A DNA stretch of 64,000 bases from Halodesulfurarchaeum sp. HSR-GB (GTDB taxonomy: Archaea > Halobacteriota > Halobacteria > Halobacteriales > Halobacteriaceae), in assembly GCF_031432215.1 (NCBI RefSeq), contig NZ_JAVKGN010000001.1, positions 930,001 through 994,000 of the forward strand, given 5' to 3'. The notes under the pieces are model-generated. The model was given only the letters and a program-made list of their open reading frames with translations. It ran no database searches and was not told where the DNA came from. The translations under genes and the position numbers were made by a program. This document shows positions 1 through 64,000 of this stretch, piece after piece; position 1 is the first letter of the stretch, and every line of letters begins with the position of its first letter.

Positions 1-1
1 G

Positions 2-673
2 CGTGAGATTTTCGACCAAGAGACCACCGAGGAGAGTGAGGGTGGCAATGGCGAGGCGATGTCCTTTGGTATGGCGATCAAAGACGCTCGGTTCTGGATC
101 CTGCTCGTCGCCATGACCGCGGCGTCCTTTTCCTTTACCGGCTTCCAGCAGAACTTCTCGTTGATTCTGGTTCAGGGACTGGTCGAGAACGCCGGCTACT
201 CGGAGGGTTTCATCACGGGCACTGTGGTCCCGACCTTCCTCTCGATCAATTACGTGTTCATGGCGGCCGGCGCGATCTTCTGGGGCCGGATCATGGATTA
301 CCTCGGTGGCCCCTTCCGGACGCTGATCCTCGTCTATGGGATCCCGGCCACCCTCTATGCGGTCTTCTTCCTGAGCTACACCATGTTGATCCCCGTGTTG
401 ATCGTCGGGGCCCTGATCTTCTTCGGCCTGGGCGGTGAGCCCCCGGTTCACTACGCAGCGGTTCCGACCTTATTCGGTCGGGAGAACGTCGGCAAGCTCC
501 TCACGTACATGAACGCCGTGTCGGTCGGGATGGGGATGTTCTTCGGTCCGATCGTCTTTGCCTTCATTAACGACGTGACGGGTGTGTATCTGGCGTCCTT
601 CGGGGTCGCGATCGTCATCCGCTTTGTCGGTGCGGGTGCCGCCGCAGTTGGCACGAGAGTCGCTTCCCAGTAG
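2..673 (+). CDS. MFS transporter, C-terminal part (5' end outside window)
   Basis: The reading frame is open from base 2 without a start codon, so the gene begins upstream of the window; 223 codons are visible. A hydrophilic linker rich in Glu and Gly is followed by about six hydrophobic helices. There are typical MFS loop features such as the G-R-x-x-D-Y-L-G-G stretch after the second visible helix. This fits the C-terminal half of a 12-helix major facilitator, and the overall character is like oxalate/formate antiporter-type carriers. The gene lies directly before a UroD-like methyltransferase on the same strand, so it may move a substrate or product of the methyl-corrinoid pathway. That link is inference from position only. 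The substrate cannot be read from the sequence. Confidence 0.85.
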   Translation, partial: REIFDQETTEESEGGNGEAMSFGMAIKDARFWILLVAMTAASFSFTGFQQNFSLILVQGLVENAGYSEGFITGTVVPTFLSINYVFMAAGAIFWGRIMDYLGGPFRTLILVYGIPATLYAVFFLSYTMLIPVLIVGALIFFGLGGEPPVHYAAVPTLFGRENVGKLLTYMNAVSVGMGMFFGPIVFAFINDVTGVYLASFGVAIVIRFVGAGAAAVGTRVASQ

Positions 674-784
674 GGGACACCGGCCCGTTCTCTCCTCTGG
701 ATTTCGCTCGTGCCGTAACCGACTGATTTCTTCGATCACTTATTGAAAAAAGCTAAGAGGGTTCCATCGCTCCGAATATGTGGT

Positions 785-2062
785 ATGGTCAGCCTTGACT
801 CCTGGGCGAACGGAGAGCACGTCGAGTTCGAAAGTCCCGAAGCGGCGGAAAAGTACAAACGAAAAGCAAAGCGGCTCAAAGACGCCGTCGTCGGTAATAC
901 TCCCGATCGAGTGCCGGTGCGGGTGCGGAGTGGGTATCTCGCCGGCCACCAGGCCGACGTGACCTTCGAGGAGATGATGTACGACGCCGAGAAGGCCGCG
1001 GCCGCCTACCGGGAGTTCCTCGAGGAGTTCGACCCGGACAACAACCACGTCACGATCGAGCCCCCGGGAAAACCGGCGGACATCCTCGACTACAACCTTT
1101 ACAACTGGCCCGGAAACGGCGTCGACGAAAATTCCGGCTTCCAGGCACTCGAAGGCGAGTACATGACGGCGGAGGACTACGACGAGTTCATCGCCAATCC
1201 GGAGTCGTGGTTCCTGAAACAGTACATGACCCGGGTCTTCGGAGAACTCGATGGCCTCGGCAAACTGCCGAATTTCTCCCTGAGCCAGGAACTCCCGATG
1301 ATCAAGCCACTGACCCTCCCCTTCGGAGATTCGGAGGTCCAACACGCACTCGAGTCGCTGATGGACGCGGGTGATGCGATGGCCGACTGGCAAGAGAAAG
1401 TCGGCGTCGTTGCCTCCGAGGCCGAGGCGAAGGGGTACCCCTCGTTCTCGGGCGGGTACTCCAAAGCGCCATTCGATACGATCGCCGACATGCTCCGTGG
1501 CACCCGCAACGCGATGATCGACATGCGAAAGCGCCCCGAGAAGATCAAGGCGGCCACCAGGGCAGTCACGCCGATGATGAAAGACCTCGGAACGTCCGGG
1601 CCGGAAGCGACCGGTTCCCCCTTCGTCCTCTTTGTCCTCCACAAGGGAGCGGATAACTTCATGTCCCAGGACGACTTCGAGGAGTTCTACTGGCCGACGC
1701 TGAAGGAGACGATGGAGGCCGTGATCGACGAGGGTTACGTGCCGCTCATGTTCGCCGAAGGGACGTACGACGCCCGACTCGAGTTCCTCGCGGAGAACCT
1801 CCCCGAGGGGCCCACGGTGTGGATTTTCGACCGCACCGACGTCCGTGAGGCCCACGAGATCCTGGGGGACACGGCTACGGTCGCGGGTGGCGTTTCGACC
1901 TCGCTCATGAAGACCGCCGAACCCGAGGCCATCCAGACCCACTGTGAGGAACTCGTCGAGGACATCGGTCGGGAGCGGTTCATCCTGACGACGAGCGCTC
2001 GAATCTACCGAACGCCGAAGGAGAACATCCACGCGATGATCGATTCGGTCAAAGAGAACTAG
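785..2062 (+). CDS. UroD-family corrinoid methyltransferase 1
   Basis: A 425-residue protein of the uroporphyrinogen decarboxylase fold. The family includes corrinoid methyltransferases (MtaA, MtbA, CmuA, aryl-ether O-demethylase MT-I) besides true heme-pathway UroD. The block H-K-G-A-D-x-F-M-S followed by F-Y-W-P, and a later F-A-E-G-x-Y block, are shared with the two paralogues at 7939 and 10086. The His-x-Cys zinc motif of MtaA is not seen at the equivalent place. The start at 785 is chosen over 743 because it aligns with the paralogue N-termini (V-S-L-D-S-W against V-S-L-E-N-W). It is the only paralogue on the plus strand. The context of corrinoid, MeTr and RACE genes argues for methyl transfer between a small methylated compound and a corrinoid protein, rather than heme synthesis. 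Confidence 0.85.
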   Translation: MVSLDSWANGEHVEFESPEAAEKYKRKAKRLKDAVVGNTPDRVPVRVRSGYLAGHQADVTFEEMMYDAEKAAAAYREFLEEFDPDNNHVTIEPPGKPADILDYNLYNWPGNGVDENSGFQALEGEYMTAEDYDEFIANPESWFLKQYMTRVFGELDGLGKLPNFSLSQELPMIKPLTLPFGDSEVQHALESLMDAGDAMADWQEKVGVVASEAEAKGYPSFSGGYSKAPFDTIADMLRGTRNAMIDMRKRPEKIKAATRAVTPMMKDLGTSGPEATGSPFVLFVLHKGADNFMSQDDFEEFYWPTLKETMEAVIDEGYVPLMFAEGTYDARLEFLAENLPEGPTVWIFDRTDVREAHEILGDTATVAGGVSTSLMKTAEPEAIQTHCEELVEDIGRERFILTTSARIYRTPKENIHAMIDSVKEN

Positions 2063-2250
2063 GGCGTTCCACAGTCCACGACGCGTTTGTTTCGACTGAA
2101 GAACGCTTCTCCCGTGGGGCGAAACCCAGGAGTCCGCTTCTGTCCGCTTGGGACGGGGTCCCGCTGATTGGTGATCGGTTCACTGACCCTCGGGATCTGA
2201 TCTAGTCTCGGTTGACTGGGGCAATTTGCTACTCGACTGCCGATCTCGGT

Positions 2251-2281
2251 ACTGACGTGAGGGCTCACGCTTTTAGTCAGT
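2251..2281. terminator. Hairpin in convergent intergenic region
   Basis: A perfect 6-bp inverted repeat CGTGAG/CTCACG with a 2-base loop lies at 2256-2269 and is followed by CTTTTAG. Flanking ACTGA/TCAGT extends the stem around a bulge. It sits between two convergent genes (stop codons at 2062 and 2389), so a bidirectional terminator is the simplest reading. The rest of the 326-bp stretch 2063-2388 shows no convincing gene. Confidence 0.4.
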
Positions 2282-2388
2282 TAAATCGCGTCGATCAACC
2301 AGGCGCTTTCAGGTCATTCGACCGTCGCGACCGGAGAAAATCCAACCGGCCCCGATCAGAATCGTTCGCAGCTGGAAGGCCTGCTCAC

Positions 2389-3045
2389 TTACGCCTCGCC
2401 CAGCCACTCCTTGGCCAGGCGAACTCCGCTGGGAGCGTCAGTTTCGTAGCCATCCGCACGTACGTAGTTTCGCACGTCGTCGGTGATCTGCCCGCCACCG
2501 ATCATGATCTTGGTACCGTCACGAAGCCCGTCCTCGTCAAACTCCTCGACCAGGCCGGCCGCTTCGAGCGCTTCGACGGTCTCCTTCATGGAGTCGAAGG
2601 CGGCGGTGAGAAAGCCACTGAGTGCGATGATATCGGGGTCGTTCTCCTCGACGGCCTCGACGAACGTCTCGATCGGCACGTCGACGCCGAGATCAACCAC
2701 GTCAAAGCCGTTGAGGTCGAACATGAAGAAGACCAGGTCCTTGCCGATGTCGTGGATGTCGTCCTTGACGGTGCCGAGGACGATCGTCCCGAGTGTCTCA
2801 CTCTCGTCCGCGTCCATCTCGTCGACGAGCAGATCGGAGATTTGATCGATGATGTCCCCGGCGTACATCAGGTCCGGGATGAAATACTCCTCCTCGTCGT
2901 ATCGGTCCCCGACGATGGCCATCCCCTTCTTCAGATCATCGAGAACGTCCATTGGATCCTCGCCAGCGTCCAACCGCTCGTTGGCCATCTCGATTGCTCG
3001 TTCCTCCTCTAGATCCGCCAGTGCTTGTACGAATTCCTCGGACAT
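2389..3045 (-). CDS. Corrinoid protein 1 (methyl carrier)
   Basis: A 218-residue two-domain corrinoid protein of the MtaC/MtbC/MttC type. The N-terminal four-helix cap domain spans about residues 1-80. The B12-binding Rossmann domain carries D96-x-H98-x-x-G101, where H98 would be the lower cobalt ligand, followed by the S-G-F-L and G-G-G-Q-I-T blocks that line the nucleotide tail. It is nearly identical to the protein at 9237-9905 apart from the last residues and scattered changes. It would carry the methyl group as methyl-Co(III) between the UroD-like enzyme and the AcsE-like methyltransferase. It is divergently transcribed from that methyltransferase over a 188-bp spacer. A TTTAA-containing TATA-like box lies about 37 bp upstream of the ATG, consistent with a very short leader. 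Confidence 0.95.
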   Translation of the reverse strand: MSEEFVQALADLEEERAIEMANERLDAGEDPMDVLDDLKKGMAIVGDRYDEEEYFIPDLMYAGDIIDQISDLLVDEMDADESETLGTIVLGTVKDDIHDIGKDLVFFMFDLNGFDVVDLGVDVPIETFVEAVEENDPDIIALSGFLTAAFDSMKETVEALEAAGLVEEFDEDGLRDGTKIMIGGGQITDDVRNYVRADGYETDAPSGVRLAKEWLGEA

Positions 3046-3233
3046 CGGTAACCCGCTTGAAAAGTGGTCGGGTCGTTCCTTAAAGATTGCGGGGTAGCGC
3101 CCCTGTGATCGGGGAATTGTACATTTTCAGTTGTTCTATCCCAAATCAATTTTGTTCCGGTGAGTGCCAGTCGGCTTCGCGTCGCCTAACACAATCCTTT
3201 TAGAGACTGGCTGAGTGGTTTCAGCCGGACAGC
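3046..3233. promoter_or_regulatory. Divergent promoter region, corrinoid 1 / MeTr
   Basis: A 188-bp spacer between the divergent corrinoid and MeTr genes. On the minus strand a TTTAA box at about 3079-3086 precedes the corrinoid ATG by 37 bp. On the plus strand CTTTTAGAG at about 3195-3203 lies 30-40 bp before the MeTr ATG. Next to the corrinoid start, an imperfect inverted repeat (CCGCTT-GAA-AAGTGG, one mismatch) takes the place of the perfect palindrome found at the second corrinoid gene. The first 15 or so bases upstream of the two corrinoid starts are also conserved. Confidence 0.5.
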
Positions 3234-4082
3234 ATGTCACTACAAACGACAGTCGAGGGAGCAGATTCGTCGCTCACGATCGACCGGACCGACCAGGTCC
3301 GGATCATCGGCGAGCGGATCAACCCGCGCCCGGAATCCGACCTGGCGGCAGCACTCGCGAACGAGGACATGGAACCGGTCCGGGAACTCGCGATCGAACA
3401 GGTCGAGAACGGGGCCGACCTGATCGACGTGAACGTCGACGTCGATGGCGTCGACAAGGAGACCGTCCTGCCGATGGCCGTCGAGGCCGTGGCCGATGCG
3501 GTGGACGTACCGATCGTCATCGACACGAACTACGACGACGCCGAGGCCCTCGAGGCGGCCCTCCAGGTCGCCCCCGGCAAACCCGTCATCAACTCGGTGA
3601 GCATGGAGGAAGCCTCCCGTGAGGCTATTCTCCCGCTCGTCGCCGAGTACGAAACCGCCGTCGTCGGCCTCACGATGGACGAGTCCGGCCCGCCGGACGA
3701 CGCCGAGACCCGGTTCGAACTGGCCGAAGCGCTCCTCGAGGAAGTCGAAGCGTATGACATCCCCCGTGAGGACGTCATCATCGATCCGATCGCGCTGCCC
3801 CTCTCCTCGAACTCGGACATCGGGTTCGAGATCCTCACGGCGATGGAACAGATCCGGGACGAACTCGGGAACAACATCACGCTGGGGCTGAGCAACATCT
3901 CCTTCGAGATGCCCGAGCGGGAGAAGATCAACGACCTCTATCTCGCGATGGCGATCCAGTCCGGCCTGAGCGTCCCGATCGTCAACGCCGGCGAGACTCG
4001 CGAGGCGATCCTGCTCGCCGACCTGATGATGGGACGGGACAACTTCGCGAAGCGCTTTTTGGGCTACTACCGCTCGAAGTAA
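3234..4082 (+). CDS. Methyltetrahydrofolate:corrinoid methyltransferase (AcsE-like)
   Basis: A 282-residue TIM-barrel, pterin-binding enzyme of the MeTr/AcsE type. Collinear with acetogen MeTr, the blocks are I-G-E-R-I-N at residues 25-30, D-V-N-V (pterin-binding Asp), V-I-D-T-N, I-N-S-V-S, G-L-T-M-D-x-S-G-P-P, I-D-P-I-A-L-P and L-G-L-S-N-I-S with the catalytic-site Asn. The length matches the family (about 260-280). The reaction moves a methyl group between the N5 of tetrahydrofolate and corrinoid cobalt. Here it would take the group off the corrinoid protein into the folate pool for oxidation or biosynthesis. It stands alone on its strand and diverges from corrinoid gene 1. It corresponds to the MT-II component of O-demethylase systems. 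A DHPS enzyme is ruled out by the MeTr-specific blocks. Confidence 0.9.
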   Translation: MSLQTTVEGADSSLTIDRTDQVRIIGERINPRPESDLAAALANEDMEPVRELAIEQVENGADLIDVNVDVDGVDKETVLPMAVEAVADAVDVPIVIDTNYDDAEALEAALQVAPGKPVINSVSMEEASREAILPLVAEYETAVVGLTMDESGPPDDAETRFELAEALLEEVEAYDIPREDVIIDPIALPLSSNSDIGFEILTAMEQIRDELGNNITLGLSNISFEMPEREKINDLYLAMAIQSGLSVPIVNAGETREAILLADLMMGRDNFAKRFLGYYRSK

Positions 4083-4111
4083 CGCCCCGCAGCGAATTTT
4101 CTCGCGGCGAC

Positions 4112-5308
4112 TCACGTGGCCACGTCCGGCATCGAGAGGAACACGCCGAGTCCCTGGAACGCGAAGATGAACATGGCGACGCCGAATCCGACGGTGTAGC
4201 CGTAGGCCCCGATCGTCGGGCCGACGATGAGCGGGAGACCAACAAAGCCGCCGATGTTCATCATCGCCGTCATGAGTCCCGAGGCACCACCGACGTGCTG
4301 GGCCTGGACGGGATCGTTCGCTACTCGGGGAAGCCAGGCCGGCACCTCCATGATGATCGGCAGGGCCCCGCCGGCCAGGTAGCCCGCGACGGCCGTCCCG
4401 ACGAACAGCACGCTCGTGTTGCCGGTCAACCAGACGGGGAACTCGACGACCCCGAACCCGACCGCGGCGATGACCAGCGCCGCCTTCCGTCGATCGAGTC
4501 GATTCGCGATGGTCGGAATCGAGAGCGAACCGAAGACCCCGGCGTAGGTAATCATCGAGGCGATCTGGCCGCCGGTTGCCTGCTCGATGCCGTACACCTC
4601 GTTGAGCGCCACCGGAAACTCCCCCTGGATCGCGACCATCCCGCTGAAACCCGCGAAGACCGCGACGGCAGCGATCCAGGCGTTTTTACTTCTGACTGCC
4701 CGCTGAATGCCCTCGAAGAGTTTCGCGGGCGGGAGCGATTTCCCGGGCGGGGCGTCCTCGACGATCAGGTAGAAGGCAAGCGCCAGGGCCAGGACGACCC
4801 CGGCGAAGACCAGGTTGCCGGTCCGCCAGGACGGGAGAGCGGGCGCGATGACGAGTCCGGTCGAGAGCCCGGCCATCATCCCGGTGTTGTAGATGCCGGT
4901 CGCGAGCCCGGTCTCGTCGGGCGGGAACCAGACGTTGACCAGTTTCGGCAGGTTCGGCATCACCATCCCGAGGCCGATTCCGATGGTGATCATCGCGGCG
5001 AGCAGGAGCCCGAACCCGCCGCCCAGCGATCGGAGCAAAAATCCCACGGCCGCAATCGCGATCCCCATCGAGGCCGCCCGCTTGATCCCCAGTCGGTCCG
5101 CGAGCATCCCGCCGGGAATCGACAGGAGCCCGGCCACGAGAAACGGAACGGTGAGTGCGGTCCGGAACTGCTGTGGACTCAGTCCGTAGCTCTCCAGGAG
5201 CTGGGGCTGGAGGGTTGGCATCGTATACCAGCTCATCGCGATACTGAAGAAGGCGGCCCAGGCGATAGCCAGGACTGCCCACCGTCTCCGGGATGGGGCG
5301 TCTGTCAT
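4112..5308 (-). CDS. MFS transporter
   Basis: A complete 398-residue major facilitator with 12 predicted helices. The signature loop after helix 2 (G-G-M-L-A-D-R-L-G-I-K) is repeated in degenerate form in the second half (A-N-R-L-D-R-R-K). It resembles the CynX/NarK-like branch of MFS, but the substrate is not readable. It is convergent with MeTr (29 bp between the genes) and divergent from the SSS symporter operon. A CTTAAG-type TATA-like element on the minus strand lies about 25-30 bp before the start. Its position inside the methyl-corrinoid module suggests import of a methylated compound or export of its demethylated product (inference). Confidence 0.9.
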   Translation of the reverse strand: MTDAPSRRRWAVLAIAWAAFFSIAMSWYTMPTLQPQLLESYGLSPQQFRTALTVPFLVAGLLSIPGGMLADRLGIKRAASMGIAIAAVGFLLRSLGGGFGLLLAAMITIGIGLGMVMPNLPKLVNVWFPPDETGLATGIYNTGMMAGLSTGLVIAPALPSWRTGNLVFAGVVLALALAFYLIVEDAPPGKSLPPAKLFEGIQRAVRSKNAWIAAVAVFAGFSGMVAIQGEFPVALNEVYGIEQATGGQIASMITYAGVFGSLSIPTIANRLDRRKAALVIAAVGFGVVEFPVWLTGNTSVLFVGTAVAGYLAGGALPIIMEVPAWLPRVANDPVQAQHVGGASGLMTAMMNIGGFVGLPLIVGPTIGAYGYTVGFGVAMFIFAFQGLGVFLSMPDVAT

Positions 5309-5460
5309 TGTCGTGGAAATGGGACGGCCCTCTTAAGGAGTTTTGCACTCCACCCGGCGGTGGCTCCGGCCCGAAATCAAACTCGACCATGTGGGAATCG
5401 GTAACAACAATTAAGATGGGGCGTTCCAAACTGGGACTCAGGAGGTTTGCCAATCACGTC

Positions 5461-5694
5461 ATGGTCAACACCAAAAGCACGAACGGGTCACTGGCGTTCG
5501 TTTTCGTCCTGGTGATCATTGTCACGATACTCCACTATGACTTCTGGAACTGGGGGGCCGAACAGTTCACGTATCTGGCCTGGACACAGGAGTTCCTCTA
5601 CCGGTTCGCGTTCGTCACCTTCCTGTTCCCGGTCCTCAACTATCTGATCGGTCGATTCGCCTGGCCGATGCCGAAGTCGGGGGGTGAGGACTGA
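5461..5694 (+). CDS. Small membrane subunit of SSS symporter (DUF3311-like)
   Basis: A 77-residue protein with two hydrophobic helices, about residues 10-26 and 42-62. Small two-helix proteins of this kind commonly precede sodium:solute symporters. The start at 5461 is preferred over in-frame upstream codons because a good Shine-Dalgarno sequence (GGAGGT at 5441-5446) precedes it. The stop is four bases before the symporter ATG, so the two are co-translated. An ATTAAG box near 5409 may be the promoter. Confidence 0.8.
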   Translation: MVNTKSTNGSLAFVFVLVIIVTILHYDFWNWGAEQFTYLAWTQEFLYRFAFVTFLFPVLNYLIGRFAWPMPKSGGED

Positions 5695-5697
5695 GGA

Positions 5698-7197
5698 ATG
5701 GTCGAATCCGACACCATCCTGATCCTCGCCATCATCGCGGCCTACCTGGCCGGGACGCTACTCATCGGCTATCTCGCCTGGCGGGTCCTCGAATCGGACG
5801 TCGGTGACCTGTTCACCGCCTCGCGAAGTCTGGGGCTCGTGGCCACGGCGATGGGGATTTTCGGGACTCAGGTAACTGCCTTCGGGATGATGGGGGCCCC
5901 GGGAGCCGCCTACGGACTCGGGTACTCCGCGTACGGGTATATCGTCGGAATGGCCCAGTTCATGGCCGCTGCGGCCTTCTTCGTGATCGGTTACCGCGTG
6001 TGGCTGCTCGCCGAAGCGTTCGATCACGTCACGCCGGTGCACTTCTTCGGGGACCGATTCGAGTCCTACATGCCGCGTTTTGTCATCTCGATCGCCCAGA
6101 TCATCTACGAGATCCAGTACATCGTGATCGGCGGCATCGGGGCCGGGATCATCTTCGAAGTCGTGACCGACGGGTTCATTCCCTACTGGCTCGGCGCGTT
6201 GATCATCCTGTTCATCACGACCTGGGTGGCTTACGCCGGCGGGCAGCGGGGGAGCGCCTGGACGAACATCTTCCAGGGGGCGCTCATGCTCGCCGTGCTG
6301 GTCCCGATGATGTACATCGTCTACAACGCACTCGGTGGTGGGCAGGCCATCCTCGACCAGCTCTCCCCACAGATGATCTCGCTCGGCGGTGCGGCGGTCC
6401 AGGACCCCAAGGTCTGGATCCCGTTCAGCCTGATCGCGACGGGGATGTCAAACGGCGTCATCGCCCACGTGCTGGTCAAGAACATGTCCGCGGACAGCCC
6501 GCAGACGATCAAGCGCAACACCTACATCTACCCCGTGCTGGTCGGCGTCCTCTTCTTCATGACCATCTCGCTTGGGGTCTGGGGCAGTATCGCACTCCCC
6601 GGGCTGGAGGGCAATGCGGTCGACCGGATCCTGCCGGCGCTGGCGGAGATGTACGCCCCGACCTGGATGGTCGGCCTGATCGCCGCGGGGATCTTCGCCG
6701 CGATCATGACCTCCTGGGACGGCATGCTGCTGGCGACCTCCTCGATGTTCTCCGATGACATCATCAAGCCGATCGCCAAGATGCAGGGCTATGAGCTCTC
6801 CACGCAGTGGGAGAACCGCTTCAGCAAGTTCTTCATCCTGGTGGTGGCCGTGGTCACCTACCTGCTCGTGCTCGCCCGTCCGGACACGATCCTGGCGGTC
6901 GGCGTGTTCGCGTTCACCGGCTTTGCGACGCTGGTGCCATCCTACTTCGCCGCCCTCTACTGGAAGCGGACGACGAGCACGGGTGTGGTGGCTTCCGTCG
7001 TGATCACGACCCCGGTCGTCGCGCTCTGGGCCTTCGAGGTCCTCCCGGCCTGGACGACCTTCGGCTTCCACTACTCCGCGCCGTCGCTGCTGCTCGCGAG
7101 TGTGCTCGTGGTCGTCGTCTCACTGCTGAGTAGTCCGCCTTCGAAGGAGATCGTCGAGCAGAACTTCGAGGTCTTCGATCGGGTCTTCTACGACTAA
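5698..7197 (+). CDS. Sodium:solute symporter (SSS family)
   Basis: A 499-residue protein with about 13 transmembrane helices. The N-terminal region has the SSS-like pattern G-D-L-F-T-A-S-R-S-L-G followed by T-A-M-G-I-F-G-T-Q-V-T-A-F-G, which contributes to the sodium and substrate sites. A W-x-G-M-L-L-A-T-S-S-M stretch in helix 8 corresponds to the second conserved SSS signature. Family members take up organic acids, amino acids, proline, betaine or choline; the substrate here is unknown. It is translationally linked to the 77-residue partner upstream. Its place among corrinoid methyltransferase genes makes a methylated solute an attractive but unproven substrate. It ends convergently with the reactivation-domain gene. 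Confidence 0.9.
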   Translation: MVESDTILILAIIAAYLAGTLLIGYLAWRVLESDVGDLFTASRSLGLVATAMGIFGTQVTAFGMMGAPGAAYGLGYSAYGYIVGMAQFMAAAAFFVIGYRVWLLAEAFDHVTPVHFFGDRFESYMPRFVISIAQIIYEIQYIVIGGIGAGIIFEVVTDGFIPYWLGALIILFITTWVAYAGGQRGSAWTNIFQGALMLAVLVPMMYIVYNALGGGQAILDQLSPQMISLGGAAVQDPKVWIPFSLIATGMSNGVIAHVLVKNMSADSPQTIKRNTYIYPVLVGVLFFMTISLGVWGSIALPGLEGNAVDRILPALAEMYAPTWMVGLIAAGIFAAIMTSWDGMLLATSSMFSDDIIKPIAKMQGYELSTQWENRFSKFFILVVAVVTYLLVLARPDTILAVGVFAFTGFATLVPSYFAALYWKRTTSTGVVASVVITTPVVALWAFEVLPAWTTFGFHYSAPSLLLASVLVVVVSLLSSPPSKEIVEQNFEVFDRVFYD

Positions 7198-7215
7198 AAT
7201 TCGCTTCTTCTACTC

Positions 7216-7884
7216 TCAGGCCATCGTTTTCGCCCCGGCGTAGGGGCACTCGGCCAGAATCTCACAGTCCGCACAGGAGAGCAGAAACTCCGCCTGCTCG
7301 ATGTCGGGGCCGACGCCGATGGTGAACGTCAGGGTCTTTCGCGGTTCGGTGTAGGTCCCCTGGAGCGTACAGTCGATCTCTTCGGTCGGGAGGGCCTCGA
7401 AGACGTACTCGCGGCGCTCCAGCGGCCAGCCGTCGTCTTTCGTGCCCGGGGCGTACACCCGAGTCGTGTTCCAGCCCCGCTCGTCGGTCTCGGCCCGGAT
7501 CGCTTCGAGCATCGCCTCCCTGGCGTCCTGGAGTGCGGCGTTTTCCAGTGCGTCCCAGAGGAGCGCGTCGAACCGGGAGAGCTCGTTCGTCGCCGCGGGA
7601 TCCTCCCCGAGGGTCAACACGCCGGTTGCGAGGTGACTGGCGGAAACGAGTTCCGCCGGCGGGTCGTATCGCTCGATCACCGATTCCTGGGTCGGCTCGA
7701 TCAGGTACAGCCCTCGCGGGTCGATCGAGGCGACGACCTCCTCGCTCAACGTCTCGATTCGCGTTCGAGTGGCGGCGCCCGATTTCGCGGCGAGCCACTG
7801 GGCGAAGGGCGGCTGGGTTTCGAGCTGTTCGAGGTCGAGTTCGACGGAGATGTCCCGCACCACGACGGGCTCGCCGATTGACAT
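7216..7884 (-). CDS. MetH reactivation-domain-like protein (stand-alone)
   Basis: A 222-residue soluble protein. The block Y-A-P-G-x-x-D-D-G-W-P-L-E, then P-R-K-T-L-T-F-T-I-G-V-G, then a C-terminal Cys cluster (C-A-D-C-x5-C-P-Y) follows the order seen in small 'B12-dependent methionine synthase activation domain' proteins of anaerobic bacteria (R-Y-S-P-G-Y-x-D-W-P-L, P-K-S-x-S-x-x-x-G, C-x-x-C-x-x-x-x-C-P-Y). Those are encoded beside corrinoid methyltransferases. The start at 7884 (MSIGEP) is preferred to 7893. It is in line with the UroD2 gene and transcribed the same way, 54 bp downstream of it. A role in keeping the corrinoid protein active, or in handling the methyl-corrinoid, is inference. 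The assignment rests on recalled motif order, not on an alignment. Confidence 0.6.
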   Translation of the reverse strand: MSIGEPVVVRDISVELDLEQLETQPPFAQWLAAKSGAATRTRIETLSEEVVASIDPRGLYLIEPTQESVIERYDPPAELVSASHLATGVLTLGEDPAATNELSRFDALLWDALENAALQDAREAMLEAIRAETDERGWNTTRVYAPGTKDDGWPLERREYVFEALPTEEIDCTLQGTYTEPRKTLTFTIGVGPDIEQAEFLLSCADCEILAECPYAGAKTMA

Positions 7885-7938
7885 ACGCCACATACGGGAC
7901 CGAACTGATAAAAAGGGTTCTCCCGGTTCGAAACGGCG

Positions 7939-9240
7939 CTATCGGTTCTTCGGCGCGTCCATCATCGCCTTGACGTTCTCGGGCTTTGCCTCGTCGAGGC
8001 CCACGCCCGGGGAGAGGACGAACCGGTTTCGGCCCATCCGCTCGATCAGGTCCTGGCTGTACTCGGTGACCGCTTCGGGCTCCCTGGTGTTCAGGAGTCC
8101 CGTCGAGACGTCGCCCGCGATGGTGACGTACTCGGGGAGGGTCTCCCGCACCAGTTCGAGGTCCGTGTCCTGGAAGTGCCAGATCATCTCGCCCTCGGGG
8201 AGGTCACTGATCGTCTCCAGCCGGGACGTGTAGCGGCCTTCGGCGAACAGCCAGGGCACGAGATCCGCCTCGGTCAGCGCCTCGATCACCTGGCGGAGCT
8301 GTGGCCAGTAGAACGTCTCGAACTCCTCGCCGGACATGAACCCGTCCGCGCCCTTGTGCAGCGGGATGAAGACGAAGGGGTTGTTGTTCACGTGCGCGGA
8401 GGTGATCCCCATCTCGATGGCGATGGGCACAAGCCGGTCGACAGCCTCCAGAAGCGTCTCCGGTCGGCGTTTGAGGTCCATCATGATCGCGTGGGTTCCC
8501 CGTACCATGTCACCGAGCATGTCGTAGGGCGCGAGGGTGATCCCGCCGACGGACTGGGGGTAGCCCGCGCCGACGATCTCCTCGACGGTCCCGCCGATGA
8601 GCTGTTGCCACCGCATCGCTTCCTCGCCAGCGTCGAGGAGGTTCTGCAGCGTTTCTCGCATGGGCGGCATGCCGAAGGGCAGCAGGTAGGGATGAACCCC
8701 GGCGATCCCGGCGGTCAGATTCGAGAACTGCGGGAAGTGAGCCATGCCGTCCAACTCGCCGAAGACCTCGGGCAGGTACTGTCGGATGAAGAAGTCACTC
8801 GGATCCGTGAAGAAGTCCTCGTAGTCCTCGACGCCCATGTACTCCCGCTCGCGCGCCTGGTAGACTGTCTCCGGCGAGGAGCCGTCCCCCGGCCAGTCAA
8901 AGCCCTGGTAATCGACGATCTCCAGGGCCGTCGCTGATGGGATCAGCGAGGCGGCCCAGGGAAACAGGTCCGGCTCCAGGTCGTCGACGAACGTCAGGAG
9001 CGAGTCCTGCAATTTCTCGCCCTCGTACATCGCCTCCTCGGGCGTGTACCCGGCGTGGAAGACCGGGTAGAACGTCGAGAGCAGGTTGACCGGGACCCGG
9101 TCCGGATCCGCGCCGCGGAGCGCATCGACCATGCGCTTCGCTCGCCGCTGATAGTCCGCCTTCGCGTCCTCGTCGGCAAAGTCGATTCCATCGCCACGCT
9201 GCCACGTCTCCAGGGTCGGCCCTGCCGGCTCGTCGCTCAT
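7939..9240 (-). CDS. UroD-family corrinoid methyltransferase 2
   Basis: A 433-residue UroD-fold methyltransferase paralogous to those at 785 and 10086. It shares the H-K-G-A-D-G-F-M-S...F-Y-W-P block, the W-L-F-A-E-G-R-Y block and a conserved C-terminus ending A-P-K-N-R, which is also the end of the third paralogue. The start at 9240 is set by a 4-bp ATGA overlap with the stop of corrinoid gene 2. The pair is therefore translationally coupled and very likely forms a functional methyltransferase-corrinoid unit. The MetH-activation-like gene follows downstream. It probably transfers a methyl group from a small substrate to the corrinoid protein; the substrate is unknown. Confidence 0.9.
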   Translation of the reverse strand: MSDEPAGPTLETWQRGDGIDFADEDAKADYQRRAKRMVDALRGADPDRVPVNLLSTFYPVFHAGYTPEEAMYEGEKLQDSLLTFVDDLEPDLFPWAASLIPSATALEIVDYQGFDWPGDGSSPETVYQAREREYMGVEDYEDFFTDPSDFFIRQYLPEVFGELDGMAHFPQFSNLTAGIAGVHPYLLPFGMPPMRETLQNLLDAGEEAMRWQQLIGGTVEEIVGAGYPQSVGGITLAPYDMLGDMVRGTHAIMMDLKRRPETLLEAVDRLVPIAIEMGITSAHVNNNPFVFIPLHKGADGFMSGEEFETFYWPQLRQVIEALTEADLVPWLFAEGRYTSRLETISDLPEGEMIWHFQDTDLELVRETLPEYVTIAGDVSTGLLNTREPEAVTEYSQDLIERMGRNRFVLSPGVGLDEAKPENVKAMMDAPKNR

Positions 9241-9905
9241 TGTGCGGCCTCCACCGTCTTGAGCCACTCCTTGGCCAGGCGAACTCCGCTGGGAGCGTCA
9301 GTTTCGTAGCCATCCGCACGAACGTAGTTTCGCACGTCGTCTGTGATCTGCCCGCCACCGATCATGATCTTGGTGCCGTCACGAAGTCCGTCCTCGTTGA
9401 ACGCTTCGACCAGGCCAGCCGCTTCGAGGGCCTCGACGGTCTCTTTCATGGAGTCGAAAGCGGCGGTGAGAAAGCCACTGAGCGCGATGATATCGGGGTC
9501 GTTCTCCTCGACGGCCTCGACGAACGTCTCGATCGGCACGTCGACGCCGAGATCGATGACCTCGAAGCCGTTGAGGTCGAACATGAAGAAGACCAGGTCC
9601 TTGCCGATGTCGTGGATGTCGTCCTTGACGGTGCCAAGCACGATGGTCCCGAGCTTTTCACCGTCTTCCATCTCCATCTCGTCGACGAGCAGATCGGAGA
9701 TCTGATCGATGATGTCCCCGGCGTACATCAGGTCCGGGATGAAATACTCCTCCTCGTCGTATCGGTCCCCGACGATGGCCATCCCCTTCTTCAGATCATC
9801 GAGAACGGCCATCGGAGCCTCGCCAGCATCTAACCGCTCCTTGGCCATTTCGATCGCTCGTTCCTCCTCGAGGTCCGCCAGTGCCTGTACGAATTCGTCT
9901 GACAT
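9237..9905 (-). CDS. Corrinoid protein 2 (methyl carrier)
   Basis: A 222-residue MttC/MtaC-type corrinoid protein, almost identical to corrinoid protein 1, including the D-x-H-x-x-G cobalt-ligand motif. Differences cluster at residues about 77-83, around 190 and at the extended C-terminus. The start at 9905 (MSDEF) matches the start of the paralogue; an in-frame ATG ten codons upstream would place the promoter palindrome inside the gene. It is coupled to UroD2 by an ATGA overlap. It has a strong TATA box about 38 bp upstream and a perfect palindrome between TATA and ATG, so it heads a regulated corrinoid-UroD2-activation-domain transcription unit. Confidence 0.95.
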   Translation of the reverse strand: MSDEFVQALADLEEERAIEMAKERLDAGEAPMAVLDDLKKGMAIVGDRYDEEEYFIPDLMYAGDIIDQISDLLVDEMEMEDGEKLGTIVLGTVKDDIHDIGKDLVFFMFDLNGFEVIDLGVDVPIETFVEAVEENDPDIIALSGFLTAAFDSMKETVEALEAAGLVEAFNEDGLRDGTKIMIGGGQITDDVRNYVRADGYETDAPSGVRLAKEWLKTVEAAQ

Positions 9906-9913
9906 CAGTAATC

Positions 9914-9932
9914 CAGGTGAAACATTCACCTG
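9914..9932. promoter_or_regulatory. Perfect palindrome (operator candidate) at corrinoid 2
   Basis: CAGGTGAA-ACA-TTCACCTG is a perfect 8-bp inverted repeat with a 3-base spacer. It ends 8 bp before the corrinoid 2 ATG and lies downstream of the TATA box, so it would cover the predicted transcription start. A protein bound here would block initiation. Confidence 0.6.
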
Positions 9933-9937
9933 CATTA

Positions 9938-9950
9938 GATTTATAGTTTT
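9938..9950 (-). promoter_or_regulatory. TATA box of corrinoid 2 operon
   Basis: On the minus strand AAAACTATAAATC is a near-consensus archaeal TATA element centred about 38-40 bp upstream of the ATG. That predicts a start point some 10-14 nt before the codon, inside the palindrome at 9914-9932. Confidence 0.65.
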
Positions 9951-10085
9951 GGGGAGTTGAGCGGCTCAGGCTCCCGAGAACGGCAGTTACACTTGGACAA
10001 ACACAATTGCACCGAACTGGCACAGCGGCCGACACCCGTCACCGGCACATCCCGAAAGCTCGACCGCAAAAAGGAACGTCGGTTC

Positions 10086-11381
10086 TTACCGGTTTTTCGG
10101 CGCGTCGATCATCGCCTTGACGTTCGCCGGTTCGGCCTCGTCGAGAGCGACCCCCGGGGCGAGGATGAACCCGTCCGGGCCCACGTCATCGATGAGTTCC
10201 TCACAGTACTCCGTGACCTCCTCCGGCGTCTGTGTGTTCAGCAGGGAGCTGTGGACGTTGCCGGCGATGGCCACTTGATCGCCGAGTGTCTCTTTGGCCT
10301 GGACCATGTCGGTCTGGTCGAACTGCCAGACGATATTGCCCTCTGGCTGGTCGGCGATCACGTCGAGCCGGGAGTTGTAGCCGCCCTCGGCGAACAGCCA
10401 CGGGACCAGCCCCGCGTCGAGGAGTCCCTCCATGACTTCCCGGAGCGGGCCCCAGTAGAACTCCTCGAACTCCTCGGCGGACATGAACCCGTCGGCACCT
10501 TTGTGCAGGGGCATGAAGACAAGCGGGTTGCCCGCGCCCTGGGCCGACCGAATGCCCATGTCGATCATCTTCGGGATGAGCGATTCGGTCGCTTCGAGCA
10601 GTTCGTCCGGGTTTCGCTTGAGGTCCATGGACGCGCCGTGGGTGCCACGGAGGGTGTCCGCGATCACGTCGTAGGGAGCTTTCGAGAAGCCACCGAACGA
10701 CCGGGGGTAGCCCTGCTCGATCAGTCCCACCGCCGAGCCTTCGACGGCCTCGTGCCACCGGAGCGCCTCTTCGCCGGCCTCCATCAGGGTCTCCAGTGAC
10801 TCCTGGACCTCCGGAAGTCCGAAGGACAGCGCCATCAGGTGGATGTTCGGAATCTCCACGAGGTCGGTGAACTTCGGTAGCTGGCGGAACCCCTCCAGCT
10901 CGCCGACGATCTCCGGGATGTACTCCCGGAGCCAGAAGTCAGTCGGGTCCTGGACGAAGTGCTCGTACTGGTCCGGCCCCATGTAGTCGTCTTCCAGCGC
11001 CTGGTACCCCGTCGTGGGCGAGGCGCCGTCGCCCGGCCAGGCGTAGAGCTTGTAATCGAGCATGTCGAGCATCTTCGCCGAGGGCAGCAGGGTCGCGGTG
11101 GTCTGCTGGCCGTCCGGTTCGAGGTCCGTGATCGTCTGCTCGAAGGCGTCACCCAGCGCTTCCGCGTCGTTCATCGCGGTCTCGGGGGTGATACCGGCGT
11201 GGAAGACGGGGTAGAAAGTCGCGCTCAGCACGGTCGGGATCTGATCGGGCGTCCCGCCGCGAATCGCGGTTGCGATTCGGCCGGCCCGCTCCTGATAGGC
11301 CTCGCGTGCTTTTTCGTCCACGAAGTCGATGCCAACGCCCTGTTCCCAGTTCTCGAGGGATACGTCCATTTCGTCTGTCAT
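10086..11381 (-). CDS. UroD-family corrinoid methyltransferase 3
   Basis: A 431-residue UroD-fold methyltransferase, the third paralogue. It has the H-K-G-A-D-G-F-M-S-A-E-E-F-E-E-F-Y-W block, L-F-A-E-G-G-Y, and I-A-G-N-V-H-S-S-L-L (C-I-S-G-N-V-P in bacterial relatives). The C-terminus E-P-A-N-V-K-A-M-I-D-A-P-K-N-R is shared with paralogue 2. It has its own TATA box and a leader of roughly 80 nt with an inverted repeat, unlike most haloarchaeal genes. It lies downstream of the RACE gene on the same strand. An alternative start is four codons downstream (MDVSL). The different sequence of each paralogue suggests different methyl donors or one MT-I plus alternative MT-II roles; this cannot be settled here. 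Confidence 0.9.
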   Translation of the reverse strand: MTDEMDVSLENWEQGVGIDFVDEKAREAYQERAGRIATAIRGGTPDQIPTVLSATFYPVFHAGITPETAMNDAEALGDAFEQTITDLEPDGQQTTATLLPSAKMLDMLDYKLYAWPGDGASPTTGYQALEDDYMGPDQYEHFVQDPTDFWLREYIPEIVGELEGFRQLPKFTDLVEIPNIHLMALSFGLPEVQESLETLMEAGEEALRWHEAVEGSAVGLIEQGYPRSFGGFSKAPYDVIADTLRGTHGASMDLKRNPDELLEATESLIPKMIDMGIRSAQGAGNPLVFMPLHKGADGFMSAEEFEEFYWGPLREVMEGLLDAGLVPWLFAEGGYNSRLDVIADQPEGNIVWQFDQTDMVQAKETLGDQVAIAGNVHSSLLNTQTPEEVTEYCEELIDDVGPDGFILAPGVALDEAEPANVKAMIDAPKNR

Positions 11382-11420
11382 GTGTTAGTTGTGTTGGGTG
11401 TTCCGTCGTTCGGTCGGTGG

Positions 11421-11449
11421 CCAATCGCCGGGGGTGACCGGGCGATTGG
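11421..11449. promoter_or_regulatory. Inverted repeat in leader of UroD3
   Basis: CCAATCGCC and GGCGATTGG form a perfect 9-bp inverted repeat separated by 11 bases, 40-68 bp upstream of the UroD3 ATG and downstream of its TATA box. It would sit in the transcribed leader, where it could act as an RNA hairpin or a regulator site. Confidence 0.5.
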
Positions 11450-11485
11450 ATCCGTTCTCCCAATCAGATGTTCGATTGAAACGTA

Positions 11486-11496
11486 CTTATAATTTT
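11486..11496 (-). promoter_or_regulatory. TATA box of UroD3
   Basis: Minus-strand AAAATTATAAG, just 9 bp past the RACE stop codon and about 105-110 bp before the UroD3 ATG. It implies an unusually long leader for a haloarchaeon and separate expression of UroD3 from RACE. Confidence 0.55.
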
Positions 11497-11505
11497 GTAG
11501 TGATC

Positions 11506-13428
11506 TCACAACGCATCCTCGGCCCCACGGGTGGCCTCGACGCGGTCTTTGACCCAGGGATACCGATCGTAGTCCCGGTGTGGGAGATACATCGACTGGG
11601 CGAAGGCGTCGTGGAAGCCGTCCCAGGCTGCCAGTTCGACGTAGGAGACTTCCTCGACGATCCGCTCGGCTTCGGTCTTTGCATCGTCGTTGAGCAGTGC
11701 GTACATCGCGCCGTATCCCGCCGCGTTGCCCAGGAACTCCACGTCCCCGGCCCCGACCTCGGGGTACAGGCCCAGCAGCTTCGCGGACTCCGGATCGATG
11801 TAGTTCCCGAACCCGCCGGCCATGATCAGCTTGTCGACTGTCTCGATCTCGGCCGCCTCGAGCAGGACCGAGATGCCGGTCTGGATCGCGGCCTTCGCGT
11901 TCTGGATGTCCCGAATGTCCCCCTGGGTGACCACGATGGCCTCCTCGATGTCCGCCTCGTCGGTGCCGAAGAGGACGAACTCTCGACTCCCGTCCTCGGT
12001 GTCCCGGACCCGGCCGTGTCCCTCCTCGGGGTCGACCAGTCGTCCGCGGCGATTGATCGCCCCGACGAGGAATAGCTGGGCGACGATGTCGATGATCCCC
12101 GAGCCACAGATCCCGATCGGGGTCCCGTCATCGATGATATCGAGTTCGGGCTCCCAGGTATCGGGATCCAGCGTGACCGCCTGGATGGCCCCCGGTTTCG
12201 CTCGCACGCCGTGGGCGATCTCGGCCCCTTCGAGTGCCGGGCCCGCCGGTGCGGACGCCACGTAGGTCTCCTCCGGCCCCGAGACGGCGATCTCGCCGTT
12301 GGTCCCGATGTCGATCACGATGGCAGTCTCGTCGCTGTCGAGCACGTCGGAGACCAAAAGGTCCGCGACGAAGTCCGGCCCGACCCAGCCACCGATGATG
12401 GGCAGCCAGGACACCATTGCCCCGGGGTTCGTTTCGAGGTCGAGTTCCCGGGCTTTCGTCTGGAGGATGGCCTGGTTGGCCGGGACGTACGGATTGGCCG
12501 CGACCGGGCCCGCGTCGATGCCCAGGAAGAGGTGATGCATCGCCGTGTTGCCCACGAAGACCGCCTCGTAGATCTCGTCCTGTTCGATCCCCGCCTCGGC
12601 GACGACCTCCTCGATGCTGTCGTTGATCCCGCCGATGATCTCGTCCTGGAGTTCGGTTTTTCCTTCCGGCGATCGCGTGCTGTGTTGCACCCGGCTGATG
12701 ATATCGCCGCCGTGGCTGCTCTGGGGGTTGAGCTTGGAGCTAACGGCGACCACCTCCCCGGTCCGCAGGTCCAGGAGGTAGATCGCCAGCGTGGTCGTCC
12801 CGATATCGATCGCGAGGCCGTACGCGGGCCCGACTCGCCCGGGGTCGATCCCCAGCACCTCGGACTCCTGGAAGACCGTCGCGGTCGCCCGCAGGTCGCC
12901 GTCGTCGGTCTCCCCCTCGCGGATCGCCGTCGGGAGTGTCGTCAGCGCGAGCCGGTCGATCACTTCGGCTTCGACCCCGTATTCCGATTCGAGGGCCCCA
13001 AGCACTCGCTCGCGGTCCGGGAGCGTATCCTCCAGGGTCGGGGCCGGGAATTCGAGCTGATAGCGGCGGATCGCCGGCGCGTGCTCGAAGTCGATCTCCC
13101 GCCCTTCGGTCATCACGATCTCCCCCTCGCTGCGCGAGGATGCGGGCACGAACACCGAGACGTCCTCGGTCACCTCGGCCCGACACCCCAGCCGATAGCC
13201 GGCCTCGAGCTGGTCGGCGTCGAGGAGGTTTCGCTCGTCGTCATCGACTGGCGAGACGGCATCCGGGTCTTCGACCTGGACCATGCAGGTGCCACAGAGC
13301 CCGTTGCCGCCACAGAGTGCCTCGATACCGACGTTCCCTCGTTCCGCCGCGTCCAGAATCGTCTCGCCGGCCGCGGCCTCAACATCGACGTCCCAGGGGC
13401 CAAACGAGACCGTTAGATCACGCTCCAT
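11506..13428 (-). CDS. RACE protein: ATP-dependent reductive activator of corrinoid proteins (RamA/MtvD-type)
   Basis: A 640-residue activator. It has an N-terminal 2Fe-2S ferredoxin domain (C-x5-C-x2-C at L-C-G-G-N-G-L-C-G-T-C, with a fourth Cys about 35 residues on). A middle linker follows, then a large ASKHA ATPase domain with D-I-G-T-T-T, D-I-G-T-N-G-E and G-x-G-G-F-G-N phosphate-binding blocks. RACE proteins reduce adventitiously oxidised Co(II) corrinoid to Co(I) at the cost of ATP. The start at 13428 (MERDLT) is preferred; 13434 is also possible, and 13515 would add a tail absent from relatives. It is the only RACE gene here, so it must serve both corrinoid proteins. With UroD-type MT-I, the corrinoid proteins and MeTr it completes a four-component O-demethylase-like set. 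Confidence 0.93.
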   Translation of the reverse strand: MERDLTVSFGPWDVDVEAAAGETILDAAERGNVGIEALCGGNGLCGTCMVQVEDPDAVSPVDDDERNLLDADQLEAGYRLGCRAEVTEDVSVFVPASSRSEGEIVMTEGREIDFEHAPAIRRYQLEFPAPTLEDTLPDRERVLGALESEYGVEAEVIDRLALTTLPTAIREGETDDGDLRATATVFQESEVLGIDPGRVGPAYGLAIDIGTTTLAIYLLDLRTGEVVAVSSKLNPQSSHGGDIISRVQHSTRSPEGKTELQDEIIGGINDSIEEVVAEAGIEQDEIYEAVFVGNTAMHHLFLGIDAGPVAANPYVPANQAILQTKARELDLETNPGAMVSWLPIIGGWVGPDFVADLLVSDVLDSDETAIVIDIGTNGEIAVSGPEETYVASAPAGPALEGAEIAHGVRAKPGAIQAVTLDPDTWEPELDIIDDGTPIGICGSGIIDIVAQLFLVGAINRRGRLVDPEEGHGRVRDTEDGSREFVLFGTDEADIEEAIVVTQGDIRDIQNAKAAIQTGISVLLEAAEIETVDKLIMAGGFGNYIDPESAKLLGLYPEVGAGDVEFLGNAAGYGAMYALLNDDAKTEAERIVEEVSYVELAAWDGFHDAFAQSMYLPHRDYDRYPWVKDRVEATRGAEDAL

Positions 13429-13546
13429 CAGCATCCGTTTGGGCGAAACCGCTAATAGGTTTTGTGATGGTTTTACTAGACGGACAATACTGTCGACCAC
13501 CGGCATGGCTGCCAACCGTTATCTTCCCGGGGCTCGAGCATCCGGT

Positions 13547-13984
13547 ATGCAACCGGTCACGTACCAGCCGATCGGCGTCGTCGAGTCGCCGTTCGAGGCC
13601 CCCGAAGACGTGCCCCGTCCCGGGGCCGAACAGGTCGAGGCCTCCGGACGCATCCTTCTGGATGAGTCGTACGAACCCGGACTTCAGGGCCTCGCTGCGT
13701 TCTCTCACATCGTGGTGCTCGCCCACCTCCACGAGGTGACTGACACGCGACTCACGGTCCGCCCGATGGGTGGTGATCCGGTGGGTATCTTCGCGACGTC
13801 GGGCCCGCCGCGACCGAATCCCATCGGCCAGTCGGTCCTCCGGCTGGACGGGATCGAGGGGACCCGGCTCTCTGTCTCGAACCTCGATCTGATCGACGGG
13901 ACGCCGGTGCTCGACATCAAGCCTTACGCCCCGAAAGGCCCCGGAATCGACGAGATCGAGATCGGCTGGATGGCCGATCTCTGA
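13547..13984 (+). CDS. trmO: TrmO/TsaA-family tRNA (t6A37) N6-methyltransferase
   Basis: A 145-residue single-domain TsaA/TrmO protein. Family blocks present are P-I-G-V-V-E-S-P-F near the N-terminus, then F-S-H-I-V-V-L-A-H-L-H, the S-G-P-P-R-P-N-P-I-G-Q-S-V signature, and D-G-T-P-V-L-D-I-K-P-Y. It uses S-adenosylmethionine to methylate t6A at position 37 of threonine tRNAs. Archaeal members consist of this domain alone. The start at 13547 immediately precedes Q-P-V-T-Y. It is divergent from RACE over 118 bp. A link to the corrinoid genes is not implied. Confidence 0.85.
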   Translation: MQPVTYQPIGVVESPFEAPEDVPRPGAEQVEASGRILLDESYEPGLQGLAAFSHIVVLAHLHEVTDTRLTVRPMGGDPVGIFATSGPPRPNPIGQSVLRLDGIEGTRLSVSNLDLIDGTPVLDIKPYAPKGPGIDEIEIGWMADL

Positions 13985-14077
13985 TTGAGCGTCGAACTTT
14001 GCGTGACCTGCCCAACACTGTAATAACGTCCGTCCCGAACCAGCATCTATTCACCCGATGCGCGGCTATCGGGGGCT

Positions 14078-14452
14078 ATGGCCGAAGAACCAACGGAAGC
14101 GGCGGTCGAGGCGGCGGTCGATGAGGTTACGCACCCGGAGATCGACGCGACACTGACCCAGCTCGGGATGATCAACGGGATCGAGATGGAGGGGGAGACG
14201 GCGACGGTGACTCTCGCGCTCCCGATGCTCAACATCCCCGACCAGGTCAAGAACATTCTGGTGGGACGGCTTCGCGAGGCCGTCGAGGGGGTCGGTGCGG
14301 AGTTCGAGTCCGAAATCGCCGTAATGACCGACGCGCAGCGCGAGCAGTTCTTCCAGCTGGAGCAGCAGAACTGGTCCGGCGGCATCGACGGCGTCGACGG
14401 GCCCGAGGGCGAAGCCGACGCCGATGACGATACCGCCGACCCGCCGTTTTGA
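14078..14452 (+). CDS. DUF59/MIP18-family Fe-S assembly-type protein
   Basis: A 124-residue protein. About 85 residues resemble DUF59/MIP18: the V-T-H-P-E-I-D start corresponds to Y-D-P-E-I of the family, then helices with I-P-D-Q-V-K. An acidic tail with D-x-D-D-D-T follows. The family helps target Fe-S clusters or acts with Mrp/ApbC carriers. The invariant Cys of typical DUF59 proteins is not seen (L-P-M-L-N-I instead of M-G-C-P), so it is a divergent member. A second, typical DUF59 protein is at 48526. Confidence 0.55.
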   Translation: MAEEPTEAAVEAAVDEVTHPEIDATLTQLGMINGIEMEGETATVTLALPMLNIPDQVKNILVGRLREAVEGVGAEFESEIAVMTDAQREQFFQLEQQNWSGGIDGVDGPEGEADADDDTADPPF

Positions 14453-14500
14453 ACGGCCGGCCGACCATCAAGGTAATAGGCACTAATCACGTTTCTCAGG

Positions 14501-15106
14501 ATGAACATGAACGCGGATCCACACGGTGGCGACGGGGCGGACGAGGCCCGACTCCGCGCCGACGGCGGCTCGAAGATGCCGGGTGTCCCGAGCGGCGAGG
14601 CGGAGAGCCAGTCCGAACCAGACTCGAAATCGGCGTCGAGTTCGGGCGCCCAGATGCCGGGGGTTCCAGACAGCAAGGGCCCGGAACCGGCCGCCAAGGC
14701 AAACGAGGGCAACACCTGTGGGGCGCCAACCGAGGACGCCGAGGACGACGTGACCCACGGTCTCACGACGGCCTTTACGCTCAACGCGCTCGCCAGCACC
14801 GCCGATCCAGCAGCGGTCGTCGACGACGCCCGGAACTGGTCGGACTGGGTTGGGGTCGTCGGGACGGTCGACTCGCCGACGATGAACACTTTCCTCCGGC
14901 GCAACGGCGTCGACATCGACTTCTTCAACGGGGCCAACGGACCGGCCGAGCGTCTGGCACGGGTCGCCCAGTCCGGCTCGACCTTCCACTCCGATCGACT
15001 GGTGCTCGTTGGGGTGCCCGGCGAGGAGGGCTTTGCCCCCGAGGATGGCTGGGAGTTCGAACCGCTGGAACCGACCGCCGAAGAGGCCGGCTGGGAGCTG
15101 CAGTAG
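14501..15106 (+). CDS. Haloarchaeal protein of unknown function with disordered N-terminus
   Basis: A 201-residue protein. Residues 1-85 are polar and low complexity, with two K/Q-M-P-G-V-P motifs about 25 residues apart and a single N-T-C-G. Residues 85-200 form an acidic alpha/beta-like domain (L-T-T-A-F-T-L-N-A-L, W-V-G-V-V-G, L-V-L-V-G-V-P). I do not recognise the family beyond small haloarchaeal DUFs. It follows the DUF59-like gene by 48 bp on the same strand. Confidence 0.7.
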   Translation: MNMNADPHGGDGADEARLRADGGSKMPGVPSGEAESQSEPDSKSASSSGAQMPGVPDSKGPEPAAKANEGNTCGAPTEDAEDDVTHGLTTAFTLNALASTADPAAVVDDARNWSDWVGVVGTVDSPTMNTFLRRNGVDIDFFNGANGPAERLARVAQSGSTFHSDRLVLVGVPGEEGFAPEDGWEFEPLEPTAEEAGWELQ

Positions 15107-15408
15107 CTCGCACACGTCTCGACAGGGCGTACTGCAGCCCTGAAGACGAGTTCCAGATTCGCGACCGGCGGCCAGGTTCTGTTTGGGTAACCCAAAATCG
15201 GGTTCATTCGGGCCTCGTGGTCGCACTGGTTTGTGGGCAACCTGGTGACCGACGGTGCCCAGTAACTGACGCATTTTCAACTGGTTTTGCAGATTAAAAC
15301 GATCGCCTTACTAACTGTTCCTGCTGCCCCTACGTCAGTGGGTTTGGTCGCGCCGTCGGGGCGGGCCGAGAGACAATTTCTTTACGTGCGGACTTCCATG
15401 GTTTTAGT
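15107..15408. promoter_or_regulatory. IclR upstream region with perfect 15-bp palindrome
   Basis: Non-coding stretch of 302 bp. TTTGGGTAACCCAAA at 15182-15196 is a perfect palindrome (7-1-7) and is followed by a second short repeat, AACCC/GGGTT. No gene is seen in this stretch. The palindrome lies about 215 bp before the IclR ATG. A related but imperfect sequence (TTTCGGATAACCAAA, 16306-16320) follows the IclR gene, before the molybdoenzyme operon. Confidence 0.5.
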
Positions 15409-16272
15409 ATGTCCAAACCCATCCCGCCCCGGTCGGCCGATCCGGAATCGGGCTATCGGGTCCCCGATCGGACCCCGCCCGAAGAGCCGACGAACCCGGT
15501 GCAGTCCGCCAGTCGGACGATGGAGCTGATCGAGGTACTCAAGGAGTCCGGTGGAGCCACGATCGGCGAGATCGCGACGGAACTGGATGTTTCGAAGGGG
15601 ACCGCCTCGAACTACGTGAGCACGCTTCGGGAGGAGGGGTTCGTGACGAAACTGGAGACCGGCGAGTTCGATATCGGGCTCCGGGTGCTTGACGTCTGTA
15701 ACAAGTCCATCCGCGAGCGAGAGCTGTTTACCGAAGGGAAACCCAAGATCGACGCCCTCGCCGAGGAGTTCGAGGGCGTCTTCACCGTAATGGTCCCCGA
15801 ACACGGCTATGGCTACTGTCTGTACTCCCGGACGACCTCGGATCTCATCTCGAAGAACCGGCTCGCCCAGGGGACCCGGCGATACCTCCACTGTAACGGC
15901 CCCGGACTCTCGATTCTCTCGGGTATGGAAACCGAAACCGTCGAGGACATCGTCGACCGGTACGGGCTGCTCTCCTGTGATACCGGCTGTGAGTTCGATT
16001 GCCCGCTCGCGAAGTACGCCCGCGAGCTCCCGGTCGAACGGGAGAGCCTCTACGATCGACTGGCGGCCATCGACGAGCAGGGATTTGCCGTAACCGACCA
16101 CGGACAGATCGCCTGTCTCGGGGTGCCGATCTTCGGTAGCGGCGATACCGTTGTGGGATCGGTCGGCGTGCTGGCCCCGCGACGGACGATTTACACGGAG
16201 CAGGCGGCCGATCCCGAACTCATCTCGGCCATGAAGGACGCGGCGACGGCCATCGGGATCAATATAGTGTAA
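15409..16272 (+). CDS. IclR-family transcriptional regulator
   Basis: A 287-residue regulator. The N-terminal winged helix-turn-helix at about residues 30-95 contains I-G-E-I-A-T-E-L-D-V-S-K-G-T-A-S-N-Y. The C-terminal IclR effector (GAF-like) domain spans about residues 110-287. The effector domain has an unusual Cys cluster, L-L-S-C-D-T-G-C-E-F-D-C-P, which could bind a metal or sense redox. It is followed 202 bp downstream by the Psr-like operon on the same strand and preceded by the palindrome at 15182. Control of the operon, of itself or of the nearby methyltransferase genes is plausible. Confidence 0.9.
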   Translation: MSKPIPPRSADPESGYRVPDRTPPEEPTNPVQSASRTMELIEVLKESGGATIGEIATELDVSKGTASNYVSTLREEGFVTKLETGEFDIGLRVLDVCNKSIRERELFTEGKPKIDALAEEFEGVFTVMVPEHGYGYCLYSRTTSDLISKNRLAQGTRRYLHCNGPGLSILSGMETETVEDIVDRYGLLSCDTGCEFDCPLAKYARELPVERESLYDRLAAIDEQGFAVTDHGQIACLGVPIFGSGDTVVGSVGVLAPRRTIYTEQAADPELISAMKDAATAIGINIV

Positions 16273-16354
16273 CCGTCACACAAGCGAACCGCCCGCTTCC
16301 CACCGTTTCGGATAACCAAACGTGGAAAACAGCCGTTTCAGGGCTGGAGAGTTG

Positions 16355-16369
16355 TGGTAACGAGTACCA
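16355..16369. promoter_or_regulatory. Inverted repeat upstream of molybdoenzyme operon 1
   Basis: TGGTA-ACGAG-TACCA is a perfect 5-5-5 inverted repeat about 105 bp upstream of the first gene of the operon. The 202-bp spacer also holds the palindrome-like TTTCGGATAACCAAA at 16306-16320. I cannot place a clear TATA box. Confidence 0.35.
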
Positions 16370-16474
16370 ACCGTTGGCGCGGTGTTGGGTGGATACTGAA
16401 AATGCTTACAAGATTCTTGGAACTCGTCGTGGATCTATGTGCCCGTAGTGGTATGGCCCTAGTGTAGACTCACA

Positions 16475-16696
16475 ATGCCGGAAGACGACCCAGGAGATCC
16501 CGATGGGGCTCCGCTCTCGGAGATCGCCGACTCGGAGCAGGAGTTCGATCAGGAACTCGGGAAAGCAATGGGTGAAGCCGCGAAGAAACTGCGCACCGGT
16601 GAGATGACTGAAGCGGAGTTCTACGAGCAATTTCACGACCAGGTCGTCGAGGAGTTCGGATTCGACGATCGGCCGGTCGAGCCGGACGAAGACTAA
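16475..16696 (+). CDS. Small acidic leader protein of molybdoenzyme operon 1
   Basis: A 73-residue acidic, mostly helical protein without Cys. Its C-terminal half (E-A-E-F-Y-E-Q-F-H-D-Q-V-V-E-E-F-G-F-D-D-R-P-V) closely matches the 77-81 residue protein that heads the second molybdoenzyme operon at 51102. Two bases separate it from the catalytic subunit gene. Position and conservation argue for a dedicated assembly or accessory factor, but no function is known to me. It has no signal peptide, so it would act in the cytoplasm before Tat export. Confidence 0.75.
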   Translation: MPEDDPGDPDGAPLSEIADSEQEFDQELGKAMGEAAKKLRTGEMTEAEFYEQFHDQVVEEFGFDDRPVEPDED

Positions 16697-16698
16697 TC

Positions 16699-19050
16699 AT
16701 GTCGAAATCAACATCCGAAACCGAAAACACGCAGGGCGGGCTGACCCGACGGACCTTGCTCAAGACGTCGGCGGCAGGCGCCCTCGCAGCTGGTATCGGT
16801 GGGACAGCCGTACAAACGAGTGGCGCAGCGACCGACGAGCAGTCCGAGAACACGGCCTACGGGAACTGCTGGCAGTGTCACAAGCTGTGTGGCATGGAGG
16901 TCACCCTCGAGGAGAACGGCGAGGGCTCGGAAGTCGCGACTGAAGTACACGGTATCGATGGCCACCCGCGCGGGAGCGCGGGCGAGGGCACCAAGGGAAC
17001 ACTCTGTCCCAAGGGACTCTCCCAGGTCGAGAAGGCCTACTCGCCCAAACGCATCAAGGAGCCGTACGTCCGCAAGGACGGCGAACTCACGGCCGTGAGC
17101 TGGGACGAGGCCTTCGAGTACGCCGCGGACAAACTCGAGACGTTCAAGGAAGAACACGGGGCCGAGAGCCTGGTCGAGTTCCACGGCTGGGGCACGGCTG
17201 GGACCTTCAGCACGCTCTTCGGGAACCTCTATGGCTGTCCGAACACAGTGCCACACCCCACCCCGACCTGTTTCGGGTCGATGGCGGTCACGGGCACGCT
17301 GATGGGCCTGGGCGGTGGCAACATCCGCTGGATCGACTACGAGAACACCGAGTACGTTCTGGTCTGGGGGCGAGACGTCCTGGAGACCTTCGCCGGCCAG
17401 TGGGAGGCCAAGCAGCTGCTGCGGGCCAGAGAGCGTGGCGCGACGATCGTCACGATCGACCCCGTGTACACCGAGACCGCGAAGAAGTCCGACAAGTGGC
17501 TCCCGATCAAGCCTCGGACCGACGGCGCGCTGGCCCTGGCGATGGCCAACGTCATCATCGAGGAGGAACTCTACGACGCCGAGTTCGTCGAGAACTACAC
17601 CCACGGCTTCGACGCGTACAAGGAGGCCGTCGAGGGCAAGACCCCCGAATGGGCCGCAGAGAAGACTGGCCTCGACGCCGAGGTCATCCGCGAGGTCGCC
17701 CTGGGCTTCGGCCGCGCCGCGCCGAATGCGGGAATCACCTCCTGGACGGGGCTCGGACAGAGCGCCGATCACCAGAAGGGCGCACAGAACCTCGTTGCGC
17801 TCACCGGGCTGGTGGGCAACATCGACCGGCCCGGCGGCCAGCGCTGGTTCGGCAGCGCGGGGCTCTCGGACCCGTTCGAGGTCGGCTGTGAGGCCGAACT
17901 GCCGAACAACGCCGAGGGCAACCAGTGTTACCTGACCGATCCGGAGGCTGGCTACGCTTCCCTGACGAAAAAGCCGGTCCAGAACAACGTCCCCGAGATG
18001 GTCGACAACGGGGACGTCAACGGGATGGTCTACTACTACCGGAACCCCGTCACGGACGGCGCGACCCAGGAGTGGCTCGGCACCGACGAGACGGAGGGAG
18101 CCCTCGACAAGATGGACCTCGTCATCGGCATCGACGCCTTCTGGAGTGAAACCACCAAGAAGGCCGACGTCGTCTTCCCCGAGTCCTCACAGCTGGAGAA
18201 GCCGATGCTCGGCTCCGGCGGGTACGGTGCCTACAACACCGAAGCGTGGGTCACCGGCTCGAAGGCGGCGATCGAGCCCCAGTGGAACACCAAGCCTGGC
18301 TTCGACATCATCCAGGGGCTCGGTCGCGCGATGGGGTATGACGATTACTTCGTCTGGGACTCCAAAGAAGCGTACATCAACGATCAGCTCTCCGGGCTCG
18401 ATCTCACCCTCGATGATCTCGAGGACGAGGACACCTACGTCCTCACCGGCGAATTCGGCTACGAGAAGTGGAAACAGGGCGGATTCGCCAACGGGAAAGA
18501 CCAGTTCATGTTCGATCTCGACCAGCTGATCGCCAAACCCTACGAGAAACTCAGCGAGCAGGTCGGGACCGAGATCGAGACCGGCCCGCAGTGGGTGCCG
18601 CCGGGAACGATCGGCGACGAACTCAGCGAGGAGTACCCCCTGGAGATGCTCGACGCCCGCACGGTCGAGTTCTCCCACGGCGGGGACCAGGCCCTCACCA
18701 AGCCGCTCGAACAGCTGGCCGAGTCCTACGACCACGAACACGCCGACTACCGCGGGAACTACCTCGTGATGCACACCGAGGACGCCGCCGCGCGAGACAT
18801 CGAGGACGGTGACATGGTCACGATCAGCTCCGATCACGGCGAGGCGGAACTGATGGCCTTCGTCACCGAGGGTATTCGGCCGGGAGCCGTCAGCGTCGAG
18901 CCCTACGGGTTCGGCCGCGGCTCGATCCAGCCGGACGAGGACGGAGCGAACAACATGATACTGAACAGTCCAGACCAGATCGATCCGATCTCCGGCGAAA
19001 TCGACAGGCACATCGCTATCTCGGTCACCAAATCCGGAGGTGAGAACTGA
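16699..19050 (+). CDS. Molybdopterin oxidoreductase catalytic subunit (PsrA/PhsA-like), Tat-exported
   Basis: A 783-residue Mo/W-bisPGD enzyme. The Tat signal has R17-R18 followed by a hydrophobic stretch of Ala/Gly. The [4Fe-4S] site is C57-x2-C60-x3-C64...C103. The metal ligand is predicted to be C191 (P-T-C-F-G-S-M), which places it with polysulfide/thiosulfate/formate-type enzymes rather than Ser-ligated DMSO reductases. The A-G-I-T-S-W-T-G-L-G-Q stretch and a C-terminal MopB domain with G-D-M-V-T-I-S-S-D-H-G are present. It would act on the outer face of the membrane with PsrB- and NrfD-like partners. Candidate electron acceptors are polysulfide, thiosulfate or an oxyanion; the sequence does not decide. 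The stop overlaps the next start (ATGA-like). Confidence 0.9.
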   Translation: MSKSTSETENTQGGLTRRTLLKTSAAGALAAGIGGTAVQTSGAATDEQSENTAYGNCWQCHKLCGMEVTLEENGEGSEVATEVHGIDGHPRGSAGEGTKGTLCPKGLSQVEKAYSPKRIKEPYVRKDGELTAVSWDEAFEYAADKLETFKEEHGAESLVEFHGWGTAGTFSTLFGNLYGCPNTVPHPTPTCFGSMAVTGTLMGLGGGNIRWIDYENTEYVLVWGRDVLETFAGQWEAKQLLRARERGATIVTIDPVYTETAKKSDKWLPIKPRTDGALALAMANVIIEEELYDAEFVENYTHGFDAYKEAVEGKTPEWAAEKTGLDAEVIREVALGFGRAAPNAGITSWTGLGQSADHQKGAQNLVALTGLVGNIDRPGGQRWFGSAGLSDPFEVGCEAELPNNAEGNQCYLTDPEAGYASLTKKPVQNNVPEMVDNGDVNGMVYYYRNPVTDGATQEWLGTDETEGALDKMDLVIGIDAFWSETTKKADVVFPESSQLEKPMLGSGGYGAYNTEAWVTGSKAAIEPQWNTKPGFDIIQGLGRAMGYDDYFVWDSKEAYINDQLSGLDLTLDDLEDEDTYVLTGEFGYEKWKQGGFANGKDQFMFDLDQLIAKPYEKLSEQVGTEIETGPQWVPPGTIGDELSEEYPLEMLDARTVEFSHGGDQALTKPLEQLAESYDHEHADYRGNYLVMHTEDAAARDIEDGDMVTISSDHGEAELMAFVTEGIRPGAVSVEPYGFGRGSIQPDEDGANNMILNSPDQIDPISGEIDRHIAISVTKSGGEN

Positions 19051-19673
19051 TGGGTGAGCAGTGGGGCTTTTACTTCGATCCCAACTCCTGTATGGGCTGT
19101 AACGCCTGTGCGATCGCCTGCAAGAACCGGCACGGCACCGAGGCCGGCCACGTCGACTGGCGACGGGTCGAGACCGTCTCGACCGGCGAGTTCCCCGACT
19201 ACCAGGAGACCAACGTTTCGCTCTCCTGCATGCACTGTGAGGACCCGCCGTGTGTTGATGTCTGTCCGACCAACGCCATCGAGAAGCGCGAGAGTGACGG
19301 CATCGTCACCATCGATCGGGACGAGTGTATCGGCTGTCGGTACTGTGGCTGGGCCTGTCCGTACGGCGCGCCCCAGTACGGCGAGGAGGGCCTGATGCAG
19401 AAGTGCAACCTCTGTCTCGACAAAGGTCCGGGTGCCGGTGCGGACGCCGAGTCCAAGAACACACAGGAGGACCCGCTCGAACCCGCCTGTGTCGATGAGT
19501 GTGTGGGCGAGGCGCTTCACGCCGGCCCGATCGGCGAACTGATGGACCTCGCTTCCGAGGCGGCCGCCCGGAAGTTCGAACAGAACCCGACATCGGTCAT
19601 CGTCGAACCGCAGACTGGCGAGGAGGGCCAGGCCGCGGCGAACGTCGAGACACCGATTCCGTACCAGGGGTAA
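19050..19673 (+). CDS. Fe-S electron-transfer subunit (PsrB/DmsB-like)
   Basis: A 207-residue protein with four 4Fe-4S cluster motifs: C-M-G-C-N-A-C, C-M-H-C-E-D-P-P-C-V-D-V-C-P, C-I-G-C-R-Y-C-G-W-A-C-P with a C-N-L-C pair, and C-V-D-E-C. It carries electrons between the membrane anchor and the catalytic subunit. It has no signal of its own and would be exported bound to the Tat substrate. Its start overlaps the catalytic subunit's end by one base; the membrane subunit follows 4 bp later. Confidence 0.95.
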   Translation: MGEQWGFYFDPNSCMGCNACAIACKNRHGTEAGHVDWRRVETVSTGEFPDYQETNVSLSCMHCEDPPCVDVCPTNAIEKRESDGIVTIDRDECIGCRYCGWACPYGAPQYGEEGLMQKCNLCLDKGPGAGADAESKNTQEDPLEPACVDECVGEALHAGPIGELMDLASEAAARKFEQNPTSVIVEPQTGEEGQAAANVETPIPYQG

Positions 19674-19677
19674 AACG

Positions 19678-20760
19678 ATGCTCGCAGCTGAAAGTGGCGT
19701 CATCTGGGTGCCCCGCGTTCACTGGGGGTTGTTCATCGCCACCTACCTCTTCCTCGGGGGTGTGAGCGGTGGCTCCTACGTGACCTCGGTCTCGGCACAG
19801 TTGATCCGGGGCCGGGCGAGTAGTGACGTCGAATGGCAGTCTCGTGACGAGACCTCTCGCTGGGGGAGCCTGCTGTCCGTCGTGGCTATCGGTGTGGGGA
19901 CCGGCGCGCTGCTCTATCACCTCGGTGCGCCGTTGCGGGCGTTGACCTTCGCCTGGAACTTCACGAACTACGGTTCCTGGCTCGTGATCGGGACCTGGCT
20001 CATCGTCATCTTCTCGACGCTGGCCACCCTGGACCTCGTCTGGAACTTCTTCGGGAGCGAGAAGCAGGGCCGGACCTCGGGAAGCTTCTTCGTCCGACGG
20101 ATCCTCGGCTGGATCGCCATCGGCGGCGAACCGGTGGTTCTGAACCTCTTGGATCGGTTCTCGGACATCACGAAGCCGCCCCAGAAACTTCACACCGCGA
20201 TCCGGGTGTTCGGGGCGTTCCTCGGTATGGGGGTCATCGTCTACACGTCGATGCTGCTCTCCGATCTCTGGACCTGCCCGCTCTGGAACCGGACCTACCT
20301 GCCGCCACTCTTCCTGATGAGTGGGATCTCGACCGGGCTCGCGGCCACGGTGGCCATGCCCGCGATCTTCGACGGCCTGACCGAGACCGTTCACCAGTAC
20401 AGTCTGGCGGACGACGCACTGATCGTCGTCGAACTGGGGATCCTGCTGGCCTTCTACAACTTCCTGCAGGGCCGGACGGGCTGTATGGCGAGCCAGGCGA
20501 CGGTGGACTCGTTGAACTCGGTGTTCTCCATGCCCTTCTGGGTCGGTGTCGTGGGCCTGGGACTGCTCACGCCCCTGGCGATGTCACTGGTGATGACGGG
20601 CGCCTCGGCGCTCTTCGATCTCGACGAGCGGAGCCACACCTGGCATCAGATCTTCCGGGCGGGGTATGTCCTCAAGTATAGCCTGGTGCTCGTCGGCGGC
20701 TTTTTCCTCCGCTATGTCATCATCTTCGCGGCGGTGAAACTCCCGCTGACGGTCGCCTAA
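19678..20760 (+). CDS. NrfD/PsrC-like membrane anchor
   Basis: A 360-residue membrane protein with about nine hydrophobic helices, of the NrfD/PsrC type, lacking heme ligands. The N-terminal P-R-V-H-W-G-L-F-I-A-T-Y-L-F-L-G-G-V-S-G-G motif fits PsrC. It exchanges electrons with menaquinol for the Fe-S subunit. The order catalytic, Fe-S, NrfD is that of polysulfide reductase operons. No chaperone (TorD-type) gene is attached to this operon; one is present at 55631. Confidence 0.92.
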   Translation: MLAAESGVIWVPRVHWGLFIATYLFLGGVSGGSYVTSVSAQLIRGRASSDVEWQSRDETSRWGSLLSVVAIGVGTGALLYHLGAPLRALTFAWNFTNYGSWLVIGTWLIVIFSTLATLDLVWNFFGSEKQGRTSGSFFVRRILGWIAIGGEPVVLNLLDRFSDITKPPQKLHTAIRVFGAFLGMGVIVYTSMLLSDLWTCPLWNRTYLPPLFLMSGISTGLAATVAMPAIFDGLTETVHQYSLADDALIVVELGILLAFYNFLQGRTGCMASQATVDSLNSVFSMPFWVGVVGLGLLTPLAMSLVMTGASALFDLDERSHTWHQIFRAGYVLKYSLVLVGGFFLRYVIIFAAVKLPLTVA

Positions 20761-20791
20761 AATCGACTACTCGCGTTTCCTCGATTCTCTT

Positions 20792-21214
20792 TTACTCCGA
20801 AAGGAAAGTTCCGGCCCGATCCCACTCGGTCTCCTCACAGTCGGTCTCCAGGTCGGTGCCGGTCACCGCCTCGATGTTCTTGCGACACTTCTCGACTTTG
20901 AAGTCCACGTAATCGAACATGTGCTCGGCGATCACGGCCGGATCTTCGGCGGTGTACCCGGATTTGAGGTACTCGCCGTCGTACAGGCCCGTCTCGTGGA
21001 CGAGGTTGTGGGTCTCCAGCGTATCAATGTACCGATAGGCCGTCGAGAGCGAGCAGTCCATCCGCTCGGCGATCGTCTCGACGGAGAGTGGCTCCTCGGC
21101 GGTCAGGAGAGTCTCGTAGGTCTTGCGCTCCCGATGATTGAGGCCGTAGAAGGATTCGAAGACCTCCTCGGGGGAAACACTCGAGTAGACCATCTCCTTG
21201 ATCGTTTGTGCCAT
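20792..21214 (-). CDS. Winged-helix transcriptional regulator (TrmB/ArsR-like)
   Basis: A 140-residue protein. The winged helix at about residues 25-85 has L-N-H-R-E-R-K-T-Y-E-T-L-L, then the recognition helix E-R-M-D-C-S-L-S-T-A-Y-R-Y-I-D-T-L. A helical C-terminal part has two Cys (K-C-R-K, D-C-E-E). It is convergent with the Psr-like operon, 31 bp away. A run of 11 C residues on its sense strand lies 10-20 bp upstream of the ATG, within the leader or promoter. Its likely target is the neighbouring operon or itself. Confidence 0.8.
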   Translation of the reverse strand: MAQTIKEMVYSSVSPEEVFESFYGLNHRERKTYETLLTAEEPLSVETIAERMDCSLSTAYRYIDTLETHNLVHETGLYDGEYLKSGYTAEDPAVIAEHMFDYVDFKVEKCRKNIEAVTGTDLETDCEETEWDRAGTFLSE

Positions 21215-21223
21215 GGATGTGTC

Positions 21224-21234
21224 GGGGGGGGGGG
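21224..21234. repeat. Homopolymer G(11) (C11 on the sense strand of the regulator)
   Basis: Eleven consecutive G on the plus strand, 9 bp before the start codon of the minus-strand regulator that ends its ORF at 21214. Its place between promoter and start could change spacing or translation by slippage. Confidence 0.9.
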
Positions 21235-21380
21235 AAGTGGCGGCCTGTGTGCCGAACAGGGACCACTACATTCGAATGGAGGTTGGAACTGAGCCCGCAA
21301 AAGGGTTCCTGACTCTCGCTATTTGGCCGGTTTTCCCCGGCCGACCGTCGATCGAGCCCGCGGTTGGGGCCGTGTCCCCG

Positions 21381-21408
21381 CCCCACTTGGTGGGCCCCAC
21401 TTGGGGGG
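21381..21408. repeat. Tandem 14-bp repeat upstream of RGG-HTH gene
   Basis: Two copies in tandem, CCCCACTTGGTGGG and CCCCACTTGGGGGG. Each is nearly self-complementary (CCCAC/GTGGG in the first). They lie 40-67 bp upstream of the ATG at 21448, next to GGTTAAGCC, which may be the TATA element. They may be an operator pair. Confidence 0.5.
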
Positions 21409-21447
21409 TCCAAAACGGTTAAGCCGACTCGTCCACTACGAACAGGT

Positions 21448-21795
21448 ATGTCCCGGAAACAGAAGCATGGTGGCTCGACGACCGAACGGCCCGCTGACAC
21501 GGGCGGTCGGGGGCGCGGCCGCGGTGGCGAACGACGCGGACGGGGAGACCGTTCGCGGCGACGGAACGACCGTGGCCAGTACGTCGAACAGATGACCGAG
21601 TCAGAAATTCTCGCCCTGCTCGATCGGATCCCGGGGCCGGTGATCGCGACGACGGACGTCGCCGAGCACTTCGACAGCACCACCGAGGGGGCCCGGCGCA
21701 AACTCAACGACCTGTGTGATGCGGGTGTCCTCGACCGTCGCAAAGTCGGCGGCACCCGGGTGTACTGGCGCGCCGGGCCGGAGGATGAGCCCTAA
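21448..21795 (+). CDS. HTH protein with basic RGG-like N-terminal tail
   Basis: A 115-residue protein. Residues 18-45 are a strongly basic Arg/Gly tract (R-G-R-G-R-G-G-E-R-R-G-R-G), unusual in an acidic haloarchaeal proteome. Residues 50-110 form a winged helix (E-I-L-A-L-L-D-R-I-P-G-P-V-I-A-T-T-D-V-A-E-H-F). The combination suggests a small nucleic-acid-binding regulator whose tail contacts DNA or RNA. The start at 21448 fits the codon bias. The DtxR-like gene follows after 4 bp. Confidence 0.75.
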   Translation: MSRKQKHGGSTTERPADTGGRGRGRGGERRGRGDRSRRRNDRGQYVEQMTESEILALLDRIPGPVIATTDVAEHFDSTTEGARRKLNDLCDAGVLDRRKVGGTRVYWRAGPEDEP

Positions 21796-21799
21796 ACCG

Positions 21800-22300
21800 A
21801 TGTCCCGAACTGACCAGCCGGACCCAGTTGCGGACCTGCCCAACCGGAACGCCGGGCGATACCTCCGGAGCATCCTGGCCGCCGTTTCGGGCCCGGACGA
21901 GGAGGTCCGCCCCTCCCACATCGCCGATCGACTCGGTGTGACGCCGGCGAGCGTAACCGAGATGACCCGTCGACTGGCCGCAGACGGCTACGTCGACCAC
22001 GAACCCTACGGCGGGATCTCGCTCACACGAAAAGGGGCGTTGATGGCCCGACACCTCCAGTGGCGACAGTGTGTGTTCACCCAGTTCTTCGAGGAGTCCC
22101 TCGACGTTTCGATCCCCGAGACGGCCAGTTACGAGGCGAGTTTCGCCCTCCCGGCCGCAGTGATCGACGAGGCCCGGGCCTACGTGGGCATCGACTGTGA
22201 GGACCGCTGTGACGAACGCATCTGGGAGACGCCCTGTGAGAACGTTCCCGGGCAGGCCATCGAAGGCTCCGGCCCGGCCGAGACGGCCGGCCAGTCCTGA
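21800..22300 (+). CDS. DtxR/MntR-family metal-dependent regulator
   Basis: A 166-residue DtxR-type regulator. The N-terminal winged helix (H-I-A-D-R-L-G-V-T-P-A-S-V-T-E-M-T-R-R-L) is followed by the dimerisation and metal-binding domain with candidate ligands in G-Y-V-D-H-E, R-K-G-A-L-M-A-R-H-L and C-E-D-R-C-D-E-R. No SH3 domain is present. Such proteins repress metal uptake genes when Mn or Fe is sufficient. The start at 21800 (MSRTD) is preferred to 21785, which overlaps the upstream gene. It probably forms one unit with the RGG-HTH gene. Confidence 0.8.
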   Translation: MSRTDQPDPVADLPNRNAGRYLRSILAAVSGPDEEVRPSHIADRLGVTPASVTEMTRRLAADGYVDHEPYGGISLTRKGALMARHLQWRQCVFTQFFEESLDVSIPETASYEASFALPAAVIDEARAYVGIDCEDRCDERIWETPCENVPGQAIEGSGPAETAGQS

Positions 22301-23075
22301 TCGCGTCGCCGGTCTCTCCGATCTGTTTCGGCATTTGTCGAACTCTTTCCGTGGTCGTGAAACTGTCGTTCGTCTTCGAACACGCCGGCCCGACTTACCA
22401 GACGAGTTACTGCTCTGTATCGCGCTCGCTCGCTCGGCGTTTCGACCGCTCGCACGCTCGGTCTGTCGGGCCCACCGCACCAGGTTTCGGTGCCTGGGCT
22501 GAGTCACGCCGTCCACAGGTTCCGGTGTGTCCTGGCGCGGTTTTCTCGGGCCGGGAGCCAGTCCGGGCCAGGGCCTGATTCATGTCGTTCTCGACCCGAC
22601 GGGCCGTCTTCTTTCGAATGTCCACCCCGAGTTTCGGCCGGTGTGTTCGCACACACTGCTCGGTCGTGTCATAATGTAACTATGTGGCCTGGGGGGAAGT
22701 CGTGATAGCGCTCCCGAGACAGTCCTGACTTTTTTCGGATCACGTCTCAATACTTCGAGCATTCGAATTCGAACGTGAGTATTTCTCTTTCACGAGTTAT
22801 CCTGTTTTTCTCTAATCCCCCATTTGTATTCTGGTAGGTTGGGCGGGTCAGTCCGGATTCGGTCGGGGTTGCCCCGTGATGCGGTGTCCCTGGCTCCTGG
22901 CAGCAGCCGCCTCCAGGCGTCTCGACGGCTTTAACGGCATTGCTGGGAAAATAGACTCTCTCGAAACGGCCTCGACGATCGTCGAATCATAGGCGTCTCA
23001 TAGATCGTGCCGCCGTTCGACCCGGTTCCCGACTTTCACCTGGTGAGGCTGTGCCTGCGAGCAATTCGGTACCGT
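22301..23075. other. Long intergenic region without a convincing gene
   Basis: A 775-bp stretch with only short frames of poor composition. On the minus strand, near 22410-22650, a Lys/Arg-rich frame with no start context may be a decayed gene. At 22740-22783 there is an AT-rich nested dyad: TCACGT/ACGTGA, AATACT/AGTATT and the 12-bp palindrome TTCGAATTCGAA at 22762-22773. T-rich runs follow to about 22830. Near 23036-23046 is TCACCTGGTGA. I see no RNA gene with a standard fold. Confidence 0.5.
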
Positions 23076-23837
23076 TCAGAGTGACTTGATCGTCGGAATC
23101 AGGTCGTCGCGGGAGGATTCGGCGACCTCACGGACGTGATCGAGTTCGTCCGCCGTGAACGGCACGTCTACGAACTCGGTTTCGAGGGGCACGCTCTCGG
23201 AGCGCTCCCCGCGAAGCCGCAGGGTGCCCTCGTCCATGTCCGTGAGCAAGACGGTGTCCGCGGCGTCCTCGACGCGACCGATCTGGTCCTCGTAGGCCGA
23301 GGAACTGACGGTGAACAGGGTGGTCACGTCCTCGCGGCCGGCGGTCTCGACGAACGCGTCGAGGATCGACTCGCGGTAGGTATCCGAGAAGAGCAGGAGG
23401 TTGAGCGCCGTCCCGAAGAGGAGCGTTCCGGGGCCCGAATCCGCGGTCTGCTCGAGGGCTCGCTCGATCGTCGCCTTCCACACGTCGGCTGCGAGCAGGT
23501 TCCCCCGGATCACGCCCGCTGCGGTGGTCTCGATCGCCTCGACGTCCGGCTCCATTTCGGGGTCGAAGGAGACGAACGTGACCCCCTCGTCGATGGTCTC
23601 CCGGTCGGTGTCATAGAGCAGGTCCATCGTCTCGTAGACGAACTCGGCATCGGAGTTCGTCAGGAGGAAGACGACTTCGCCGCCGGCCGCGAGCCAGGCG
23701 TCGACGATCGCGAAGCCGATCAGCGGTTTGCCAGAGCCCCCGGGCCCCGAGATGACCGTCGAGGTCTGGGTCGGGATCCCTTCGGGAGCCACCGCGCTGA
23801 ACCACTCGGCGTCGGGCGCGAACGTGTCGGTCGGCAT
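23076..23837 (-). CDS. RecA/KaiC-like P-loop protein with altered Walker A
   Basis: A 253-residue protein of the RecA-like ATPase fold, of a kind found in haloarchaea. The P-loop is G-P-G-G-S-G-K-P, with Pro where Ser/Thr normally coordinates magnesium, so ATP hydrolysis may be lost or weak. A hydrophobic strand V-V-F-L-L-T-N-S follows, and a second strand is T-T-L-F-T-V-S-S-S. It is a single domain (KaiC has two). It lies downstream of the DUF364-like gene on the same strand, 78 bp apart. Its role is unknown; regulation or signalling by nucleotide binding is possible. Confidence 0.7.
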   Translation of the reverse strand: MPTDTFAPDAEWFSAVAPEGIPTQTSTVISGPGGSGKPLIGFAIVDAWLAAGGEVVFLLTNSDAEFVYETMDLLYDTDRETIDEGVTFVSFDPEMEPDVEAIETTAAGVIRGNLLAADVWKATIERALEQTADSGPGTLLFGTALNLLLFSDTYRESILDAFVETAGREDVTTLFTVSSSAYEDQIGRVEDAADTVLLTDMDEGTLRLRGERSESVPLETEFVDVPFTADELDHVREVAESSRDDLIPTIKSL

Positions 23838-23915
23838 CGTCTCTAATACAGCGATCTCCGGCTTTCAGTGTTTCTGCAGGCCGTTCGCGTTCCCACGGCT
23901 CTCACCAGTCCGTAA

Positions 23916-24704
23916 TTATTCGAGTTGCAGTCCCGGCAGGTCAGTGGCCCGGGGATCGAGGACGGCCCACTTGTGCAGCCCGACGTCGTGCAGCTGGGCT
24001 TCCGAGTGCCCGGCCTCGATTTCGGTGTGGAGCCGGTCGATGTCGGCCACGCTGGCCCCGCCGACCAGATCGACTCCGGCCTCGAAGAGCGGGGCCGGCG
24101 TGAACGACGCGCTCGCGCCCACGATCACGACGGTCTGGTCGGGTCGCGCGGCGTCCAGATAGTTCCCGAGTCCGCCGTAGACCAGCGTCGAGCCAGTGAC
24201 GAAGAGCACCGCCGATTCGGGGACGATCTCGCTCGCGCTCTCGGGCGCGTGCATTTCGACCTCGATGTCCGCTGGGAGATCCTCGGGCAGGTCCATCGCG
24301 TCGGGATCGCGCTCGAAGACGTCCACGTGGCCCGCATCGAGGTGGTAGAGCACGGGGGCGAACAGCCCGACCATCGCCACCCGTTCAGTCGCGGGGTCGA
24401 GGCTGCGGAAGGGGTCCAGCCCCGGGCGAACGTCCGCCGGGGCGTCGAGGGCGTTGAGCGCGGCGACCCCGAGCGCGCGCTCGCGTGGATCCGAACTCTC
24501 GATGCCCTGTTTTGCGACGGCGCGTGCCGACTCGCCGGCGACCTCGGGGATGGTGCCTTCGGGGAGCATCGCGACGCCGGCCCGGTCGTCGTCGAGGACG
24601 ACCATGGTGAGTTCGTCGCCAGTCGCGACGCCCGTGATAGGTGGGGCGTCCTGGATGGTGTCGAGGCGCGCGCGGAGGATGGATCGAGCGCGGGCGGAAG
24701 GCAT
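23916..24704 (-). CDS. DUF364-type Rossmann-like (metal-chelation domain) protein
   Basis: A 262-residue protein. The N-terminal alpha/beta part has D-E-L-T-M-V-V-L and G-V-A-A-L-N-A-L, the latter typical of DUF364. The C-terminal Rossmann-like part has L-F-V-T-G-S-T-L-V-Y-G-G-L and V-V-I-V-G-A-S-A-S-F-T-P-A. DUF364 proteins are proposed to act in heavy-metal or chelator metabolism and are often encoded near metal or cofactor genes. The start at 24704 (MPSARA) avoids a Pro/Thr-rich extension unlike the rest. Confidence 0.7.
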   Translation of the reverse strand: MPSARARSILRARLDTIQDAPPITGVATGDELTMVVLDDDRAGVAMLPEGTIPEVAGESARAVAKQGIESSDPRERALGVAALNALDAPADVRPGLDPFRSLDPATERVAMVGLFAPVLYHLDAGHVDVFERDPDAMDLPEDLPADIEVEMHAPESASEIVPESAVLFVTGSTLVYGGLGNYLDAARPDQTVVIVGASASFTPAPLFEAGVDLVGGASVADIDRLHTEIEAGHSEAQLHDVGLHKWAVLDPRATDLPGLQLE

Positions 24705-24810
24705 GGGCCGACATATCGGGTGGAAAGTGAAGTATGGCTCGCTTGGCGGGGTGGAAGTGGGTGGTTTGTGGGTTCGATTGGGTGTCGGACGTGTTGGCGG
24801 GGCTACTTGT

Positions 24811-24939
24811 GTGGGGTTGGTTGCCGATGGCATTGACGAGGGCGACAGTAGGGGACGGGGCCCAGGCACGACGCTCTGGATCATCCTCGGGGGCGGAATC
24901 CTGGTGGTGCTCCTCGCCTACTGGTGGATGCGACAATAA
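24811..24939 (+). CDS. Small membrane protein (start uncertain)
   Basis: The C-terminal 20 residues (T-L-W-I-I-L-G-G-G-I-L-V-V-L-L-A-Y-W-W) form one hydrophobic helix preceded by a short acidic stretch (D-G-I-D-E-G-D). The frame is open upstream to ATG 24703, but that part is Gly/Val-rich and low complexity, so a GTG near 24811 is guessed. About 42 residues. It has the build of the one-helix proteins common in haloarchaea. Confidence 0.4.
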   Translation: MGLVADGIDEGDSRGRGPGTTLWIILGGGILVVLLAYWWMRQ

Positions 24940-25062
24940 CTCACGACTGACCGGCGAAACCGGTCCGATCGAGCGGTCTATTTTTTCGCGCCACGCGACC
25001 GGGTTGCCTCCGACAGAAACATTATGGTGCTCGCTGCCCAACAATTTCCTGGTGAGTTACTA

Positions 25063-25344
25063 ATGGCACGAATCATCACGATGCGGTATTCCGACGAAGG
25101 TCGACTCCCCGACGCAACCCAGGAACAACTCGAAGAGCTCCAGGCCAACGTCGTCGAGACGGTATCGAACTACGACGACGTCGAGTTCAAGGGCACCTTC
25201 GCCAACGGCGAGGGCATGGGCATCTGCGAGTGGGAGGCCCCCGACGTCGCGACCGTCGAGCAGATCTACGAGGAGTCCGGCGCGGCCGAGATGGCCCCGA
25301 GCGACGAGATCATCGAAGTGCAGCAGGTTCTCCCGCTCGAATAA
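25063..25344 (+). CDS. Small ferredoxin-fold protein (DUF4242-like)
   Basis: A 93-residue acidic alpha/beta protein beginning A-R-I-I-T-M-R-Y-S and ending I-I-E-V-Q-Q-V-L-P-L-E. The pattern strand-helix-strand-strand-helix-strand fits the dimeric ferredoxin-like fold of DUF4242-type proteins. I see no catalytic motif. The start at 25063 has GGTGAG ten bases before it (25051-25056). It lies before the metY gene and may be expressed separately. Confidence 0.7.
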   Translation: MARIITMRYSDEGRLPDATQEQLEELQANVVETVSNYDDVEFKGTFANGEGMGICEWEAPDVATVEQIYEESGAAEMAPSDEIIEVQQVLPLE

Positions 25345-25492
25345 GCCCGAGACGACCGGTCGGTTCCCAGTTTTCCCCGTTTTTTCACCCCCGTTCGAGC
25401 CGCCCGACCGTATCCGGGCAATTACCTCCAGGCATTTTCTTCACCTACTTCATTCGTAGAGTTTATGCCAGGGGCACCGTTTCCTCCCAGTG

Positions 25493-26785
25493 ATGACCGA
25501 CGACGAGACGGGCCTGTACACCCGCGCGATCCACGCCGGGCAGGCCCCCGACGAGGCGACCCACTCGCGAGCGCCACCGATCTATCAGACGACCTCCTAC
25601 ACCTTCGAGGACAGTGCGGATGCCGCCGCCCAATTCGCGCTGGAGAAGCCCGGCTATGTCTACTCCCGGCTGGGCAACCCCACCGTCGAGAGCCTCCAGG
25701 AGCGACTGGCCAGCCTGGAAGGCGGCGTGGGTGCGGTCGCGACCGGCTCCGGCATGGCCGCGCTGGATCTGGTCACCTTCCTGCTGGCTCAGGCCGGTGA
25801 CAACATCGTCGCCGCCTCCGCGCTCTACGGCGGGACCCACACCTATCTGAACCACACCGCGAGCCGACGGGGGATCGAGACCCGGTTTGTCGACACCCTC
25901 TCGCCGGCCGAGTACCGCGAGGCCATCGACGAGCACACCGCCTACGTCCTCATCGAGACCATCGGCAACCCGGCGCTGGTGACCCCGGACATCGAGCAGA
26001 TCGCGGACATCGCCCACGAGAACGACACGCCGCTGCTCGTGGACAACACCTTCGCGACCCCGTACCTCGCGAACCCCATCGAGTACGGCGCGGACCTGGT
26101 CTGGAACTCGACCACCAAGTGGCTCCACGGGGCCGGTTCGACCGTCGGCGGCGTGATCGTCGACGGTGGCTCGTTCCCCTGGGCCGAGCACGCCGAGAAG
26201 TACCCCGAAATCGGCGGGGAGAACCCCGCCTACCACGGTGTGAACTTCGCCGAACGCTTCGGCGACGCGGCCTTCACCAACGCCGCCATCGCCCGCGGGC
26301 TGCGGGACCTGGGGAACCAGCAGGCGCCCTTCGACGCCTGGGTCACCCTCCAGAAGTTGGAGACCTTCCCGCTGCGGATGGCCCGGCACTGCGAGAATGC
26401 GGCCATCGTCGCGGAGTACCTCGATGATCACCCGGCCGTCCAGTGGATCAACTACCCGGGGCTGGAGACCCACGAGACGGCCGAAAACGCGGATCGCTAC
26501 CTCGATGGCGGGTACGGCGGGATGATCACCTTCGGCGTCGACGGGGGCTATGACGCCGCCCAGCGGGCGACCGAATCGACCGAACTCGCGAGCCTCCTCG
26601 CGAACGTCGGGGACGCCAAGACGCTGATCATCCACCCGGCCTCGACCACCCACCAGCAGCTTTCGGAGTCGGAACTGGCCGCCGCGGGGGTGAAACCAGA
26701 TATGATCCGGCTCTCGGTTGGGCTGGAGGACCCCGCAGACATCATCGCGGATCTAGATCAGGCGATCGAGGCGGCCACCCGGTAG
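25493..26785 (+). CDS. metY: O-acetylhomoserine sulfhydrylase (MetY) or close Cys/Met PLP enzyme
   Basis: A 430-residue PLP enzyme of the Cys/Met metabolism family. Typical blocks are T-R-A-I-H-A-G-Q near the N-terminus, Y-S-R-L-G-N-P-T, S-G-M-A-A (phosphate contact), D-N-T-F-A-T-P and the PLP-lysine block N-S-T-T-K-W-L-H-G. The long insertion before Y-H-G-V-N-F and the C-terminal H-P-A-S-T-T-H motif are MetY features. It forms homocysteine from O-acetylhomoserine and sulfide, which links sulfide use to methionine and S-adenosylmethionine. A start at 25490 is possible (two ATGs in tandem). Confidence 0.9.
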   Translation: MTDDETGLYTRAIHAGQAPDEATHSRAPPIYQTTSYTFEDSADAAAQFALEKPGYVYSRLGNPTVESLQERLASLEGGVGAVATGSGMAALDLVTFLLAQAGDNIVAASALYGGTHTYLNHTASRRGIETRFVDTLSPAEYREAIDEHTAYVLIETIGNPALVTPDIEQIADIAHENDTPLLVDNTFATPYLANPIEYGADLVWNSTTKWLHGAGSTVGGVIVDGGSFPWAEHAEKYPEIGGENPAYHGVNFAERFGDAAFTNAAIARGLRDLGNQQAPFDAWVTLQKLETFPLRMARHCENAAIVAEYLDDHPAVQWINYPGLETHETAENADRYLDGGYGGMITFGVDGGYDAAQRATESTELASLLANVGDAKTLIIHPASTTHQQLSESELAAAGVKPDMIRLSVGLEDPADIIADLDQAIEAATR

Positions 26786-26799
26786 TCGGCAATTCGATC

Positions 26800-27273
26800 C
26801 TACTGGGGATCGACCTGCACCGTCCAGGACGTCCCGGCGCCGTCGGCCGCGATCTCCCACTGGTCCTCCTCGACGACGCCGCTCGCGGCGGCCTCGTGCA
26901 GCACTGCCGTGAGTGCCGCCTCGAGTGTCTCCTCGTCCGTCGGCTTGACGACCCGGGCGTGCTGATCGGGCTCGGTGACGAACGTCTCGATAACACCCTC
27001 GAACTGCTCCGCGCCGGTCGTGTACTCCTCGGCGAAAAGGCGAAGGCGCTGGCCCGTGCTCGGGGCGGAGTCGAGTTCGATTTCGACCTGTTCGACGTCC
27101 GGGTCCTGCAGTCGGCTTACCTCCTCGCGTTCGGCCCGCTCGATTGCGTCCCGAAGGTCGGCCGGCGCGTTCCCGGACTGGGTCTGGGCGGTGGTGACCC
27201 AGTCCGTTTCGAGGACGTCGAGGTTCTCGTCGAGATACCGTCTGGCGACGACAGTGGGTTCGGCTCGGTGCAT
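26800..27273 (-). CDS. Conserved acidic protein of unknown function
   Basis: A 157-residue acidic protein (about a quarter Asp and Glu), without membrane segments or cysteines. The C-terminal half ends with W-E-I-A-A-D-G-A-G-T-S-W-T-V-Q-V. I do not recognise the family. It is convergent with metY, 14 bp apart, and downstream of the multi-PAS regulator on the same strand with a gap of 85 bp. Confidence 0.65.
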   Translation of the reverse strand: MHRAEPTVVARRYLDENLDVLETDWVTTAQTQSGNAPADLRDAIERAEREEVSRLQDPDVEQVEIELDSAPSTGQRLRLFAEEYTTGAEQFEGVIETFVTEPDQHARVVKPTDEETLEAALTAVLHEAAASGVVEEDQWEIAADGAGTSWTVQVDPQ

Positions 27274-27358
27274 TGGTTTGGTCTACATGACCGCGGTGTC
27301 GGCCTTCAAACCGATAGTTAACATGGAAACCAAACTACCACCCACCAAATTTTGCACG

Positions 27359-30300
27359 TTAACTGTGGAGGGTTGCGTCGTCGTCGAACAGTGCCTGCAG
27401 GAGCTTGCGCTGGGCCGCTTGCAGGTGTTTGTAGACGGCCGGACGCGAGATGTCGAAACTGGTCCCGAGTTCCTCGCCCGTGATCTGCTTTGGCGTCTCG
27501 TAGTACCCGCCGTAGTAGGCCGCGCGGAGGATCTCGCGCTGTCGGTCGGTCAGCAGCTCACTCGTGCTGGTCAAAAGCCCCGCGTCCTGGGGCGTTCGGG
27601 TTCGCCGGGCCGTCAGTTCGACGTCCGTGTACTGGGTGCCCACCCAGGCGATGACCGGGCGAACCGGCTGCTCCGCGGTTTGAACGAGCGTGACCGTCGC
27701 CCCTGTTGGGGTCCCAATGGCTTCGGCGAGCCGGCCGCCGTGGTCCCTGATCCCGTCCGCGAGCATCGGTTTGGCCATTTCGACGGTCAGCTGCCCGTGT
27801 TCCGGGGCGCCAAACCAGTCGGCCGAGACGATCTTCGTGTTCTCCTGAACTGCCTCGAAGACCGCCTCCGGGTCCCCGTCCAGGACCGTCCAGAGCTCCG
27901 TGACCGTTCCGTCGGTCGTCGCCAGGATCGTCTCGAACCGGATCTCGCCGTCGGTTCGCTCGGCCACCCGGTAGAGTGGATACTGTGGGTCCTGGATCGA
28001 AAATTCCACCTCGACGGTATCGGACGCCGCGCCGGCGTTCCGGATGGTCACGGTGCGAATCGAGGTCGCCAGAAGCGACCCGACGTCCGCGAGCAACTCC
28101 TCGTACAGCGCATCGAAGGCCTCGGCCTGCCGGCTGAAGACGGTCAACACGCCATAGAGGACATCGTCCTGTTCGAGCGGGATGGCAAGCACCGACCGGA
28201 ACCGACCGGTCAGCGCCTGGGTCGCCCAGGGCTGCTCGGGCACGTTCCGCGGGATCTGTGAGACGTTTCGCAGCCGGTGGTCGTCGGCGGCCTGCTGGGC
28301 GGGACAGAGCGTCTCCCCGACGGTCGTGGTGTCGATCGCGTCCAGGTAGCCACGATCCTCACCGGCCCAGGCCGCGGGCGTGAGTTCGGCGTCGTTTGCC
28401 TCCGGCCGGCCGATCCACGCGAAGTCCACCGGGTCGGTCCTGACCACCTCCTCACAGACACTCGCCTCGAGTTCCTCGCGGGTGTCACTCTCGGCGAAGC
28501 GCCGCTGGATCGCCCCGACGGCGCTCAGCAGGTCGGTCAGTTCGGCCGTCCGGGTCTGCTGGGTCTGGAGCTGTTCGTCGGCCTGGCGACGCTTGTGTTC
28601 CTGCTCGATGCGTTCGAGGATGGCCGCCGCGTTCGTCGCGATGAGTTCCAGCCACTGTCGATCGTCCGCAGACACGGTCCCGTCCGGCTCGATCCCGACC
28701 AAAAGGAGCCCGAAGGCCCCGATCGGGACGACGAGCAGGGCCTCGATGTCGGGTCCCTCGGCCGGGGCCCAGGGCGTCTCCGCCATCGTGAGGCGGTCGG
28801 TTTCCTGTGCCCGGTAGCTCTCCCAGATCGGGTTCGGCCCGGGTTCGATCGGGGGGACGGCGTCGACGGGTATCTCCAGTGCCGGCGAGACGGCCTGGGC
28901 CCGCAACACGCCAGCAGTCTCGTCGTAGCCAAGCACGGCAAAGCGGGCGACAGAGAGGGTTTCCCGGACCGCGTCGATGATCCCTTCGAAGAGGGCCGGT
29001 TTCGACTTCGCGGTCAACAGTTCGCGGGTCGCCCCCACCAACTCGTGCAGGCGCTGGCTGCGCCGTTCGAGCTCCTGCTCGCGTCGCTTCCGGTCGGTGA
29101 TGTCGGTGACAAAGCCCTCCAGTTTCGGCTCCTGGGCCCCGATCTGGGTGACCGGCTGGCCTTGCTCCCAGAGCCACTTCTCCTCGCCGGAACGGGTTCG
29201 AATTCGATAGGTCACTGTGAAGGGCCGCCCGGCGTCGACCGCGGCGCTCGTCTGCTCTCTAACCCGCTCTCGATCTTCGGGGTGGACGAGCGCTTCCTCC
29301 CAGTTGACCGCCCCCGAGACGAGTTCCTTCGCCGTGTAGCCGGTCAGCTCTTTGGCCCGCCCCCGAACCAGCTCCATCGGCCAGCCCTGTTCGTTTTTAC
29401 AGCGGTAGACGATCCCCGGCAGGTTGCTGATGAGGGTGTCCAGTTGGCGCTGTTGTTCCTTCTGGGCCGAGACGTCACGACTCGTGACCACCAGCCCCTC
29501 GAAGTCGTGATCCTCGAGGAGGGCCTGCCCGCGGCTCTCCACCCAGGTCCAGGATCCGTCCGCGGTTCGAATCCGGTACTCCAGGGGTTCGACCGACTGG
29601 TCGCCGTGCATGCGCCGGGTGAACTCCTCCCTGACGAGTTCGCGGTCGGCCGGGTGGATGAACTCGAAGGCGTCCTCGCCGACCCGGCCGGAGGGATACT
29701 GACCAGTGATCTCCTCCATGCCGGGACTCTCGTACTGGAGGCGTCCCTCGGCGTCGATCACAGTCACGGCGTCCTGGATGCTCTCCAGGAAGAGCTCGTA
29801 GCGTTCGAGTTCGAGTTCCCGTTCCTTGCGGTCGGTGATGTCCTGAACGACACCGATCGCCTCGACGGGTTTTGCGTGGCCGGGCTCGCTGAACGACTCG
29901 ACTTTCTCGCGCATCCAGCGGATCTCCGCGCCCAACTTCACCCGGTATTCGATGTCGTAGCTGCCACCGGATTCGAGGACCCGCTCCCATTGGCCCTCGA
30001 CGCGGTCGCGGTCGGCGGGGTGGACCTGGCCCATGAACTTCTCGCCGGTGAACCGCTCGCTGCCGGAGACGTCCCGCAGGTCGTAGTACCAGCTGGTGAT
30101 GTTCGCGATCCGCTGGGCCTCCCGCAGGTGGGTCTCGATCTGTCGCTCCCGGTTCTTGCGGTCGGTGATCTCCCGGGTCGAGCCCACGATGTACTGCACC
30201 TCGTCCTCGACGACGACCGGGGCCAGTCGGGTCCACCAGTGGGTCTGGCGGCCGTCCATTTCCAATTCCTGCTCCACGTCCAGGGACTCGCGGTTCTCGG

Positions 30301-31246
30301 CACAGCGCTGATATCGATCGGCGATCTCCCCGCCCCGCTTCGGGCCGAAGACCTCCTGGGGGGTCTGCCCCTCGAGCTCGGCGGCCGAAAGGGGGCTCGC
30401 CTCCTCGTAGGCCGGATTGACCCGATCGATGGTGAACTCCTCGCCGACGTCGACGATGAACGTTGCCTCGCGATGGTCCTCGAACAGGGTCTCGGCCAGT
30501 TTTCGGTTCCGGAGACGGTTCTTCCGGGCCTGGAGGTTCCGCGCCACGCTCACGATGACTCGTTGATCCGTACAGGAAAGCAGCGACGAGGTGATCTCGA
30601 CGGGGACTTCTTCCCCACTCGCCGTGACGTAGGTCGCCTCGAACTGCACGGATTCCTCGCGTTCGAGTTCGGCCAGCCGGGGCCCGAGGTGGGCGTCGGA
30701 CACCGCCGGATCGAACAGCGACGGATCGGCCCCCACCAGTTCGTCCTCCTCGTAGCCCAGCAGGTCGATCGCGGCCTGATTGACCGCCCGGAAACGGCCA
30801 GCCTCGTCGTGGACGAACGCCGCGTCGCTGATCTGGTCGATCACGTCCTTCAGGACGTGCCACCGAACGGACTCCGACTCCCCGTCGTCGGGTTCCCCAC
30901 CGGGGTGGACCTGCCCGGTCAGCACGATGTATTCATTGCCGTCGTGTGCGACTGGTCGGCGGGTGAGTGTCACCGCTGGGGACTGTGCGTCCTCCGGATG
31001 CAGGCCCGTGGTCGTGAACTCGTGGTTGGCATCGGGTGCTGGCACCCGTGCGAGCATCGCTTCGAGGTCGGTGAACCCCGTCGCCGTGCCGACCGTCGAC
31101 CCCAGGAGGTCCGCCCGTGGCTGCCCGAAGATCTCGCTGGCCCGCTCGTTCGCCTCGATGATCTCGCCAGTGGCGGCATCGATCCCGAGTAACAGCGCCC
31201 CGCTTGCCTCGAACAGCGCCGAGCGGAGCGTGGTCCCGTCATCCAT
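27359..31246 (-). CDS. Multi-PAS/GAF sensor with bacterio-opsin activator and HTH_10 domain
   Basis: A 1,295-residue cytoplasmic one-component regulator. At least six PAS domains lie in series (about residues 10-730), several ending in the D-I-T-D-R-K linker. GAF-type domains follow at about 740-880 and 910-1060, then a bacterio-opsin activator domain. The HTH_10 domain is the last 60 residues: L-T-D-R-Q-R-E-I-L-R-A-A-Y-Y-G-G-Y-Y-E-T-P, then the recognition helix S-F-D-I-S-R-P-A-V-Y-K-H-L. PAS domains of this type often sense redox state, oxygen or small ligands. No transmembrane segment or kinase domain is present. The start at 31246 is preferred to 31270. Confidence 0.9.
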   Translation of the reverse strand: MDDGTTLRSALFEASGALLLGIDAATGEIIEANERASEIFGQPRADLLGSTVGTATGFTDLEAMLARVPAPDANHEFTTTGLHPEDAQSPAVTLTRRPVAHDGNEYIVLTGQVHPGGEPDDGESESVRWHVLKDVIDQISDAAFVHDEAGRFRAVNQAAIDLLGYEEDELVGADPSLFDPAVSDAHLGPRLAELEREESVQFEATYVTASGEEVPVEITSSLLSCTDQRVIVSVARNLQARKNRLRNRKLAETLFEDHREATFIVDVGEEFTIDRVNPAYEEASPLSAAELEGQTPQEVFGPKRGGEIADRYQRCAENRESLDVEQELEMDGRQTHWWTRLAPVVVEDEVQYIVGSTREITDRKNRERQIETHLREAQRIANITSWYYDLRDVSGSERFTGEKFMGQVHPADRDRVEGQWERVLESGGSYDIEYRVKLGAEIRWMREKVESFSEPGHAKPVEAIGVVQDITDRKERELELERYELFLESIQDAVTVIDAEGRLQYESPGMEEITGQYPSGRVGEDAFEFIHPADRELVREEFTRRMHGDQSVEPLEYRIRTADGSWTWVESRGQALLEDHDFEGLVVTSRDVSAQKEQQRQLDTLISNLPGIVYRCKNEQGWPMELVRGRAKELTGYTAKELVSGAVNWEEALVHPEDRERVREQTSAAVDAGRPFTVTYRIRTRSGEEKWLWEQGQPVTQIGAQEPKLEGFVTDITDRKRREQELERRSQRLHELVGATRELLTAKSKPALFEGIIDAVRETLSVARFAVLGYDETAGVLRAQAVSPALEIPVDAVPPIEPGPNPIWESYRAQETDRLTMAETPWAPAEGPDIEALLVVPIGAFGLLLVGIEPDGTVSADDRQWLELIATNAAAILERIEQEHKRRQADEQLQTQQTRTAELTDLLSAVGAIQRRFAESDTREELEASVCEEVVRTDPVDFAWIGRPEANDAELTPAAWAGEDRGYLDAIDTTTVGETLCPAQQAADDHRLRNVSQIPRNVPEQPWATQALTGRFRSVLAIPLEQDDVLYGVLTVFSRQAEAFDALYEELLADVGSLLATSIRTVTIRNAGAASDTVEVEFSIQDPQYPLYRVAERTDGEIRFETILATTDGTVTELWTVLDGDPEAVFEAVQENTKIVSADWFGAPEHGQLTVEMAKPMLADGIRDHGGRLAEAIGTPTGATVTLVQTAEQPVRPVIAWVGTQYTDVELTARRTRTPQDAGLLTSTSELLTDRQREILRAAYYGGYYETPKQITGEELGTSFDISRPAVYKHLQAAQRKLLQALFDDDATLHS

Positions 31247-31340
31247 GCCCGGATCCCATACCCGCTGCAAAGACGGCCGCAGTCAAAAGTCTGGCCGGAA
31301 GTGGCTCAACGCTTTTGGCGATCGGTCGTCTCGAAAGCCC

Positions 31341-32126
31341 ATGGATCTGGACATCGAGGGCAACGCGGCACTGGTGACAGCCTCTTCGAGCGGGCTGGGA
31401 AAGGCCTCGGCGATCGCGCTCGCTCGCGAGGGCGTGGACGTCGCGATCAACGGCCGGGACCCCGACCGGCTGGCCGCGGCCAGGACCGACGTCGAGGCCG
31501 CCGGCCCCGGGGCGGTGCACACGATTCAGGCCGATCTGACCGACCCTGACGCCGGACCCACGCTCGTCGAAGAAACCGTCGCGGCGTTCGGTGGCCTGGA
31601 TCACCTGGTCACGAGCGCTGGTGGGCCACCAGCAGGATCCTTCCTGGAGACCGAGGATACAGACTGGGAGGCCGCCTTCGAACTCCTCCTGCTGAGCGTC
31701 GTCAGAGTCGTTCGCCGAGCCGAACCGCACCTCCGGCAGGGTGATGGCACCATCGTAACCATCACCTCCCGGAGCGTGAAGGAGGCCATTGACTCCCTCG
31801 TGCTCTCGAACTCGGTTCGCATGGGCGTTATCGGCCTGGAGAAGACACTCTCGAAGGAACTGGCTCCCGAAATCCGGTCGAACGCCGTCCTGCCCGGGCC
31901 ACACGAGACGGCCCGCATTCGCGAACTGGTCGAGGGGGCCGTCGAGCGTGGCGACGTGGAAGATTACGAGGCCGGACTCGCAGAGTGGGCCGACAACCCC
32001 CTCGAACGGATCGGCGATCCCATCGAACTGGGGGCCCTCGTGGCCTTCCTCAGTTCGCCCCGGTCGGGATTCATCAATGGGACCGCGATTCCGATCGACG
32101 GCGGGGCGAGCCACTCGAACCTCTAA
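31341..32126 (+). CDS. Short-chain dehydrogenase/reductase
   Basis: A 261-residue classical SDR-like protein. T-A-S-S-S-G-L-G-K stands in the nucleotide-binding position, then a beta4 N-A-G-like motif (S-A-G-G-P-P-A). The catalytic Ser region is I-V-T-I-T-S-R-S-V-K. The usual Tyr-x-x-x-Lys is not obvious (S-N-S-V-R-M-G-V-I-G-L instead), as in the 3-oxoacyl reductase-like SDRs with altered active sites. The C-terminus has G-F-I-N-G-T-A-I-P-I-D-G-G. It is divergent from the multi-PAS regulator; the substrate is unknown. Confidence 0.8.
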   Translation: MDLDIEGNAALVTASSSGLGKASAIALAREGVDVAINGRDPDRLAAARTDVEAAGPGAVHTIQADLTDPDAGPTLVEETVAAFGGLDHLVTSAGGPPAGSFLETEDTDWEAAFELLLLSVVRVVRRAEPHLRQGDGTIVTITSRSVKEAIDSLVLSNSVRMGVIGLEKTLSKELAPEIRSNAVLPGPHETARIRELVEGAVERGDVEDYEAGLAEWADNPLERIGDPIELGALVAFLSSPRSGFINGTAIPIDGGASHSNL

Positions 32127-32177
32127 GGTTCTCGCCGGGAGCGCGGAGTCCTTAACCCGGGCACGAGTAGCCGGGTT

Positions 32178-32504
32178 ATGCAGCTTGGACTCATCGTCGA
32201 GACGAACGATCCCGGCGCGATCTGGAACGGCTTCCGACTCGGGAACACGGCCCTCGAGGCGGGTCACGACGTGACGGCGTATCTCCTCGGTGACGGCGTG
32301 GAGGCTCCCGATCAGCCGGCGGGGGACGACGTCAACCCACACGGTGTCATGCGAAAGTTTCTGCTGGAGGGTGGGGAACTGCTCGCCTGTGACCGCTGTC
32401 TCGACCACCGGGACCTGGACGGCGACGAACTCCGGCCCCGGGCGGGGATGGACGAGTTGCTGTCGCTCATCGAGGACGCGGACGAAACGGTGACGATCGG
32501 CTGA
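32178..32504 (+). CDS. DsrE-family sulfur-relay-like protein
   Basis: A 108-residue DsrE/DsrF-fold protein: L-G-L-I-V-E-T-N-D-P-G-A-I-W-N-G-F-R-L at the N-terminus, G-H-D-V-T-A-Y-L-L-G-D-G-V-E in the middle, then L-A-C-D-R-C-L. The Cys pair in C-D-R-C may be the sulfur-accepting site. The family takes part in sulfur transfer or in unknown redox roles. It is the second gene of a possible unit with the SDR gene (51 bp apart). Confidence 0.75.
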   Translation: MQLGLIVETNDPGAIWNGFRLGNTALEAGHDVTAYLLGDGVEAPDQPAGDDVNPHGVMRKFLLEGGELLACDRCLDHRDLDGDELRPRAGMDELLSLIEDADETVTIG

Positions 32505-32744
32505 TCAGTACATCCGGTCCGAACCGGGATCGTCGTCCGCGATGGCTGGGTCCTGTTGGTCCTCCACCGCGCCAGTGAAGACCGATTCCTCGTCCAGGTC
32601 CTGCTCGTCGGACTGGTAGGCAGACAGCCCGAGGGTCAAAAGCTCCTCGACGGCCTGGTCCCAGTTCAGGAACTCCCCCGACTCGACGAACCGATCGATG
32701 TCGCTCGTGACACGGTCCGGCAGCGTCACTTCCGATTCCGGCAT
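32505..32744 (-). CDS. Small RHH-like haloarchaeal protein
   Basis: A 79-residue protein. The N-terminus E-V-T-L-P-D-R-V-T-S-D-I-D-R-F-V-E-S-G-E has the strand-helix pattern of a ribbon-helix-helix DNA-binding domain. An acidic tail follows. It is convergent with and directly abuts the DsrE gene. Likely a small transcriptional regulator; targets unknown. Confidence 0.65.
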   Translation of the reverse strand: MPESEVTLPDRVTSDIDRFVESGEFLNWDQAVEELLTLGLSAYQSDEQDLDEESVFTGAVEDQQDPAIADDDPGSDRMY

Positions 32745-32839
32745 ACGCGGTCATGGGAGACACGATGGGATGAATCCACCGGTGCCGGGCGACCGCCGGA
32801 ACCGGCGGGTACAAACCGCCGCCGCCCCATCAGACTGGT

Positions 32840-33109
32840 ATGCAGGCGACCGAATCCGTCAAGGTACCCGACGGGAAACTGGTCCGGGTCGCGGTGACTT
32901 TCGAGGAGTCGATCGAGGACGTACAGATCACGGGCGATTTCTTCCTGCAACCGCCGGAGGCCCGCAGCGACCTCGAAGCGGCCATCGAGGGACAACCGGT
33001 CGACGTGTCCGTCGAGGAGCTTTCGACTGCGATCGCCGCCGTCGACGCGGAGTGTATCGGTTTTGAGGCGTCCGATCTGGCCCAGGCCACCGTGGAGGCG
33101 ATCCGATGA
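32840..33109 (+). CDS. Lipoate-protein ligase C-terminal (LplB-like) subunit
   Basis: An 89-residue protein with K-V-P-D-G-K-L-V-R-V-A-V-T-F, then I-T-G-D-F-F-L-Q-P-P, the pattern of the C-terminal accessory domain of lipoate-protein ligase. It overlaps the following LplA gene by the ATGA junction (33106-33109), so the ligase is bipartite, as known from Thermoplasma. It activates lipoate together with LplA. Confidence 0.8.
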   Translation: MQATESVKVPDGKLVRVAVTFEESIEDVQITGDFFLQPPEARSDLEAAIEGQPVDVSVEELSTAIAAVDAECIGFEASDLAQATVEAIR

Positions 33110-33852
33110 CGATGCGCGTGATCGACGAGGGCGTGTATTCCGAGCCGATGCATCACGCCCTCGATCAGGTGCTTCTGGACCGGCTTGATCGGGGCGAGAT
33201 CGAGCCGACCGTCCGCTTCTGGTACCGGAAGAACCGGGCCGTGCCGCTGGGCCGTTTCCAGGCCCACGACGACGAGGTCGCGGCCGACTACGTGGCCGAC
33301 CAGGGGATCGACGTGGTTCGCCGGATCACTGGCGGCGGGGCCATGTACGTCGAACCGGGCAACGTCATCACCTACTCGCTTTACCTCCCCGAGGATGCGG
33401 TTCCCGAGAACGTCGAGGAGAGCTACGCGGTCCTCGACGAGTGGGTGCTCGAGGGACTGCGTGACCTGGGGCTGGAAGCCCATCACGAGCCGCTCAACGA
33501 CATCAGCCATCCCGAGGGGAAGATCGGCGGGTCGGCCCAGTTGCGCTCCGGTTCGGCGGTGCTCCATCACACGACGATGAGCTACGCCCTCGACATCGAG
33601 TCGATGCTCAAGGTCCTCCGGATCGGCAAGGAGAAGGTCTCCGACAAGGCCGTCAAGTCCGCCGAGAAGCGGGTCGCCCGCATCGCGGACCACGTCGACG
33701 AACCGCGGGAGACGGTCATCGAATCGTTGAAGACGGCCATCGACACCCACTTCGGAGCGACACCGGGTTCGCTCGACGCGGAGACGATCGAGGCTGCCCG
33801 GGAACTGGCCGAGACGAAGTTCCAGACCGACGCCTGGAATCGCCGGCTCTGA
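33106..33852 (+). CDS. lplA: Lipoate-protein ligase A, catalytic subunit
   Basis: A 248-residue biotin/lipoate A/B ligase fold protein. The R-R-I-T-G-G-G-A-M-Y block and the K-I-G-G-S-A-Q motif (with the lysine that contacts the lipoyl-AMP) are present. The early V-P-L-G-R-F-Q matches the family. It ligates lipoate onto E2 and glycine cleavage H proteins. Its start sits inside the stop of the LplB-like gene. Glycine cleavage (H protein) and 2-oxoacid complexes are the likely clients. Confidence 0.88.
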   Translation: MTMRVIDEGVYSEPMHHALDQVLLDRLDRGEIEPTVRFWYRKNRAVPLGRFQAHDDEVAADYVADQGIDVVRRITGGGAMYVEPGNVITYSLYLPEDAVPENVEESYAVLDEWVLEGLRDLGLEAHHEPLNDISHPEGKIGGSAQLRSGSAVLHHTTMSYALDIESMLKVLRIGKEKVSDKAVKSAEKRVARIADHVDEPRETVIESLKTAIDTHFGATPGSLDAETIEAARELAETKFQTDAWNRRL

Positions 33853-33967
33853 AGGCCAGACCTTTCTTTCCCCAGCGGATACTCCCGAGTGATTCGATGG
33901 TCGATTCGAGGACTGCATATCCGTCTCCGACCGCCCCCGGACCAACCGACCGACGGCGAGGGTCCAC

Positions 33968-34972
33968 ATGACGGGTGAGACCGACGCCGGCGAGTACCAC
34001 GACCTCGCAGGCATCCGGGTGACACTCGATCCGACGGGCAACCTCGTGGGCCCGCCGACCGGCGAGGCCTATCACGGATTGCCGATCCGGGAGCCTGGGC
34101 CGGCCCAGGTGCCGGACGTTCGGACCGCCTATCACCCCGCTTCGATGACCGCGGGGCGGGATTCGGAGCAGATCATCGCCCGGGCGCTGGGCGAGATGGA
34201 CAAACCCGTTCTGCTGGAGGGCGAGGCCGGGACCGGCAAAAACACGGCCGTCCTGACCCTGGCAGGGCAGACAAACCGCCCGGTCACCCGGATGAACTTC
34301 GGCGCGGACACGACGATTTTCGACCTCGTCGGCGAGAAGGACCTCGTGGGCGGGGAGACGGTCTACGTGCTGGGCGAACTCGCGAAAGCCGCGCTCTTTG
34401 GCTGGGTCTTCGTGGGCGACGAGATCAACATGGCCGAGGGGGACATTACCTCCCATCTGCACGCCATCTGTGAGGAGGTCGGCCGTCGCCGACTCACGCT
34501 CCGGGGGACGGGTCGGACGCTCACAGATCCGCCGCCGGGGGTCGAGTGGGATCCCGAAAAACACCTCGGCCGGTACATCCACCCGGCGTTTCGCTTCGTC
34601 GGCACGGCAAATCCACTCTCGTATGCCGGGACCAGCGAGATGAACGACGCCTTCCGCTCCCGATTCGTGGTCTTGCCGATCGAGTATCTCCCGCCGGGGG
34701 AGGAAGCCGAGTTGCTCGTCGAGGAGACCGGCGTCGACCCCGAGCGGGCCAGTGATCTCACGGCCATGGCCGAACGGCTTCGTGAGGCCCATCGCCGGGA
34801 CGAACTCGAGACGCCGATCAGTCACCGTGAACTGCTCAAGGTCGTCGAACTCGCCGGCCCCGAGGAACAGTTCATGTCCATCGGGGAGGCGGCCCGGCTG
34901 GTGCTGGTCGGGCACGCCACGCTGAAACTCGACAAGGCGACGATCCGGGACACCATCACGGCCGAACTCTGA
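33968..34972 (+). CDS. AAA+ ATPase, MoxR/CobS-like
   Basis: A 334-residue AAA+ protein. The Walker A is G-E-A-G-T-G-K-N, with Asn in place of Ser/Thr. The Walker B is W-V-F-V-G-D-E-I-N-M. The F-D-L-V-G-E-K-D-L block resembles CobS and CbbQ. A C-terminal lid follows (I-S-H-R-E-L-L-K-V-V). It pairs with the vWA protein next to it (1 bp between stop and start) to make a metal-insertion or protein-remodelling machine, as in CobS-CobT, CbbQ-CbbO and NorQ-NorD. Position between lipoate and corrinoid methyltransferase genes is suggestive only. Confidence 0.8.
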   Translation: MTGETDAGEYHDLAGIRVTLDPTGNLVGPPTGEAYHGLPIREPGPAQVPDVRTAYHPASMTAGRDSEQIIARALGEMDKPVLLEGEAGTGKNTAVLTLAGQTNRPVTRMNFGADTTIFDLVGEKDLVGGETVYVLGELAKAALFGWVFVGDEINMAEGDITSHLHAICEEVGRRRLTLRGTGRTLTDPPPGVEWDPEKHLGRYIHPAFRFVGTANPLSYAGTSEMNDAFRSRFVVLPIEYLPPGEEAELLVEETGVDPERASDLTAMAERLREAHRRDELETPISHRELLKVVELAGPEEQFMSIGEAARLVLVGHATLKLDKATIRDTITAEL

Positions 34973-34973
34973 G

Positions 34974-36878
34974 ATGCGTCTCACGCCCGACTCGGACCCG
35001 GAGGCGGTGGCCGCCCGACTCGCAGGGAGCGAGCCACGTCGGCTGGGAGCGGCCCGGGCCGACCGGCTCCAGCGGGACGCTCGCATTCGAACCGGCCAGT
35101 GGGATCTCTCGGTCCGGATCGAGCCCGACCACCGGCCAGCGACGGTCGAGTCGATTGAGCCGCCCACGATCGTCGTTTCCGGTGATCGGGTTCCCCAGCC
35201 AGTCACGAACTACCGGGCCGAGGAGTGGGACCTGCTCGTTCAGCGGGTCTGGGTCGCCCACGCGATGGCCCACCTGGAGTACAGCGACGTGGCCGATTTG
35301 GGGGAGCGCCTCCAGAAGATCGAGTCGGGAGACAGACCGGTCGCCGGCGCGATCTGGAACGCCCTGGAGGACGCCGCGATCGAGGCCGCGATCAGAACGC
35401 AGTTCCCGAACTACGGGCCCTGGTTCGAGCAGGTCCGGACGAATCTCCTCGCGGGTGTCGGCCCGGGGATCCACGATCCTGCGGGTGGCCAGGTCTATCC
35501 GCTTGTGCACGCGGCCGTCCTCGCCATCCTGGATGGGACAGCCGTCGATTCGGGGGCGATCACTCGCCTGCTCGACCCCGCGGATTCCTCCCATCACTTC
35601 TACACTGCGGCCGACCGGCGGCGCTTCGTGACCGACGTGCTGCCGGTCGTGACTGAAACGGCCGAGTCGATCACCACGATTTCGGACCCGGTCGAGCGAA
35701 ACCGCCAGGCGATCGCGTGTTTCGAGGCGATTCGCCCGGCAATCGCCGCGGCCAGGGCCGACGGCCGCGCGCAGGTCGCTGCCCGTGAGGATGCCTGGGG
35801 GATGCCGGACGACGCCGCTCGAAGCCAGCAGATCGGGTCGCCAGCGCCACTGCCGGCGGTAGACCGGAGCGAGCACGACCAGGCCGGGGATGCCGTGCGC
35901 GAAGAATCGCCGGTCTCGTCGGCGGGTGAGGTGTCGCCGGTTTCCGATGCCGACGTGGACAACCGGGCGGTCGAAATCGACCCCGAGGCCGACCCGACGG
36001 ACGTGGAGACAGTGACCGACGAGCAACTCGCCGACGACCTCGCGGCGGAAGTCGCCGCCGGGCGAGATCGGGACGGACCGGCGGACCGCGCCGCGAACAT
36101 CGAGCACCTCCAGGAAGCCGTCTCGGCCGCCGAATCCGAACTGGAGAGTACCGGGGTGGTCGTCCCGACCGACGACCCGACGCCCCACGAGCCGACCGCC
36201 AGAGCCGCCCGTGAGGACGGGACCCGCCTCGCTCGGGTGCTCCGCAACCGCTTCCAGAAGGATCGCAAGCGATCGACGCGTCGGAATCAGCGCCGGGGGC
36301 GGCTCGACCCGGCCGCGCTGCATCGAACTGCAACCGGCGATCGGCGGGTGAAACAGCGTCGCGAGCGACCCGACGAGTCGGACCATCACTGCCTGTTTGT
36401 CCTGGACCGCTCCGGGAGCATGCGCCAGCACGTCCGGGTGGCCGAGCGGGCGATGGGCATGCTCGCGGTCGCACTGGAGGCCGTGGACGTCGAGGTGTCG
36501 GTCCTCGAACTGCTCGACAAGGAGGTCCGACTGGCCAAACCCGCGGATCGAACCGTCGAGCAGTCGACGGGCCGGCTGTATCACGGGGATGCTGGCGGTG
36601 GCACGCCGCTGACCGATACGCTACACATCGCCCGGGAACTCCTCAAGGCGGAGTCGGGGACCCGCTTCGTGATCGTGGTCACAGACGGACGACCGTCTGA
36701 CCCGAACCGGTATCGGGAGGCCCTGAGTCGCTTCACCGTCCCGGTGCTGGGGGTCAATCTCACCACGGAAGCCGCCGCGGGCGAGAGCGAGTTCCACCGA
36801 CAGGTGACCGTGGCCCCCGAAACGCGGGACCTGCGGCGCGCACTGCGGCAACTGGTCCAGGAGGTGCTCTTCGAGTGA
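34974..36878 (+). CDS. vWA-domain protein, partner of MoxR/CobS-like ATPase
   Basis: A 634-residue protein. The N-terminal helical region (about 1-280) has W-V-A-H-A-M-A-H-L-E-Y and E-D-A-A-I-E-A-A-I, followed by an acidic, low-complexity middle (about 290-430). The C-terminal von Willebrand A domain (about 465-634) has a MIDAS motif D-R-S-G-S-M-R, then T-D-G-R-P-S-D. The layout and size match CobT-like, CbbO-like and NorD-like partners. It likely works with the ATPase upstream to insert or remove metal ions or to activate an enzyme. It overlaps the next gene by GTGA. Confidence 0.82.
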   Translation: MRLTPDSDPEAVAARLAGSEPRRLGAARADRLQRDARIRTGQWDLSVRIEPDHRPATVESIEPPTIVVSGDRVPQPVTNYRAEEWDLLVQRVWVAHAMAHLEYSDVADLGERLQKIESGDRPVAGAIWNALEDAAIEAAIRTQFPNYGPWFEQVRTNLLAGVGPGIHDPAGGQVYPLVHAAVLAILDGTAVDSGAITRLLDPADSSHHFYTAADRRRFVTDVLPVVTETAESITTISDPVERNRQAIACFEAIRPAIAAARADGRAQVAAREDAWGMPDDAARSQQIGSPAPLPAVDRSEHDQAGDAVREESPVSSAGEVSPVSDADVDNRAVEIDPEADPTDVETVTDEQLADDLAAEVAAGRDRDGPADRAANIEHLQEAVSAAESELESTGVVVPTDDPTPHEPTARAAREDGTRLARVLRNRFQKDRKRSTRRNQRRGRLDPAALHRTATGDRRVKQRRERPDESDHHCLFVLDRSGSMRQHVRVAERAMGMLAVALEAVDVEVSVLELLDKEVRLAKPADRTVEQSTGRLYHGDAGGGTPLTDTLHIARELLKAESGTRFVIVVTDGRPSDPNRYREALSRFTVPVLGVNLTTEAAAGESEFHRQVTVAPETRDLRRALRQLVQEVLFE

Positions 36879-37183
36879 GCCCTCCCGTTTATGAGTGTCC
36901 GGTCTGTGGGACCCGCCAGCCGGTGACCGACGTCGATCCGGACGAACCGCCGGCACGCCTTGGGAACACCCAGTGCCAGGGGGCCTATGGGGGCTGTCAT
37001 CGAACGACGACACTCGAACTCGTCCCCGAGGCCGACTGGGAGCCTGGCACCTGGGAACTCGGGTGCCCGCGCTGTGGCTACGAGACCGTCGCCTGGGGCG
37101 AGATGGGCTTTGGCCCCACGAACCGCTGGGCGTGTCCCGACTGTGGGAGCCGGATGCTGGTCGAGTCCCTCGAACGCCGCTGA
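36875..37183 (+). CDS. Zinc-ribbon protein (two to three CxxC)
   Basis: A 102-residue protein beginning at a GTG that overlaps the stop of the vWA gene by 4 bp. It has C-P-V-C, C-P-R-C and C-P-D-C motifs plus two other Cys (C-Q-G...G-C-H), enough for two or three zinc ribbons. It may be a metal-binding accessory of the AAA+/vWA pair. No known family. Confidence 0.7.
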   Translation: MSPPVYECPVCGTRQPVTDVDPDEPPARLGNTQCQGAYGGCHRTTTLELVPEADWEPGTWELGCPRCGYETVAWGEMGFGPTNRWACPDCGSRMLVESLERR

Positions 37184-37220
37184 TCCCAGGTTACATACTC
37201 GCTCACTGCGAGTCCGAAAC

Positions 37221-38642
37221 GTGACCGAACGCCTCTCGCCGTCGGCCCGAGAATCGATTCACGAGGCGGTCCTCGACGTGCTCGCCACCGCCGGAATGCG
37301 GGTCGAACACGCGGCGGCCCGTGAGACACTGATCGCGGCCGGGGGGACCGCAGACGGTGACGTGGTCACCCTCCCGCCGGCAGTCGTCCGCGAGTCGCTC
37401 GAATCCGCGCCCAGCAGCTTCGACTGGCGTGCCCGGGATCCGGACAAGAGCGTGACGGTGGGCGAGGGCGACCCGGTGATCACGCCCACCCGCGGCCCGC
37501 GATACGTCAAACGCCCCGGTGAACCCCGCCATCGGGCTACGATGGACGATTTCGAGCGCCTGGCGGAACTCGTCCATATGGAACCGACCATCGACGTGGC
37601 GGGCTATGACCTCTGTAGCCCCGAGGGCTACTCGCTACCCGGCAATCCGGGCGGGTTCGATCAGGCCGAGGTGGGCTATGAACTACTCGAAACGCTCTTT
37701 CTCTCGACCGACAAGCCGATCGTCGCGACCGCCCGGAGCGGGCCCGAGGCGGCGGCGTCCCTCGAAACGGCCCGCACGGCATTCGGGGAGGCAGAACTCT
37801 CCGAACACGTCGTCCTGGGGATCCTCCACGCCCGGTCACCCCGGGTCTTCAACGAGCCGATGGTCGAGGGGCTGATTCGCTTCGCCCGGGCTGGGCAACC
37901 GCTGGTCGTCGCTTCGGGAGCGATTCCGGGGGCCTCAGCACCGCACTCGCTCTCCGAAGCGGCGGTGCAGGTGATCGCCGAGACGGTCTTCGGCGCGGTC
38001 CTGGTTCAGCAACTCAACCCCGGCACGCCGGTGGTGCTGGGCCGCTCCGGAACGATCTACGACCCACAGGCCGACGCGGTGGCTGCCGGGAGCCCTCGCG
38101 GCGCGATCCTGCAGGATGTCGTGGTCGAAATGGCCGACTTCTATGCCTTCCCCAGTCGGGGCAGCGGCGCGGGGACCGACGCCAAAGCGATCGACTATCG
38201 GAGTGGGGCCGAGTCGACCGCACACCTCACCCAGGCACTCGATTCGGGCGCGGACCTCCTGTTGAACGCCACCGGCGGCCTCGACACCTACGCCACCGTC
38301 TCCCCCGAGAAGACGGTCCTCGACGCCGAGCGGATCAGGGCCCTCCGTCAGGGGGCCACGGACGGGAACGCACTCCTGGCGGCCGTCGAGTCGGGCCCCT
38401 CGATCGAGACGATCCGGAACTCGGAGCCGGGCACTCCGTTTTTCGACGACCGGGATCCAGCAACGCTGGCCGACGCCACGACCTTCGAGGCGACGATCGG
38501 TGATCGGGGCGACTTCGAGTCCTGGGCGGCGGCCGGATCGCCGACGCTCACGGAGCGAGCGACCGAGCGGGTCGAGACCCTCCTTGGGACCTACGAGCGG
38601 CCACCGATCGACCCCGAAATCGAGGCGGCCCTGGAGGGCTAA
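37221..38642 (+). CDS. MttB-family (COG5598) methyltransferase, non-pyrrolysine
   Basis: A 473-residue TIM-barrel methyltransferase of the trimethylamine methyltransferase family. The frame has no internal TAG, so it is a member without pyrrolysine. Blocks present are V-L-A-T-A-G-M-R-V near the N-terminus, P-T-R-G-P-R-Y-V near the start of the barrel, and P-G-A-S-A-P-H-S-L-S-E-A-A, then G-S-G-A-G-T-D-A-K-A. Characterised non-Pyl members demethylate glycine betaine, proline betaine, carnitine or related quaternary amines onto a corrinoid protein. A GTG start is chosen; no better codon is near. Cobalamin transport genes follow convergently, overlapping by 4 bp. The corrinoid partner could be one of the two at 2.4 and 9.2 kb. 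Confidence 0.88.
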   Translation: MTERLSPSARESIHEAVLDVLATAGMRVEHAAARETLIAAGGTADGDVVTLPPAVVRESLESAPSSFDWRARDPDKSVTVGEGDPVITPTRGPRYVKRPGEPRHRATMDDFERLAELVHMEPTIDVAGYDLCSPEGYSLPGNPGGFDQAEVGYELLETLFLSTDKPIVATARSGPEAAASLETARTAFGEAELSEHVVLGILHARSPRVFNEPMVEGLIRFARAGQPLVVASGAIPGASAPHSLSEAAVQVIAETVFGAVLVQQLNPGTPVVLGRSGTIYDPQADAVAAGSPRGAILQDVVVEMADFYAFPSRGSGAGTDAKAIDYRSGAESTAHLTQALDSGADLLLNATGGLDTYATVSPEKTVLDAERIRALRQGATDGNALLAAVESGPSIETIRNSEPGTPFFDDRDPATLADATTFEATIGDRGDFESWAAAGSPTLTERATERVETLLGTYERPPIDPEIEAALEG

Positions 38643-39955
38643 CTCGATTCGATTACGGACTCCACCGCTTCGAGGACGTTTCGGGACTCGACGACGGTCC
38701 CGCGTTCCCGCAGCGAATCGTAGCGTGCTTCCCCCCGGACGCCGGCGTAGTTGCGCTCCTCGAACGGGCGATCCTCGACGAGAATCAGGTCGTTGGCGTG
38801 GGCCGCGGCCCGGAGGTTCGGGAGGTTGCCGTGCCCGATCGCGAGGTCGGGGATGACGGTGACCGCTGCCGACTCGACCTGGTCCGTGACTTGCTCGGCC
38901 GAGGCCTCGTCGATCGGGGCATAGGGTTCGAGGGTCACGGCGTCGATCCCGAGCATGCGGGCGGTTTCGGTGTCGGCATCGCCCTCGTTGAGTGCGCCGG
39001 TGGTCACCTGGTAGCCGCTGGCCGCGAGCAGGTACAGCAGGCGTGCGGCGGAGCCGCCACCCCCGATGACGTGGACGTGGGGGCCGTCCCGGTCCCGGGC
39101 GCCATCCGGGAGGGCCATCACGTAGACCGAGCCGGTGACCGGGTTGTTCGTCACGACGGCGTCGGTGCCAAACGCCGTTTCCAGGTTGGACTCGGTCAAC
39201 ACCTCGTTTGGCGAGCCAAGCGCCGTGCGCTTCCCGTCCGCGAGCAGGAGCAAACGATCACAGTAGTGGGCCGCGAGGTTCAGGTCGTGGATCGGGGCCA
39301 TGATCGTCTTGCCCTCCTCGACGAGTGACTTCACCAGTTCGAGTGTCCGGATCTGGTGGTTGATGTCGAGGCTCGCGGTCGGTTCGTCGAGCAGCAGGAC
39401 CGGTGTGTCCTGGGCCAGCGCGCGGGCGAGGAGAACTCGCTGGCGCTCGCCCCCGGAGACCTCCCCGACGTCCCGGTCGGCGAACGCGGCGGTCTGGGTC
39501 CGTTCGAGGGCCCGGGTCACCATCTCCTCGTCGGCGCTTGACTCCAGGGTCATCCGATTGCGATACGGCGTGCGCCCCATCTCGACGACCTCTCGGACCG
39601 TGAAATCGAAGGCGAGGCTCGTCTCCTGGGGCACGACGGCCACCAGCCGGCTGCTCGCCTTCGAGGGGAGCGCAGTAATGTCCTGGCCGTCGACTGTGAC
39701 CGTTCCGCCGGAGGGCGACAGCACGCCGCTGATCGTGCGCAAGAGGGTGGTCTTGCCCGCCCCGTTCGGGCCGATGACGCCAAGGAATTCACCCTGTTCG
39801 ACCTCCAATGAGACCGAATCCAGGGCCTGGACCGAGCCCAGGGTGACCGACACGTCGGTCACGTCCACGATGGGTTCGTCCGGCGCCACCGAATCGAGTT
39901 CTCGCTCCGCGGTCCCCCGGATCGAATCCACCAGGCTCGGAAGCAGGCTGCTCAC
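38639..39955 (-). CDS. btuD: ABC transporter ATP-binding protein (BtuD-type) with C-terminal extra domain
   Basis: A 438-residue protein. The N-terminal ABC ATPase has Walker A G-P-N-G-A-G-K-T-T, signature V-S-G-G-E-R-Q-R and Walker B L-L-L-D-E-P-T-A-S-L-D. From about 270 on a separate domain with V-H-V-I-G-G-G-G-S-A-A, a Rossmann-like stretch, is fused. Haloarchaeal cobalamin transport ATPases are known to carry C-terminal extensions. It overlaps the permease gene by 4 bp. Energises uptake of cobalamin or a siderophore; the neighbouring MttB-like gene favours corrinoid. Confidence 0.85.
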   Translation of the reverse strand: MSSLLPSLVDSIRGTAERELDSVAPDEPIVDVTDVSVTLGSVQALDSVSLEVEQGEFLGVIGPNGAGKTTLLRTISGVLSPSGGTVTVDGQDITALPSKASSRLVAVVPQETSLAFDFTVREVVEMGRTPYRNRMTLESSADEEMVTRALERTQTAAFADRDVGEVSGGERQRVLLARALAQDTPVLLLDEPTASLDINHQIRTLELVKSLVEEGKTIMAPIHDLNLAAHYCDRLLLLADGKRTALGSPNEVLTESNLETAFGTDAVVTNNPVTGSVYVMALPDGARDRDGPHVHVIGGGGSAARLLYLLAASGYQVTTGALNEGDADTETARMLGIDAVTLEPYAPIDEASAEQVTDQVESAAVTVIPDLAIGHGNLPNLRAAAHANDLILVEDRPFEERNYAGVRGEARYDSLRERGTVVESRNVLEAVESVIESS

Positions 39956-41040
39956 AGGGAATGCACCTCCCGGCGACGGAGCAGGAAGAGGAAAAACGGC
40001 GCTCCCAGCGCGCTCGTGACGATGCCGACCGGGATCTCGCCGGCCCCCGTTCGGGCGATGGTGTCGGTGGCCACGAGGAAGGCCGCGCCAGCGAGCGCAC
40101 TCGTCGGGAGCAAGATTCGGTGATCGGGCCCGACGATCAGCCGCATCATGTGCGGGACGATCAGGCCCACGAAACCGATCACGCCCGAGACCGCGACCGC
40201 CGCGGCGGTGATCAGACTCGACACACCCAGCAGGATTCGCTTGGTCTGCTCGACCTCGATCCCAAGGGTCGCCGCGTCCTCCTCACCTAACAGTAGCACG
40301 TTGAGATCACGGCTGTACCAGGCTAGAATGACGAAGAGGATCGGAATCACGAGCGCGGCGAACCCGACCTCCTCCCAGGTCGCGTTGTGGAGATGGCCCA
40401 TCATCCAGAACACCGCCTGTTCGAGGCTGTGCCCGCCCATCGTGAGCATGAAGGAGATGATCGCGGAGAGGAAGGTCTGGACGGCCACGCCGGCGAGCAA
40501 CAGCGTCGCGACCGGGGTTCGGCCGTCCTCGGTCGCGATGAGATAGACGCCGAAGGCCGAGATGATCCCGGTGGTGAACGCGGCCCAGCGCAGGCCGATC
40601 GGAATGGGGAGGATGATCGCCGCCACCGCCCCGACGGCCGCGCCGGAGGAGACGCCGATGATGGAGGGATCGGCCATCGGGTTCCGGAAGAAGCCCTGCA
40701 TGACCGACCCGGCCACGGAGAGGGCAAAGCCCACGAGCGCCCCGAGGAGGATGCGGGGCATCCGGACGGTCCAGACAATCGTCCGGTAGGTCTCTGAGAC
40801 CTCGAAGGCGAAGACGTCGGTGTATCCGAACGCGGGCCACGGGAGCGAGAGTCCGCCAAGCGAGACCGCGGCGGGTTCCAGGGAAAGCGAGGTGGGGACG
40901 GCGAGCTGGTTCAAAAGCACCTTGAGGACCGCAAGCGGCGCGATCGAGACCGGGCCGATCCCGGCGCTCGCGGTCACGGTGGCAAAGAGGAGGACCGAGA
41001 GCACCCCGATCCAGGTGATCGTCCGCGTCCGGAGATCCAT
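39952..41040 (-). CDS. btuC: FecCD/BtuC-type ABC permease
   Basis: A 362-residue permease with about ten transmembrane helices. The R-M-P-R-I-L-L-G-A-L-V-G motif near helix 2 and P-H-M-M-R-L-I-V-G-P-D-H-R in the cytoplasmic loop are hallmarks of the FecCD family. It precedes btuD in the same operon (4-bp overlap). No solute-binding protein (BtuF) is present nearby, so it must be encoded elsewhere. Confidence 0.9.
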   Translation of the reverse strand: MDLRTRTITWIGVLSVLLFATVTASAGIGPVSIAPLAVLKVLLNQLAVPTSLSLEPAAVSLGGLSLPWPAFGYTDVFAFEVSETYRTIVWTVRMPRILLGALVGFALSVAGSVMQGFFRNPMADPSIIGVSSGAAVGAVAAIILPIPIGLRWAAFTTGIISAFGVYLIATEDGRTPVATLLLAGVAVQTFLSAIISFMLTMGGHSLEQAVFWMMGHLHNATWEEVGFAALVIPILFVILAWYSRDLNVLLLGEEDAATLGIEVEQTKRILLGVSSLITAAAVAVSGVIGFVGLIVPHMMRLIVGPDHRILLPTSALAGAAFLVATDTIARTGAGEIPVGIVTSALGAPFFLFLLRRREVHSL

Positions 41041-41080
41041 GAGCGCAACTCAGATTGCATAAGATAAGTATGTGTTGGAC

Positions 41081-41890
41081 CTACCGGCGATGGGATTCGA
41101 GCCACTCGACCGCGAAATCGACCAGCGCCTGCTGATCGACGAGTTTGGTCTCGGCTGCGCCGACGGTGCCGGTTTCACACCCGACCGCGGCCTCGAAGGC
41201 CGCCCCGAGTTCAGTAAAATCCGACACGTCGAGTTCGATGTCTCGGTACTCGACTTCGACCCGTGTTCCCTCCTGCAGGATCGGTGCATGGCGGGTGCGC
41301 TCCTGGGCGTCGATGGCTGCCAGGTACTCGGCCAGGTGGAGCGAGGTGTTCGTCCCGTGGCCGGTGCCCAGACACAGGACGCTGCCACCCCGCTCGTAGA
41401 TCCCACCCAGCGGCGAGTCCGGGCCCAGGCCGTAGTCCAGTGTGTGGTCTTCGAGAACCCGATCCGACTCGCTTCCCCAGGCCGAAAAGGAGTAGATCGG
41501 GTGCCCGCTGCGGGAGACGTCCGGATACGAGCGAAAGGTTTCGGCGATTGTCCCCACGCCCCGGCTGGGGGTCGCCTCGGGGCGGAACGGGGGCCGGGTT
41601 TCTCTGATCGTCTCGACCCAGTCCCCGGGAACCGGTGGGTTCTCCCAGTCGGCGGGATCAGTGAACTGGCCCGTGTGGGCGGGCATGAGGAGCGTGCCGG
41701 ACTCGGTGACGGTGGCCTGTAAGGCCTCGACGACGGCCTGTGGACCGCCGCTCACCCAGCCCAGACTACTGAGCGAGGCGTGAACCAGCACCGTGTCGCC
41801 GGCTTCGACCCCCAGTTCGGAAAGCTCCGAGCGAATCTGTGCCGCGGTCACTGGCTTTTCGACCCGCTCGATCGCGTCCGCTTCGCTCAT
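41081..41890 (-). CDS. AAC(3)-family N-acetyltransferase
   Basis: A 269-residue protein of the aminoglycoside 3-N-acetyltransferase family. It has L-V-H-A-S-L-S-S-L-G-W-V, then G-T-L-L-M-P-A-H-T and S-G-H-P-I-Y-S-F-S-A-W-G, as in the family. The C-terminal H-A-P-I-L-Q-E-G-T-R block is conserved. Archaeal members are unlikely to protect against aminoglycosides; the acceptor amine is unknown. Convergent neighbours: none; it lies 37 bp downstream of aconitase on the same strand. Confidence 0.8.
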   Translation of the reverse strand: MSEADAIERVEKPVTAAQIRSELSELGVEAGDTVLVHASLSSLGWVSGGPQAVVEALQATVTESGTLLMPAHTGQFTDPADWENPPVPGDWVETIRETRPPFRPEATPSRGVGTIAETFRSYPDVSRSGHPIYSFSAWGSESDRVLEDHTLDYGLGPDSPLGGIYERGGSVLCLGTGHGTNTSLHLAEYLAAIDAQERTRHAPILQEGTRVEVEYRDIELDVSDFTELGAAFEAAVGCETGTVGAAETKLVDQQALVDFAVEWLESHRR

Positions 41891-41927
41891 ACCGTCCGGG
41901 GGTGTGGAGCCACCCTAACCGTTTCCC

Positions 41928-44690
<2,763 letters not shown>

Positions 44691-44817
44691 GGGGCGGCGT
44701 ATGGGACGGGCCGACTTGAATGGTTAGACTGCGTCACTACTACCGGTGGGGCGACTGGGGATTGGCAACACGTGAAAAACACGCCAATTATTACCGACCT
44801 CCGCCAAATGGCTACGC

Positions 44818-45753
44818 ATGCGAAACGTCCTCGTGACTGGCGCGCGTGGTCAGATCGGTTCCGAACTCATTCCCGCACTCCGGGCCCGGGACGACGTGGA
44901 AACCGTCGTCGCGACGGATATCGAAGAACCCGATGACGACGGCGGCCCGACGGAGGAGATCGACGTCCGGGACGCCGAGGCCTTCGCGGCGGCGCTCTCG
45001 GAGTACGACGTGGACACGGTCTTTCACCTCGCGGCGATCCTCTCCGCGCGCGGCGAGGATCACCCACAACTGGCCTTCGAGGTGAACATCGAGGGATTCC
45101 ACAACGTGCTCGAAGCCGGCCGGGAGCACGACCTCGATCGGCTCGTCGTCCCGAGTTCCATCGCGGTCTTCGGCCCCGAAACGCCCACGAACCCCGGCGA
45201 GATGACTACGCTCGCGCCCCGGACGATCTACGGCATCTCGAAGGTCTTCGGCGAGCACATGGGGAATTACTACAGCTGGAACTACGATCTGGACGTGCGT
45301 GGCGTCCGACTCCCGGGTATCATCAGCCACAAGACCCTCCCCGGTGGTGGCACCACCGACTACGCCGTCGAGGTCTTCTACGATGCCATCGAGGAGGGCG
45401 AGTACACCTACTTCGTGCGCGAGGACACCGAACTCCCGATGATGTACATGCAAGACGCCATCCGGGCGCTCATCGGGATCGCGACGGCCGACCGGGAGTC
45501 CCTGGAGTACCCCTGTTCGTACAACGTCAGCGCACTGAGTTTCACCGCCGGCGAACTGACCGCGGCCATCCAGGAGCACCTGCCCGATTTCGAGGCCCAG
45601 TATGAACCCGACGACCGCCAGGACATCGCCGACTCCTGGCCCGATTCAGTTGATGACTCCGCGGCCCGCGAGGACTGGGGCTGGGAGCACACCTACGACC
45701 TGGAGACGATGACCGCGGACATGCTCGAGCACCTCGAAAAGAAGTTAGGGTAA
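44818..45753 (+). CDS. tdh: SDR-type L-threonine 3-dehydrogenase
   Basis: A 311-residue extended SDR. The N-terminal Rossmann motif is T-G-A-R-G-Q-I-G, the active-site Tyr-x-x-x-Lys is in Y-G-I-S-K, and the P-G-G-G-T-T-D-Y-A-V-E-V-F and L-P-M-M-Y-M-Q-D-A blocks are hallmarks of NAD-dependent SDR-type threonine dehydrogenases (unlike the zinc MDR type). It oxidises threonine to 2-amino-3-ketobutyrate. The partner enzyme Kbl lies at 46625 on the other strand, with a toxin-antitoxin unit between. An ATTATT TATA-like element about 28 bp upstream fits a leaderless message. Confidence 0.85.
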   Translation: MRNVLVTGARGQIGSELIPALRARDDVETVVATDIEEPDDDGGPTEEIDVRDAEAFAAALSEYDVDTVFHLAAILSARGEDHPQLAFEVNIEGFHNVLEAGREHDLDRLVVPSSIAVFGPETPTNPGEMTTLAPRTIYGISKVFGEHMGNYYSWNYDLDVRGVRLPGIISHKTLPGGGTTDYAVEVFYDAIEEGEYTYFVREDTELPMMYMQDAIRALIGIATADRESLEYPCSYNVSALSFTAGELTAAIQEHLPDFEAQYEPDDRQDIADSWPDSVDDSAAREDWGWEHTYDLETMTADMLEHLEKKLG

Positions 45754-45907
45754 TGGTGATCGAGGGATTCGAGCGGACGGAATAGACGAGTTGACATATT
45801 CCAGCTACCGTGTTGCATACAGACGTTGTGTTCAGCACAGCATGCAAAATCATCGGTTAATCGGACAGATCCGTTACGGTAGTCAACGGAACCCAAATGC
45901 TTTTCTC

Positions 45908-45932
45908 TATACAGAAGTATATTATCTGTATA
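45908..45932. promoter_or_regulatory. Operator palindrome of antitoxin-toxin operon
   Basis: TATACAGA and TCTGTATA form a perfect 8-bp inverted repeat around a 9-base AT-rich spacer (agtatatta). It lies just 2 bp before the antitoxin ATG at 45935. It overlaps the likely promoter region and would allow autorepression by the RHH antitoxin. Confidence 0.65.
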
Positions 45933-45934
45933 TC

Positions 45935-46228
45935 ATGTCCGGTGCTGGAACAGCTCCAAACGACGACGAGCCGGAGATGACTCAGGTCAATCTCCGAATC
46001 AGCAAAGCCTTCCTCGAGGACATCGACGGGACGTGGAAAGAGGAGGGATTCAACTCACGGAGCGAGTTTCTGCGATACGCCATCCGTGATGCAGTCAAAC
46101 ATCCTGCCTTCACTCGCGAGGGGTGGAAGCAGATTGCCGCAAGCGAACATGGCTTGCGCCTCGGCGATGAGGAACTGGTAAACCGCGACGAGGTCGTTGG
46201 AGCGATGGACGACGATGTCGACCAGTAA
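45935..46228 (+). CDS. RHH-type antitoxin (CopG/ParD-like)
   Basis: A 97-residue acidic protein. The ribbon-helix-helix core is V-N-L-R-I-S-K-A-F-L-E-D-I-D, then S-R-S-E-F-L-R-Y-A-I-R-D-A. The long C-terminal tail would mask the toxin. The start at 45935 follows the operator palindrome. It overlaps the toxin gene by 14 bp. Base composition here is more AT-rich than its neighbours, suggesting acquisition. Confidence 0.82.
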   Translation: MSGAGTAPNDDEPEMTQVNLRISKAFLEDIDGTWKEEGFNSRSEFLRYAIRDAVKHPAFTREGWKQIAASEHGLRLGDEELVNRDEVVGAMDDDVDQ

Positions 46229-46499
46229 GGACTGGACTTGGAAGTTCGCTCCCGCTGCGCTCGATCAATTCGAAGATCTCGATTCACACGTCCAGGATCG
46301 TATCGTGTCGAAGCTGGACGACATTGTCGACTCCGAGTGGCGTGAACCTGATGACTACCTCGAACCGCTGGCAGGTGGCCCGTTCTCGAAGCTTCGTATC
46401 GGGCAATATCGACTCGGCTGTGTCCTGAATTGGAACGACCACGTACTGGAAGTGCACCGCATCGAACACCGTGGAGCCGCGTATACTGCCGACGATTGA
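46215..46499 (+). CDS. RelE/ParE-family toxin
   Basis: A 94-residue basic RelE-fold protein: W-K-F-A-P-A-A-L-D-Q-F-E-D-L-D at the N-terminus, then L-R-I-G-Q-Y-R-L-G-C-V, and V-L-E-V-H-R-I-E-H-R at the end. Archaeal RelE-type toxins cleave mRNA in ribosomes. The start at 46215 is 14 bp before the antitoxin stop; a TTG six codons earlier is less likely. It forms a two-gene operon with the antitoxin. Confidence 0.82.
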   Translation: MSTSKDWTWKFAPAALDQFEDLDSHVQDRIVSKLDDIVDSEWREPDDYLEPLAGGPFSKLRIGQYRLGCVLNWNDHVLEVHRIEHRGAAYTADD

Positions 46500-46624
46500 A
46501 CACGACCACCTGCTGAAATCGCGACTTGTATTCAACAGCGAAGAGCTGCGATCATTCACATCCCGTCCCGCAGCAATCCGTCGTCCCGTCCGAAGCGAGA
46601 ATCGACCGCCGACTCAGAACAAGC

Positions 46625-47800
46625 TCAGATCAGATCGAGGTCCCGACCGACCTCCTCGTAGACACGCAGGGCCTCGTCCAGATCTTCCTTGGAGTGACCG
46701 GCACTGAGCTGATTGCGGATCCGGGCCTCGCCCCGGGGCACCATCGGGAAGACGATGGGGAGTGCGAAGACTCCGTTCTCGAAGAGTCGGTTGCCGAGTT
46801 CCTGGGCCTTGTTGCTGTCCCCGACCATCGCCGGGACGATCGGCGTCTCGCTGCGCCCCGTATCCCAGCCCATCGACTCCAGTTCGCTGGCGAAGTACTC
46901 GCGATTCTCCCAGAGTTTCTCCACCCGGTCGGGCTCGTCCTCGATGATCTCCAGGGCCTTCATGTTGGCCGCGGCGATCGCCGGCGGGTAGCCCGCGCTC
47001 AGGAGCCAGGTCCGGGCGGTGTTGTAGGCGTACTCGACGACGTGCTCGTCGCCGGCGAACATCCCACCGAAACCGCCGACGGCCTTCGAGAAGGTCCCCA
47101 TCTGGAAGTCGATCTCGTCCTCGATGTCGAACTCGCTCGCGATTCCGTGCCCACCGCCCAGGACACCTTCACCGTGAGCGTCATCGACGTAGGTCATCGC
47201 GCCGTACTCGTTTGCCAGGGACTGGATCTCGTCCATCGGCGCGATGTCCCCGTCCATCGAGAACACGCCGTCGGTCACGACGATTATCCGGTTGTACTCC
47301 TCGTGGACGTCTCGCAGGGTGTCCTCCAGGTCGCCCATGTCCGTGTGCTCGTAGATCTTCACGTCCGCCGGCGAGAGGCGCACACCGTCGATGATGCTGC
47401 CGTGATTCAGTTCGTCGGAGAGGAAGACGTCGCCGTCCTCCAGCAACTGGGGGAGCACGCCGGCGTTGACGGCGAAGCCGGTCTGGAAGGAGACCCCGGC
47501 CTCGGTGTTCTTGTAGTCCGCGATGGCCTGGTTCAGGTCCTCCTGGATCTCCATGTAGCCCGCGATCGACCAGTCCGAGCCGGCGCCCATCCCGTACTCG
47601 CTGATCGCGTCCTGGGCGGCCTCCCGTACTCGCGGGTCGTTCGCCAGGTCGAGATAGTTGTTCGCCGCAAGGAGGATCGCCTCCTTGCCTTCGACGGTGA
47701 CGTTCGGCTTCGAGGGGCCCTGGAGCTGTCTGAGCTCCCAGGTTTCGCCCCGCTCTCGCATCGCTTCGAGTTTCTCGGCCAGGTACTGTGTGTCGCTCAT
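46625..47800 (-). CDS. kbl: 2-amino-3-ketobutyrate CoA ligase / glycine C-acetyltransferase
   Basis: A 391-residue alpha-oxoamine synthase family PLP enzyme. It has N-N-Y-L-D-L near the N-terminus, N-H-G-S-I-I-D-G, D-D-A-H-G-E-G (PLP aspartate), and the lysine block G-T-F-S-K-A-V-G-G. It converts 2-amino-3-ketobutyrate and CoA to glycine and acetyl-CoA, the second step of threonine catabolism. The start at 47800 (MSDTQY) is preferred. It faces tdh, with the toxin-antitoxin pair in between. Confidence 0.88.
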   Translation of the reverse strand: MSDTQYLAEKLEAMRERGETWELRQLQGPSKPNVTVEGKEAILLAANNYLDLANDPRVREAAQDAISEYGMGAGSDWSIAGYMEIQEDLNQAIADYKNTEAGVSFQTGFAVNAGVLPQLLEDGDVFLSDELNHGSIIDGVRLSPADVKIYEHTDMGDLEDTLRDVHEEYNRIIVVTDGVFSMDGDIAPMDEIQSLANEYGAMTYVDDAHGEGVLGGGHGIASEFDIEDEIDFQMGTFSKAVGGFGGMFAGDEHVVEYAYNTARTWLLSAGYPPAIAAANMKALEIIEDEPDRVEKLWENREYFASELESMGWDTGRSETPIVPAMVGDSNKAQELGNRLFENGVFALPIVFPMVPRGEARIRNQLSAGHSKEDLDEALRVYEEVGRDLDLI

Positions 47801-47863
47801 GGCTGGTGCCACGTTCCTCTTGGGGCCACCGTGGCAAAAGCGTACCCGCAAATTTCGCCCGAA

Positions 47864-48388
47864 TCAGTGCAACGTTCCGTCCCGGTTTGCCACGTCCGCG
47901 GCGAACAGCGCGTAGCCGACCTCGGCTGCGGTATCGCCTCGCTCGTCGGCCAGTTCTCGAATCGGCCCGATCATCTCGACGTAGTCGGCGGCGTCGAAGG
48001 ACTCCTTGCGACCGTCGAGGTAATCGAGACGCTCCAGGCTGGCCCAGACACGGGTGTCGACCACCGCGTGTCGCTCGGGAGCCAGTGCCGCGAGTACGGC
48101 CGAAGCCGTCGGGGCCTTGAAACCCCGGAGCCCGGACAGGAGATGGATCTTCGAGAAGTCGCCGTCGACGGCGAGCACGTTTTCGGTCACCTCGACACAG
48201 CGCTCGGCCGGGTTCTCCCGAACGTGATAGGCGCTGCGGGTCGAGGTCTCGTAGGCCAGCTCGTACAGTTGCTCCCGGGTCAGATGCCCCTGGGCTCGAT
48301 ACTGTTCGCCGATGGCGTCGAGTCGCTCCGGCAACACACCCTGGGTGTCCGCGTAGCGAGCCAGTTCCCGTTCCACGTCGAATTCCAT
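47864..48388 (-). CDS. Putative HhH-type DNA glycosylase-like protein
   Basis: A 174-residue helical protein. I-H-L-L-S-G-L-R-G-F-K-A-P-T-A-S-A-V-L, then H-A-V-V-D-T-R-V-W-A-S-L, resembles the helix-hairpin-helix and following V-D-T-H/R of HhH-GPD glycosylases; neither catalytic Lys nor Cys-rich cluster is evident. The role may be DNA repair or only structural similarity. The start at 48388 (MEFDVE) avoids a Trp/Pro-rich extension. Confidence 0.5.
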   Translation of the reverse strand: MEFDVERELARYADTQGVLPERLDAIGEQYRAQGHLTREQLYELAYETSTRSAYHVRENPAERCVEVTENVLAVDGDFSKIHLLSGLRGFKAPTASAVLAALAPERHAVVDTRVWASLERLDYLDGRKESFDAADYVEMIGPIRELADERGDTAAEVGYALFAADVANRDGTLH

Positions 48389-48525
48389 TGGGCTCCGGTT
48401 GGGCGGCCAGCCTGAAAGCGGCCGGTGTTCCGGCACGCCAGTTGTCTGGCGGGCACAGAATCGGACTGGGGAGAATTGGGCGGGTAGAACAATCCTTTTG
48501 GCGCTCAACGGCCAAGTCCCGGTAG

Positions 48526-48897
48526 ATGGCACTCAGCGAGGACATTCGGGACGCTCTCTCGGAGGTGTACGATCCGGAGATTCCCGTCAACATCGTGGAC
48601 CTCGGATTGGTTTACACCATCGAGGTCGAGGAGGACACCGGTTCGGCACACATCGAGATGACGCTGACGAGCATGGGCTGTCCGATCGCGGACAGCATCA
48701 AGCGGAACGTCACGGTGGCCGCCGAGTCGGTCGAGGGGGTCTCGGACGTGGCGGTCGAACTCGTCTGGGAGCCGCCGTGGGGCCCGGAGAAGGCGACCGA
48801 ATCCGGCAAGGCCAAGCTCGAATCGATGGGGATCCGGGTCCCGAACTACGACGACGAGGGCGAAGCGGACCCGGCCGGCCCCGAGACGCCGTTCTGA
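48526..48897 (+). CDS. DUF59/MIP18-family Fe-S cluster assembly protein
   Basis: A 123-residue protein with the DUF59 core D-P-E-I-P-V-N-I-V-D-L-G-L-V-Y and the motif M-T-S-M-G-C-P, which contains the conserved Cys. PaaD/SufT-like proteins help place Fe-S clusters with Mrp-type carriers. Archaeal members are linked to general Fe-S maturation, useful here for the many Fe-S enzymes. Compare the divergent copy at 14078. Confidence 0.85.
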   Translation: MALSEDIRDALSEVYDPEIPVNIVDLGLVYTIEVEEDTGSAHIEMTLTSMGCPIADSIKRNVTVAAESVEGVSDVAVELVWEPPWGPEKATESGKAKLESMGIRVPNYDDEGEADPAGPETPF

Positions 48898-48931
48898 TTG
48901 TCGCCGCTATTTTCGCCTGGTTCCTGATCGA

Positions 48932-49468
48932 TCAGTTCTCGTCGGAGTCGGTGCCCTGCCCGTGGCCGTGGTGGAGGCCGTGATTGTGCTCGTGGTCGTC
49001 GTCTGATTCGTGTTCGTGGCTATGGTCGTGGCCATGCCCGTGTTCGTGCTCGTGGTCGCCATGGCCGTGCCCGTGTCCGTGCTCGTGGTCGCCATGCTCA
49101 TGATCGTGATCGCCGTGATCGTGACCGTGGACGTCCCCGGGGTCGACAGCCTCTAGCTCACCTGCCTCCCACTGGGCGAGGGCCTCCTCTACCGTTCCCT
49201 CGGCCCCGCGGAAGACTTCGATGCCGGCGTCCTGCAACCGTGAAACCGCCCCGCGACCGATATCCCCGGCGACGACGACATCAACGTCGGCGTTCGCGAT
49301 CGTCACTGGGGGTGGACTGGAATTCGGGCCGTGACCACCCTCGTGCTCCAGGAACTCGATTTCCTCGGTCTCGGTGTCGACGACCGTGAAGACGGCCGTG
49401 CGGCCGAAGTGAGTGGCGACGGGGGCGCTCCGTTCGTCTCGGTTCGTCGACGGAAGTGCGACGCGCAT
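48932..49468 (-). CDS. NifX/NifB-like protein with His-rich tail
   Basis: A 178-residue protein. The N-terminal domain (about 1-105) is a dinitrogenase iron-molybdenum cofactor biosynthesis fold with H-F-G-R-T-A-V-F-T-V-V-D and A-G-D-I-G-R-G-A-V. The tail (about 110-178) is a His/Asp/Glu/Gly-rich repeat with more than 25 His. Such tails bind nickel, zinc or other metals. A metal store or chaperone, perhaps for Mo enzymes, is possible. It is convergent with the DUF59 gene and divergent from mobA, the molybdopterin nucleotidyltransferase. Confidence 0.8.
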   Translation of the reverse strand: MRVALPSTNRDERSAPVATHFGRTAVFTVVDTETEEIEFLEHEGGHGPNSSPPPVTIANADVDVVVAGDIGRGAVSRLQDAGIEVFRGAEGTVEEALAQWEAGELEAVDPGDVHGHDHGDHDHEHGDHEHGHGHGHGDHEHEHGHGHDHSHEHESDDDHEHNHGLHHGHGQGTDSDEN

Positions 49469-49556
49469 GCCGGGGCTAGGGTGCCAGCTGTTGTGAACGT
49501 TTTTCTCCCGGCCCGATCCAAGGACTCCTATAGCATCGCGCTCCTACACTCGCCCA

Positions 49557-50183
49557 ATGGGTGCGGGAGTACTCGTCTGTGGCGGGGGATCGACCCGGTT
49601 CGGGGACCGCGATAAGGTCTGTGCGGACCTCGCGGGTCGCCCGCTCGTGCGCCACGTGGCCGATCGGATCGAACCGGTCGTCGACGAACTCATCGTCAAC
49701 TGCCGGGCGGACCAGGCCGACTGTCTCGACGCCGTCTTCTCGGGGTACTCCAGCCCGGTCCGGTTCGCCCTGGACGAGATCGAGGACGCCGGTCCGATGC
49801 ATGGCATGGAACAGGGACTCGCCGCGACCGAGTCCGAGTACGCCGTCGTCGTCGCCTGTGATATGCCCTTCGTCGATCCCGATTTCGTGGCCGCACTCTT
49901 CGAGATCGCGGCGGACCACGAGGCGGTGCTGCCCCGGCACGGGGAGGGCAACTGGTATCAGCCACTGCAGGCGGTCTATCACGCTGACGCGATGGTCGCG
50001 TCGATCCGTGCAGCCGTCGCGGACGGCGTGGAGCGGCCGATCAGTCCGGCCCTCGACCTTGATGTCGTCACGATCGAGGGCGACCGGCTCCGGGGGCTGA
50101 CCGACGAGCGAACCTTCTTCAACGTGAACACGCAGGCGGACCTCGAACGGGCCGAACAGCTACTCGAAACGGTCGAACACTGA
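49557..50183 (+). CDS. mobA: Molybdenum cofactor guanylyltransferase (MobA)
   Basis: A 208-residue enzyme with C-G-G-G-S-T-R-F-G-D-R-D-K, the MobA nucleotide-binding motif, and V-A-C-D-M-P-F-V-D for magnesium binding. It adds GMP to Mo-molybdopterin, giving the bis-MGD cofactor needed by both Tat-exported molybdoenzymes in this window. It is divergent from the NifX-like gene. Confidence 0.88.
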   Translation: MGAGVLVCGGGSTRFGDRDKVCADLAGRPLVRHVADRIEPVVDELIVNCRADQADCLDAVFSGYSSPVRFALDEIEDAGPMHGMEQGLAATESEYAVVVACDMPFVDPDFVAALFEIAADHEAVLPRHGEGNWYQPLQAVYHADAMVASIRAAVADGVERPISPALDLDVVTIEGDRLRGLTDERTFFNVNTQADLERAEQLLETVEH

Positions 50184-50325
50184 CTCGCCTGGGACACGAT
50201 AACAAATCGCCCGATAGCGGGCGTGCACCACGTGTAGCCAACCTTTTGAAGGAGAACAGCGTACGTGACTCCTGAATGGCCGTGTCGCTGGGGCAATCTG
50301 AACCGGATCGGACGGTGAGAGTCAG

Positions 50326-50937
50326 ATGACCCGTTTCACACAAGTGCCCGAACCGGAGGAGCGCGAGCTCCGGGTCGTCATCCAGGTTCAGCCGAAGACG
50401 GGCTGTCCACTCGTCGAGTTCGAGGGCCGCTCGGAAACGCTCAAATCACAGCTTTCGGGGGACATCTGTCACTGCGAGGCGATCGTCGAGGACGCGGATA
50501 CCCGGGTCGAACACACCACCAAGGACGTCTCCGATCCCTGTGTCTGTTCGGTGTTCCACGAGAACGCCTGTGTCGCGGACATCACCGACGCCGGGGAACG
50601 GGGGCTCACGATCACGACTTACGTCCGGGATCGGACGGTCCTGGAAGAACTCATCGAGGACCTCAACAACGTGGGCGACTCGGTCCGTCTCGTCGAGATC
50701 ACCTCGAACTACGACGGCAATATCGACAAGCGGGTCGAACAGGTGGATCTCTCCTCGCTGACGGAGAAACAGCGATCGGCGGCGAAGCTCGCGATCGAGA
50801 TGGGCTACTACCAGCGGCCACGCGAGACCTCCCTGGAGGAGATGGCCGCCGAACTCGACATCTCCCAGCAGGCCCTCTCCCAGCGTCTCGGGGCCGTCGA
50901 GGAGAAACTCATCACACAACTGTTTACGGACGCCTGA
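50326..50937 (+). CDS. DmsR-like Cys-rich HTH_10 transcriptional activator
   Basis: A 203-residue regulator. The N-terminal part has Cys clusters (T-G-C-P, I-C-H-C-E, P-C-V-C-S, A-C-V), and the C-terminal HTH_10 domain has L-T-E-K-Q-R-S-A-A-K-L-A-I-E-M-G-Y-Y then I-S-Q-Q-A-L-S-Q-R-L. Haloarchaeal DmsR, which activates DMSO reductase genes, has this layout. It directly precedes the second molybdoenzyme operon, so it is the probable activator of that operon. The start at 50326 is consistent with the leader. Confidence 0.85.
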   Translation: MTRFTQVPEPEERELRVVIQVQPKTGCPLVEFEGRSETLKSQLSGDICHCEAIVEDADTRVEHTTKDVSDPCVCSVFHENACVADITDAGERGLTITTYVRDRTVLEELIEDLNNVGDSVRLVEITSNYDGNIDKRVEQVDLSSLTEKQRSAAKLAIEMGYYQRPRETSLEEMAAELDISQQALSQRLGAVEEKLITQLFTDA

Positions 50938-50958
50938 TCGTTCGATTTCCGGTTTCGC

Positions 50959-51007
50959 AGTGACACCACTACCATGGGGTGCGTTCACACGACATTCGAT
51001 TGTCACT
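50959..51007. promoter_or_regulatory. Inverted repeat upstream of TATA box, molybdoenzyme operon 2
   Basis: AGTGACA (50959-50965) and TGTCACT (51001-51007) are perfect inverted copies separated by 35 bases. They end 12 bp before the TATA box. This is a typical place for an activator such as the DmsR-like protein encoded upstream. Confidence 0.4.
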
Positions 51008-51018
51008 TCCTCACACTG

Positions 51019-51028
51019 GTATAAAAAG
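51019..51028 (+). promoter_or_regulatory. TATA box of molybdoenzyme operon 2
   Basis: GTATAAAAAG is a near-consensus archaeal TATA box about 75-80 bp upstream of the small leader gene. It implies a leader of about 50 nt. Confidence 0.65.
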
Positions 51029-51101
51029 AGCTTGTCCCTGAAAGAATAGGTCTCTCCCCTGTCTGGCGGTTACGAATAGCTGGCTACTGGTGACTGTCCA
51101 G

Positions 51102-51335
51102 ATGACAAATACAGATGGTGCGGGTGGGCGACGCCGCCCGCTCTCAGGGGACGAGATGGGGACTCTCGACGGCCAGGACTACGACGAGGACCTGGGCCGG
51201 CGGATGGCTCGCGACGCCAGGCGGGTGTCAGATGGGACGCTGTCCGAGGCCGAGTTTCACGAGAAGTACCACGAGGAAGTACTCGAGGAGTTCGGACGAG
51301 ACGACCGACCGATCGAAACGGGGAGTGATACATAG
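51102..51335 (+). CDS. Small leader protein of molybdoenzyme operon 2
   Basis: A 77-residue acidic protein starting at ATG 51102 (a GTG at 51090 would add four residues). Its C-terminal half (E-A-E-F-H-E-K-Y-H-E-E-V-L-E-E-F-G-R-D-D-R-P-I) is clearly homologous to the leader protein of the first operon at 16475. The stop abuts the catalytic subunit ATG. Function unknown, probably in maturation. Confidence 0.75.
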   Translation: MTNTDGAGGRRRPLSGDEMGTLDGQDYDEDLGRRMARDARRVSDGTLSEAEFHEKYHEEVLEEFGRDDRPIETGSDT

Positions 51336-53639
51336 ATGTCAGAAACAGACGCGAACGACGGTGGCGTCCGGCGGCGCACCCTGCTGAAGGCCGGCGGGGC
51401 TGCGGCGGCGGTGGGATTGACCGGTGTCGGCATCAACGCGGTGGGTGAGGAAGCCGAGGCCGCAAGCGACGAATCGGGACGCGAAACGGTCCACGGGAAC
51501 TGTTGGATCTGTCGAGCCTCCTGTGGGCAGGAGGTCACGGTCGCGGACGGCAAGGCGATCGATCTGACCGGCGTGGACGGCCATCCAAAGGCCAGCGCCG
51601 GTGAGGGTCGTGAGGGAACCCTCTGTTCGAAGGGGATGGGACAGCTGAACAAGACCTACAACCCTAACCGGATTCGCGAGCCACACATCCGGGAGGACGG
51701 GGAGTTGCGTGCTGCCTCCTGGGACGAGGCGATCGAATTCGCCGCCCAGCGACTCGAGGAGTTCGCCGAGGAACACGGGCCGGAGAAATTCCTCCGGTAT
51801 CAGGGGTACCCGCTCGGGAAACACCCCTGGCACGATCTGGTCTTCAAGAACCTCTACGGCGCGCCGATCAAAGTCGGTCGGAAGACGACCTGTCACGGCC
51901 CGTTCTCCGATTCCTGGGCGTGGATGTCCGGCTACGGCCGGGAGTGGCCCGACTGGCAGAACTCCGAGTACATCATCGCCTGGGGCCGCAACGTGATGGA
52001 GTGTTTCCGCGGCCAGTGGGAACCGAAAGGGGTCCTCGACGCGAAAGAGCGCAACGACGCGACGGTCGTCTGTATCGACCCACGGTACACCAAGACGGCC
52101 GAAGTCGCAGACCAGTGGATCCCGATCAAGCCCCGGACCGACGGCGCACTGGCCCTGGCGATGGCCAACGTCATTATCGAGGAGGGGCTCTACGACGAGG
52201 AGTTCATTGGCAACTACACCCACGGCTTCGAGTCCTACAAGGAGGCAGTCGCGGACAAGACTCCCGAATGGGCCGCGGAGATTACGGACGTCGACGCGGA
52301 CGTGATCCGCGACATCGCCATCGGCTTCGCCGAGGCCGCGCCCAGTTCGGTGGCGTTCCCATGGACCGGGATCGCCTACCAGTCAAACGGGTTCAAGAAC
52401 GCACAGAACATCCAGGCGCTGAACGGCTTGGTCGGAAACATCGACAGTAAGGGTGGCACTCGGCAGTGGACCGCCGGGTTCGGCCTCGATGACCCCCACG
52501 AGAAACAGGGCATCGACGTGCCGGCGAACTACGAGGACCAGCCGACCCCGGATTACGACGATTACCCGTTCCAGCGACACGTCCGGGACCTCTCGCACAA
52601 CCTCGTTCCCAAAGCCGTCGAGCGTGGTGACATCAAGGGCTTTGTCAACAACTGGTCACAGCCACCCAAGAGTGGGAACACGCGGGCCTGGTTCGAGGCC
52701 CTGGAGGAGATGGACCTGGTCATCACCGTCGACGCGTTCTGGACCGGGGTCAGCAAACGGGCCGACGTGGTGTTCCCGGGAGCTTCACAGCTCGAACAAC
52801 CGTTCCTCCAGACCGGCGGTGACGGTTCGTACAGCACGAACGGCTGGGTGACGGGCTCGAAGCCCGCGATCGAACCGGTCGGCAACTGCCGCCGGGACTA
52901 TCAGGTCTACAAGGCTCTGGCCGAGGAGATGGGCTGGGGCGAGTACTTCCCCTGGGAGACCGGCGAGGAGTACTACGACAGCCAGCTCGAGGCGATCGGG
53001 CTGTCCTTCGACGAACTCGACGAGAAGAGCTACGAGATCGTGGCCGACTTCGAGTACCGCCAATACGAGGACGGCGGGTTCGACACGGAAAACGGGCTGT
53101 TCAACTTCGATCTGGACGCCAAACCGGAGTACAAGGCTCTGGCCGACGATATCGGCGTGAGCACGGCTCCGGCGTGGCATCCACCTGACGACGATCTGTT
53201 CGGGGAGACCACGAACGAGGAGTACCCGCTCCTGTTCACCGACCTCATGGTCGAACAGTTCTCTCGCGGCCACTGTCAGGCGCTCTCACAGTCCCTGGAG
53301 GCCTACGCCCAGCGGTTCGGGCACGAGGACGAGGACTACCGCGGCAACTACCTGCACATCAACCCGAAGGACGCCAAAGCACGCGGAATCGAGGACGGCG
53401 ACTGGGTCAAGGTGCAATCCGCGGACGACGAGATCGAACTCATGGCCAACCTGTGGGAGGGCATTCGGCCCGGCTGGGTCGGGACCGAGAACGGGTTCGG
53501 CGTCGGTTCGGCCCAGCCCGACGAGGAAGGTGCAAACAGTATGCTACTCAACAAGGAACGGCACGTCGAGCCGACGACCGGGATGACCGCACGGAACCAC
53601 CCTGTCGAGATCGAGCGTCTCGGAGGTGAGCCCCGATGA
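51336..53639 (+). CDS. Molybdopterin oxidoreductase catalytic subunit, Tat-exported
   Basis: A 767-residue Mo/W-bisPGD enzyme. The Tat signal has R12-R13-R14 followed by a hydrophobic core. The [4Fe-4S] site is C56-x2-C59-x3-C63...C97. The predicted metal ligand is C186 in T-T-C-H-G-P, a Cys-His-Gly-Pro motif also seen in formate dehydrogenases. But the region equivalent to their G-x-T-Q-H reads P-W-T-G-I-A-Y-Q-S-N-G, so formate is not established. The C-terminal domain has G-D-W-V-K-V-Q-S. The substrate may be thiosulfate, polysulfide, another oxyanion or formate. The start follows the small protein directly; it overlaps the Fe-S subunit by 4 bp. Confidence 0.88.
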   Translation: MSETDANDGGVRRRTLLKAGGAAAAVGLTGVGINAVGEEAEAASDESGRETVHGNCWICRASCGQEVTVADGKAIDLTGVDGHPKASAGEGREGTLCSKGMGQLNKTYNPNRIREPHIREDGELRAASWDEAIEFAAQRLEEFAEEHGPEKFLRYQGYPLGKHPWHDLVFKNLYGAPIKVGRKTTCHGPFSDSWAWMSGYGREWPDWQNSEYIIAWGRNVMECFRGQWEPKGVLDAKERNDATVVCIDPRYTKTAEVADQWIPIKPRTDGALALAMANVIIEEGLYDEEFIGNYTHGFESYKEAVADKTPEWAAEITDVDADVIRDIAIGFAEAAPSSVAFPWTGIAYQSNGFKNAQNIQALNGLVGNIDSKGGTRQWTAGFGLDDPHEKQGIDVPANYEDQPTPDYDDYPFQRHVRDLSHNLVPKAVERGDIKGFVNNWSQPPKSGNTRAWFEALEEMDLVITVDAFWTGVSKRADVVFPGASQLEQPFLQTGGDGSYSTNGWVTGSKPAIEPVGNCRRDYQVYKALAEEMGWGEYFPWETGEEYYDSQLEAIGLSFDELDEKSYEIVADFEYRQYEDGGFDTENGLFNFDLDAKPEYKALADDIGVSTAPAWHPPDDDLFGETTNEEYPLLFTDLMVEQFSRGHCQALSQSLEAYAQRFGHEDEDYRGNYLHINPKDAKARGIEDGDWVKVQSADDEIELMANLWEGIRPGWVGTENGFGVGSAQPDEEGANSMLLNKERHVEPTTGMTARNHPVEIERLGGEPR

Positions 53640-54238
53640 CTGAGCAGTGGGGCTTTTACTTCGACGCGGAGAAGTGCATCGGCTGTCACGCCTGTACGGT
53701 CGCCTGCCGGGTCCGAAACGACGTCGAGGCGGACGGCCCCAAGTGGCGGCGGATCGTCCACGCGGAGAACGGGACCTTCCCGGATTACGAGCAGGTCTCG
53801 GTCTCGATTGCCTGCATGCACTGTGAGGACCCGCCGTGTCGGACGGTCTGTCCCACGGGCGCGATCGAGAAGCGCAACGAGGACGGCATCGTCGTGGTCA
53901 ACCAGGACAAGTGTATCGGGTGTCACTACTGTGCCTGGAGCTGTCCGTACGGTGCGCCGAAGTTCGACGACAACAACAAGATGCAGAAGTGCCACCTCTG
54001 TTTGGGCGAAGGTGGCGGCGATGGGTACGGCTCCCCGCCGAAGGCAAAAGAGGAAGACGGCGGGACGAAACCTGCCTGTGTCGATAACTGCGTCGGCGGC
54101 GCGCTCAAGGCCGGTCCGATGGACGAACTGACGAAAGAAGTCACCGACAGCGCCGTCAACCAAGCCACCCAGCGGAAGGGGAACATCATCATCGAGGCCG
54201 GTGGACCCACAGTGACCTTCGAGAGCGAGTCAGACTAA
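53636..54238 (+). CDS. Fe-S electron-transfer subunit
   Basis: A 200-residue protein with four 4Fe-4S motifs: C-I-G-C-H-A-C, C-M-H-C-E-D-P-P-C-R-T-V-C-P, C-I-G-C-H-Y-C-A-W-S-C-P with C-H-L-C, and C-V-D-N-C. Paralogous to the subunit at 19050. It overlaps the catalytic subunit by ATGA and precedes the membrane subunits. Confidence 0.95.
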   Translation: MTEQWGFYFDAEKCIGCHACTVACRVRNDVEADGPKWRRIVHAENGTFPDYEQVSVSIACMHCEDPPCRTVCPTGAIEKRNEDGIVVVNQDKCIGCHYCAWSCPYGAPKFDDNNKMQKCHLCLGEGGGDGYGSPPKAKEEDGGTKPACVDNCVGGALKAGPMDELTKEVTDSAVNQATQRKGNIIIEAGGPTVTFESESD

Positions 54239-54248
54239 GACGAATACC

Positions 54249-54566
54249 ATGGCAGAAACTACACAGACAACTCAACGGAGCCTGTTCAAGCCCGAATACC
54301 GGGCAGCGATCGCCACGGTGGTCGCCATCGTGGTGACCTTCGGGATCTTCATCGGGGTCACGGGGTACCATCCCCCGGTGACTCAGTGGGTTCCAAGCGC
54401 GGTCGGGCTCGTCGGGCTCGAGGTCGCGTACTCGACGTACAACGACCTCTGGCTTGTGATCCGTATGCTGCTCGGGGCCTACATCACGTTCGTACTGCTC
54501 GTGGTGGCCCTCCAGCTGGTCGGGACCTGGCGTCGACTCATCGTGGACGCCGGAGGTGAGTCCTGA
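54249..54566 (+). CDS. Small membrane subunit of molybdoenzyme 2
   Basis: A 105-residue protein with two strong hydrophobic helices (about 20-37 and 72-92) separated by a Pro/Tyr-containing loop with a central aspartate. It has no Cys or obvious heme site. The stop-start overlaps by one base with the cytochrome b gene, so it is part of the complex. It may anchor or stabilise the cytochrome b subunit. Confidence 0.75.
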   Translation: MAETTQTTQRSLFKPEYRAAIATVVAIVVTFGIFIGVTGYHPPVTQWVPSAVGLVGLEVAYSTYNDLWLVIRMLLGAYITFVLLVVALQLVGTWRRLIVDAGGES

Positions 54567-55516
54567 TGTCGACGATGACTGGCGAGAGCACGCTGACCCG
54601 GTTCACCGACGTGCAGGTCTACGCCCACGGGCTACTGGCGCTCTCGATTCTCCTCCTGTGGGTCACCGGCCTGCCGATCACGTTCCACGATCCATTCGCG
54701 TGGCTCATGGCCATCGTTGGCTATGACAACGTCGTGCTGGTTCACGTCGCCGCGGGGGCATTGTTGATCCTCACGTCGGTGTTCTACCTCGTCTACGGGC
54801 TGCTGGGGATGGTCGGTGGCGTAACGACACTCTCGAACATCCTGCCCGGCCTGGGGGACATCCGCGAAGCGGTCGAGCACATGAAGTACCTCGCTGGGCG
54901 TCGCGGGCAGCCCGCCTCGGGGAAGTACACCTTCCTCCAGAAGGCGGAAGTCTGGATCATCGTCGCCGAGACGACGGTCATGATCGCGACGGGCGTGATC
55001 CTGTACGCGGGCACGTTGAACGGTGCGTCGCCGGCGCCGGCCTTCCTCATCACCCGGGACATCCACGCCATCGTCGCCGTGACGATGCTGGTGGGGGTGA
55101 CCTTCCACCTCTTCATGACCCACGCCAAGGAGTTCCCGCTCGATCGCTCGATGTTCACCGGGAACGTCACGCTGGGTCGGGCCTGTGAGGAGTGGGAGGG
55201 CTGGGTCGAGACCTCGGTCGGGTACTTCGACGTGTCCTGCCCGGAGGAGACCCATGCGACCGCACTCACCACGAGTGTCATCGTCGGGATGATCCTCTTC
55301 GGTGTCGTCTGGACGGGGATCATTCTGGAATACGTTCTCTCGCCGGTTCCGACCGGCGGGCTGAGCGTCGCGCAGGACGTGGCACCGAACGCGATGCCCG
55401 GTGGGTTGCTGGGAACTATCTACTCGATCGGGCTCAACATCGCGATGCTGGTCGTCTTTGCGGCGATCGTGGCCCTGGCCTACGGGTTCTACGATCGATG
55501 GACTGTTGCCGAATGA
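54566..55516 (+). CDS. Cytochrome b-type membrane anchor (FdnI/PhsC-like)
   Basis: A 316-residue membrane protein with about five to six helices. Likely heme ligands are His in V-Y-A-H-G, L-V-H-V-A-A-G, D-I-H-A-I and V-T-F-H-L-F-M-T-H, as in the gamma subunit of formate dehydrogenase and thiosulfate reductase cytochrome b. It connects the quinone pool to the Fe-S subunit. This anchor differs from the NrfD-type subunit of operon 1. A CxE region at the end of the loop (V-S-C-P-E-E-T) may be specific. Confidence 0.82.
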   Translation: MSTMTGESTLTRFTDVQVYAHGLLALSILLLWVTGLPITFHDPFAWLMAIVGYDNVVLVHVAAGALLILTSVFYLVYGLLGMVGGVTTLSNILPGLGDIREAVEHMKYLAGRRGQPASGKYTFLQKAEVWIIVAETTVMIATGVILYAGTLNGASPAPAFLITRDIHAIVAVTMLVGVTFHLFMTHAKEFPLDRSMFTGNVTLGRACEEWEGWVETSVGYFDVSCPEETHATALTTSVIVGMILFGVVWTGIILEYVLSPVPTGGLSVAQDVAPNAMPGGLLGTIYSIGLNIAMLVVFAAIVALAYGFYDRWTVAE

Positions 55517-55535
55517 GCCGAATTCCCAGTTAATC

Positions 55536-55634
55536 ATGTCCCACTCGTTTCGTTTCCGTCACGATCCGACCCAGGTACAGCCCACGCGAGCGGACGTGCA
55601 GATGACCCGATCGACGAGTGGGAGGAACGCATGA
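55536..55634 (+). CDS. Short ORF overlapping torD start
   Basis: ATG at 55536 gives 32 residues (M-S-H-S-F-R-F-R-H-D-P...R-N-A), basic, with the stop overlapping the TorD-like ATG by ATGA. This arrangement looks like translational coupling, but the peptide has no homology I recognise. It may be a leader peptide or a chance frame. Confidence 0.35.
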   Translation: MSHSFRFRHDPTQVQPTRADVQMTRSTSGRNA

Positions 55635-56320
55635 CAGAACCGCTCGAGGACGTCGATATCGGCCGGATTTACGGCCTGCTCTCGGAGTGTTTCAAGCACC
55701 CGGACGAGCAGTTCACCGAGGACGTCGGCGCGGGCGCGCTGGAGGCCGAACTGGAGCCGGTGGCCGAGACCCTCGATATCGAGTACGAGACGGGGGTCGA
55801 TCCGGACCTCGTGCCCGAGTCGGCCGCGGCCTTCGATAACGAGTACATCTCGCTGTTCGAGGCCTTCGAGACGCCCTATGCCCCGGCGGTCGAATCACCG
55901 TACAAGGAGTGGCACGAGGGGGTCGCCGGTGACGGGTTGCTGGATGGCCCACCTGCTGATGACATGCGCGAGCGCTATGCCACACTCGACATCGAGATTC
56001 CCGACGCGTACATGCCCGACCATCTGGCGCTCCTGCTAGAGTACGCTTCGCTCCTCGTCGAGGCTGGAACCGAGGAGCAACACCGGGTGTTCGTCGCGGA
56101 CCACCTCGATTGGCTCCCGGCCTTCCGAAAGCTGGTCGCGGACGCCGCCGCGGACGCGCCGTTCCACCGCCGGTATGTCACAGTCACCGACGCCGTCGTC
56201 CGGGCGGTTCGCCAGGATCTCGGTATCGAGGAACCGGATGCAGAAACCGTCCAGACGATGCTCAGCCGTGTCGAGGACGGGATGGAGGGCGTCCCCGAGG
56301 AGAAGACCTTCCGGCCGTAA
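55631..56320 (+). CDS. TorD/DmsD-family redox enzyme maturation chaperone
   Basis: A 229-residue all-helical protein. Characteristic blocks are Y-G-L-L-S-E-C-F-K-H-P near the N-terminus, E-Y-I-S-L-F-E (compare the family E-Y-x-x-L-F), and a conserved Y-M-P-D-H-L-A-L-L-L-E-Y-A-S. It binds the Tat signal of the catalytic subunit until cofactor insertion. It ends the operon and may also serve the first enzyme, whose operon lacks a chaperone. Confidence 0.85.
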   Translation: MTEPLEDVDIGRIYGLLSECFKHPDEQFTEDVGAGALEAELEPVAETLDIEYETGVDPDLVPESAAAFDNEYISLFEAFETPYAPAVESPYKEWHEGVAGDGLLDGPPADDMRERYATLDIEIPDAYMPDHLALLLEYASLLVEAGTEEQHRVFVADHLDWLPAFRKLVADAAADAPFHRRYVTVTDAVVRAVRQDLGIEEPDAETVQTMLSRVEDGMEGVPEEKTFRP

Positions 56321-56563
56321 CGGGCCGTTCCGATCTCGTTTTCGAATCGACGGATAGAGTGTGGACTCTTCGATTGTTGCGCAAGCAGGAAATGGGGGTG
56401 GATGGGTGCTCCCCGGGCGCTCGGTACGTTCCCTCGACGAGGGCATTTGATACTCGGAGGTAGGGGTATGAGTGTTTTGTGCTCGCCCCTCGATTCGACG
56501 GACCTAAACCGCTGGACGGCAGCGGAACAACGAAGGTTCTCGGCCCCGTAGCTCAGGTCGATC

Positions 56564-56737
56564 ATGGCCCCGGATTCCACCACGGGACGGTACCACGACT
56601 GGCGGTCGTTTCTGCGTTGTCCGGACTGTGGACGGGACACGGTCACCCTGGAGCACTACGACGACGGGACGATGTTTCGGTGCGACCACTGCGGGGCCGA
56701 GGCGTGGGCCGCCAACGTGGTGTTCGAGACACAGTAG
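56564..56737 (+). CDS. Small zinc-ribbon protein
   Basis: A 57-residue protein with C-P-D-C and C-D-H-C pairs about 22 residues apart, forming one zinc ribbon, and a Trp-rich C-terminal stretch (E-A-W-A-A-N-V-V-F-E). It is too short for many gene callers but has clear coding character. No function known. It precedes a two-helix membrane protein. Confidence 0.65.
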   Translation: MAPDSTTGRYHDWRSFLRCPDCGRDTVTLEHYDDGTMFRCDHCGAEAWAANVVFETQ

Positions 56738-56785
56738 TCGGCCGGGACCGTCACCGTTAGATGGGTCCCGCTCACAGCCGACGGT

Positions 56786-56989
56786 ATGACACGATTTCAG
56801 GACCGACTGACGGTCGTCGGTTTGTTGGTGGGTGTGTTCGTCCTCGTCGTGGGGCTGGGGACGCTTTTGGGCCAGCCCTGGCAGTACGCGGCTGGCGGCG
56901 CGCCGGTCATGGTACTCCAACTACTCGGCGCGCTCGGAGCCCTCGTGATCGGCGGCTTTCTTTTGTCCCTCAGCCGGGTGGGGGCCTGA
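56786..56989 (+). CDS. Small two-helix membrane protein
   Basis: A 67-residue protein with two hydrophobic helices (about 10-28 and 40-60) separated by a short loop containing Q-P-W-Q-Y. Family unknown. It lies between the zinc-ribbon gene and the histidine kinase on the same strand. Confidence 0.65.
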   Translation: MTRFQDRLTVVGLLVGVFVLVVGLGTLLGQPWQYAAGGAPVMVLQLLGALGALVIGGFLLSLSRVGA

Positions 56990-57040
56990 CCGGGGGACCG
57001 ACATAGCCTAAACCCGGGGCCACGAAGCATTTGGTAACTG

Positions 57041-58117
57041 ATGGACCGTACCAGTTCGGACTCCCAACTCCTCGATCGCATCTTCGAGACGAGCCCGACC
57101 GGACTGGTCGTGTTGGCGCCCGAGGGGGAGATCACCCGGTGTAACGACCGGGCCGAGCAACTGCTCGGGCTCGAGGAGTCCGAGATCGAGGGCAAGCGCT
57201 ACGTCGAACCCGAATGGACGTTCACCGACGAGGACGGGAATCCGGTCCCCGAATCCGCCCATCCCTTCGTTCGGGTCCGGGACTCCGGCGGGCCGATCTT
57301 CGGCCAGGTGTACCGGATGGAGCGCCCCCATGCCGATCCGATCGTGGTCTCGATCTCGGGCGCGCCCATCACTGCGGACGGAACGGTGACCCGGATCGTC
57401 TTCGCCTTCGAGGACATCACCGAACGCCGGGAGCGCGAGCGGGAACTCGAAGTCATGACTCGGCAGCTTGAGGTGCTCAATCGGGTCGTTCGCCACGACA
57501 TCCGCAACGAGATGGCGGTGGTGCTCGGCTCGATCGAGACCGCTGCGGATCGGGTGTCCGACCCGGACACCATAACGAACCTCGAACGCGCCCAGCAGGC
57601 CGGGGACCACGTGGTCTCGATCACGAAGACCGCCCGGGACCTCATGGAGGTCGTCACCGCGACCGAGCCGCCCGAACTCGACCCCATCCAGGTCGCGCCG
57701 ATTCTGGAAGAGGAGGTGGCGATGGTCCGGGAGGGCAACCCCGACGCGACGGTTCGAATCGAGGGCTCGATCCCCTCCGTCTCGGTCCGCGGGACCGAAC
57801 TCCTCGACTCGGTCTTCCGGAACCTCCTCTCCAACGCGGTCGATCACTCCGACCAAGAGGCGCCGACGGTGACGGTTTCGGCCAGCGTTCAGGACGACCG
57901 CCTCCGGGTTTCGGTTGCTGACGACGGCCCCGGCATCCCCGAGGCGCAGAAGTGGTCGATCTTCGGGAAAGGCGATCGTGGGCTGGAGAGCGACGGGACC
58001 GGTATCGGGCTCTATCTCGTCGAGAACCTGGTGACGCAGTTCGGCGGGGACGTCTGGGTCGAGGACAACGAGCCCCGGGGCGCGGTGTTCGTAGTCGAGT
58101 TGGATATCGTCGAGTGA
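57041..58117 (+). CDS. PAS-domain histidine kinase
   Basis: A 358-residue soluble kinase. The PAS domain spans about residues 8-130 and ends in I-T-E-R-R. The phosphoacceptor H-box is V-V-R-H-D-I-R-N-E-M (about 148-157). The ATP domain has the N-box L-L-S-N-A-V-D-H-S, G1 D-D-G-P-G-I-P and G2 G-T-G-I-G-L-Y-L-V. It has no transmembrane segment and no receiver partner nearby. The signal is unknown. Confidence 0.9.
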   Translation: MDRTSSDSQLLDRIFETSPTGLVVLAPEGEITRCNDRAEQLLGLEESEIEGKRYVEPEWTFTDEDGNPVPESAHPFVRVRDSGGPIFGQVYRMERPHADPIVVSISGAPITADGTVTRIVFAFEDITERRERERELEVMTRQLEVLNRVVRHDIRNEMAVVLGSIETAADRVSDPDTITNLERAQQAGDHVVSITKTARDLMEVVTATEPPELDPIQVAPILEEEVAMVREGNPDATVRIEGSIPSVSVRGTELLDSVFRNLLSNAVDHSDQEAPTVTVSASVQDDRLRVSVADDGPGIPEAQKWSIFGKGDRGLESDGTGIGLYLVENLVTQFGGDVWVEDNEPRGAVFVVELDIVE

Positions 58118-58140
58118 TTTTGGTGGGTTGGGAAGCTTCG

Positions 58141-58265
58141 GGAGGAATTTGAACCACGTCCGAGAACCTGCCGGTGGCAGAACCTCGGCCTCGTTCAAAT
58201 CCTCTTGGCCGCTTTGCTCCTCACCTTCGTTCGTCGCAAAAGCGGGCCGGGAGGGATTTGAACCG
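58141..58265. repeat. Degenerate tRNA-Lys 3'-end repeats
   Basis: Two partial copies of the 3' end of the adjacent tRNA-Lys lie at about 108-110 bp spacing. The nearer (58245-58265) shares 21 bases exactly with the tRNA 3' end (positions 58353-58373). It is followed by AAGCCAGACG, a piece of the anticodon stem. The farther (58141-58155) is degenerate. Between them are plus-strand TTCAAATCC elements and similar CCTCAC...CGTTCG segments, suggesting tandem duplication of a unit. Confidence 0.6.
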
Positions 58266-58352
58266 AAGCCAGACGTGCTCACTCCGTTGCGCGCGACTGG
58301 CAGGATTCAAATCCTCGCCGTTCACACGCCTCACTGGCGTTCGGCGGTTCAC

Positions 58353-58425
58353 GGGCCGGGAGGGATTTGAACCCCCGTCCGTCTGGTTAAAAGCCAGACG
58401 CTCTGCCTACCTGAGCTACCGGCCC
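58353..58425 (-). tRNA. tRNA-Lys (UUU)
   Basis: A 73-nt cloverleaf on the minus strand. The acceptor stem GGGCCGG pairs with CCGGCCC. The D stem is GCTC/GAGC, the anticodon stem TCTGG/CCAGA with the loop CTTTTAA (anticodon TTT, read as UUU), and the T stem GGGGG/CCCTC with a TTCAAAT loop. All stems are consistent. The 3' CCA is not encoded and there is no intron. It ends beside the tRNA-derived repeats. Confidence 0.97.
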
Positions 58426-58478
58426 ACACCTACACCGTCGTGACTGTCCGGTTAAACCCTTTCCCTCCGCGACGACCA

Positions 58479-59762
58479 TCAGAACGCGACCGAGTCGCCG
58501 TTTCTCGGAGCCGTCGCCTCGAACCCCGCTCCCCGCAATTCCGCCGCAAAGCGCTCACACCGATCGCCGTGGTTCACCAGAACCGGCGTGTCCCGATAGG
58601 AATCGAGGAAGGCCAGCAACCCATCGCGATCCGCGTGGGCTGAAAAGTCGTACTGCTCGACCTGGGCGCTGACCCGCATCCGCCGGTTGTCGATCTCGGC
58701 GCTTCCGGTCTCCAGCAGGTCCCGGCCGGGCGTGTCCGCGACCTGATACCCGGTAAGAGCGATCTTGTTCGTCGGATCGCCCTTGATCGCCGGGATGTAG
58801 GTCATTGCCGGCCCGCCCGTGAGCATCCCGCTTGTCGTGACGATCGCGGTCGACTTCTCGGCGATCCGCCGGCGTTGCCCGTCCCGGCCGGTGACGAACC
58901 GGGCGTGTGATCGCGCCCGACGGAGTGCCTCCGGATCCCGAACGAACGCCGGATACTGCAGGAGCATGTCCGTCACCCCTTTTCCCATCCCATCGACGTA
59001 ACACGGGATGTCGTGGGCCGCACAGAGCAGGAGCATCTCCTGGGTCCGACCGATCGCGAACGCGGGGATCACGACGGTCCCGCCCTCCCAGAGGGTCTGC
59101 TCGACACTCCGCACGAACCGCTCCTCGACGGTGGCCCGGGCTTCGTGCTCGACGTCAGAATACGTGCTCTCGACGACGAGTAGATCCGCCTCCGGACGGG
59201 CCGTCGTGCCGGCCACCAGGCGCTGGTCGTCCGTGTGGAAGTCCCCGGTGTAGAGCAGTCGCGTGTCGCCGTCGTCGACGAGCACGTGGGCGCTACCCGG
59301 GATGTGACCGGCGTCGAAGAAGGTGATCTCGTGGCCCGCTGCCGTGAATGGCTCTCCGTAGCCGTGGCTCCGTGACTGCTGGGTCGTCCGCTTGACGTGG
59401 GTCTCGGTGAACGGACAGTTGTAGGTGCCGCCGAGTTCGCGGGGCTGGAATCGGCCCGTCGCCGCGCCGCTCTCGGGCACGCCGTGGAGTTTGAGCGTGT
59501 CGCGGGCGAGCGTGCGGGCCAATTCCCCGGTCGGTGGCGTCCAGTGGATCTCGGGCCAGTCCTCGCCCCGCATGAGGGTCGGAACGTTCCCGACGTGGTC
59601 CAGGTGGCCGTGACTGGCGACGATGGCCTCGACGGTCGGGGTCTCCAGTGGAAATTGCAGTGGCTCCCCCGCCAGAATGCCGAAGTCGAGAAGGAGCCGG
59701 TCGTTGACGAGGAGGGCACTCCGGCCGACCTCGCGGGCCCCACCGAGGAAGCGTAGCTCCAT
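58479..59762 (-). CDS. Beta-CASP metallo-beta-lactamase RNase (aCPSF/RNase J-like)
   Basis: A 427-residue MBL-fold beta-CASP nuclease. It has the zinc motif S-H-G-H-L-D-H, then G-H-I-P-G-S-A-H-V, D-F-H-T-D, Y-V-D-G-M-G-K-G in the CASP region and the C-terminal S-A-H-A-D, V-N-H-G-D motifs. Without a KH domain it resembles archaeal RNase J or CPSF2-type proteins. The start at 59762 (MELRFLG) is typical for the family; the long upstream extension is rejected. It is divergent from msrA. Confidence 0.9.
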   Translation of the reverse strand: MELRFLGGAREVGRSALLVNDRLLLDFGILAGEPLQFPLETPTVEAIVASHGHLDHVGNVPTLMRGEDWPEIHWTPPTGELARTLARDTLKLHGVPESGAATGRFQPRELGGTYNCPFTETHVKRTTQQSRSHGYGEPFTAAGHEITFFDAGHIPGSAHVLVDDGDTRLLYTGDFHTDDQRLVAGTTARPEADLLVVESTYSDVEHEARATVEERFVRSVEQTLWEGGTVVIPAFAIGRTQEMLLLCAAHDIPCYVDGMGKGVTDMLLQYPAFVRDPEALRRARSHARFVTGRDGQRRRIAEKSTAIVTTSGMLTGGPAMTYIPAIKGDPTNKIALTGYQVADTPGRDLLETGSAEIDNRRMRVSAQVEQYDFSAHADRDGLLAFLDSYRDTPVLVNHGDRCERFAAELRGAGFEATAPRNGDSVAF

Positions 59763-59861
59763 CGTCCCGGCGTATTCGGGCCGCGGGTTTGCACTCGTCG
59801 GTTCGACCGGCTTGGCTGCCCCTGCCGGTGGCCTTTTGGCTCGATCGCCCGAAGTATGTGT

Positions 59862-60395
59862 ATGACAACCGATCCCGAGCTGGCCACGTTCGCCGGCGGC
59901 TGCTTCTGGTGTACCGAAGCGGCCTTCGAGGAAGTACCCGGTGTGCAGTCGGTGACCGCCGGCTACGCCGGTGGGGACGTGCCCGACCCCTCCTACGAGG
60001 AAGTTTCGACCGGCGAAACCGGCCACGCCGAGTGCGTCCAGATCGAGTACGACCCCGATACCGTCTCCTATGTCGATCTCCTCGGGGTTTTCTTTCGCGT
60101 CCACGATCCGACCCAGCTGAACCGACAGGGGCCCGACGTCGGGACCCAGTACCGATCCGCGATCTTCGCCCACGATATGACACAGCGTGAGACTGCCGCG
60201 GAATTCATCGAGATCCTGCTCGCCGAGGACGCCTACGATGAGGAGATCGTCACCGAAATCGAGGACCTGGATACCTTCTATCCGGCTGAACCGTATCATC
60301 AGGACTACTACGAGGAGAACCCCGAGGATCGGTACTGCACGCTTTACGTCGAGCCGAAGGTCAAGAAGGTGCAGGCGGCCTTTTCCGAGGAGTAG
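59862..60395 (+). CDS. msrA: Peptide methionine sulfoxide reductase MsrA
   Basis: A 177-residue MsrA with the catalytic G-G-C-F-W-C-T motif and downstream G-T-Q-Y-R-S-A-I-F block. The acid E-T-G-H-A-E sequence also fits MsrA. It repairs S-methionine sulfoxide. The start at 59862 is one of two ATGs within 6 bp; the second fits family N-termini. Confidence 0.93.
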
Positions 60396-60451
60396 TCCGA
60401 CCGGCAGACGGGTTCGATGCCCTTTTGACGCCCGGAGCAGTCCACACGACT

Positions 60452-60895
60452 ATGGCTACGTTCAGCGTCGTCGTCTCCGACCCGGAGACGGGGCGATCGT
60501 TCACGCGCGAAGTCGAGGGGCAGGACGCAAACCGATTCATGGGTCGCGAAATCGGCGACACCGTCGATGGCACCGCCGTCGGCCTCGACGGGTTCTCCGT
60601 CGAGATCACTGGTGGCTCCGACGACGCCGGCCGCCCGATGCGCGGCGACGTCAAAGGCTCGAATCTCTCCGAAATCCTGATGGAGGGTGGTGTCGGGTTC
60701 AACCCCGACCGCGACGGCGAGCGCCGTCGTGTAACCGTTCGGGGGCGGGAGGTCTCCGAGGCCGTCGCCCAGCTGAACGTGCAGGTCACGGAAGGCGAGG
60801 GTTCCGTCGCCGTCGCGCTGGGCGAGGAAGAGCCCGAAGACGAGGAGGCCGAGGCGGAAGAAGCGGACGAAGCGGACGAGGACGACGAGGAGTAA
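60452..60895 (+). CDS. rps6e: 30S ribosomal protein S6e
   Basis: A 147-residue protein with the S6e core: [32 protein letters not shown], and the K-G-S-N-L-S segment. The C-terminal tail is strongly acidic, a haloarchaeal trait. A single-gene unit with its own start. Confidence 0.95.
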
Positions 60896-60957
60896 ATCCA
60901 GTTCCCGGGTCGGTCTGACTCCGCCGTCCTTTTCCCCGTTCTCGCCAAGTAGCGGGC

Positions 60958-61392
60958 ATGACCACGGACATCGAAGCGTTTCTTTCGGGTGACCGGCCGG
61001 ACCACGTCGCCGCCTACCTCTCGAAGGACGCGACCGACGTCGACTCGCTCGCCGAGCAGCCCTACGCGTCGGCCACCGAAGACGGGGTCTTGCTGGTGGT
61101 CCCCGGGGATGCAGGTCGGGCCGCCTTCGAATCCGCGACCGGGACCGATCCGATGGCGTTCGCGAGCGAGGCGATGGCCACGGAGGGGCACGTCGACCGC
61201 TCGCTTACGGACGCGGACTGCCCGGATGCGGGCGAGGATGGGACACACGAACTGCGACTTCTCTTTGCCTTCGCCGAGGAGCAAAACGAGGATGTCGATG
61301 GGCTCTACGCGGAGGGTGACGTGATCCACGCCTACGCCCAGTGCTCGTGTGGGACGGCGTTCTCGGAGAAGTGGATCGCGGAGTCGAACTAA
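60958..61392 (+). CDS. Haloarchaeal DUF5807-like protein
   Basis: A 144-residue acidic protein. Motifs: P-D-H-V-A-A-Y-L-S near the N-terminus, E-D-G-V-L-L-V-V-P-G-D, and two Cys pairs near the end (A-Q-C-S-C-G). No function is known. It resembles small proteins conserved across haloarchaea. It ends at the stop of the minus-strand DHH gene, without a gap. Confidence 0.7.
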   Translation: MTTDIEAFLSGDRPDHVAAYLSKDATDVDSLAEQPYASATEDGVLLVVPGDAGRAAFESATGTDPMAFASEAMATEGHVDRSLTDADCPDAGEDGTHELRLLFAFAEEQNEDVDGLYAEGDVIHAYAQCSCGTAFSEKWIAESN

Positions 61393-62472
61393 CTACTCTT
61401 CTGCCGGCTCGTCGGGAAGGTTCCAGAAGCCCTTCATGATGAGCTGTTTGGCGGGCTCGCCACGAGTCGTCCAGTGGTTGGCATAATCCAGCATGTCCTC
61501 GTAGATGCGCGGCTTGCAGCCCGCTGCTCGGGGATGGCCGCCACCGCCGACCTGCCGGGCGACCTCGTGGGCGCGCTCGAAGTCCTCGCTCCCGCGGATC
61601 GAGGCGCTCCCGGCAGGCTTGACGATGACCGCCGCGTCCGCGCCCTGCTCGCGAAGTGTCTCAGCAACCTCGTTTTGGGAACACCGACCGTAGGTCACAC
61701 CGACCGTCCAGTCCCGGATCTCGTGCATTTCGGCCCGCGCGACGGCCCGTTCGATCCGGTCTTCCTTTTCGACCCGTCGCTCGGCGAGGAATTCCTGAAC
61801 CTCCTCGGGGAAGTCGACGCCGTGTTCCTCGATGACCTCCAGGTACTCCTCGGGTTCGCTCCAGTGGGAGAAATCGGCCAGGTCGTCCGAGCGGTCGTCC
61901 TCCTTGATCCAGAGGTCGTGATCGCGGGTGACTGCCGCGAGTTCTTCGAGGTGCGGGGAGATGTCCCCGTCGAGCGAGCGGGCAGCGACGTCGGCGGTGC
62001 ACTCGGTCTCCGAGTCCCCCACGACCAGTTCCACACCCGCCTCCCGGACCGCTTCTTTGGCCGCGTCGGTCCACTGGTGGTGATCGTACCAGGTAACTGC
62101 GCCGGCGTGCTCGGTGAGGCCCGCGAGCGCCTCGTTTATCTCCTCGGGATCGTCCGGGGCCAGGTCACAGATGAAGACCTCGCCACCCGCCTCGCCGAAC
62201 TCGGCGGCCTGTTCGATCCCGTCGGCGAGTTCGTGGGGGCTCGCGGGGATGAACGCCGCTTCGCCGAGGACATCCCGCAGGATCGCCACACAGCCCAGGC
62301 CGTCGGCGTCGGGATCGACGACAGCCAGCACCGACGCGCCGCTGACTCGGGACTCGATCTCCCGTTCTTTGACTTCGTCTTCGACCGTATCGGGGATGAA
62401 AAACCCCTTGCCAGGTAACAGGGACTTCCGCTCGGGCGAGAGGTTCTGGTCGTCGATGACCCAATCTTGCAT
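61393..62472 (-). CDS. DHH-family phosphoesterase
   Basis: A 359-residue DHH/DHHA1 protein. The N-terminal motif V-D-P-D-A-D-G-L-G-C, I-C-D-L-A-P-D-D, and Y-D-H-H-Q-W (the DHH signature) with D-H-D at the end of the DHH domain; the DHHA1 domain has G-G-G-G-H-P-R-A-A-G. Similar archaeal proteins degrade oligonucleotides or cyclic dinucleotides. The start at 62472 (MQDWVI) is preferred to 62514, which overlaps the neighbour. Confidence 0.88.
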   Translation of the reverse strand: MQDWVIDDQNLSPERKSLLPGKGFFIPDTVEDEVKEREIESRVSGASVLAVVDPDADGLGCVAILRDVLGEAAFIPASPHELADGIEQAAEFGEAGGEVFICDLAPDDPEEINEALAGLTEHAGAVTWYDHHQWTDAAKEAVREAGVELVVGDSETECTADVAARSLDGDISPHLEELAAVTRDHDLWIKEDDRSDDLADFSHWSEPEEYLEVIEEHGVDFPEEVQEFLAERRVEKEDRIERAVARAEMHEIRDWTVGVTYGRCSQNEVAETLREQGADAAVIVKPAGSASIRGSEDFERAHEVARQVGGGGHPRAAGCKPRIYEDMLDYANHWTTRGEPAKQLIMKGFWNLPDEPAEE

Positions 62473-62513
62473 ACTCGTGGGACGGCACCACGCGGTAAGA
62501 ATGACCCGGTCCA

Positions 62514-63047
62514 CTAGGCGGGATCGCCCAGTCGGATGCTCATCTCCCGCTCGAAGTCCTCCGCGCCGGTGCCCTCGAACCCGACCTTCCGGTAGAGCCG
62601 GATCGCCGGCTTGTTCCAGCGCTCGACGGTCAGCCAGACGTACTCGACCCCGTCGGCCGCGGCGTGACCCAGGAGGGCTTCGAGCAACGTGGTCCCGATG
62701 CCAGCGCCCTGATAGTCCTGGTGAACGAAGATCGCCAACTCGTAGGCCCCGTTACCGTCCCCCACCAGGGTCGCGTGACCGACGATCCGGTCCTCGTGTC
62801 TGGCGATCACGTTGTAGCAGTTCTCACAGAGGAGGTGATCAAGCCAGTCCCGGATCGCGCTTTCGCCGACCGGGGGGATGCCCTGGGCGCGCTCGGCGGG
62901 ATCGAAGTCGGCGTACATCTCCAGGAGCGCCGCCCGGTCCCCCTGACAGACTTCGATCTCGATCGGCCGACCGTCCTCGTCCGTCCAGGTCTGGGGCGGA
63001 GTCGGGAACGGCCCGGCCGGCGCGTCTGGATAACGGCGGTCGGTCAT
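62514..63047 (-). CDS. GNAT-family N-acetyltransferase
   Basis: A 177-residue GNAT acetyltransferase. The V-H-Q-D-Y-Q-G-A-G-I-G-T-T-L-L block forms the acetyl-CoA pyrophosphate-binding turn. W-L-T-V-E-R-W-N-K-P-A-I-R-L-Y-R-K-V-G-F is the conserved C-terminal motif. The substrate is unknown. It overlaps the UspA gene by ATGA (start at 63047), so the pair is co-translated. Confidence 0.85.
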   Translation of the reverse strand: MTDRRYPDAPAGPFPTPPQTWTDEDGRPIEIEVCQGDRAALLEMYADFDPAERAQGIPPVGESAIRDWLDHLLCENCYNVIARHEDRIVGHATLVGDGNGAYELAIFVHQDYQGAGIGTTLLEALLGHAAADGVEYVWLTVERWNKPAIRLYRKVGFEGTGAEDFEREMSIRLGDPA

Positions 63048-63412
63048 CTGAGCAAGGTCACGCTCACGTGGGAGTTGAGGAGGACGAACTCGGCGATGGA
63101 CCCGATCCGGATCTTGCCCATCGGGCTCTGCTCGCCACCCCCCAGGACGATGCGATCGAAGTTCTCCGATTCGGCGAGTTCTACCAGTCGACTCCCCGGA
63201 TGCCCCTCGACCCGGCGCAGGTCGATCGCCGGCAACTCCTCGGTGATCGCCTCGCGAACGGACTGTTCGAACTCGTCGATCGGGCCCTCGTCGTCGGGAT
63301 GTTCGAGGACGGCAACGGTCAGTTCGTCGCCGACGTCGCGGGCTCGCTCGACGGTTCGATGGAGCGCTTCGAGGGAGTCCGACCCGGTGCTGATCCCGAA
63401 GAGGACTTTCAT
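63044..63412 (-). CDS. UspA-family universal stress protein
   Basis: A 122-residue Usp domain starting K-V-L-F-G-I-S-T-G-S-D and having a C-terminal G-x2-G-x9-GS/T-like nucleotide-binding segment (I-V-L-G-G-G-E-Q-S...G-S-I-A). It is slightly shorter than the usual 140 residues. It forms an operon with the GNAT gene. Confidence 0.82.
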   Translation of the reverse strand: MKVLFGISTGSDSLEALHRTVERARDVGDELTVAVLEHPDDEGPIDEFEQSVREAITEELPAIDLRRVEGHPGSRLVELAESENFDRIVLGGGEQSPMGKIRIGSIAEFVLLNSHVSVTLLR

Positions 63413-63489
63413 AGCCGTTCATCGCCGCTCCGTCTAAAATATATGTCGCTCCCCGTCACCCTTTTGCGGACCCACTCATAACGGGCGGT

Positions 63490-64000
63490 ATGGACGAGGA
63501 TCCGGTGGCGTCTGCGCCGCCGAATCGCCGGGTCGCCGCCGGGCCGGACGCGATTCGATCGCTGCTCTCGGTCGATCCGGCGGAGACAGCAGCCGTTCCG
63601 GACGACGTCGCGAAGTACGAGCGCTTCAAGAAAGTCGACGGGGCGACCTACGAGCGGGTCAACGAGTTTCTGCGGGATCGTACCTACATCACGGCCCGCG
63701 AGTGGGCGATCGCCCGACTCTGTGCGGACTTCCGGACCGAGACCGGCGTCGAGATGACCAAGATCGGCGAGAACCTGCCCGAGCTGGTGCCGTTTATGAC
63801 CGACACCTACTCGCCCCAGGCGGTCAACCAGGCTCGATCGGCCTTCGAGGAGAAGGTCCGGATGGCCGGGGCAACCTTCCTCTACGGGGCGATGAGCGGT
63901 TTTTTCACCGCCGACGAACTCGACGAGGTGATGTACGAGGCCACCGAAGTCGCGAAGTTCCTCCTCGAAGTCGAGGGCGTTGATCTGGCCGTCGAGGAGG
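63490..64000 (+). CDS. Haloarchaeal DUF5806-like protein, 3' end outside window
   Basis: The frame is open to the window end (170 codons). N-terminus M-D-E-D-P-V-A-S-A-P-P; the middle contains W-A-I-A-R-L-C-A-D-F-R and T-K-I-G-E-N-L-P-E-L-V-P-F-M, with D-T-Y-S-P-Q-A-V-N-Q-A-R. A helical soluble protein of a haloarchaeal family of unknown function. Confidence 0.7.
   Translation, partial: MDEDPVASAPPNRRVAAGPDAIRSLLSVDPAETAAVPDDVAKYERFKKVDGATYERVNEFLRDRTYITAREWAIARLCADFRTETGVEMTKIGENLPELVPFMTDTYSPQAVNQARSAFEEKVRMAGATFLYGAMSGFFTADELDEVMYEATEVAKFLLEVEGVDLAVEE

Follow-up and report, generated by a model that had tools for sequence, protein, structure and literature searches.

The window analysed here, a stretch of DNA 64,000 nucleotides long, belongs to a salt-loving, sulfur-respiring haloarchaeon of the Halodesulfurarchaeum type. 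Within the window, 13.4 kb are occupied by a cluster encoding three methyltransferases of the UroD fold (MT-I), two corrinoid proteins, a second methyltransferase (MT-II) of the AcsE/O-demethylase type, a RACo-type activase and three transporters. The original prediction placed this module at positions 1-13434. All of its components do lie there, but the true beginning is about 2.5 kb earlier, before the window, where the remainder of an MFS transporter gene, a DUF1638 protein and an IclR regulator are found. Domain searches and structure matches recovered each of the four predicted component types (three MT-I, two carriers, MT-II and activator) and the transporters in intact form, and the presence of all four genes together meets the definition of a corrinoid-dependent MT-I/carrier/MT-II/activase system.

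The MT-I genes are UroA (743-2062, plus strand, with a likely start near 785; PF01208 E 7e-23), UroB (7939-9240, minus strand; E 6e-18) and UroC (10086-11381, minus strand; E 1e-16). The AlphaFold model of UroC has the UroD/MtaA fold, with a mean pLDDT of 90.8. The two carriers, CorA (2389-3045, minus strand) and CorB (9237-9905, minus strand), contain B12-binding domains and are nearly identical, with 93% DNA identity; the stop of CorB and the start codon of UroB overlap as ATGA. Both carriers bear DIHDIG and GGG motifs and thereby satisfy the DxHxxG criterion for a cobalamin lower ligand. The best structure match of CorA is the Desulfitobacterium hafniense corrinoid protein 4jgi.

MT-II (3234-4082, plus strand) is assigned as a methyl-corrinoid:tetrahydrofolate methyltransferase of the AcsE/MtvA type, based on a Pterin_bind domain (E 9e-29) and a score of 248 bits against NF005719 (cut-off 259). 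Its nearest solved structures are AcsE 2yci (E 3e-41) and D. hafniense MT-II 4o0q (E 3e-39), which places it among the AcsE/O-demethylase-type enzymes for tetrahydrofolate. It gave no tblastn match to the MtoA loci and does not qualify as an MtrH-type MtoA. The activase (11506-13434, minus strand) combines Fer2, RACo_linker, Raco_middle and RACo_C_ter, covering the 2Fe-2S, linker, middle and ASKHA domains of RACo/RACE activases, and best matches structure 3zyy (E 2e-102). The closeness of its corrinoid protein and MT-II to 4jgi and 4o0q, together with the four-component logic, links the module to the bacterial vanillate and veratrole O-demethylases (MtvABC, Odm and Vdm) of acetogens and Desulfitobacterium.

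Several further genes are interleaved with these enzymes. MFS1, whose C-terminal part lies at 59-673 (plus strand), begins 634 bases ahead of the window and matches MFS_1 with E 7e-11 in the window part and 1e-21 over the whole gene; it shares 33% identity with AF_0008, which is the MFS gene in the mto cluster of Archaeoglobus fulgidus (PMC8359953). MFS2 (4112-5308, minus strand; MFS_1 E 2e-40) has an orthologue within the module of genome G360 (68%). A sodium:solute symporter, SSS (5698-7197, plus strand; PF00474 E 1e-31), is preceded by an open frame for a small membrane protein (5293-5694, plus strand, likely start near 5461) that stops 3 bases before the SSS start. This frame is kept in genome G006 (84%), and Pfam and family profile searches assigned it no family. 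A conserved frame at 7216-7893 (minus strand), omitted from the original prediction, encodes a 219-225 aa protein with a C-terminal Cys motif that is 96% identical in G006 (dN/dS 0.17). Searches of Pfam, NCBIfam, PDB and viral contigs returned no match, and the AlphaFold model, built from a two-sequence input, is uninformative (pLDDT 36). The protein is possibly a corrinoid-activation accessory, its C-terminal half resembling a B12-activation domain by eye only.

Comparative analysis finds every module gene intact and subject to purifying selection, with dN/dS of 0.03-0.10 for those tested. A congener keeps the synteny with proteins 92-99% identical, less so for MFS1 and the small membrane protein, and conservation reaches about 60-78% in two genomes from another haloarchaeal family. 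Of 392 haloarchaeal genomes sampled, only 4 contain the MT-I genes, and exactly those four contain MT-II, bearing out the earlier remark that such a set would be unexpected in a haloarchaeon. Taken together, synteny, low dN/dS, cross-family conservation and MT-I/MT-II co-occurrence argue that the gene set is not a product of chance. At the sequence level, the enzyme families, their intactness, their conservation and their co-occurrence are established, as is the absence of a zinc motif described below. The only hits of a plasmid search were a distantly related UroD protein from Sporomusa and a HemE from Natronorubrum, and inspection of the intergenic regions by eye gave no convincing shared operator motif.

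The MT-I genes are also tightly associated with corrinoid genes in the four genomes. This pattern speaks against taking the UroD proteins for uroporphyrinogen decarboxylases of the heme pathway that sit beside corrinoid genes by chance, an idea supported by the Pfam name only. UroA-C score far under the HemE and MtaA equivalog cut-offs, the host's own HemE is encoded elsewhere (C1:1293842), and a grouping with HemE is rejected (p-AU 0.0036). Such a grouping would have refuted the original prediction, which thus survives this test; the heme explanation can in practice be set aside. Instead, UroA-C form a single clade adjoining UroD-family paralogues from Dehalococcoidia MAGs (L006, L007, G704 and G705; support 95/93, 31-41% identity), in a tree that is incomplete in lacking MtvB, OdmB, VdmB and CmuA. 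In L007 a corrinoid protein gene adjoins the MT-I gene, as in the module. Unlike the module, these paralogues belong to bacterial hosts with 10-11 PF01208 copies per genome and are functionally uncharacterised.

At the catalytic level, UroA-C lack the zinc HxC motif seen in relatives that methylate thiols, with FAE-G in its place, and UroB contains no cysteine at all. The HxC...C motif of MtaA/CmuA-type zinc/thiol methyltransferases is therefore not met, and the module enzymes also differ from those bacterial O-demethylases that contain zinc (PMC13222342). The missing motif weakens the proposal that the UroD proteins are MT-II-like, with a thiol accepting the methyl group of the corrinoid protein in the way coenzyme M does for MtaA, or that they contribute to methionine synthesis. 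The fold family is identical, the fold search matched MtaA 4ay7 well (TMt 0.74), and dual-role split B12 methionine synthases are known (PMC12478193). However, three paralogues, accompanying transporters and rarity are ill-suited to a housekeeping role, and a thiol acceptor is improbable.

The closest described families to UroA-C are MtoB, an O-demethylase, and CdmB. Identity to MtoB is only 26-28%, and the tree test rejects a clade uniting them solely with MtoB (p-AU 1.9e-5), leaving the module enzymes in a separate clade. His300 and Glu339 (UroA numbering) are kept in all haloarchaeal rows and are common to all MtoB; with the zinc HxC lacking, the MtoB-type signature of a cleft Glu and an upstream His is met. 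CdmB carries Trp and Gln at these two positions, judged from one CdmB sequence, so the CdmB type is not met.

The CdmBCA chloromethane system of Acetobacterium dehalogenans (PMC13222342) nevertheless resembles the module in its zinc-free MT-I, corrinoid protein and MT-II for tetrahydrofolate, and CdmB is the best solved-structure match of both UroA (9rui, E 3e-32) and UroC. CdmB was absent from the fold-search results, whose library ends April 2026. By analogy, the UroD proteins might guide haloalkanes such as chloromethane or bromomethane to Co(I), with the methyl group passing to tetrahydrofolate, and one report names hypersaline sediments as a natural chloromethane source (PMC7284496). Against this dehalogenation, a CdmB grouping is rejected (p-AU 4.5e-4), UroA-C retain both polar residues that CdmB has exchanged, and a gas would not need the three transporters that, unlike in CdmBCA, accompany the module enzymes. 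Methyl halides, or another methylated solute, remain an unlikely second choice of substrate after aryl methyl ethers.

A second methyl-corrinoid system, missed by the original prediction, lies 28-54 kb upstream. It comprises a BCCT transporter, a corrinoid protein, a glycine-betaine-type MttB (nearest structures 9yce/2qne), an MtrH-like MT-II and an activase, and the same region encodes a dimethylglycine/sarcosine-dehydrogenase-like protein, ETF, FolD, MTHFR, formate-tetrahydrofolate ligase (Fhs) and two formate dehydrogenases. This system is of the MtgABC glycine betaine methyltransferase kind, with an MttB-fold MT-I and an MtrH-like MT-II rather than the UroD fold. Its presence bears on whether the UroD proteins demethylate quaternary amines, betaines or sulfonium compounds, osmolytes that are plentiful in brines. 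The corrinoid proteins do match MtgC/MtbC models, under cut-off, and in G360 the UroB copy has a cis-3-hydroxyproline dehydratase gene upstream. Yet the genome already has this dedicated system with its own transporter, and amine use is not known to us for any UroD-family MT-I; such substrates are somewhat less likely still than methyl halides.

The host genome as a whole encodes Fhs, FolD, two MTHFR-family genes, two formate dehydrogenases and a FolC-FolP fusion, with FolD, MTHFR, Fhs and the fusion gene about 30-65 kb from the module. These last four strengthen the case for tetrahydrofolate as acceptor. The earlier claim of an O-demethylase-like set handing its methyl group to tetrahydrofolate is supported. 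Downstream, a membrane molybdoenzyme (16699-20760, plus strand) consists of a PhsA/PsrA-like catalytic subunit, an Fe-S subunit and an NrfD anchor, the first two at the same position in G006. Together with the two upstream formate dehydrogenase genes it is a plausible, inferred electron outlet, as the original prediction suggested for the molybdoenzymes nearby. An IclR-family gene (15409-16272, plus strand), identified by IclR domains and weakly matching the BhcR and PcaR/PcaU/PobR models, is a candidate regulator of the module or of the adjacent molybdoenzyme.

The best explanation for the locus, to which we give a probability of roughly 0.62, is a cobamide-dependent demethylation system in which methyl groups bound to tetrahydrofolate are oxidised via formate to CO2 and sulfur respiration takes up the electrons. 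In the putative pathway, the transporters would import a methylated, probably carboxylated compound, which one of the three substrate-specific MT-I enzymes would activate, and the Co(I) of the shared CorA or CorB would accept the methyl group. MT-II would then transfer it to tetrahydrofolate, while RACo, with DUF1638 as a probable helper, would re-reduce carriers that have fallen to Co(II); DUF1638 has been linked to B12 reactivation in bacteria (PMC5764234). Methyl-tetrahydrofolate may be oxidised through MTHFR, FolD and Fhs, yielding ATP, to formate, which formate dehydrogenase would convert to CO2, delivering electrons to sulfur, thiosulfate or DMSO reduction. Reaction direction, substrate, physiology and coupling to sulfur respiration are all inferred, and methyl transfer itself is without in vitro data.

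The demethylation reading draws on the complete component set, the CorB-UroB overlap, conservation, MT-I/MT-II co-occurrence and the folate and formate genes, and also on the His/Glu pair shared with MtoB, the lack of zinc HxC and the likeness of MFS1 to the mto transporter. Like MtoABCD of Methermicoccus shengliensis and A. fulgidus (PMC8630106, PMC8359953), the module combines UroD-family MT-I and MFS transporters with a corrinoid protein of close type (43-44% identity) and a RACo-type activase (35%). Unlike Mto, which uses MtrH-type MtoA for H4MPT, it employs an AcsE-type MT-II, and its three MT-I paralogues are served by almost identical carriers. Upregulation on 2-methoxyphenol has been reported for the mto cluster of A. 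fulgidus (PMC8359953). Counting against demethylation are the low identity to MtoB, the rejected joint clade and the growth results reported for H. formicicum (see below); the other members of the UroA-C clade, from Dehalococcoidia, have no known substrate. The original prediction held that the substrate cannot be read; it remains unproven, but the evidence now favours methoxylated aromatics over haloalkanes and thiols, and aryl methyl ethers stand at about even odds.

A broader proposal, held more tentatively and at slightly less than even odds, is that some haloarchaea are true anaerobic methylotrophs, oxidising the methyl groups of methoxylated aromatics, taken by the UroD system, and of glycine betaine, taken by the MttB system, via tetrahydrofolate and formate to CO2 by sulfur respiration, with an undescribed MT-I clade that they share with Dehalococcoidia. 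If so, sulfur-respiring haloarchaea would live on methyl groups in salt-saturated mud, rival methylotrophic methanogens for the methyl groups of betaine and gain access to methoxy groups derived from lignin. The large uncharacterised Dehalococcoidia clade also gains a culturable relative, allowing substrate discovery. To our knowledge, no corrinoid demethylation system has been described in the class Halobacteria, and the open-access literature, with most subscription journals outside our scope, yielded no methoxydotrophic or corrinoid haloarchaea. The main paper on the genus reads the folate C1 genes as serving biosynthesis and disposal of excess C1 units; with sulfur, H. formicicum was reported not to grow on 13 other electron donors, a list that does not include methylated compounds (PMC5437934).

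Two minor observations concern related genes. A divergent second MttB-family methyltransferase (36960-38642, plus strand; PF06253, 280 bits) adjoins FecCD/ABC transporter genes, its link to the module being unestablished. An apparent in-frame TAG in the G317 copy of UroA proved to be merely the normal stop.

The haloarchaeal host genome (2.25 Mb) contains every component named in the original prediction, all with open frames: three UroD-fold MT-I methyltransferases (UroA, UroB and UroC), two corrinoid carriers (CorA and CorB), an MT-II, a reductive activase (RACo) and transporters. The module begins before the window with IclR, DUF1638 and MFS1 (L025, 12491-15670). Inside the window it continues, at 1-13434, as UroA (+), CorA (-), MT-II (+), MFS2 (-), a small membrane protein (+), SSS (+), an unidentified 225-aa protein (-), UroB (-), CorB (-), UroC (-) and RACo (-). 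Judged by module genes, the closest named relative is a Halodesulfurarchaeum MAG, isolate GSL (UroC 80%, activase 70%, CorB 76%). Because an ATGA overlap joins CorB and UroB, this carrier and its neighbouring MT-I would probably be made together; the same carrier-then-MT-I order occurs in A. fulgidus (mtoC-mtoB) and in one Dehalococcoidia MAG (L007).

The unidentified gene (7216-7893, -) is conserved and lacks any family match; its product carries a C-terminal CADCxxxxxCPY and, by eye, resembles the activation domain of B12-dependent methionine synthase. For the DUF1638 family, mutant fitness indicates a tie to B12 reactivation in Phaeobacter (PMC5764234).

UroA, UroB and UroC score above the Pfam URO-D cut-off and far under the NCBIfam cut-offs for HemE, MtaA and MtaA/CmuA. 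In a 51-sequence tree, twelve haloarchaeal proteins form a single clade (100/98), surrounded by Dehalococcoidia paralogues (95/93) and apart from both the CdmB-MtoB clade (100/99) and the HemE/MtaA-like group (100/100). MtvB, OdmB, VdmB and CmuA are absent from this tree, leaving placement relative to them undetermined. Grouping with heme-pathway UroD, which would have refuted the original prediction, is rejected (HemE clade, p-AU 0.0036), as are clades with MtoB only (p-AU 1.9e-5) or with CdmB (p-AU 4.5e-4). The three proteins are orthologue groups that either predate the split of the two haloarchaeal genera or were transferred as a set. Two Dehalococcoidia MAGs (L006, L007) hold 10-11 PF01208 genes per genome, most of MT-I-like length (~430-460 aa), and these constitute a large uncharacterised methyltransferase family. 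A genome from another family of the host's phylum (G574, L082) has ten PF01208 proteins; one, adjoining a corrinoid protein, is closer to haloarchaeal MT-I (31-34%) than MtoB is.

The top solved-structure match is CdmB (9rui) for both UroA (E 3e-32, the sole match at E up to 0.1) and UroC (E 4e-28). The UroC AlphaFold model (pLDDT 90.8) adopts the UroD fold, with MtaA 4ay7 first by target-normalised TM-score (0.74). CdmB is a chloromethane methyltransferase of Acetobacterium (PMC13222342), and a methyl halide would be the analogous substrate here. At the active site, however, CdmB, compared through a single sequence, has Trp and Gln where every MtoB and haloarchaeal row has His300 and Glu339 (UroA numbering; His293 and Glu332 in UroC). 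The zinc motif HxCG, found in most MtaA-like proteins of the tree, aligns with FAE-G in the haloarchaeal proteins, compared with FE-G in MtoB and FQG in CdmB; UroB lacks even a single cysteine. On residues alone, the missing zinc motif and the His/Glu pair speak against a thiol as methyl acceptor and mildly favour a leaving group that is polar, for example a methoxy oxygen. Methoxylated aromatics are given a probability of about 0.5 and methyl halides a low one, with other donors sharing the rest. The mto cluster of A. fulgidus, reportedly upregulated on 2-methoxyphenol (PMC8359953), has AF_0008 as its MFS gene, and MFS1 is 33% identical to it.

CorA and CorB share 93% DNA identity, about equal to the 94% between CorA and its sister-genome orthologue. 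This likeness points to recent duplication or gene conversion, and the two are inferred to be interchangeable, serving all three MT-I. Their nearest structures are 4jgi, the O-demethylase carrier of D. hafniense, and 1y80. For the MT-II, the nearest are AcsE-type 2yci and 4o0q (D. hafniense MT-II family) rather than MtoA; tblastn of mto loci from A. fulgidus and relatives found MtrH-type genes and no match to it. The module thus sets a bacterial, folate-type MT-II beside two components with archaeal Mto relatives, the corrinoid carrier and the UroD-type MT-I. The module logic is already known; no description of the MT-I clade, the MT-II type mix or the presence in Halobacteria was found in open-access literature (most subscription journals lay outside the search).

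A second methyl-corrinoid system, not mentioned in the original prediction, lies ~28-54 kb upstream (G000:C1:875697-902343; L102 13696-18438, L092, L093 1-6343). It comprises a BCCT transporter, a third corrinoid protein, an MtrH-family MT-II (MtgA-like, below cut-off), an MttB-family protein and a second RACo. Further genes encode a dimethylglycine/sarcosine dehydrogenase-like protein with FAD and GcvT parts, EtfBA, FolD, a protein of the MTHFR family, Fhs, a cupin and two formate dehydrogenases, both above the Fdh-alpha cut-off. Against the glycine betaine methyltransferase structures 9yce/2qne the MttB scores E 9e-116, versus E 3e-39 for the trimethylamine enzyme, and the cluster is of glycine-betaine type. 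Of 392 haloarchaea, 14 carry MttB, all four module genomes among them. In each of the 12 haloarchaeal genomes with positions compared it sits within 6 kb of Fhs (formate-tetrahydrofolate ligase), which suggests that the oxidation of methyl groups to formate extends more widely among haloarchaea. A nearby FolC-FolP fusion makes folate a likely C1 carrier. Inside the window, a second, divergent MttB-family protein (36960-38642, +) adjoins ABC/FecCD genes (38639-41040) resembling a cobalamin or iron-chelate importer.

In the inferred chain, MFS/SSS would take up the substrate, UroA, UroB or UroC would pass its methyl onto Co(I) of CorA/CorB, and MT-II would hand it to tetrahydrofolate (H4F). CH3-H4F would then become CH2-H4F (MTHFR), CHO-H4F (FolD), formate plus ATP (Fhs) and CO2 (FDH), with electrons going to sulfur compounds or DMSO, perhaps via the PhsA/PsrA-like enzyme at 16699-20760. 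H. formicicum is reported to oxidise formate using S0, thiosulfate or DMSO, and to have THF enzymes, interpreted there as serving biosynthesis and disposal of excess C1 (PMC5437934). The last steps are thus already reported in a relative, and the novelty lies in the entry steps. The compounds tested on that species include no methylated donors (PMC5437934). Translations alone indicate a second membrane-molybdoenzyme-like set at 51336-55516 (+), with a TAT-leader oxidoreductase, an Fe-S protein and membrane subunits.

The cluster is syntenic in a congener (G006), where module proteins are 92-99% identical; MFS1 at 80% and the small membrane protein at 84% are the exceptions. The module genes tested have dN/dS values of 0.03-0.10, and the unidentified gene 0.17. 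It recurs in two genomes of another family, genus g80 (G317 and G360), with activase at 65-66%, UroC 74%, UroB 61-62%, MT-II 68-70% and CorA 77-78%, together with an MFS gene, DUF1638 (56%) and IclR; UroA (61%) is present only in G317. Only these four (G000, G006, G317, G360) of 392 sampled Halobacteria genomes carry the MT-I genes, and a separate MT-II search returned exactly the same four (1e-9 if the sets were random, the four coming from two genera and not being independent events). In G360, a cis-3-hydroxy-L-proline dehydratase gene lies upstream of the CorB-UroB pair (L024 7334-8437); its G317 counterpart is a fragment (L022 12202-12537), with an ORF nearby that reads as transposase-like.

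Follow-up and report, generated by a model that had tools for sequence, protein, structure and literature searches.

A stand-alone MetH-reactivation-domain-like protein with a C-terminal cysteine triplet, encoded in a predicted haloarchaeal corrinoid methyl-transfer gene cluster

The 64,000-nucleotide stretch of DNA analyzed here (the window) encodes, between positions 743 and 13515, the four component types of an O-demethylase-type system, namely, methyltransferase I, corrinoid protein, methyltransferase II, and activating enzyme. Pfam searches identified three URO-D-type methyltransferases (PF01208), the first at 743..2062 on the plus strand and the second and third on the minus strand at 7939..9237 (E value of 6e-18) and 10086..11381. 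Two corrinoid proteins are encoded on the minus strand, at 2389..3045 and at 9237..9935 (PF02607 and PF02310 for the latter), and a pterin-binding, MtrH/AcsE-like methyltransferase lies at 3234..4082 on the plus strand (PF00809; Pfam and NCBIfam). A member of the RACE family of ATP-dependent corrinoid reductive activases, found at 11506..13515 on the minus strand, combines a [2Fe-2S] Fer2 domain with RACo linker, middle, and ASKHA domains (PF00111, PF17650, PF17651, and PF14574); it also matched the AcsV-like NCBIfam model NF040756, below the cut-off of that model. Judged by these domain assignments, the gene content of the locus is that of an O-demethylase-like cluster for corrinoid methyl transfer. 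The subject of this study, P0001, is encoded at 7216..7884 on the minus strand, downstream of corrinoid protein 2 (9935..9237) and URO-D-type methyltransferase 2 (9237..7939), all in the same direction, as a sequence-only reading of this DNA had described.

Two further gene groups in this genome were noted. An MttB homologue (PF06253; E value of 4.6e-84) at 37218-38636 on the plus strand, away from the main cluster, is directly followed by an apparent ABC importer pair at 38639-41040, recognized by eye. Outside the window, at about 875 to 885 kb of contig C1 (L059, positions 6697-15913), a third corrinoid protein of a different subtype is encoded beside genes named by eye as a BCCT-type transporter, an aldehyde ferredoxin oxidoreductase-like protein, a dimethylglycine dehydrogenase-like protein, and ETF; this gene set looks like a betaine demethylation module.

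The open reading frame of P0001, as read from the window, spans 7216..7893 on the minus strand and encodes 225 residues from the ATG at 7893 or 222 residues from the ATG at 7884. In a second genome of the same genus, the upstream ATG reads AGG and the ATG at 7884 is conserved; the start at 7884, chosen earlier from the sequence alone, is therefore the better choice. The protein contains the motifs YAPGTKDDGWPLE, PRKTLTFTIG, and CADCEILAECPY, exactly as that reading had quoted them. Since a 97%-identical copy is present in the same-genus genome and three relatives with 35 to 39% identity occur in two genomes of another genus of the same order, P0001 is more than an open frame, and a chance occurrence of its motifs was rejected. 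An A/T-rich box at about 7905-7920 on the minus strand, roughly 30 bases ahead of the ATG at 7884, is mostly retained in the same-genus genome and could be an archaeal promoter candidate for the P0001 gene alone.

Taken singly, P0001 had no match in Pfam, NCBIfam, or the PDB sequences at E values up to 10, and a direct search with PF02965, the MetH activation domain family, found no match in its own genome. Searches with family profiles were informative. A profile built from nine family proteins and compared with 177,635 PDB sequences, again at E values up to 10, had as its sole match 1J6R (E value of 3.4e-8), the structure of TM0269 from Thermotoga maritima. With an 11-protein profile, the E value of 1J6R was 1.4e-9, followed by a next match at 0.48 and by Escherichia coli MetH at 0.74; 1J6R was still at the top (7.1e-4) when the two most divergent members were left out of the profile. 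Individual relatives matched PF02965 over profile positions 105 to 245, L070 with an E value of 3.3e-6 and 27.2 bits, above the cut-off of 25, and L071 with 3.9e-5 and 23.7 bits, just under it. Among the stand-alone proteins scanned with PF02965, the Pfam cut-off was exceeded only by L070 and by L093, the latter of which has no Cys triplet. The family profile also detected a true MetH activation domain (L091 of genome G781; E value of 4.0e-5). An hhalign comparison of an eight-member family alignment with E. coli MetH gave a probability of 5% and was uninformative.

Structure prediction led to the same fold. The AlphaFold model of P0001 itself, computed from three sequences, was too poor to use (pLDDT, 36.8), and the comparison was therefore carried by a template-free model, itself of modest quality (pLDDT, 53.4; pTM, 0.56), of L030, a "Candidatus Methanohalarchaeum" relative that is 33% identical to P0001. 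Foldseek placed 1J6R at rank 1 for this model (E value of 1.7e-4; probability, 1.00), with MetH reactivation domains at ranks 2 to 6. VIA-align superposed 182 residues of 1J6R at 3.7 Å with a Z score of 11.3, and its ranks 1 to 11 were filled by MetH reactivation domains throughout; the highest-ranked unrelated entry had a Z score of 6.8. The sequence-only reading had proposed a structural comparison with the MetH activation domain as a check, and a match was obtained with a relative in place of P0001. Sequence profiles and the L030 model agree independently on the MetH reactivation fold, and it is close to certain, by way of the family profile and the model of a relative, that P0001 has this fold. 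At the level of fold, then, the earlier identification of a MetH reactivation-like domain was right.

The family has a narrow distribution in Halobacteria. Matches were found in 17 of 391 genomes, of which 4 genomes (5 matches) reached an E value of 1.4e-42 or better; the other 13 gave weak partial matches (2e-4 to 9e-3), chiefly in reading frames that differed in length, and these were regarded as chance similarity. Relatives outside Halobacteria include two in "Candidatus Methanohalarchaeum thermophilum" and single members in a Bipolaricaulota bacterium from Great Salt Lake and in an archaeal MttB operon (G431). A later profile matched 17 of 100 Bipolaricaulota genomes, among which the match in G781 is a true MetH and that in G746 a fragment. 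No relatives of P0001 were found in the plasmid and viral collections searched.

Strong PF02607 corrinoid proteins are present in five of the 391 Halobacteria genomes, a count that sets aside as weak two of seven matching genomes, G161 and G175 (22.5 to 23.7 bits). All four family-bearing Halobacteria fall within these five, corresponding to two genera within three of 86. Corrinoid proteins, 11 MttB matches, and RACE are also present in the fifth, G371, in which no family member was found, even by profile; the family is therefore not needed by every corrinoid system. The sequence-only reading had named the occurrence of the family in genomes without corrinoid methyltransferases as evidence against its assignment. 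Among the nine genomes tested of the 23 with a family match, PF02607 and MttB were found in all nine and RACE in eight, the exception being a draft assembly with short contigs.

The neighborhoods of the relatives are mixed. In the window, in G006, and in G431 and G748, as well as for one copy each in G317 and HMET1, the gene lies near corrinoid or RACE genes. The G317 cluster largely corresponds to that of the window, with RACE, two URO-Ds, an MFS gene, a pterin methyltransferase, a corrinoid protein, DUF1638, and the P0001 relative. The HMET1 copy is about 6 kb from apparent URO-D and corrinoid genes, and the relatives in G431 (L029) and G748 (L070) adjoin RACE. In G359, and for the remaining copies in G317 and HMET1, every PF02607 gene lies at a great distance. 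At the Bipolaricaulota loci of the Cys-bearing class described below, for which flanks of 1.5 kb or less were covered, RACE was found in the immediate flanks of 1 of 16 and a corrinoid gene in 0 of 16, the sole corrinoid match being the MetH control itself. Folate genes accompany some of these members (FTCD_C in L084 and FolD in L089). Collectively, these data show a genomic association of the family with corrinoid methyl transfer.

Several observations arose beside these loci. In L089 (positions 437-2931), the three-Cys protein is encoded between FolD and a gene with a homocysteine S-methyltransferase domain, directly upstream of the latter. This arrangement, which raises the possibility that core MetH, too, is served by the class, recalls TM0268/TM0269, TM0269 reportedly being a neighbor of MetH. 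In the G317 cluster, the DUF1638 gene (PF07796; E value of 5.5e-15) directly follows the corrinoid gene (L020, positions 1657-2487); a DUF1638 protein and a RamA-like protein of Phaeobacter inhibens have been linked to B12 reactivation, the former genetically (PMC5764234). Two MttB homologues of G408 ("Candidatus Methanohalarchaeum") contain an in-frame TAG (C1:857588-859030, which also has a TAA, and C1:11058-12479), which suggests pyrrolysine in that extreme halophile.

The family differs from MetH at the AdoMet motif. According to PMC1282579, the AdoMet contacts of E. coli MetH include Asp946, Glu1101, Tyr1130, Arg1134, Tyr1139, and Tyr1189, and its RxxxGY motif runs from Arg1134 to Tyr1139. 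The equivalent loop of P0001 is the segment NTTRVYAPG (residues 142 to 150; 7444..7470, minus strand), in which the Arg is one residue further off and there is no Tyr. Neither RxxxGY nor PGY occurs in any of the 24 complete Cys-bearing proteins, P0001 included, a count that omits two fragments without the region (the second copy of G702 and G746). These proteins have RxxxPG instead in 22 of 24 cases, with the Arg likewise one residue further away than in MetH, and all 24 carry a C-terminal C-x2-C-x4-5-C, although they were retrieved with a profile that itself represented the Cys class and cluster into 13 groups at 60% identity, which makes the counts nonindependent. In P0001 this motif is C207-x2-C210-x5-C216 (7246..7275, minus strand), and its three Cys residues, conserved without exception in the 11 aligned proteins, are among only ten invariant columns across these most diverse members. 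In contrast, the four Cys-less domains of MetH type used as controls (E. coli MetH, 1J6R, MetH of G781, and the second copy of G773) all have RxxxGY, and none has the Cys triplet. At the remaining aligned positions, the Glu1097 column is variable; a Glu is present in P0001 at the 1101 column and is not kept by the Cys class, nor by 1J6R; the Tyr1189 region is gapped; and Asp946 falls outside the aligned segment. By these sequence criteria, P0001 belongs to a class without the RxxxGY AdoMet motif and with a C-terminal three-Cys motif, a pattern that, in the sequences compared, spans much divergence. MetH-style, AdoMet-dependent reactivation should thus not be assumed for P0001, because the AdoMet motif is missing. 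The Cys triplet may be a metal site, a hypothesis strengthened by the invariance of the cysteines.

Corrinoid methyltransferases stall when their cobalt is oxidized, and two routes of repair are well known, one AdoMet linked, as in MetH, and one ATP linked, as in RACE. In the ATP-driven route, corrinoid proteins that have fallen from Co(I) to Co(II) are repaired by an activating enzyme that contains a [2Fe-2S] cluster (PMC6739815). Our best reading, which we favor with some reserve, is that P0001 is an accessory of corrinoid-protein reactivation that acts beside RACE, probably does not use AdoMet methylation, and has a probable metal site. P0001 would dock on the corrinoid proteins of the cluster in their Co(II) state and help to return them to Co(I) alongside the ATP-driven RACE; we infer docking and assistance because this fold, in MetH, is positioned on the corrinoid during repair and because the gene is encoded with RACE. 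Repair would proceed without AdoMet methylation, AdoMet use of the MetH kind being unlikely given the loss of RxxxGY. The Cys triplet would probably bind a metal, possibly as an Fe-S cluster with a role in passing or gating an electron. Of the parts of this reading, a corrinoid role for P0001 is likely, its independence of AdoMet is probable, and an Fe-S cluster at the triplet is a guess that we hold somewhat below even chances. We put forward only tentatively, as a rather unlikely extension, that the three-Cys class constitutes a distinct corrinoid reactivase, built on the MetH reactivation fold, that has lost the AdoMet site and gained a metal (Fe-S) center, itself supplies Co(II) with the low-potential electron or gates its transfer, and is partnered with RACE in the service of URO-D- and MttB-type corrinoid proteins and, in places, of core MetH.

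Alternatively, P0001 could bind AdoMet as MetH and TM0269 do, the corrinoid being trapped by AdoMet methylation after one-electron reduction of Co(II). This would fit the fold held in common with 1J6R and E. coli MetH, the Arg kept by 22 of 24 members one residue from its MetH position, and the Bipolaricaulota member directly upstream of a homocysteine-methyltransferase gene, much as TM0269 lies by MetH. We nevertheless consider it improbable, as RxxxGY and PGY are lost throughout the class while RxxxGY is kept by every Cys-less domain compared, and the Glu1097 position is unconserved. In MetH, the reactivation domain makes contact with the face of the corrinoid, and P0001 might in the same manner bind base-off corrinoid protein as a loading or storage chaperone that inserts or protects the cofactor, having no redox role since RACE at the locus already supplies reduction. 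A chaperone would leave the invariant Cys triplet without a role, unless a structural zinc is bound there, and the adjacency of L029 and L070 to RACE points to reactivation instead; we regard this explanation as quite improbable. Recruitment of the fold to another role in C1 or folate metabolism, for instance as a ligand sensor or as an enzyme acting on small molecules, with incidental corrinoid neighbors, would account for the members away from corrinoid genes and for those near FTCD_C and FolD, yet it is very unlikely given that the family genomes nest exactly within the corrinoid-protein genomes among the 391 Halobacteria and that corrinoid proteins and MttB accompany the family in all nine genomes tested.

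The reading of P0001 as a reactivation accessory beside RACE gives an identity to a protein missed by every curated family model searched (Pfam and NCBIfam). A MetH repair fold that lacks the AdoMet motif and is encoded with RACE points to a repair arrangement that is mixed or of a third kind, and the reciprocal occurrence of the Cys triplet and RxxxGY replaces a vague annotation with a prediction testable on a single purified protein.

Among known systems, the closest counterpart by both profile and structure is TM0269, which like P0001 is a stand-alone protein of about 200 residues with the same fold. However, 1J6R has the RISPGY form of RxxxGY, which P0001 lacks, and its aligned region stops near residue 206 of 214, too close to the end of the protein to accommodate the Cys triplet; TM0269 serves MetH, whereas P0001 sits by URO-D and corrinoid genes. 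The MetH reactivation domain shares with P0001 the fold and a conserved Pro with the following strand near the domain end, and relatives of P0001 match its family PF02965, but it is part of a larger enzyme, binds AdoMet via RxxxGY, and has no Cys triplet. With the RACE, RamA, and RACo activases (PF14574), P0001 would have a common task, keeping corrinoid proteins at Co(I), and it is encoded in the same cluster; its sequence is nonetheless unrelated to theirs, and no ASKHA or ferredoxin/2Fe-2S domain was found in P0001 by Pfam at E values up to 10, RACE being a separate gene of the locus. In the account of type 1 mlp gene clusters by Kountz and Balskus, the Mlps have a His-Cys-Cys zinc site and an H4folate methylase is absent from the clusters described, whereas the P0001 locus encodes a pterin-binding methyltransferase.

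The stand-alone, PF02965-like proteins L029 and L070 belong to the same class as P0001, with the Cys triplet, without PGY, and adjoining RACE, although they are 19 to 23% identical to it and L029 accompanies methyltransferases of MttB type rather than URO-D type. The sequence-only reading had called the pairing of RACE with a MetH-like domain unusual; it is indeed rare in haloarchaea, but L029 and L070 show the pairing elsewhere, and the idea that the combination is itself new was rejected. In the open-licence literature searched, we recognized no description of a stand-alone domain of the three-Cys class and found no biochemistry for the class, although such absence is not proof. What is new, as far as these searches show, is the occurrence of the class in a haloarchaeal URO-D/corrinoid cluster, together with the reciprocal motif pattern that sets it apart from the MetH-type domains.
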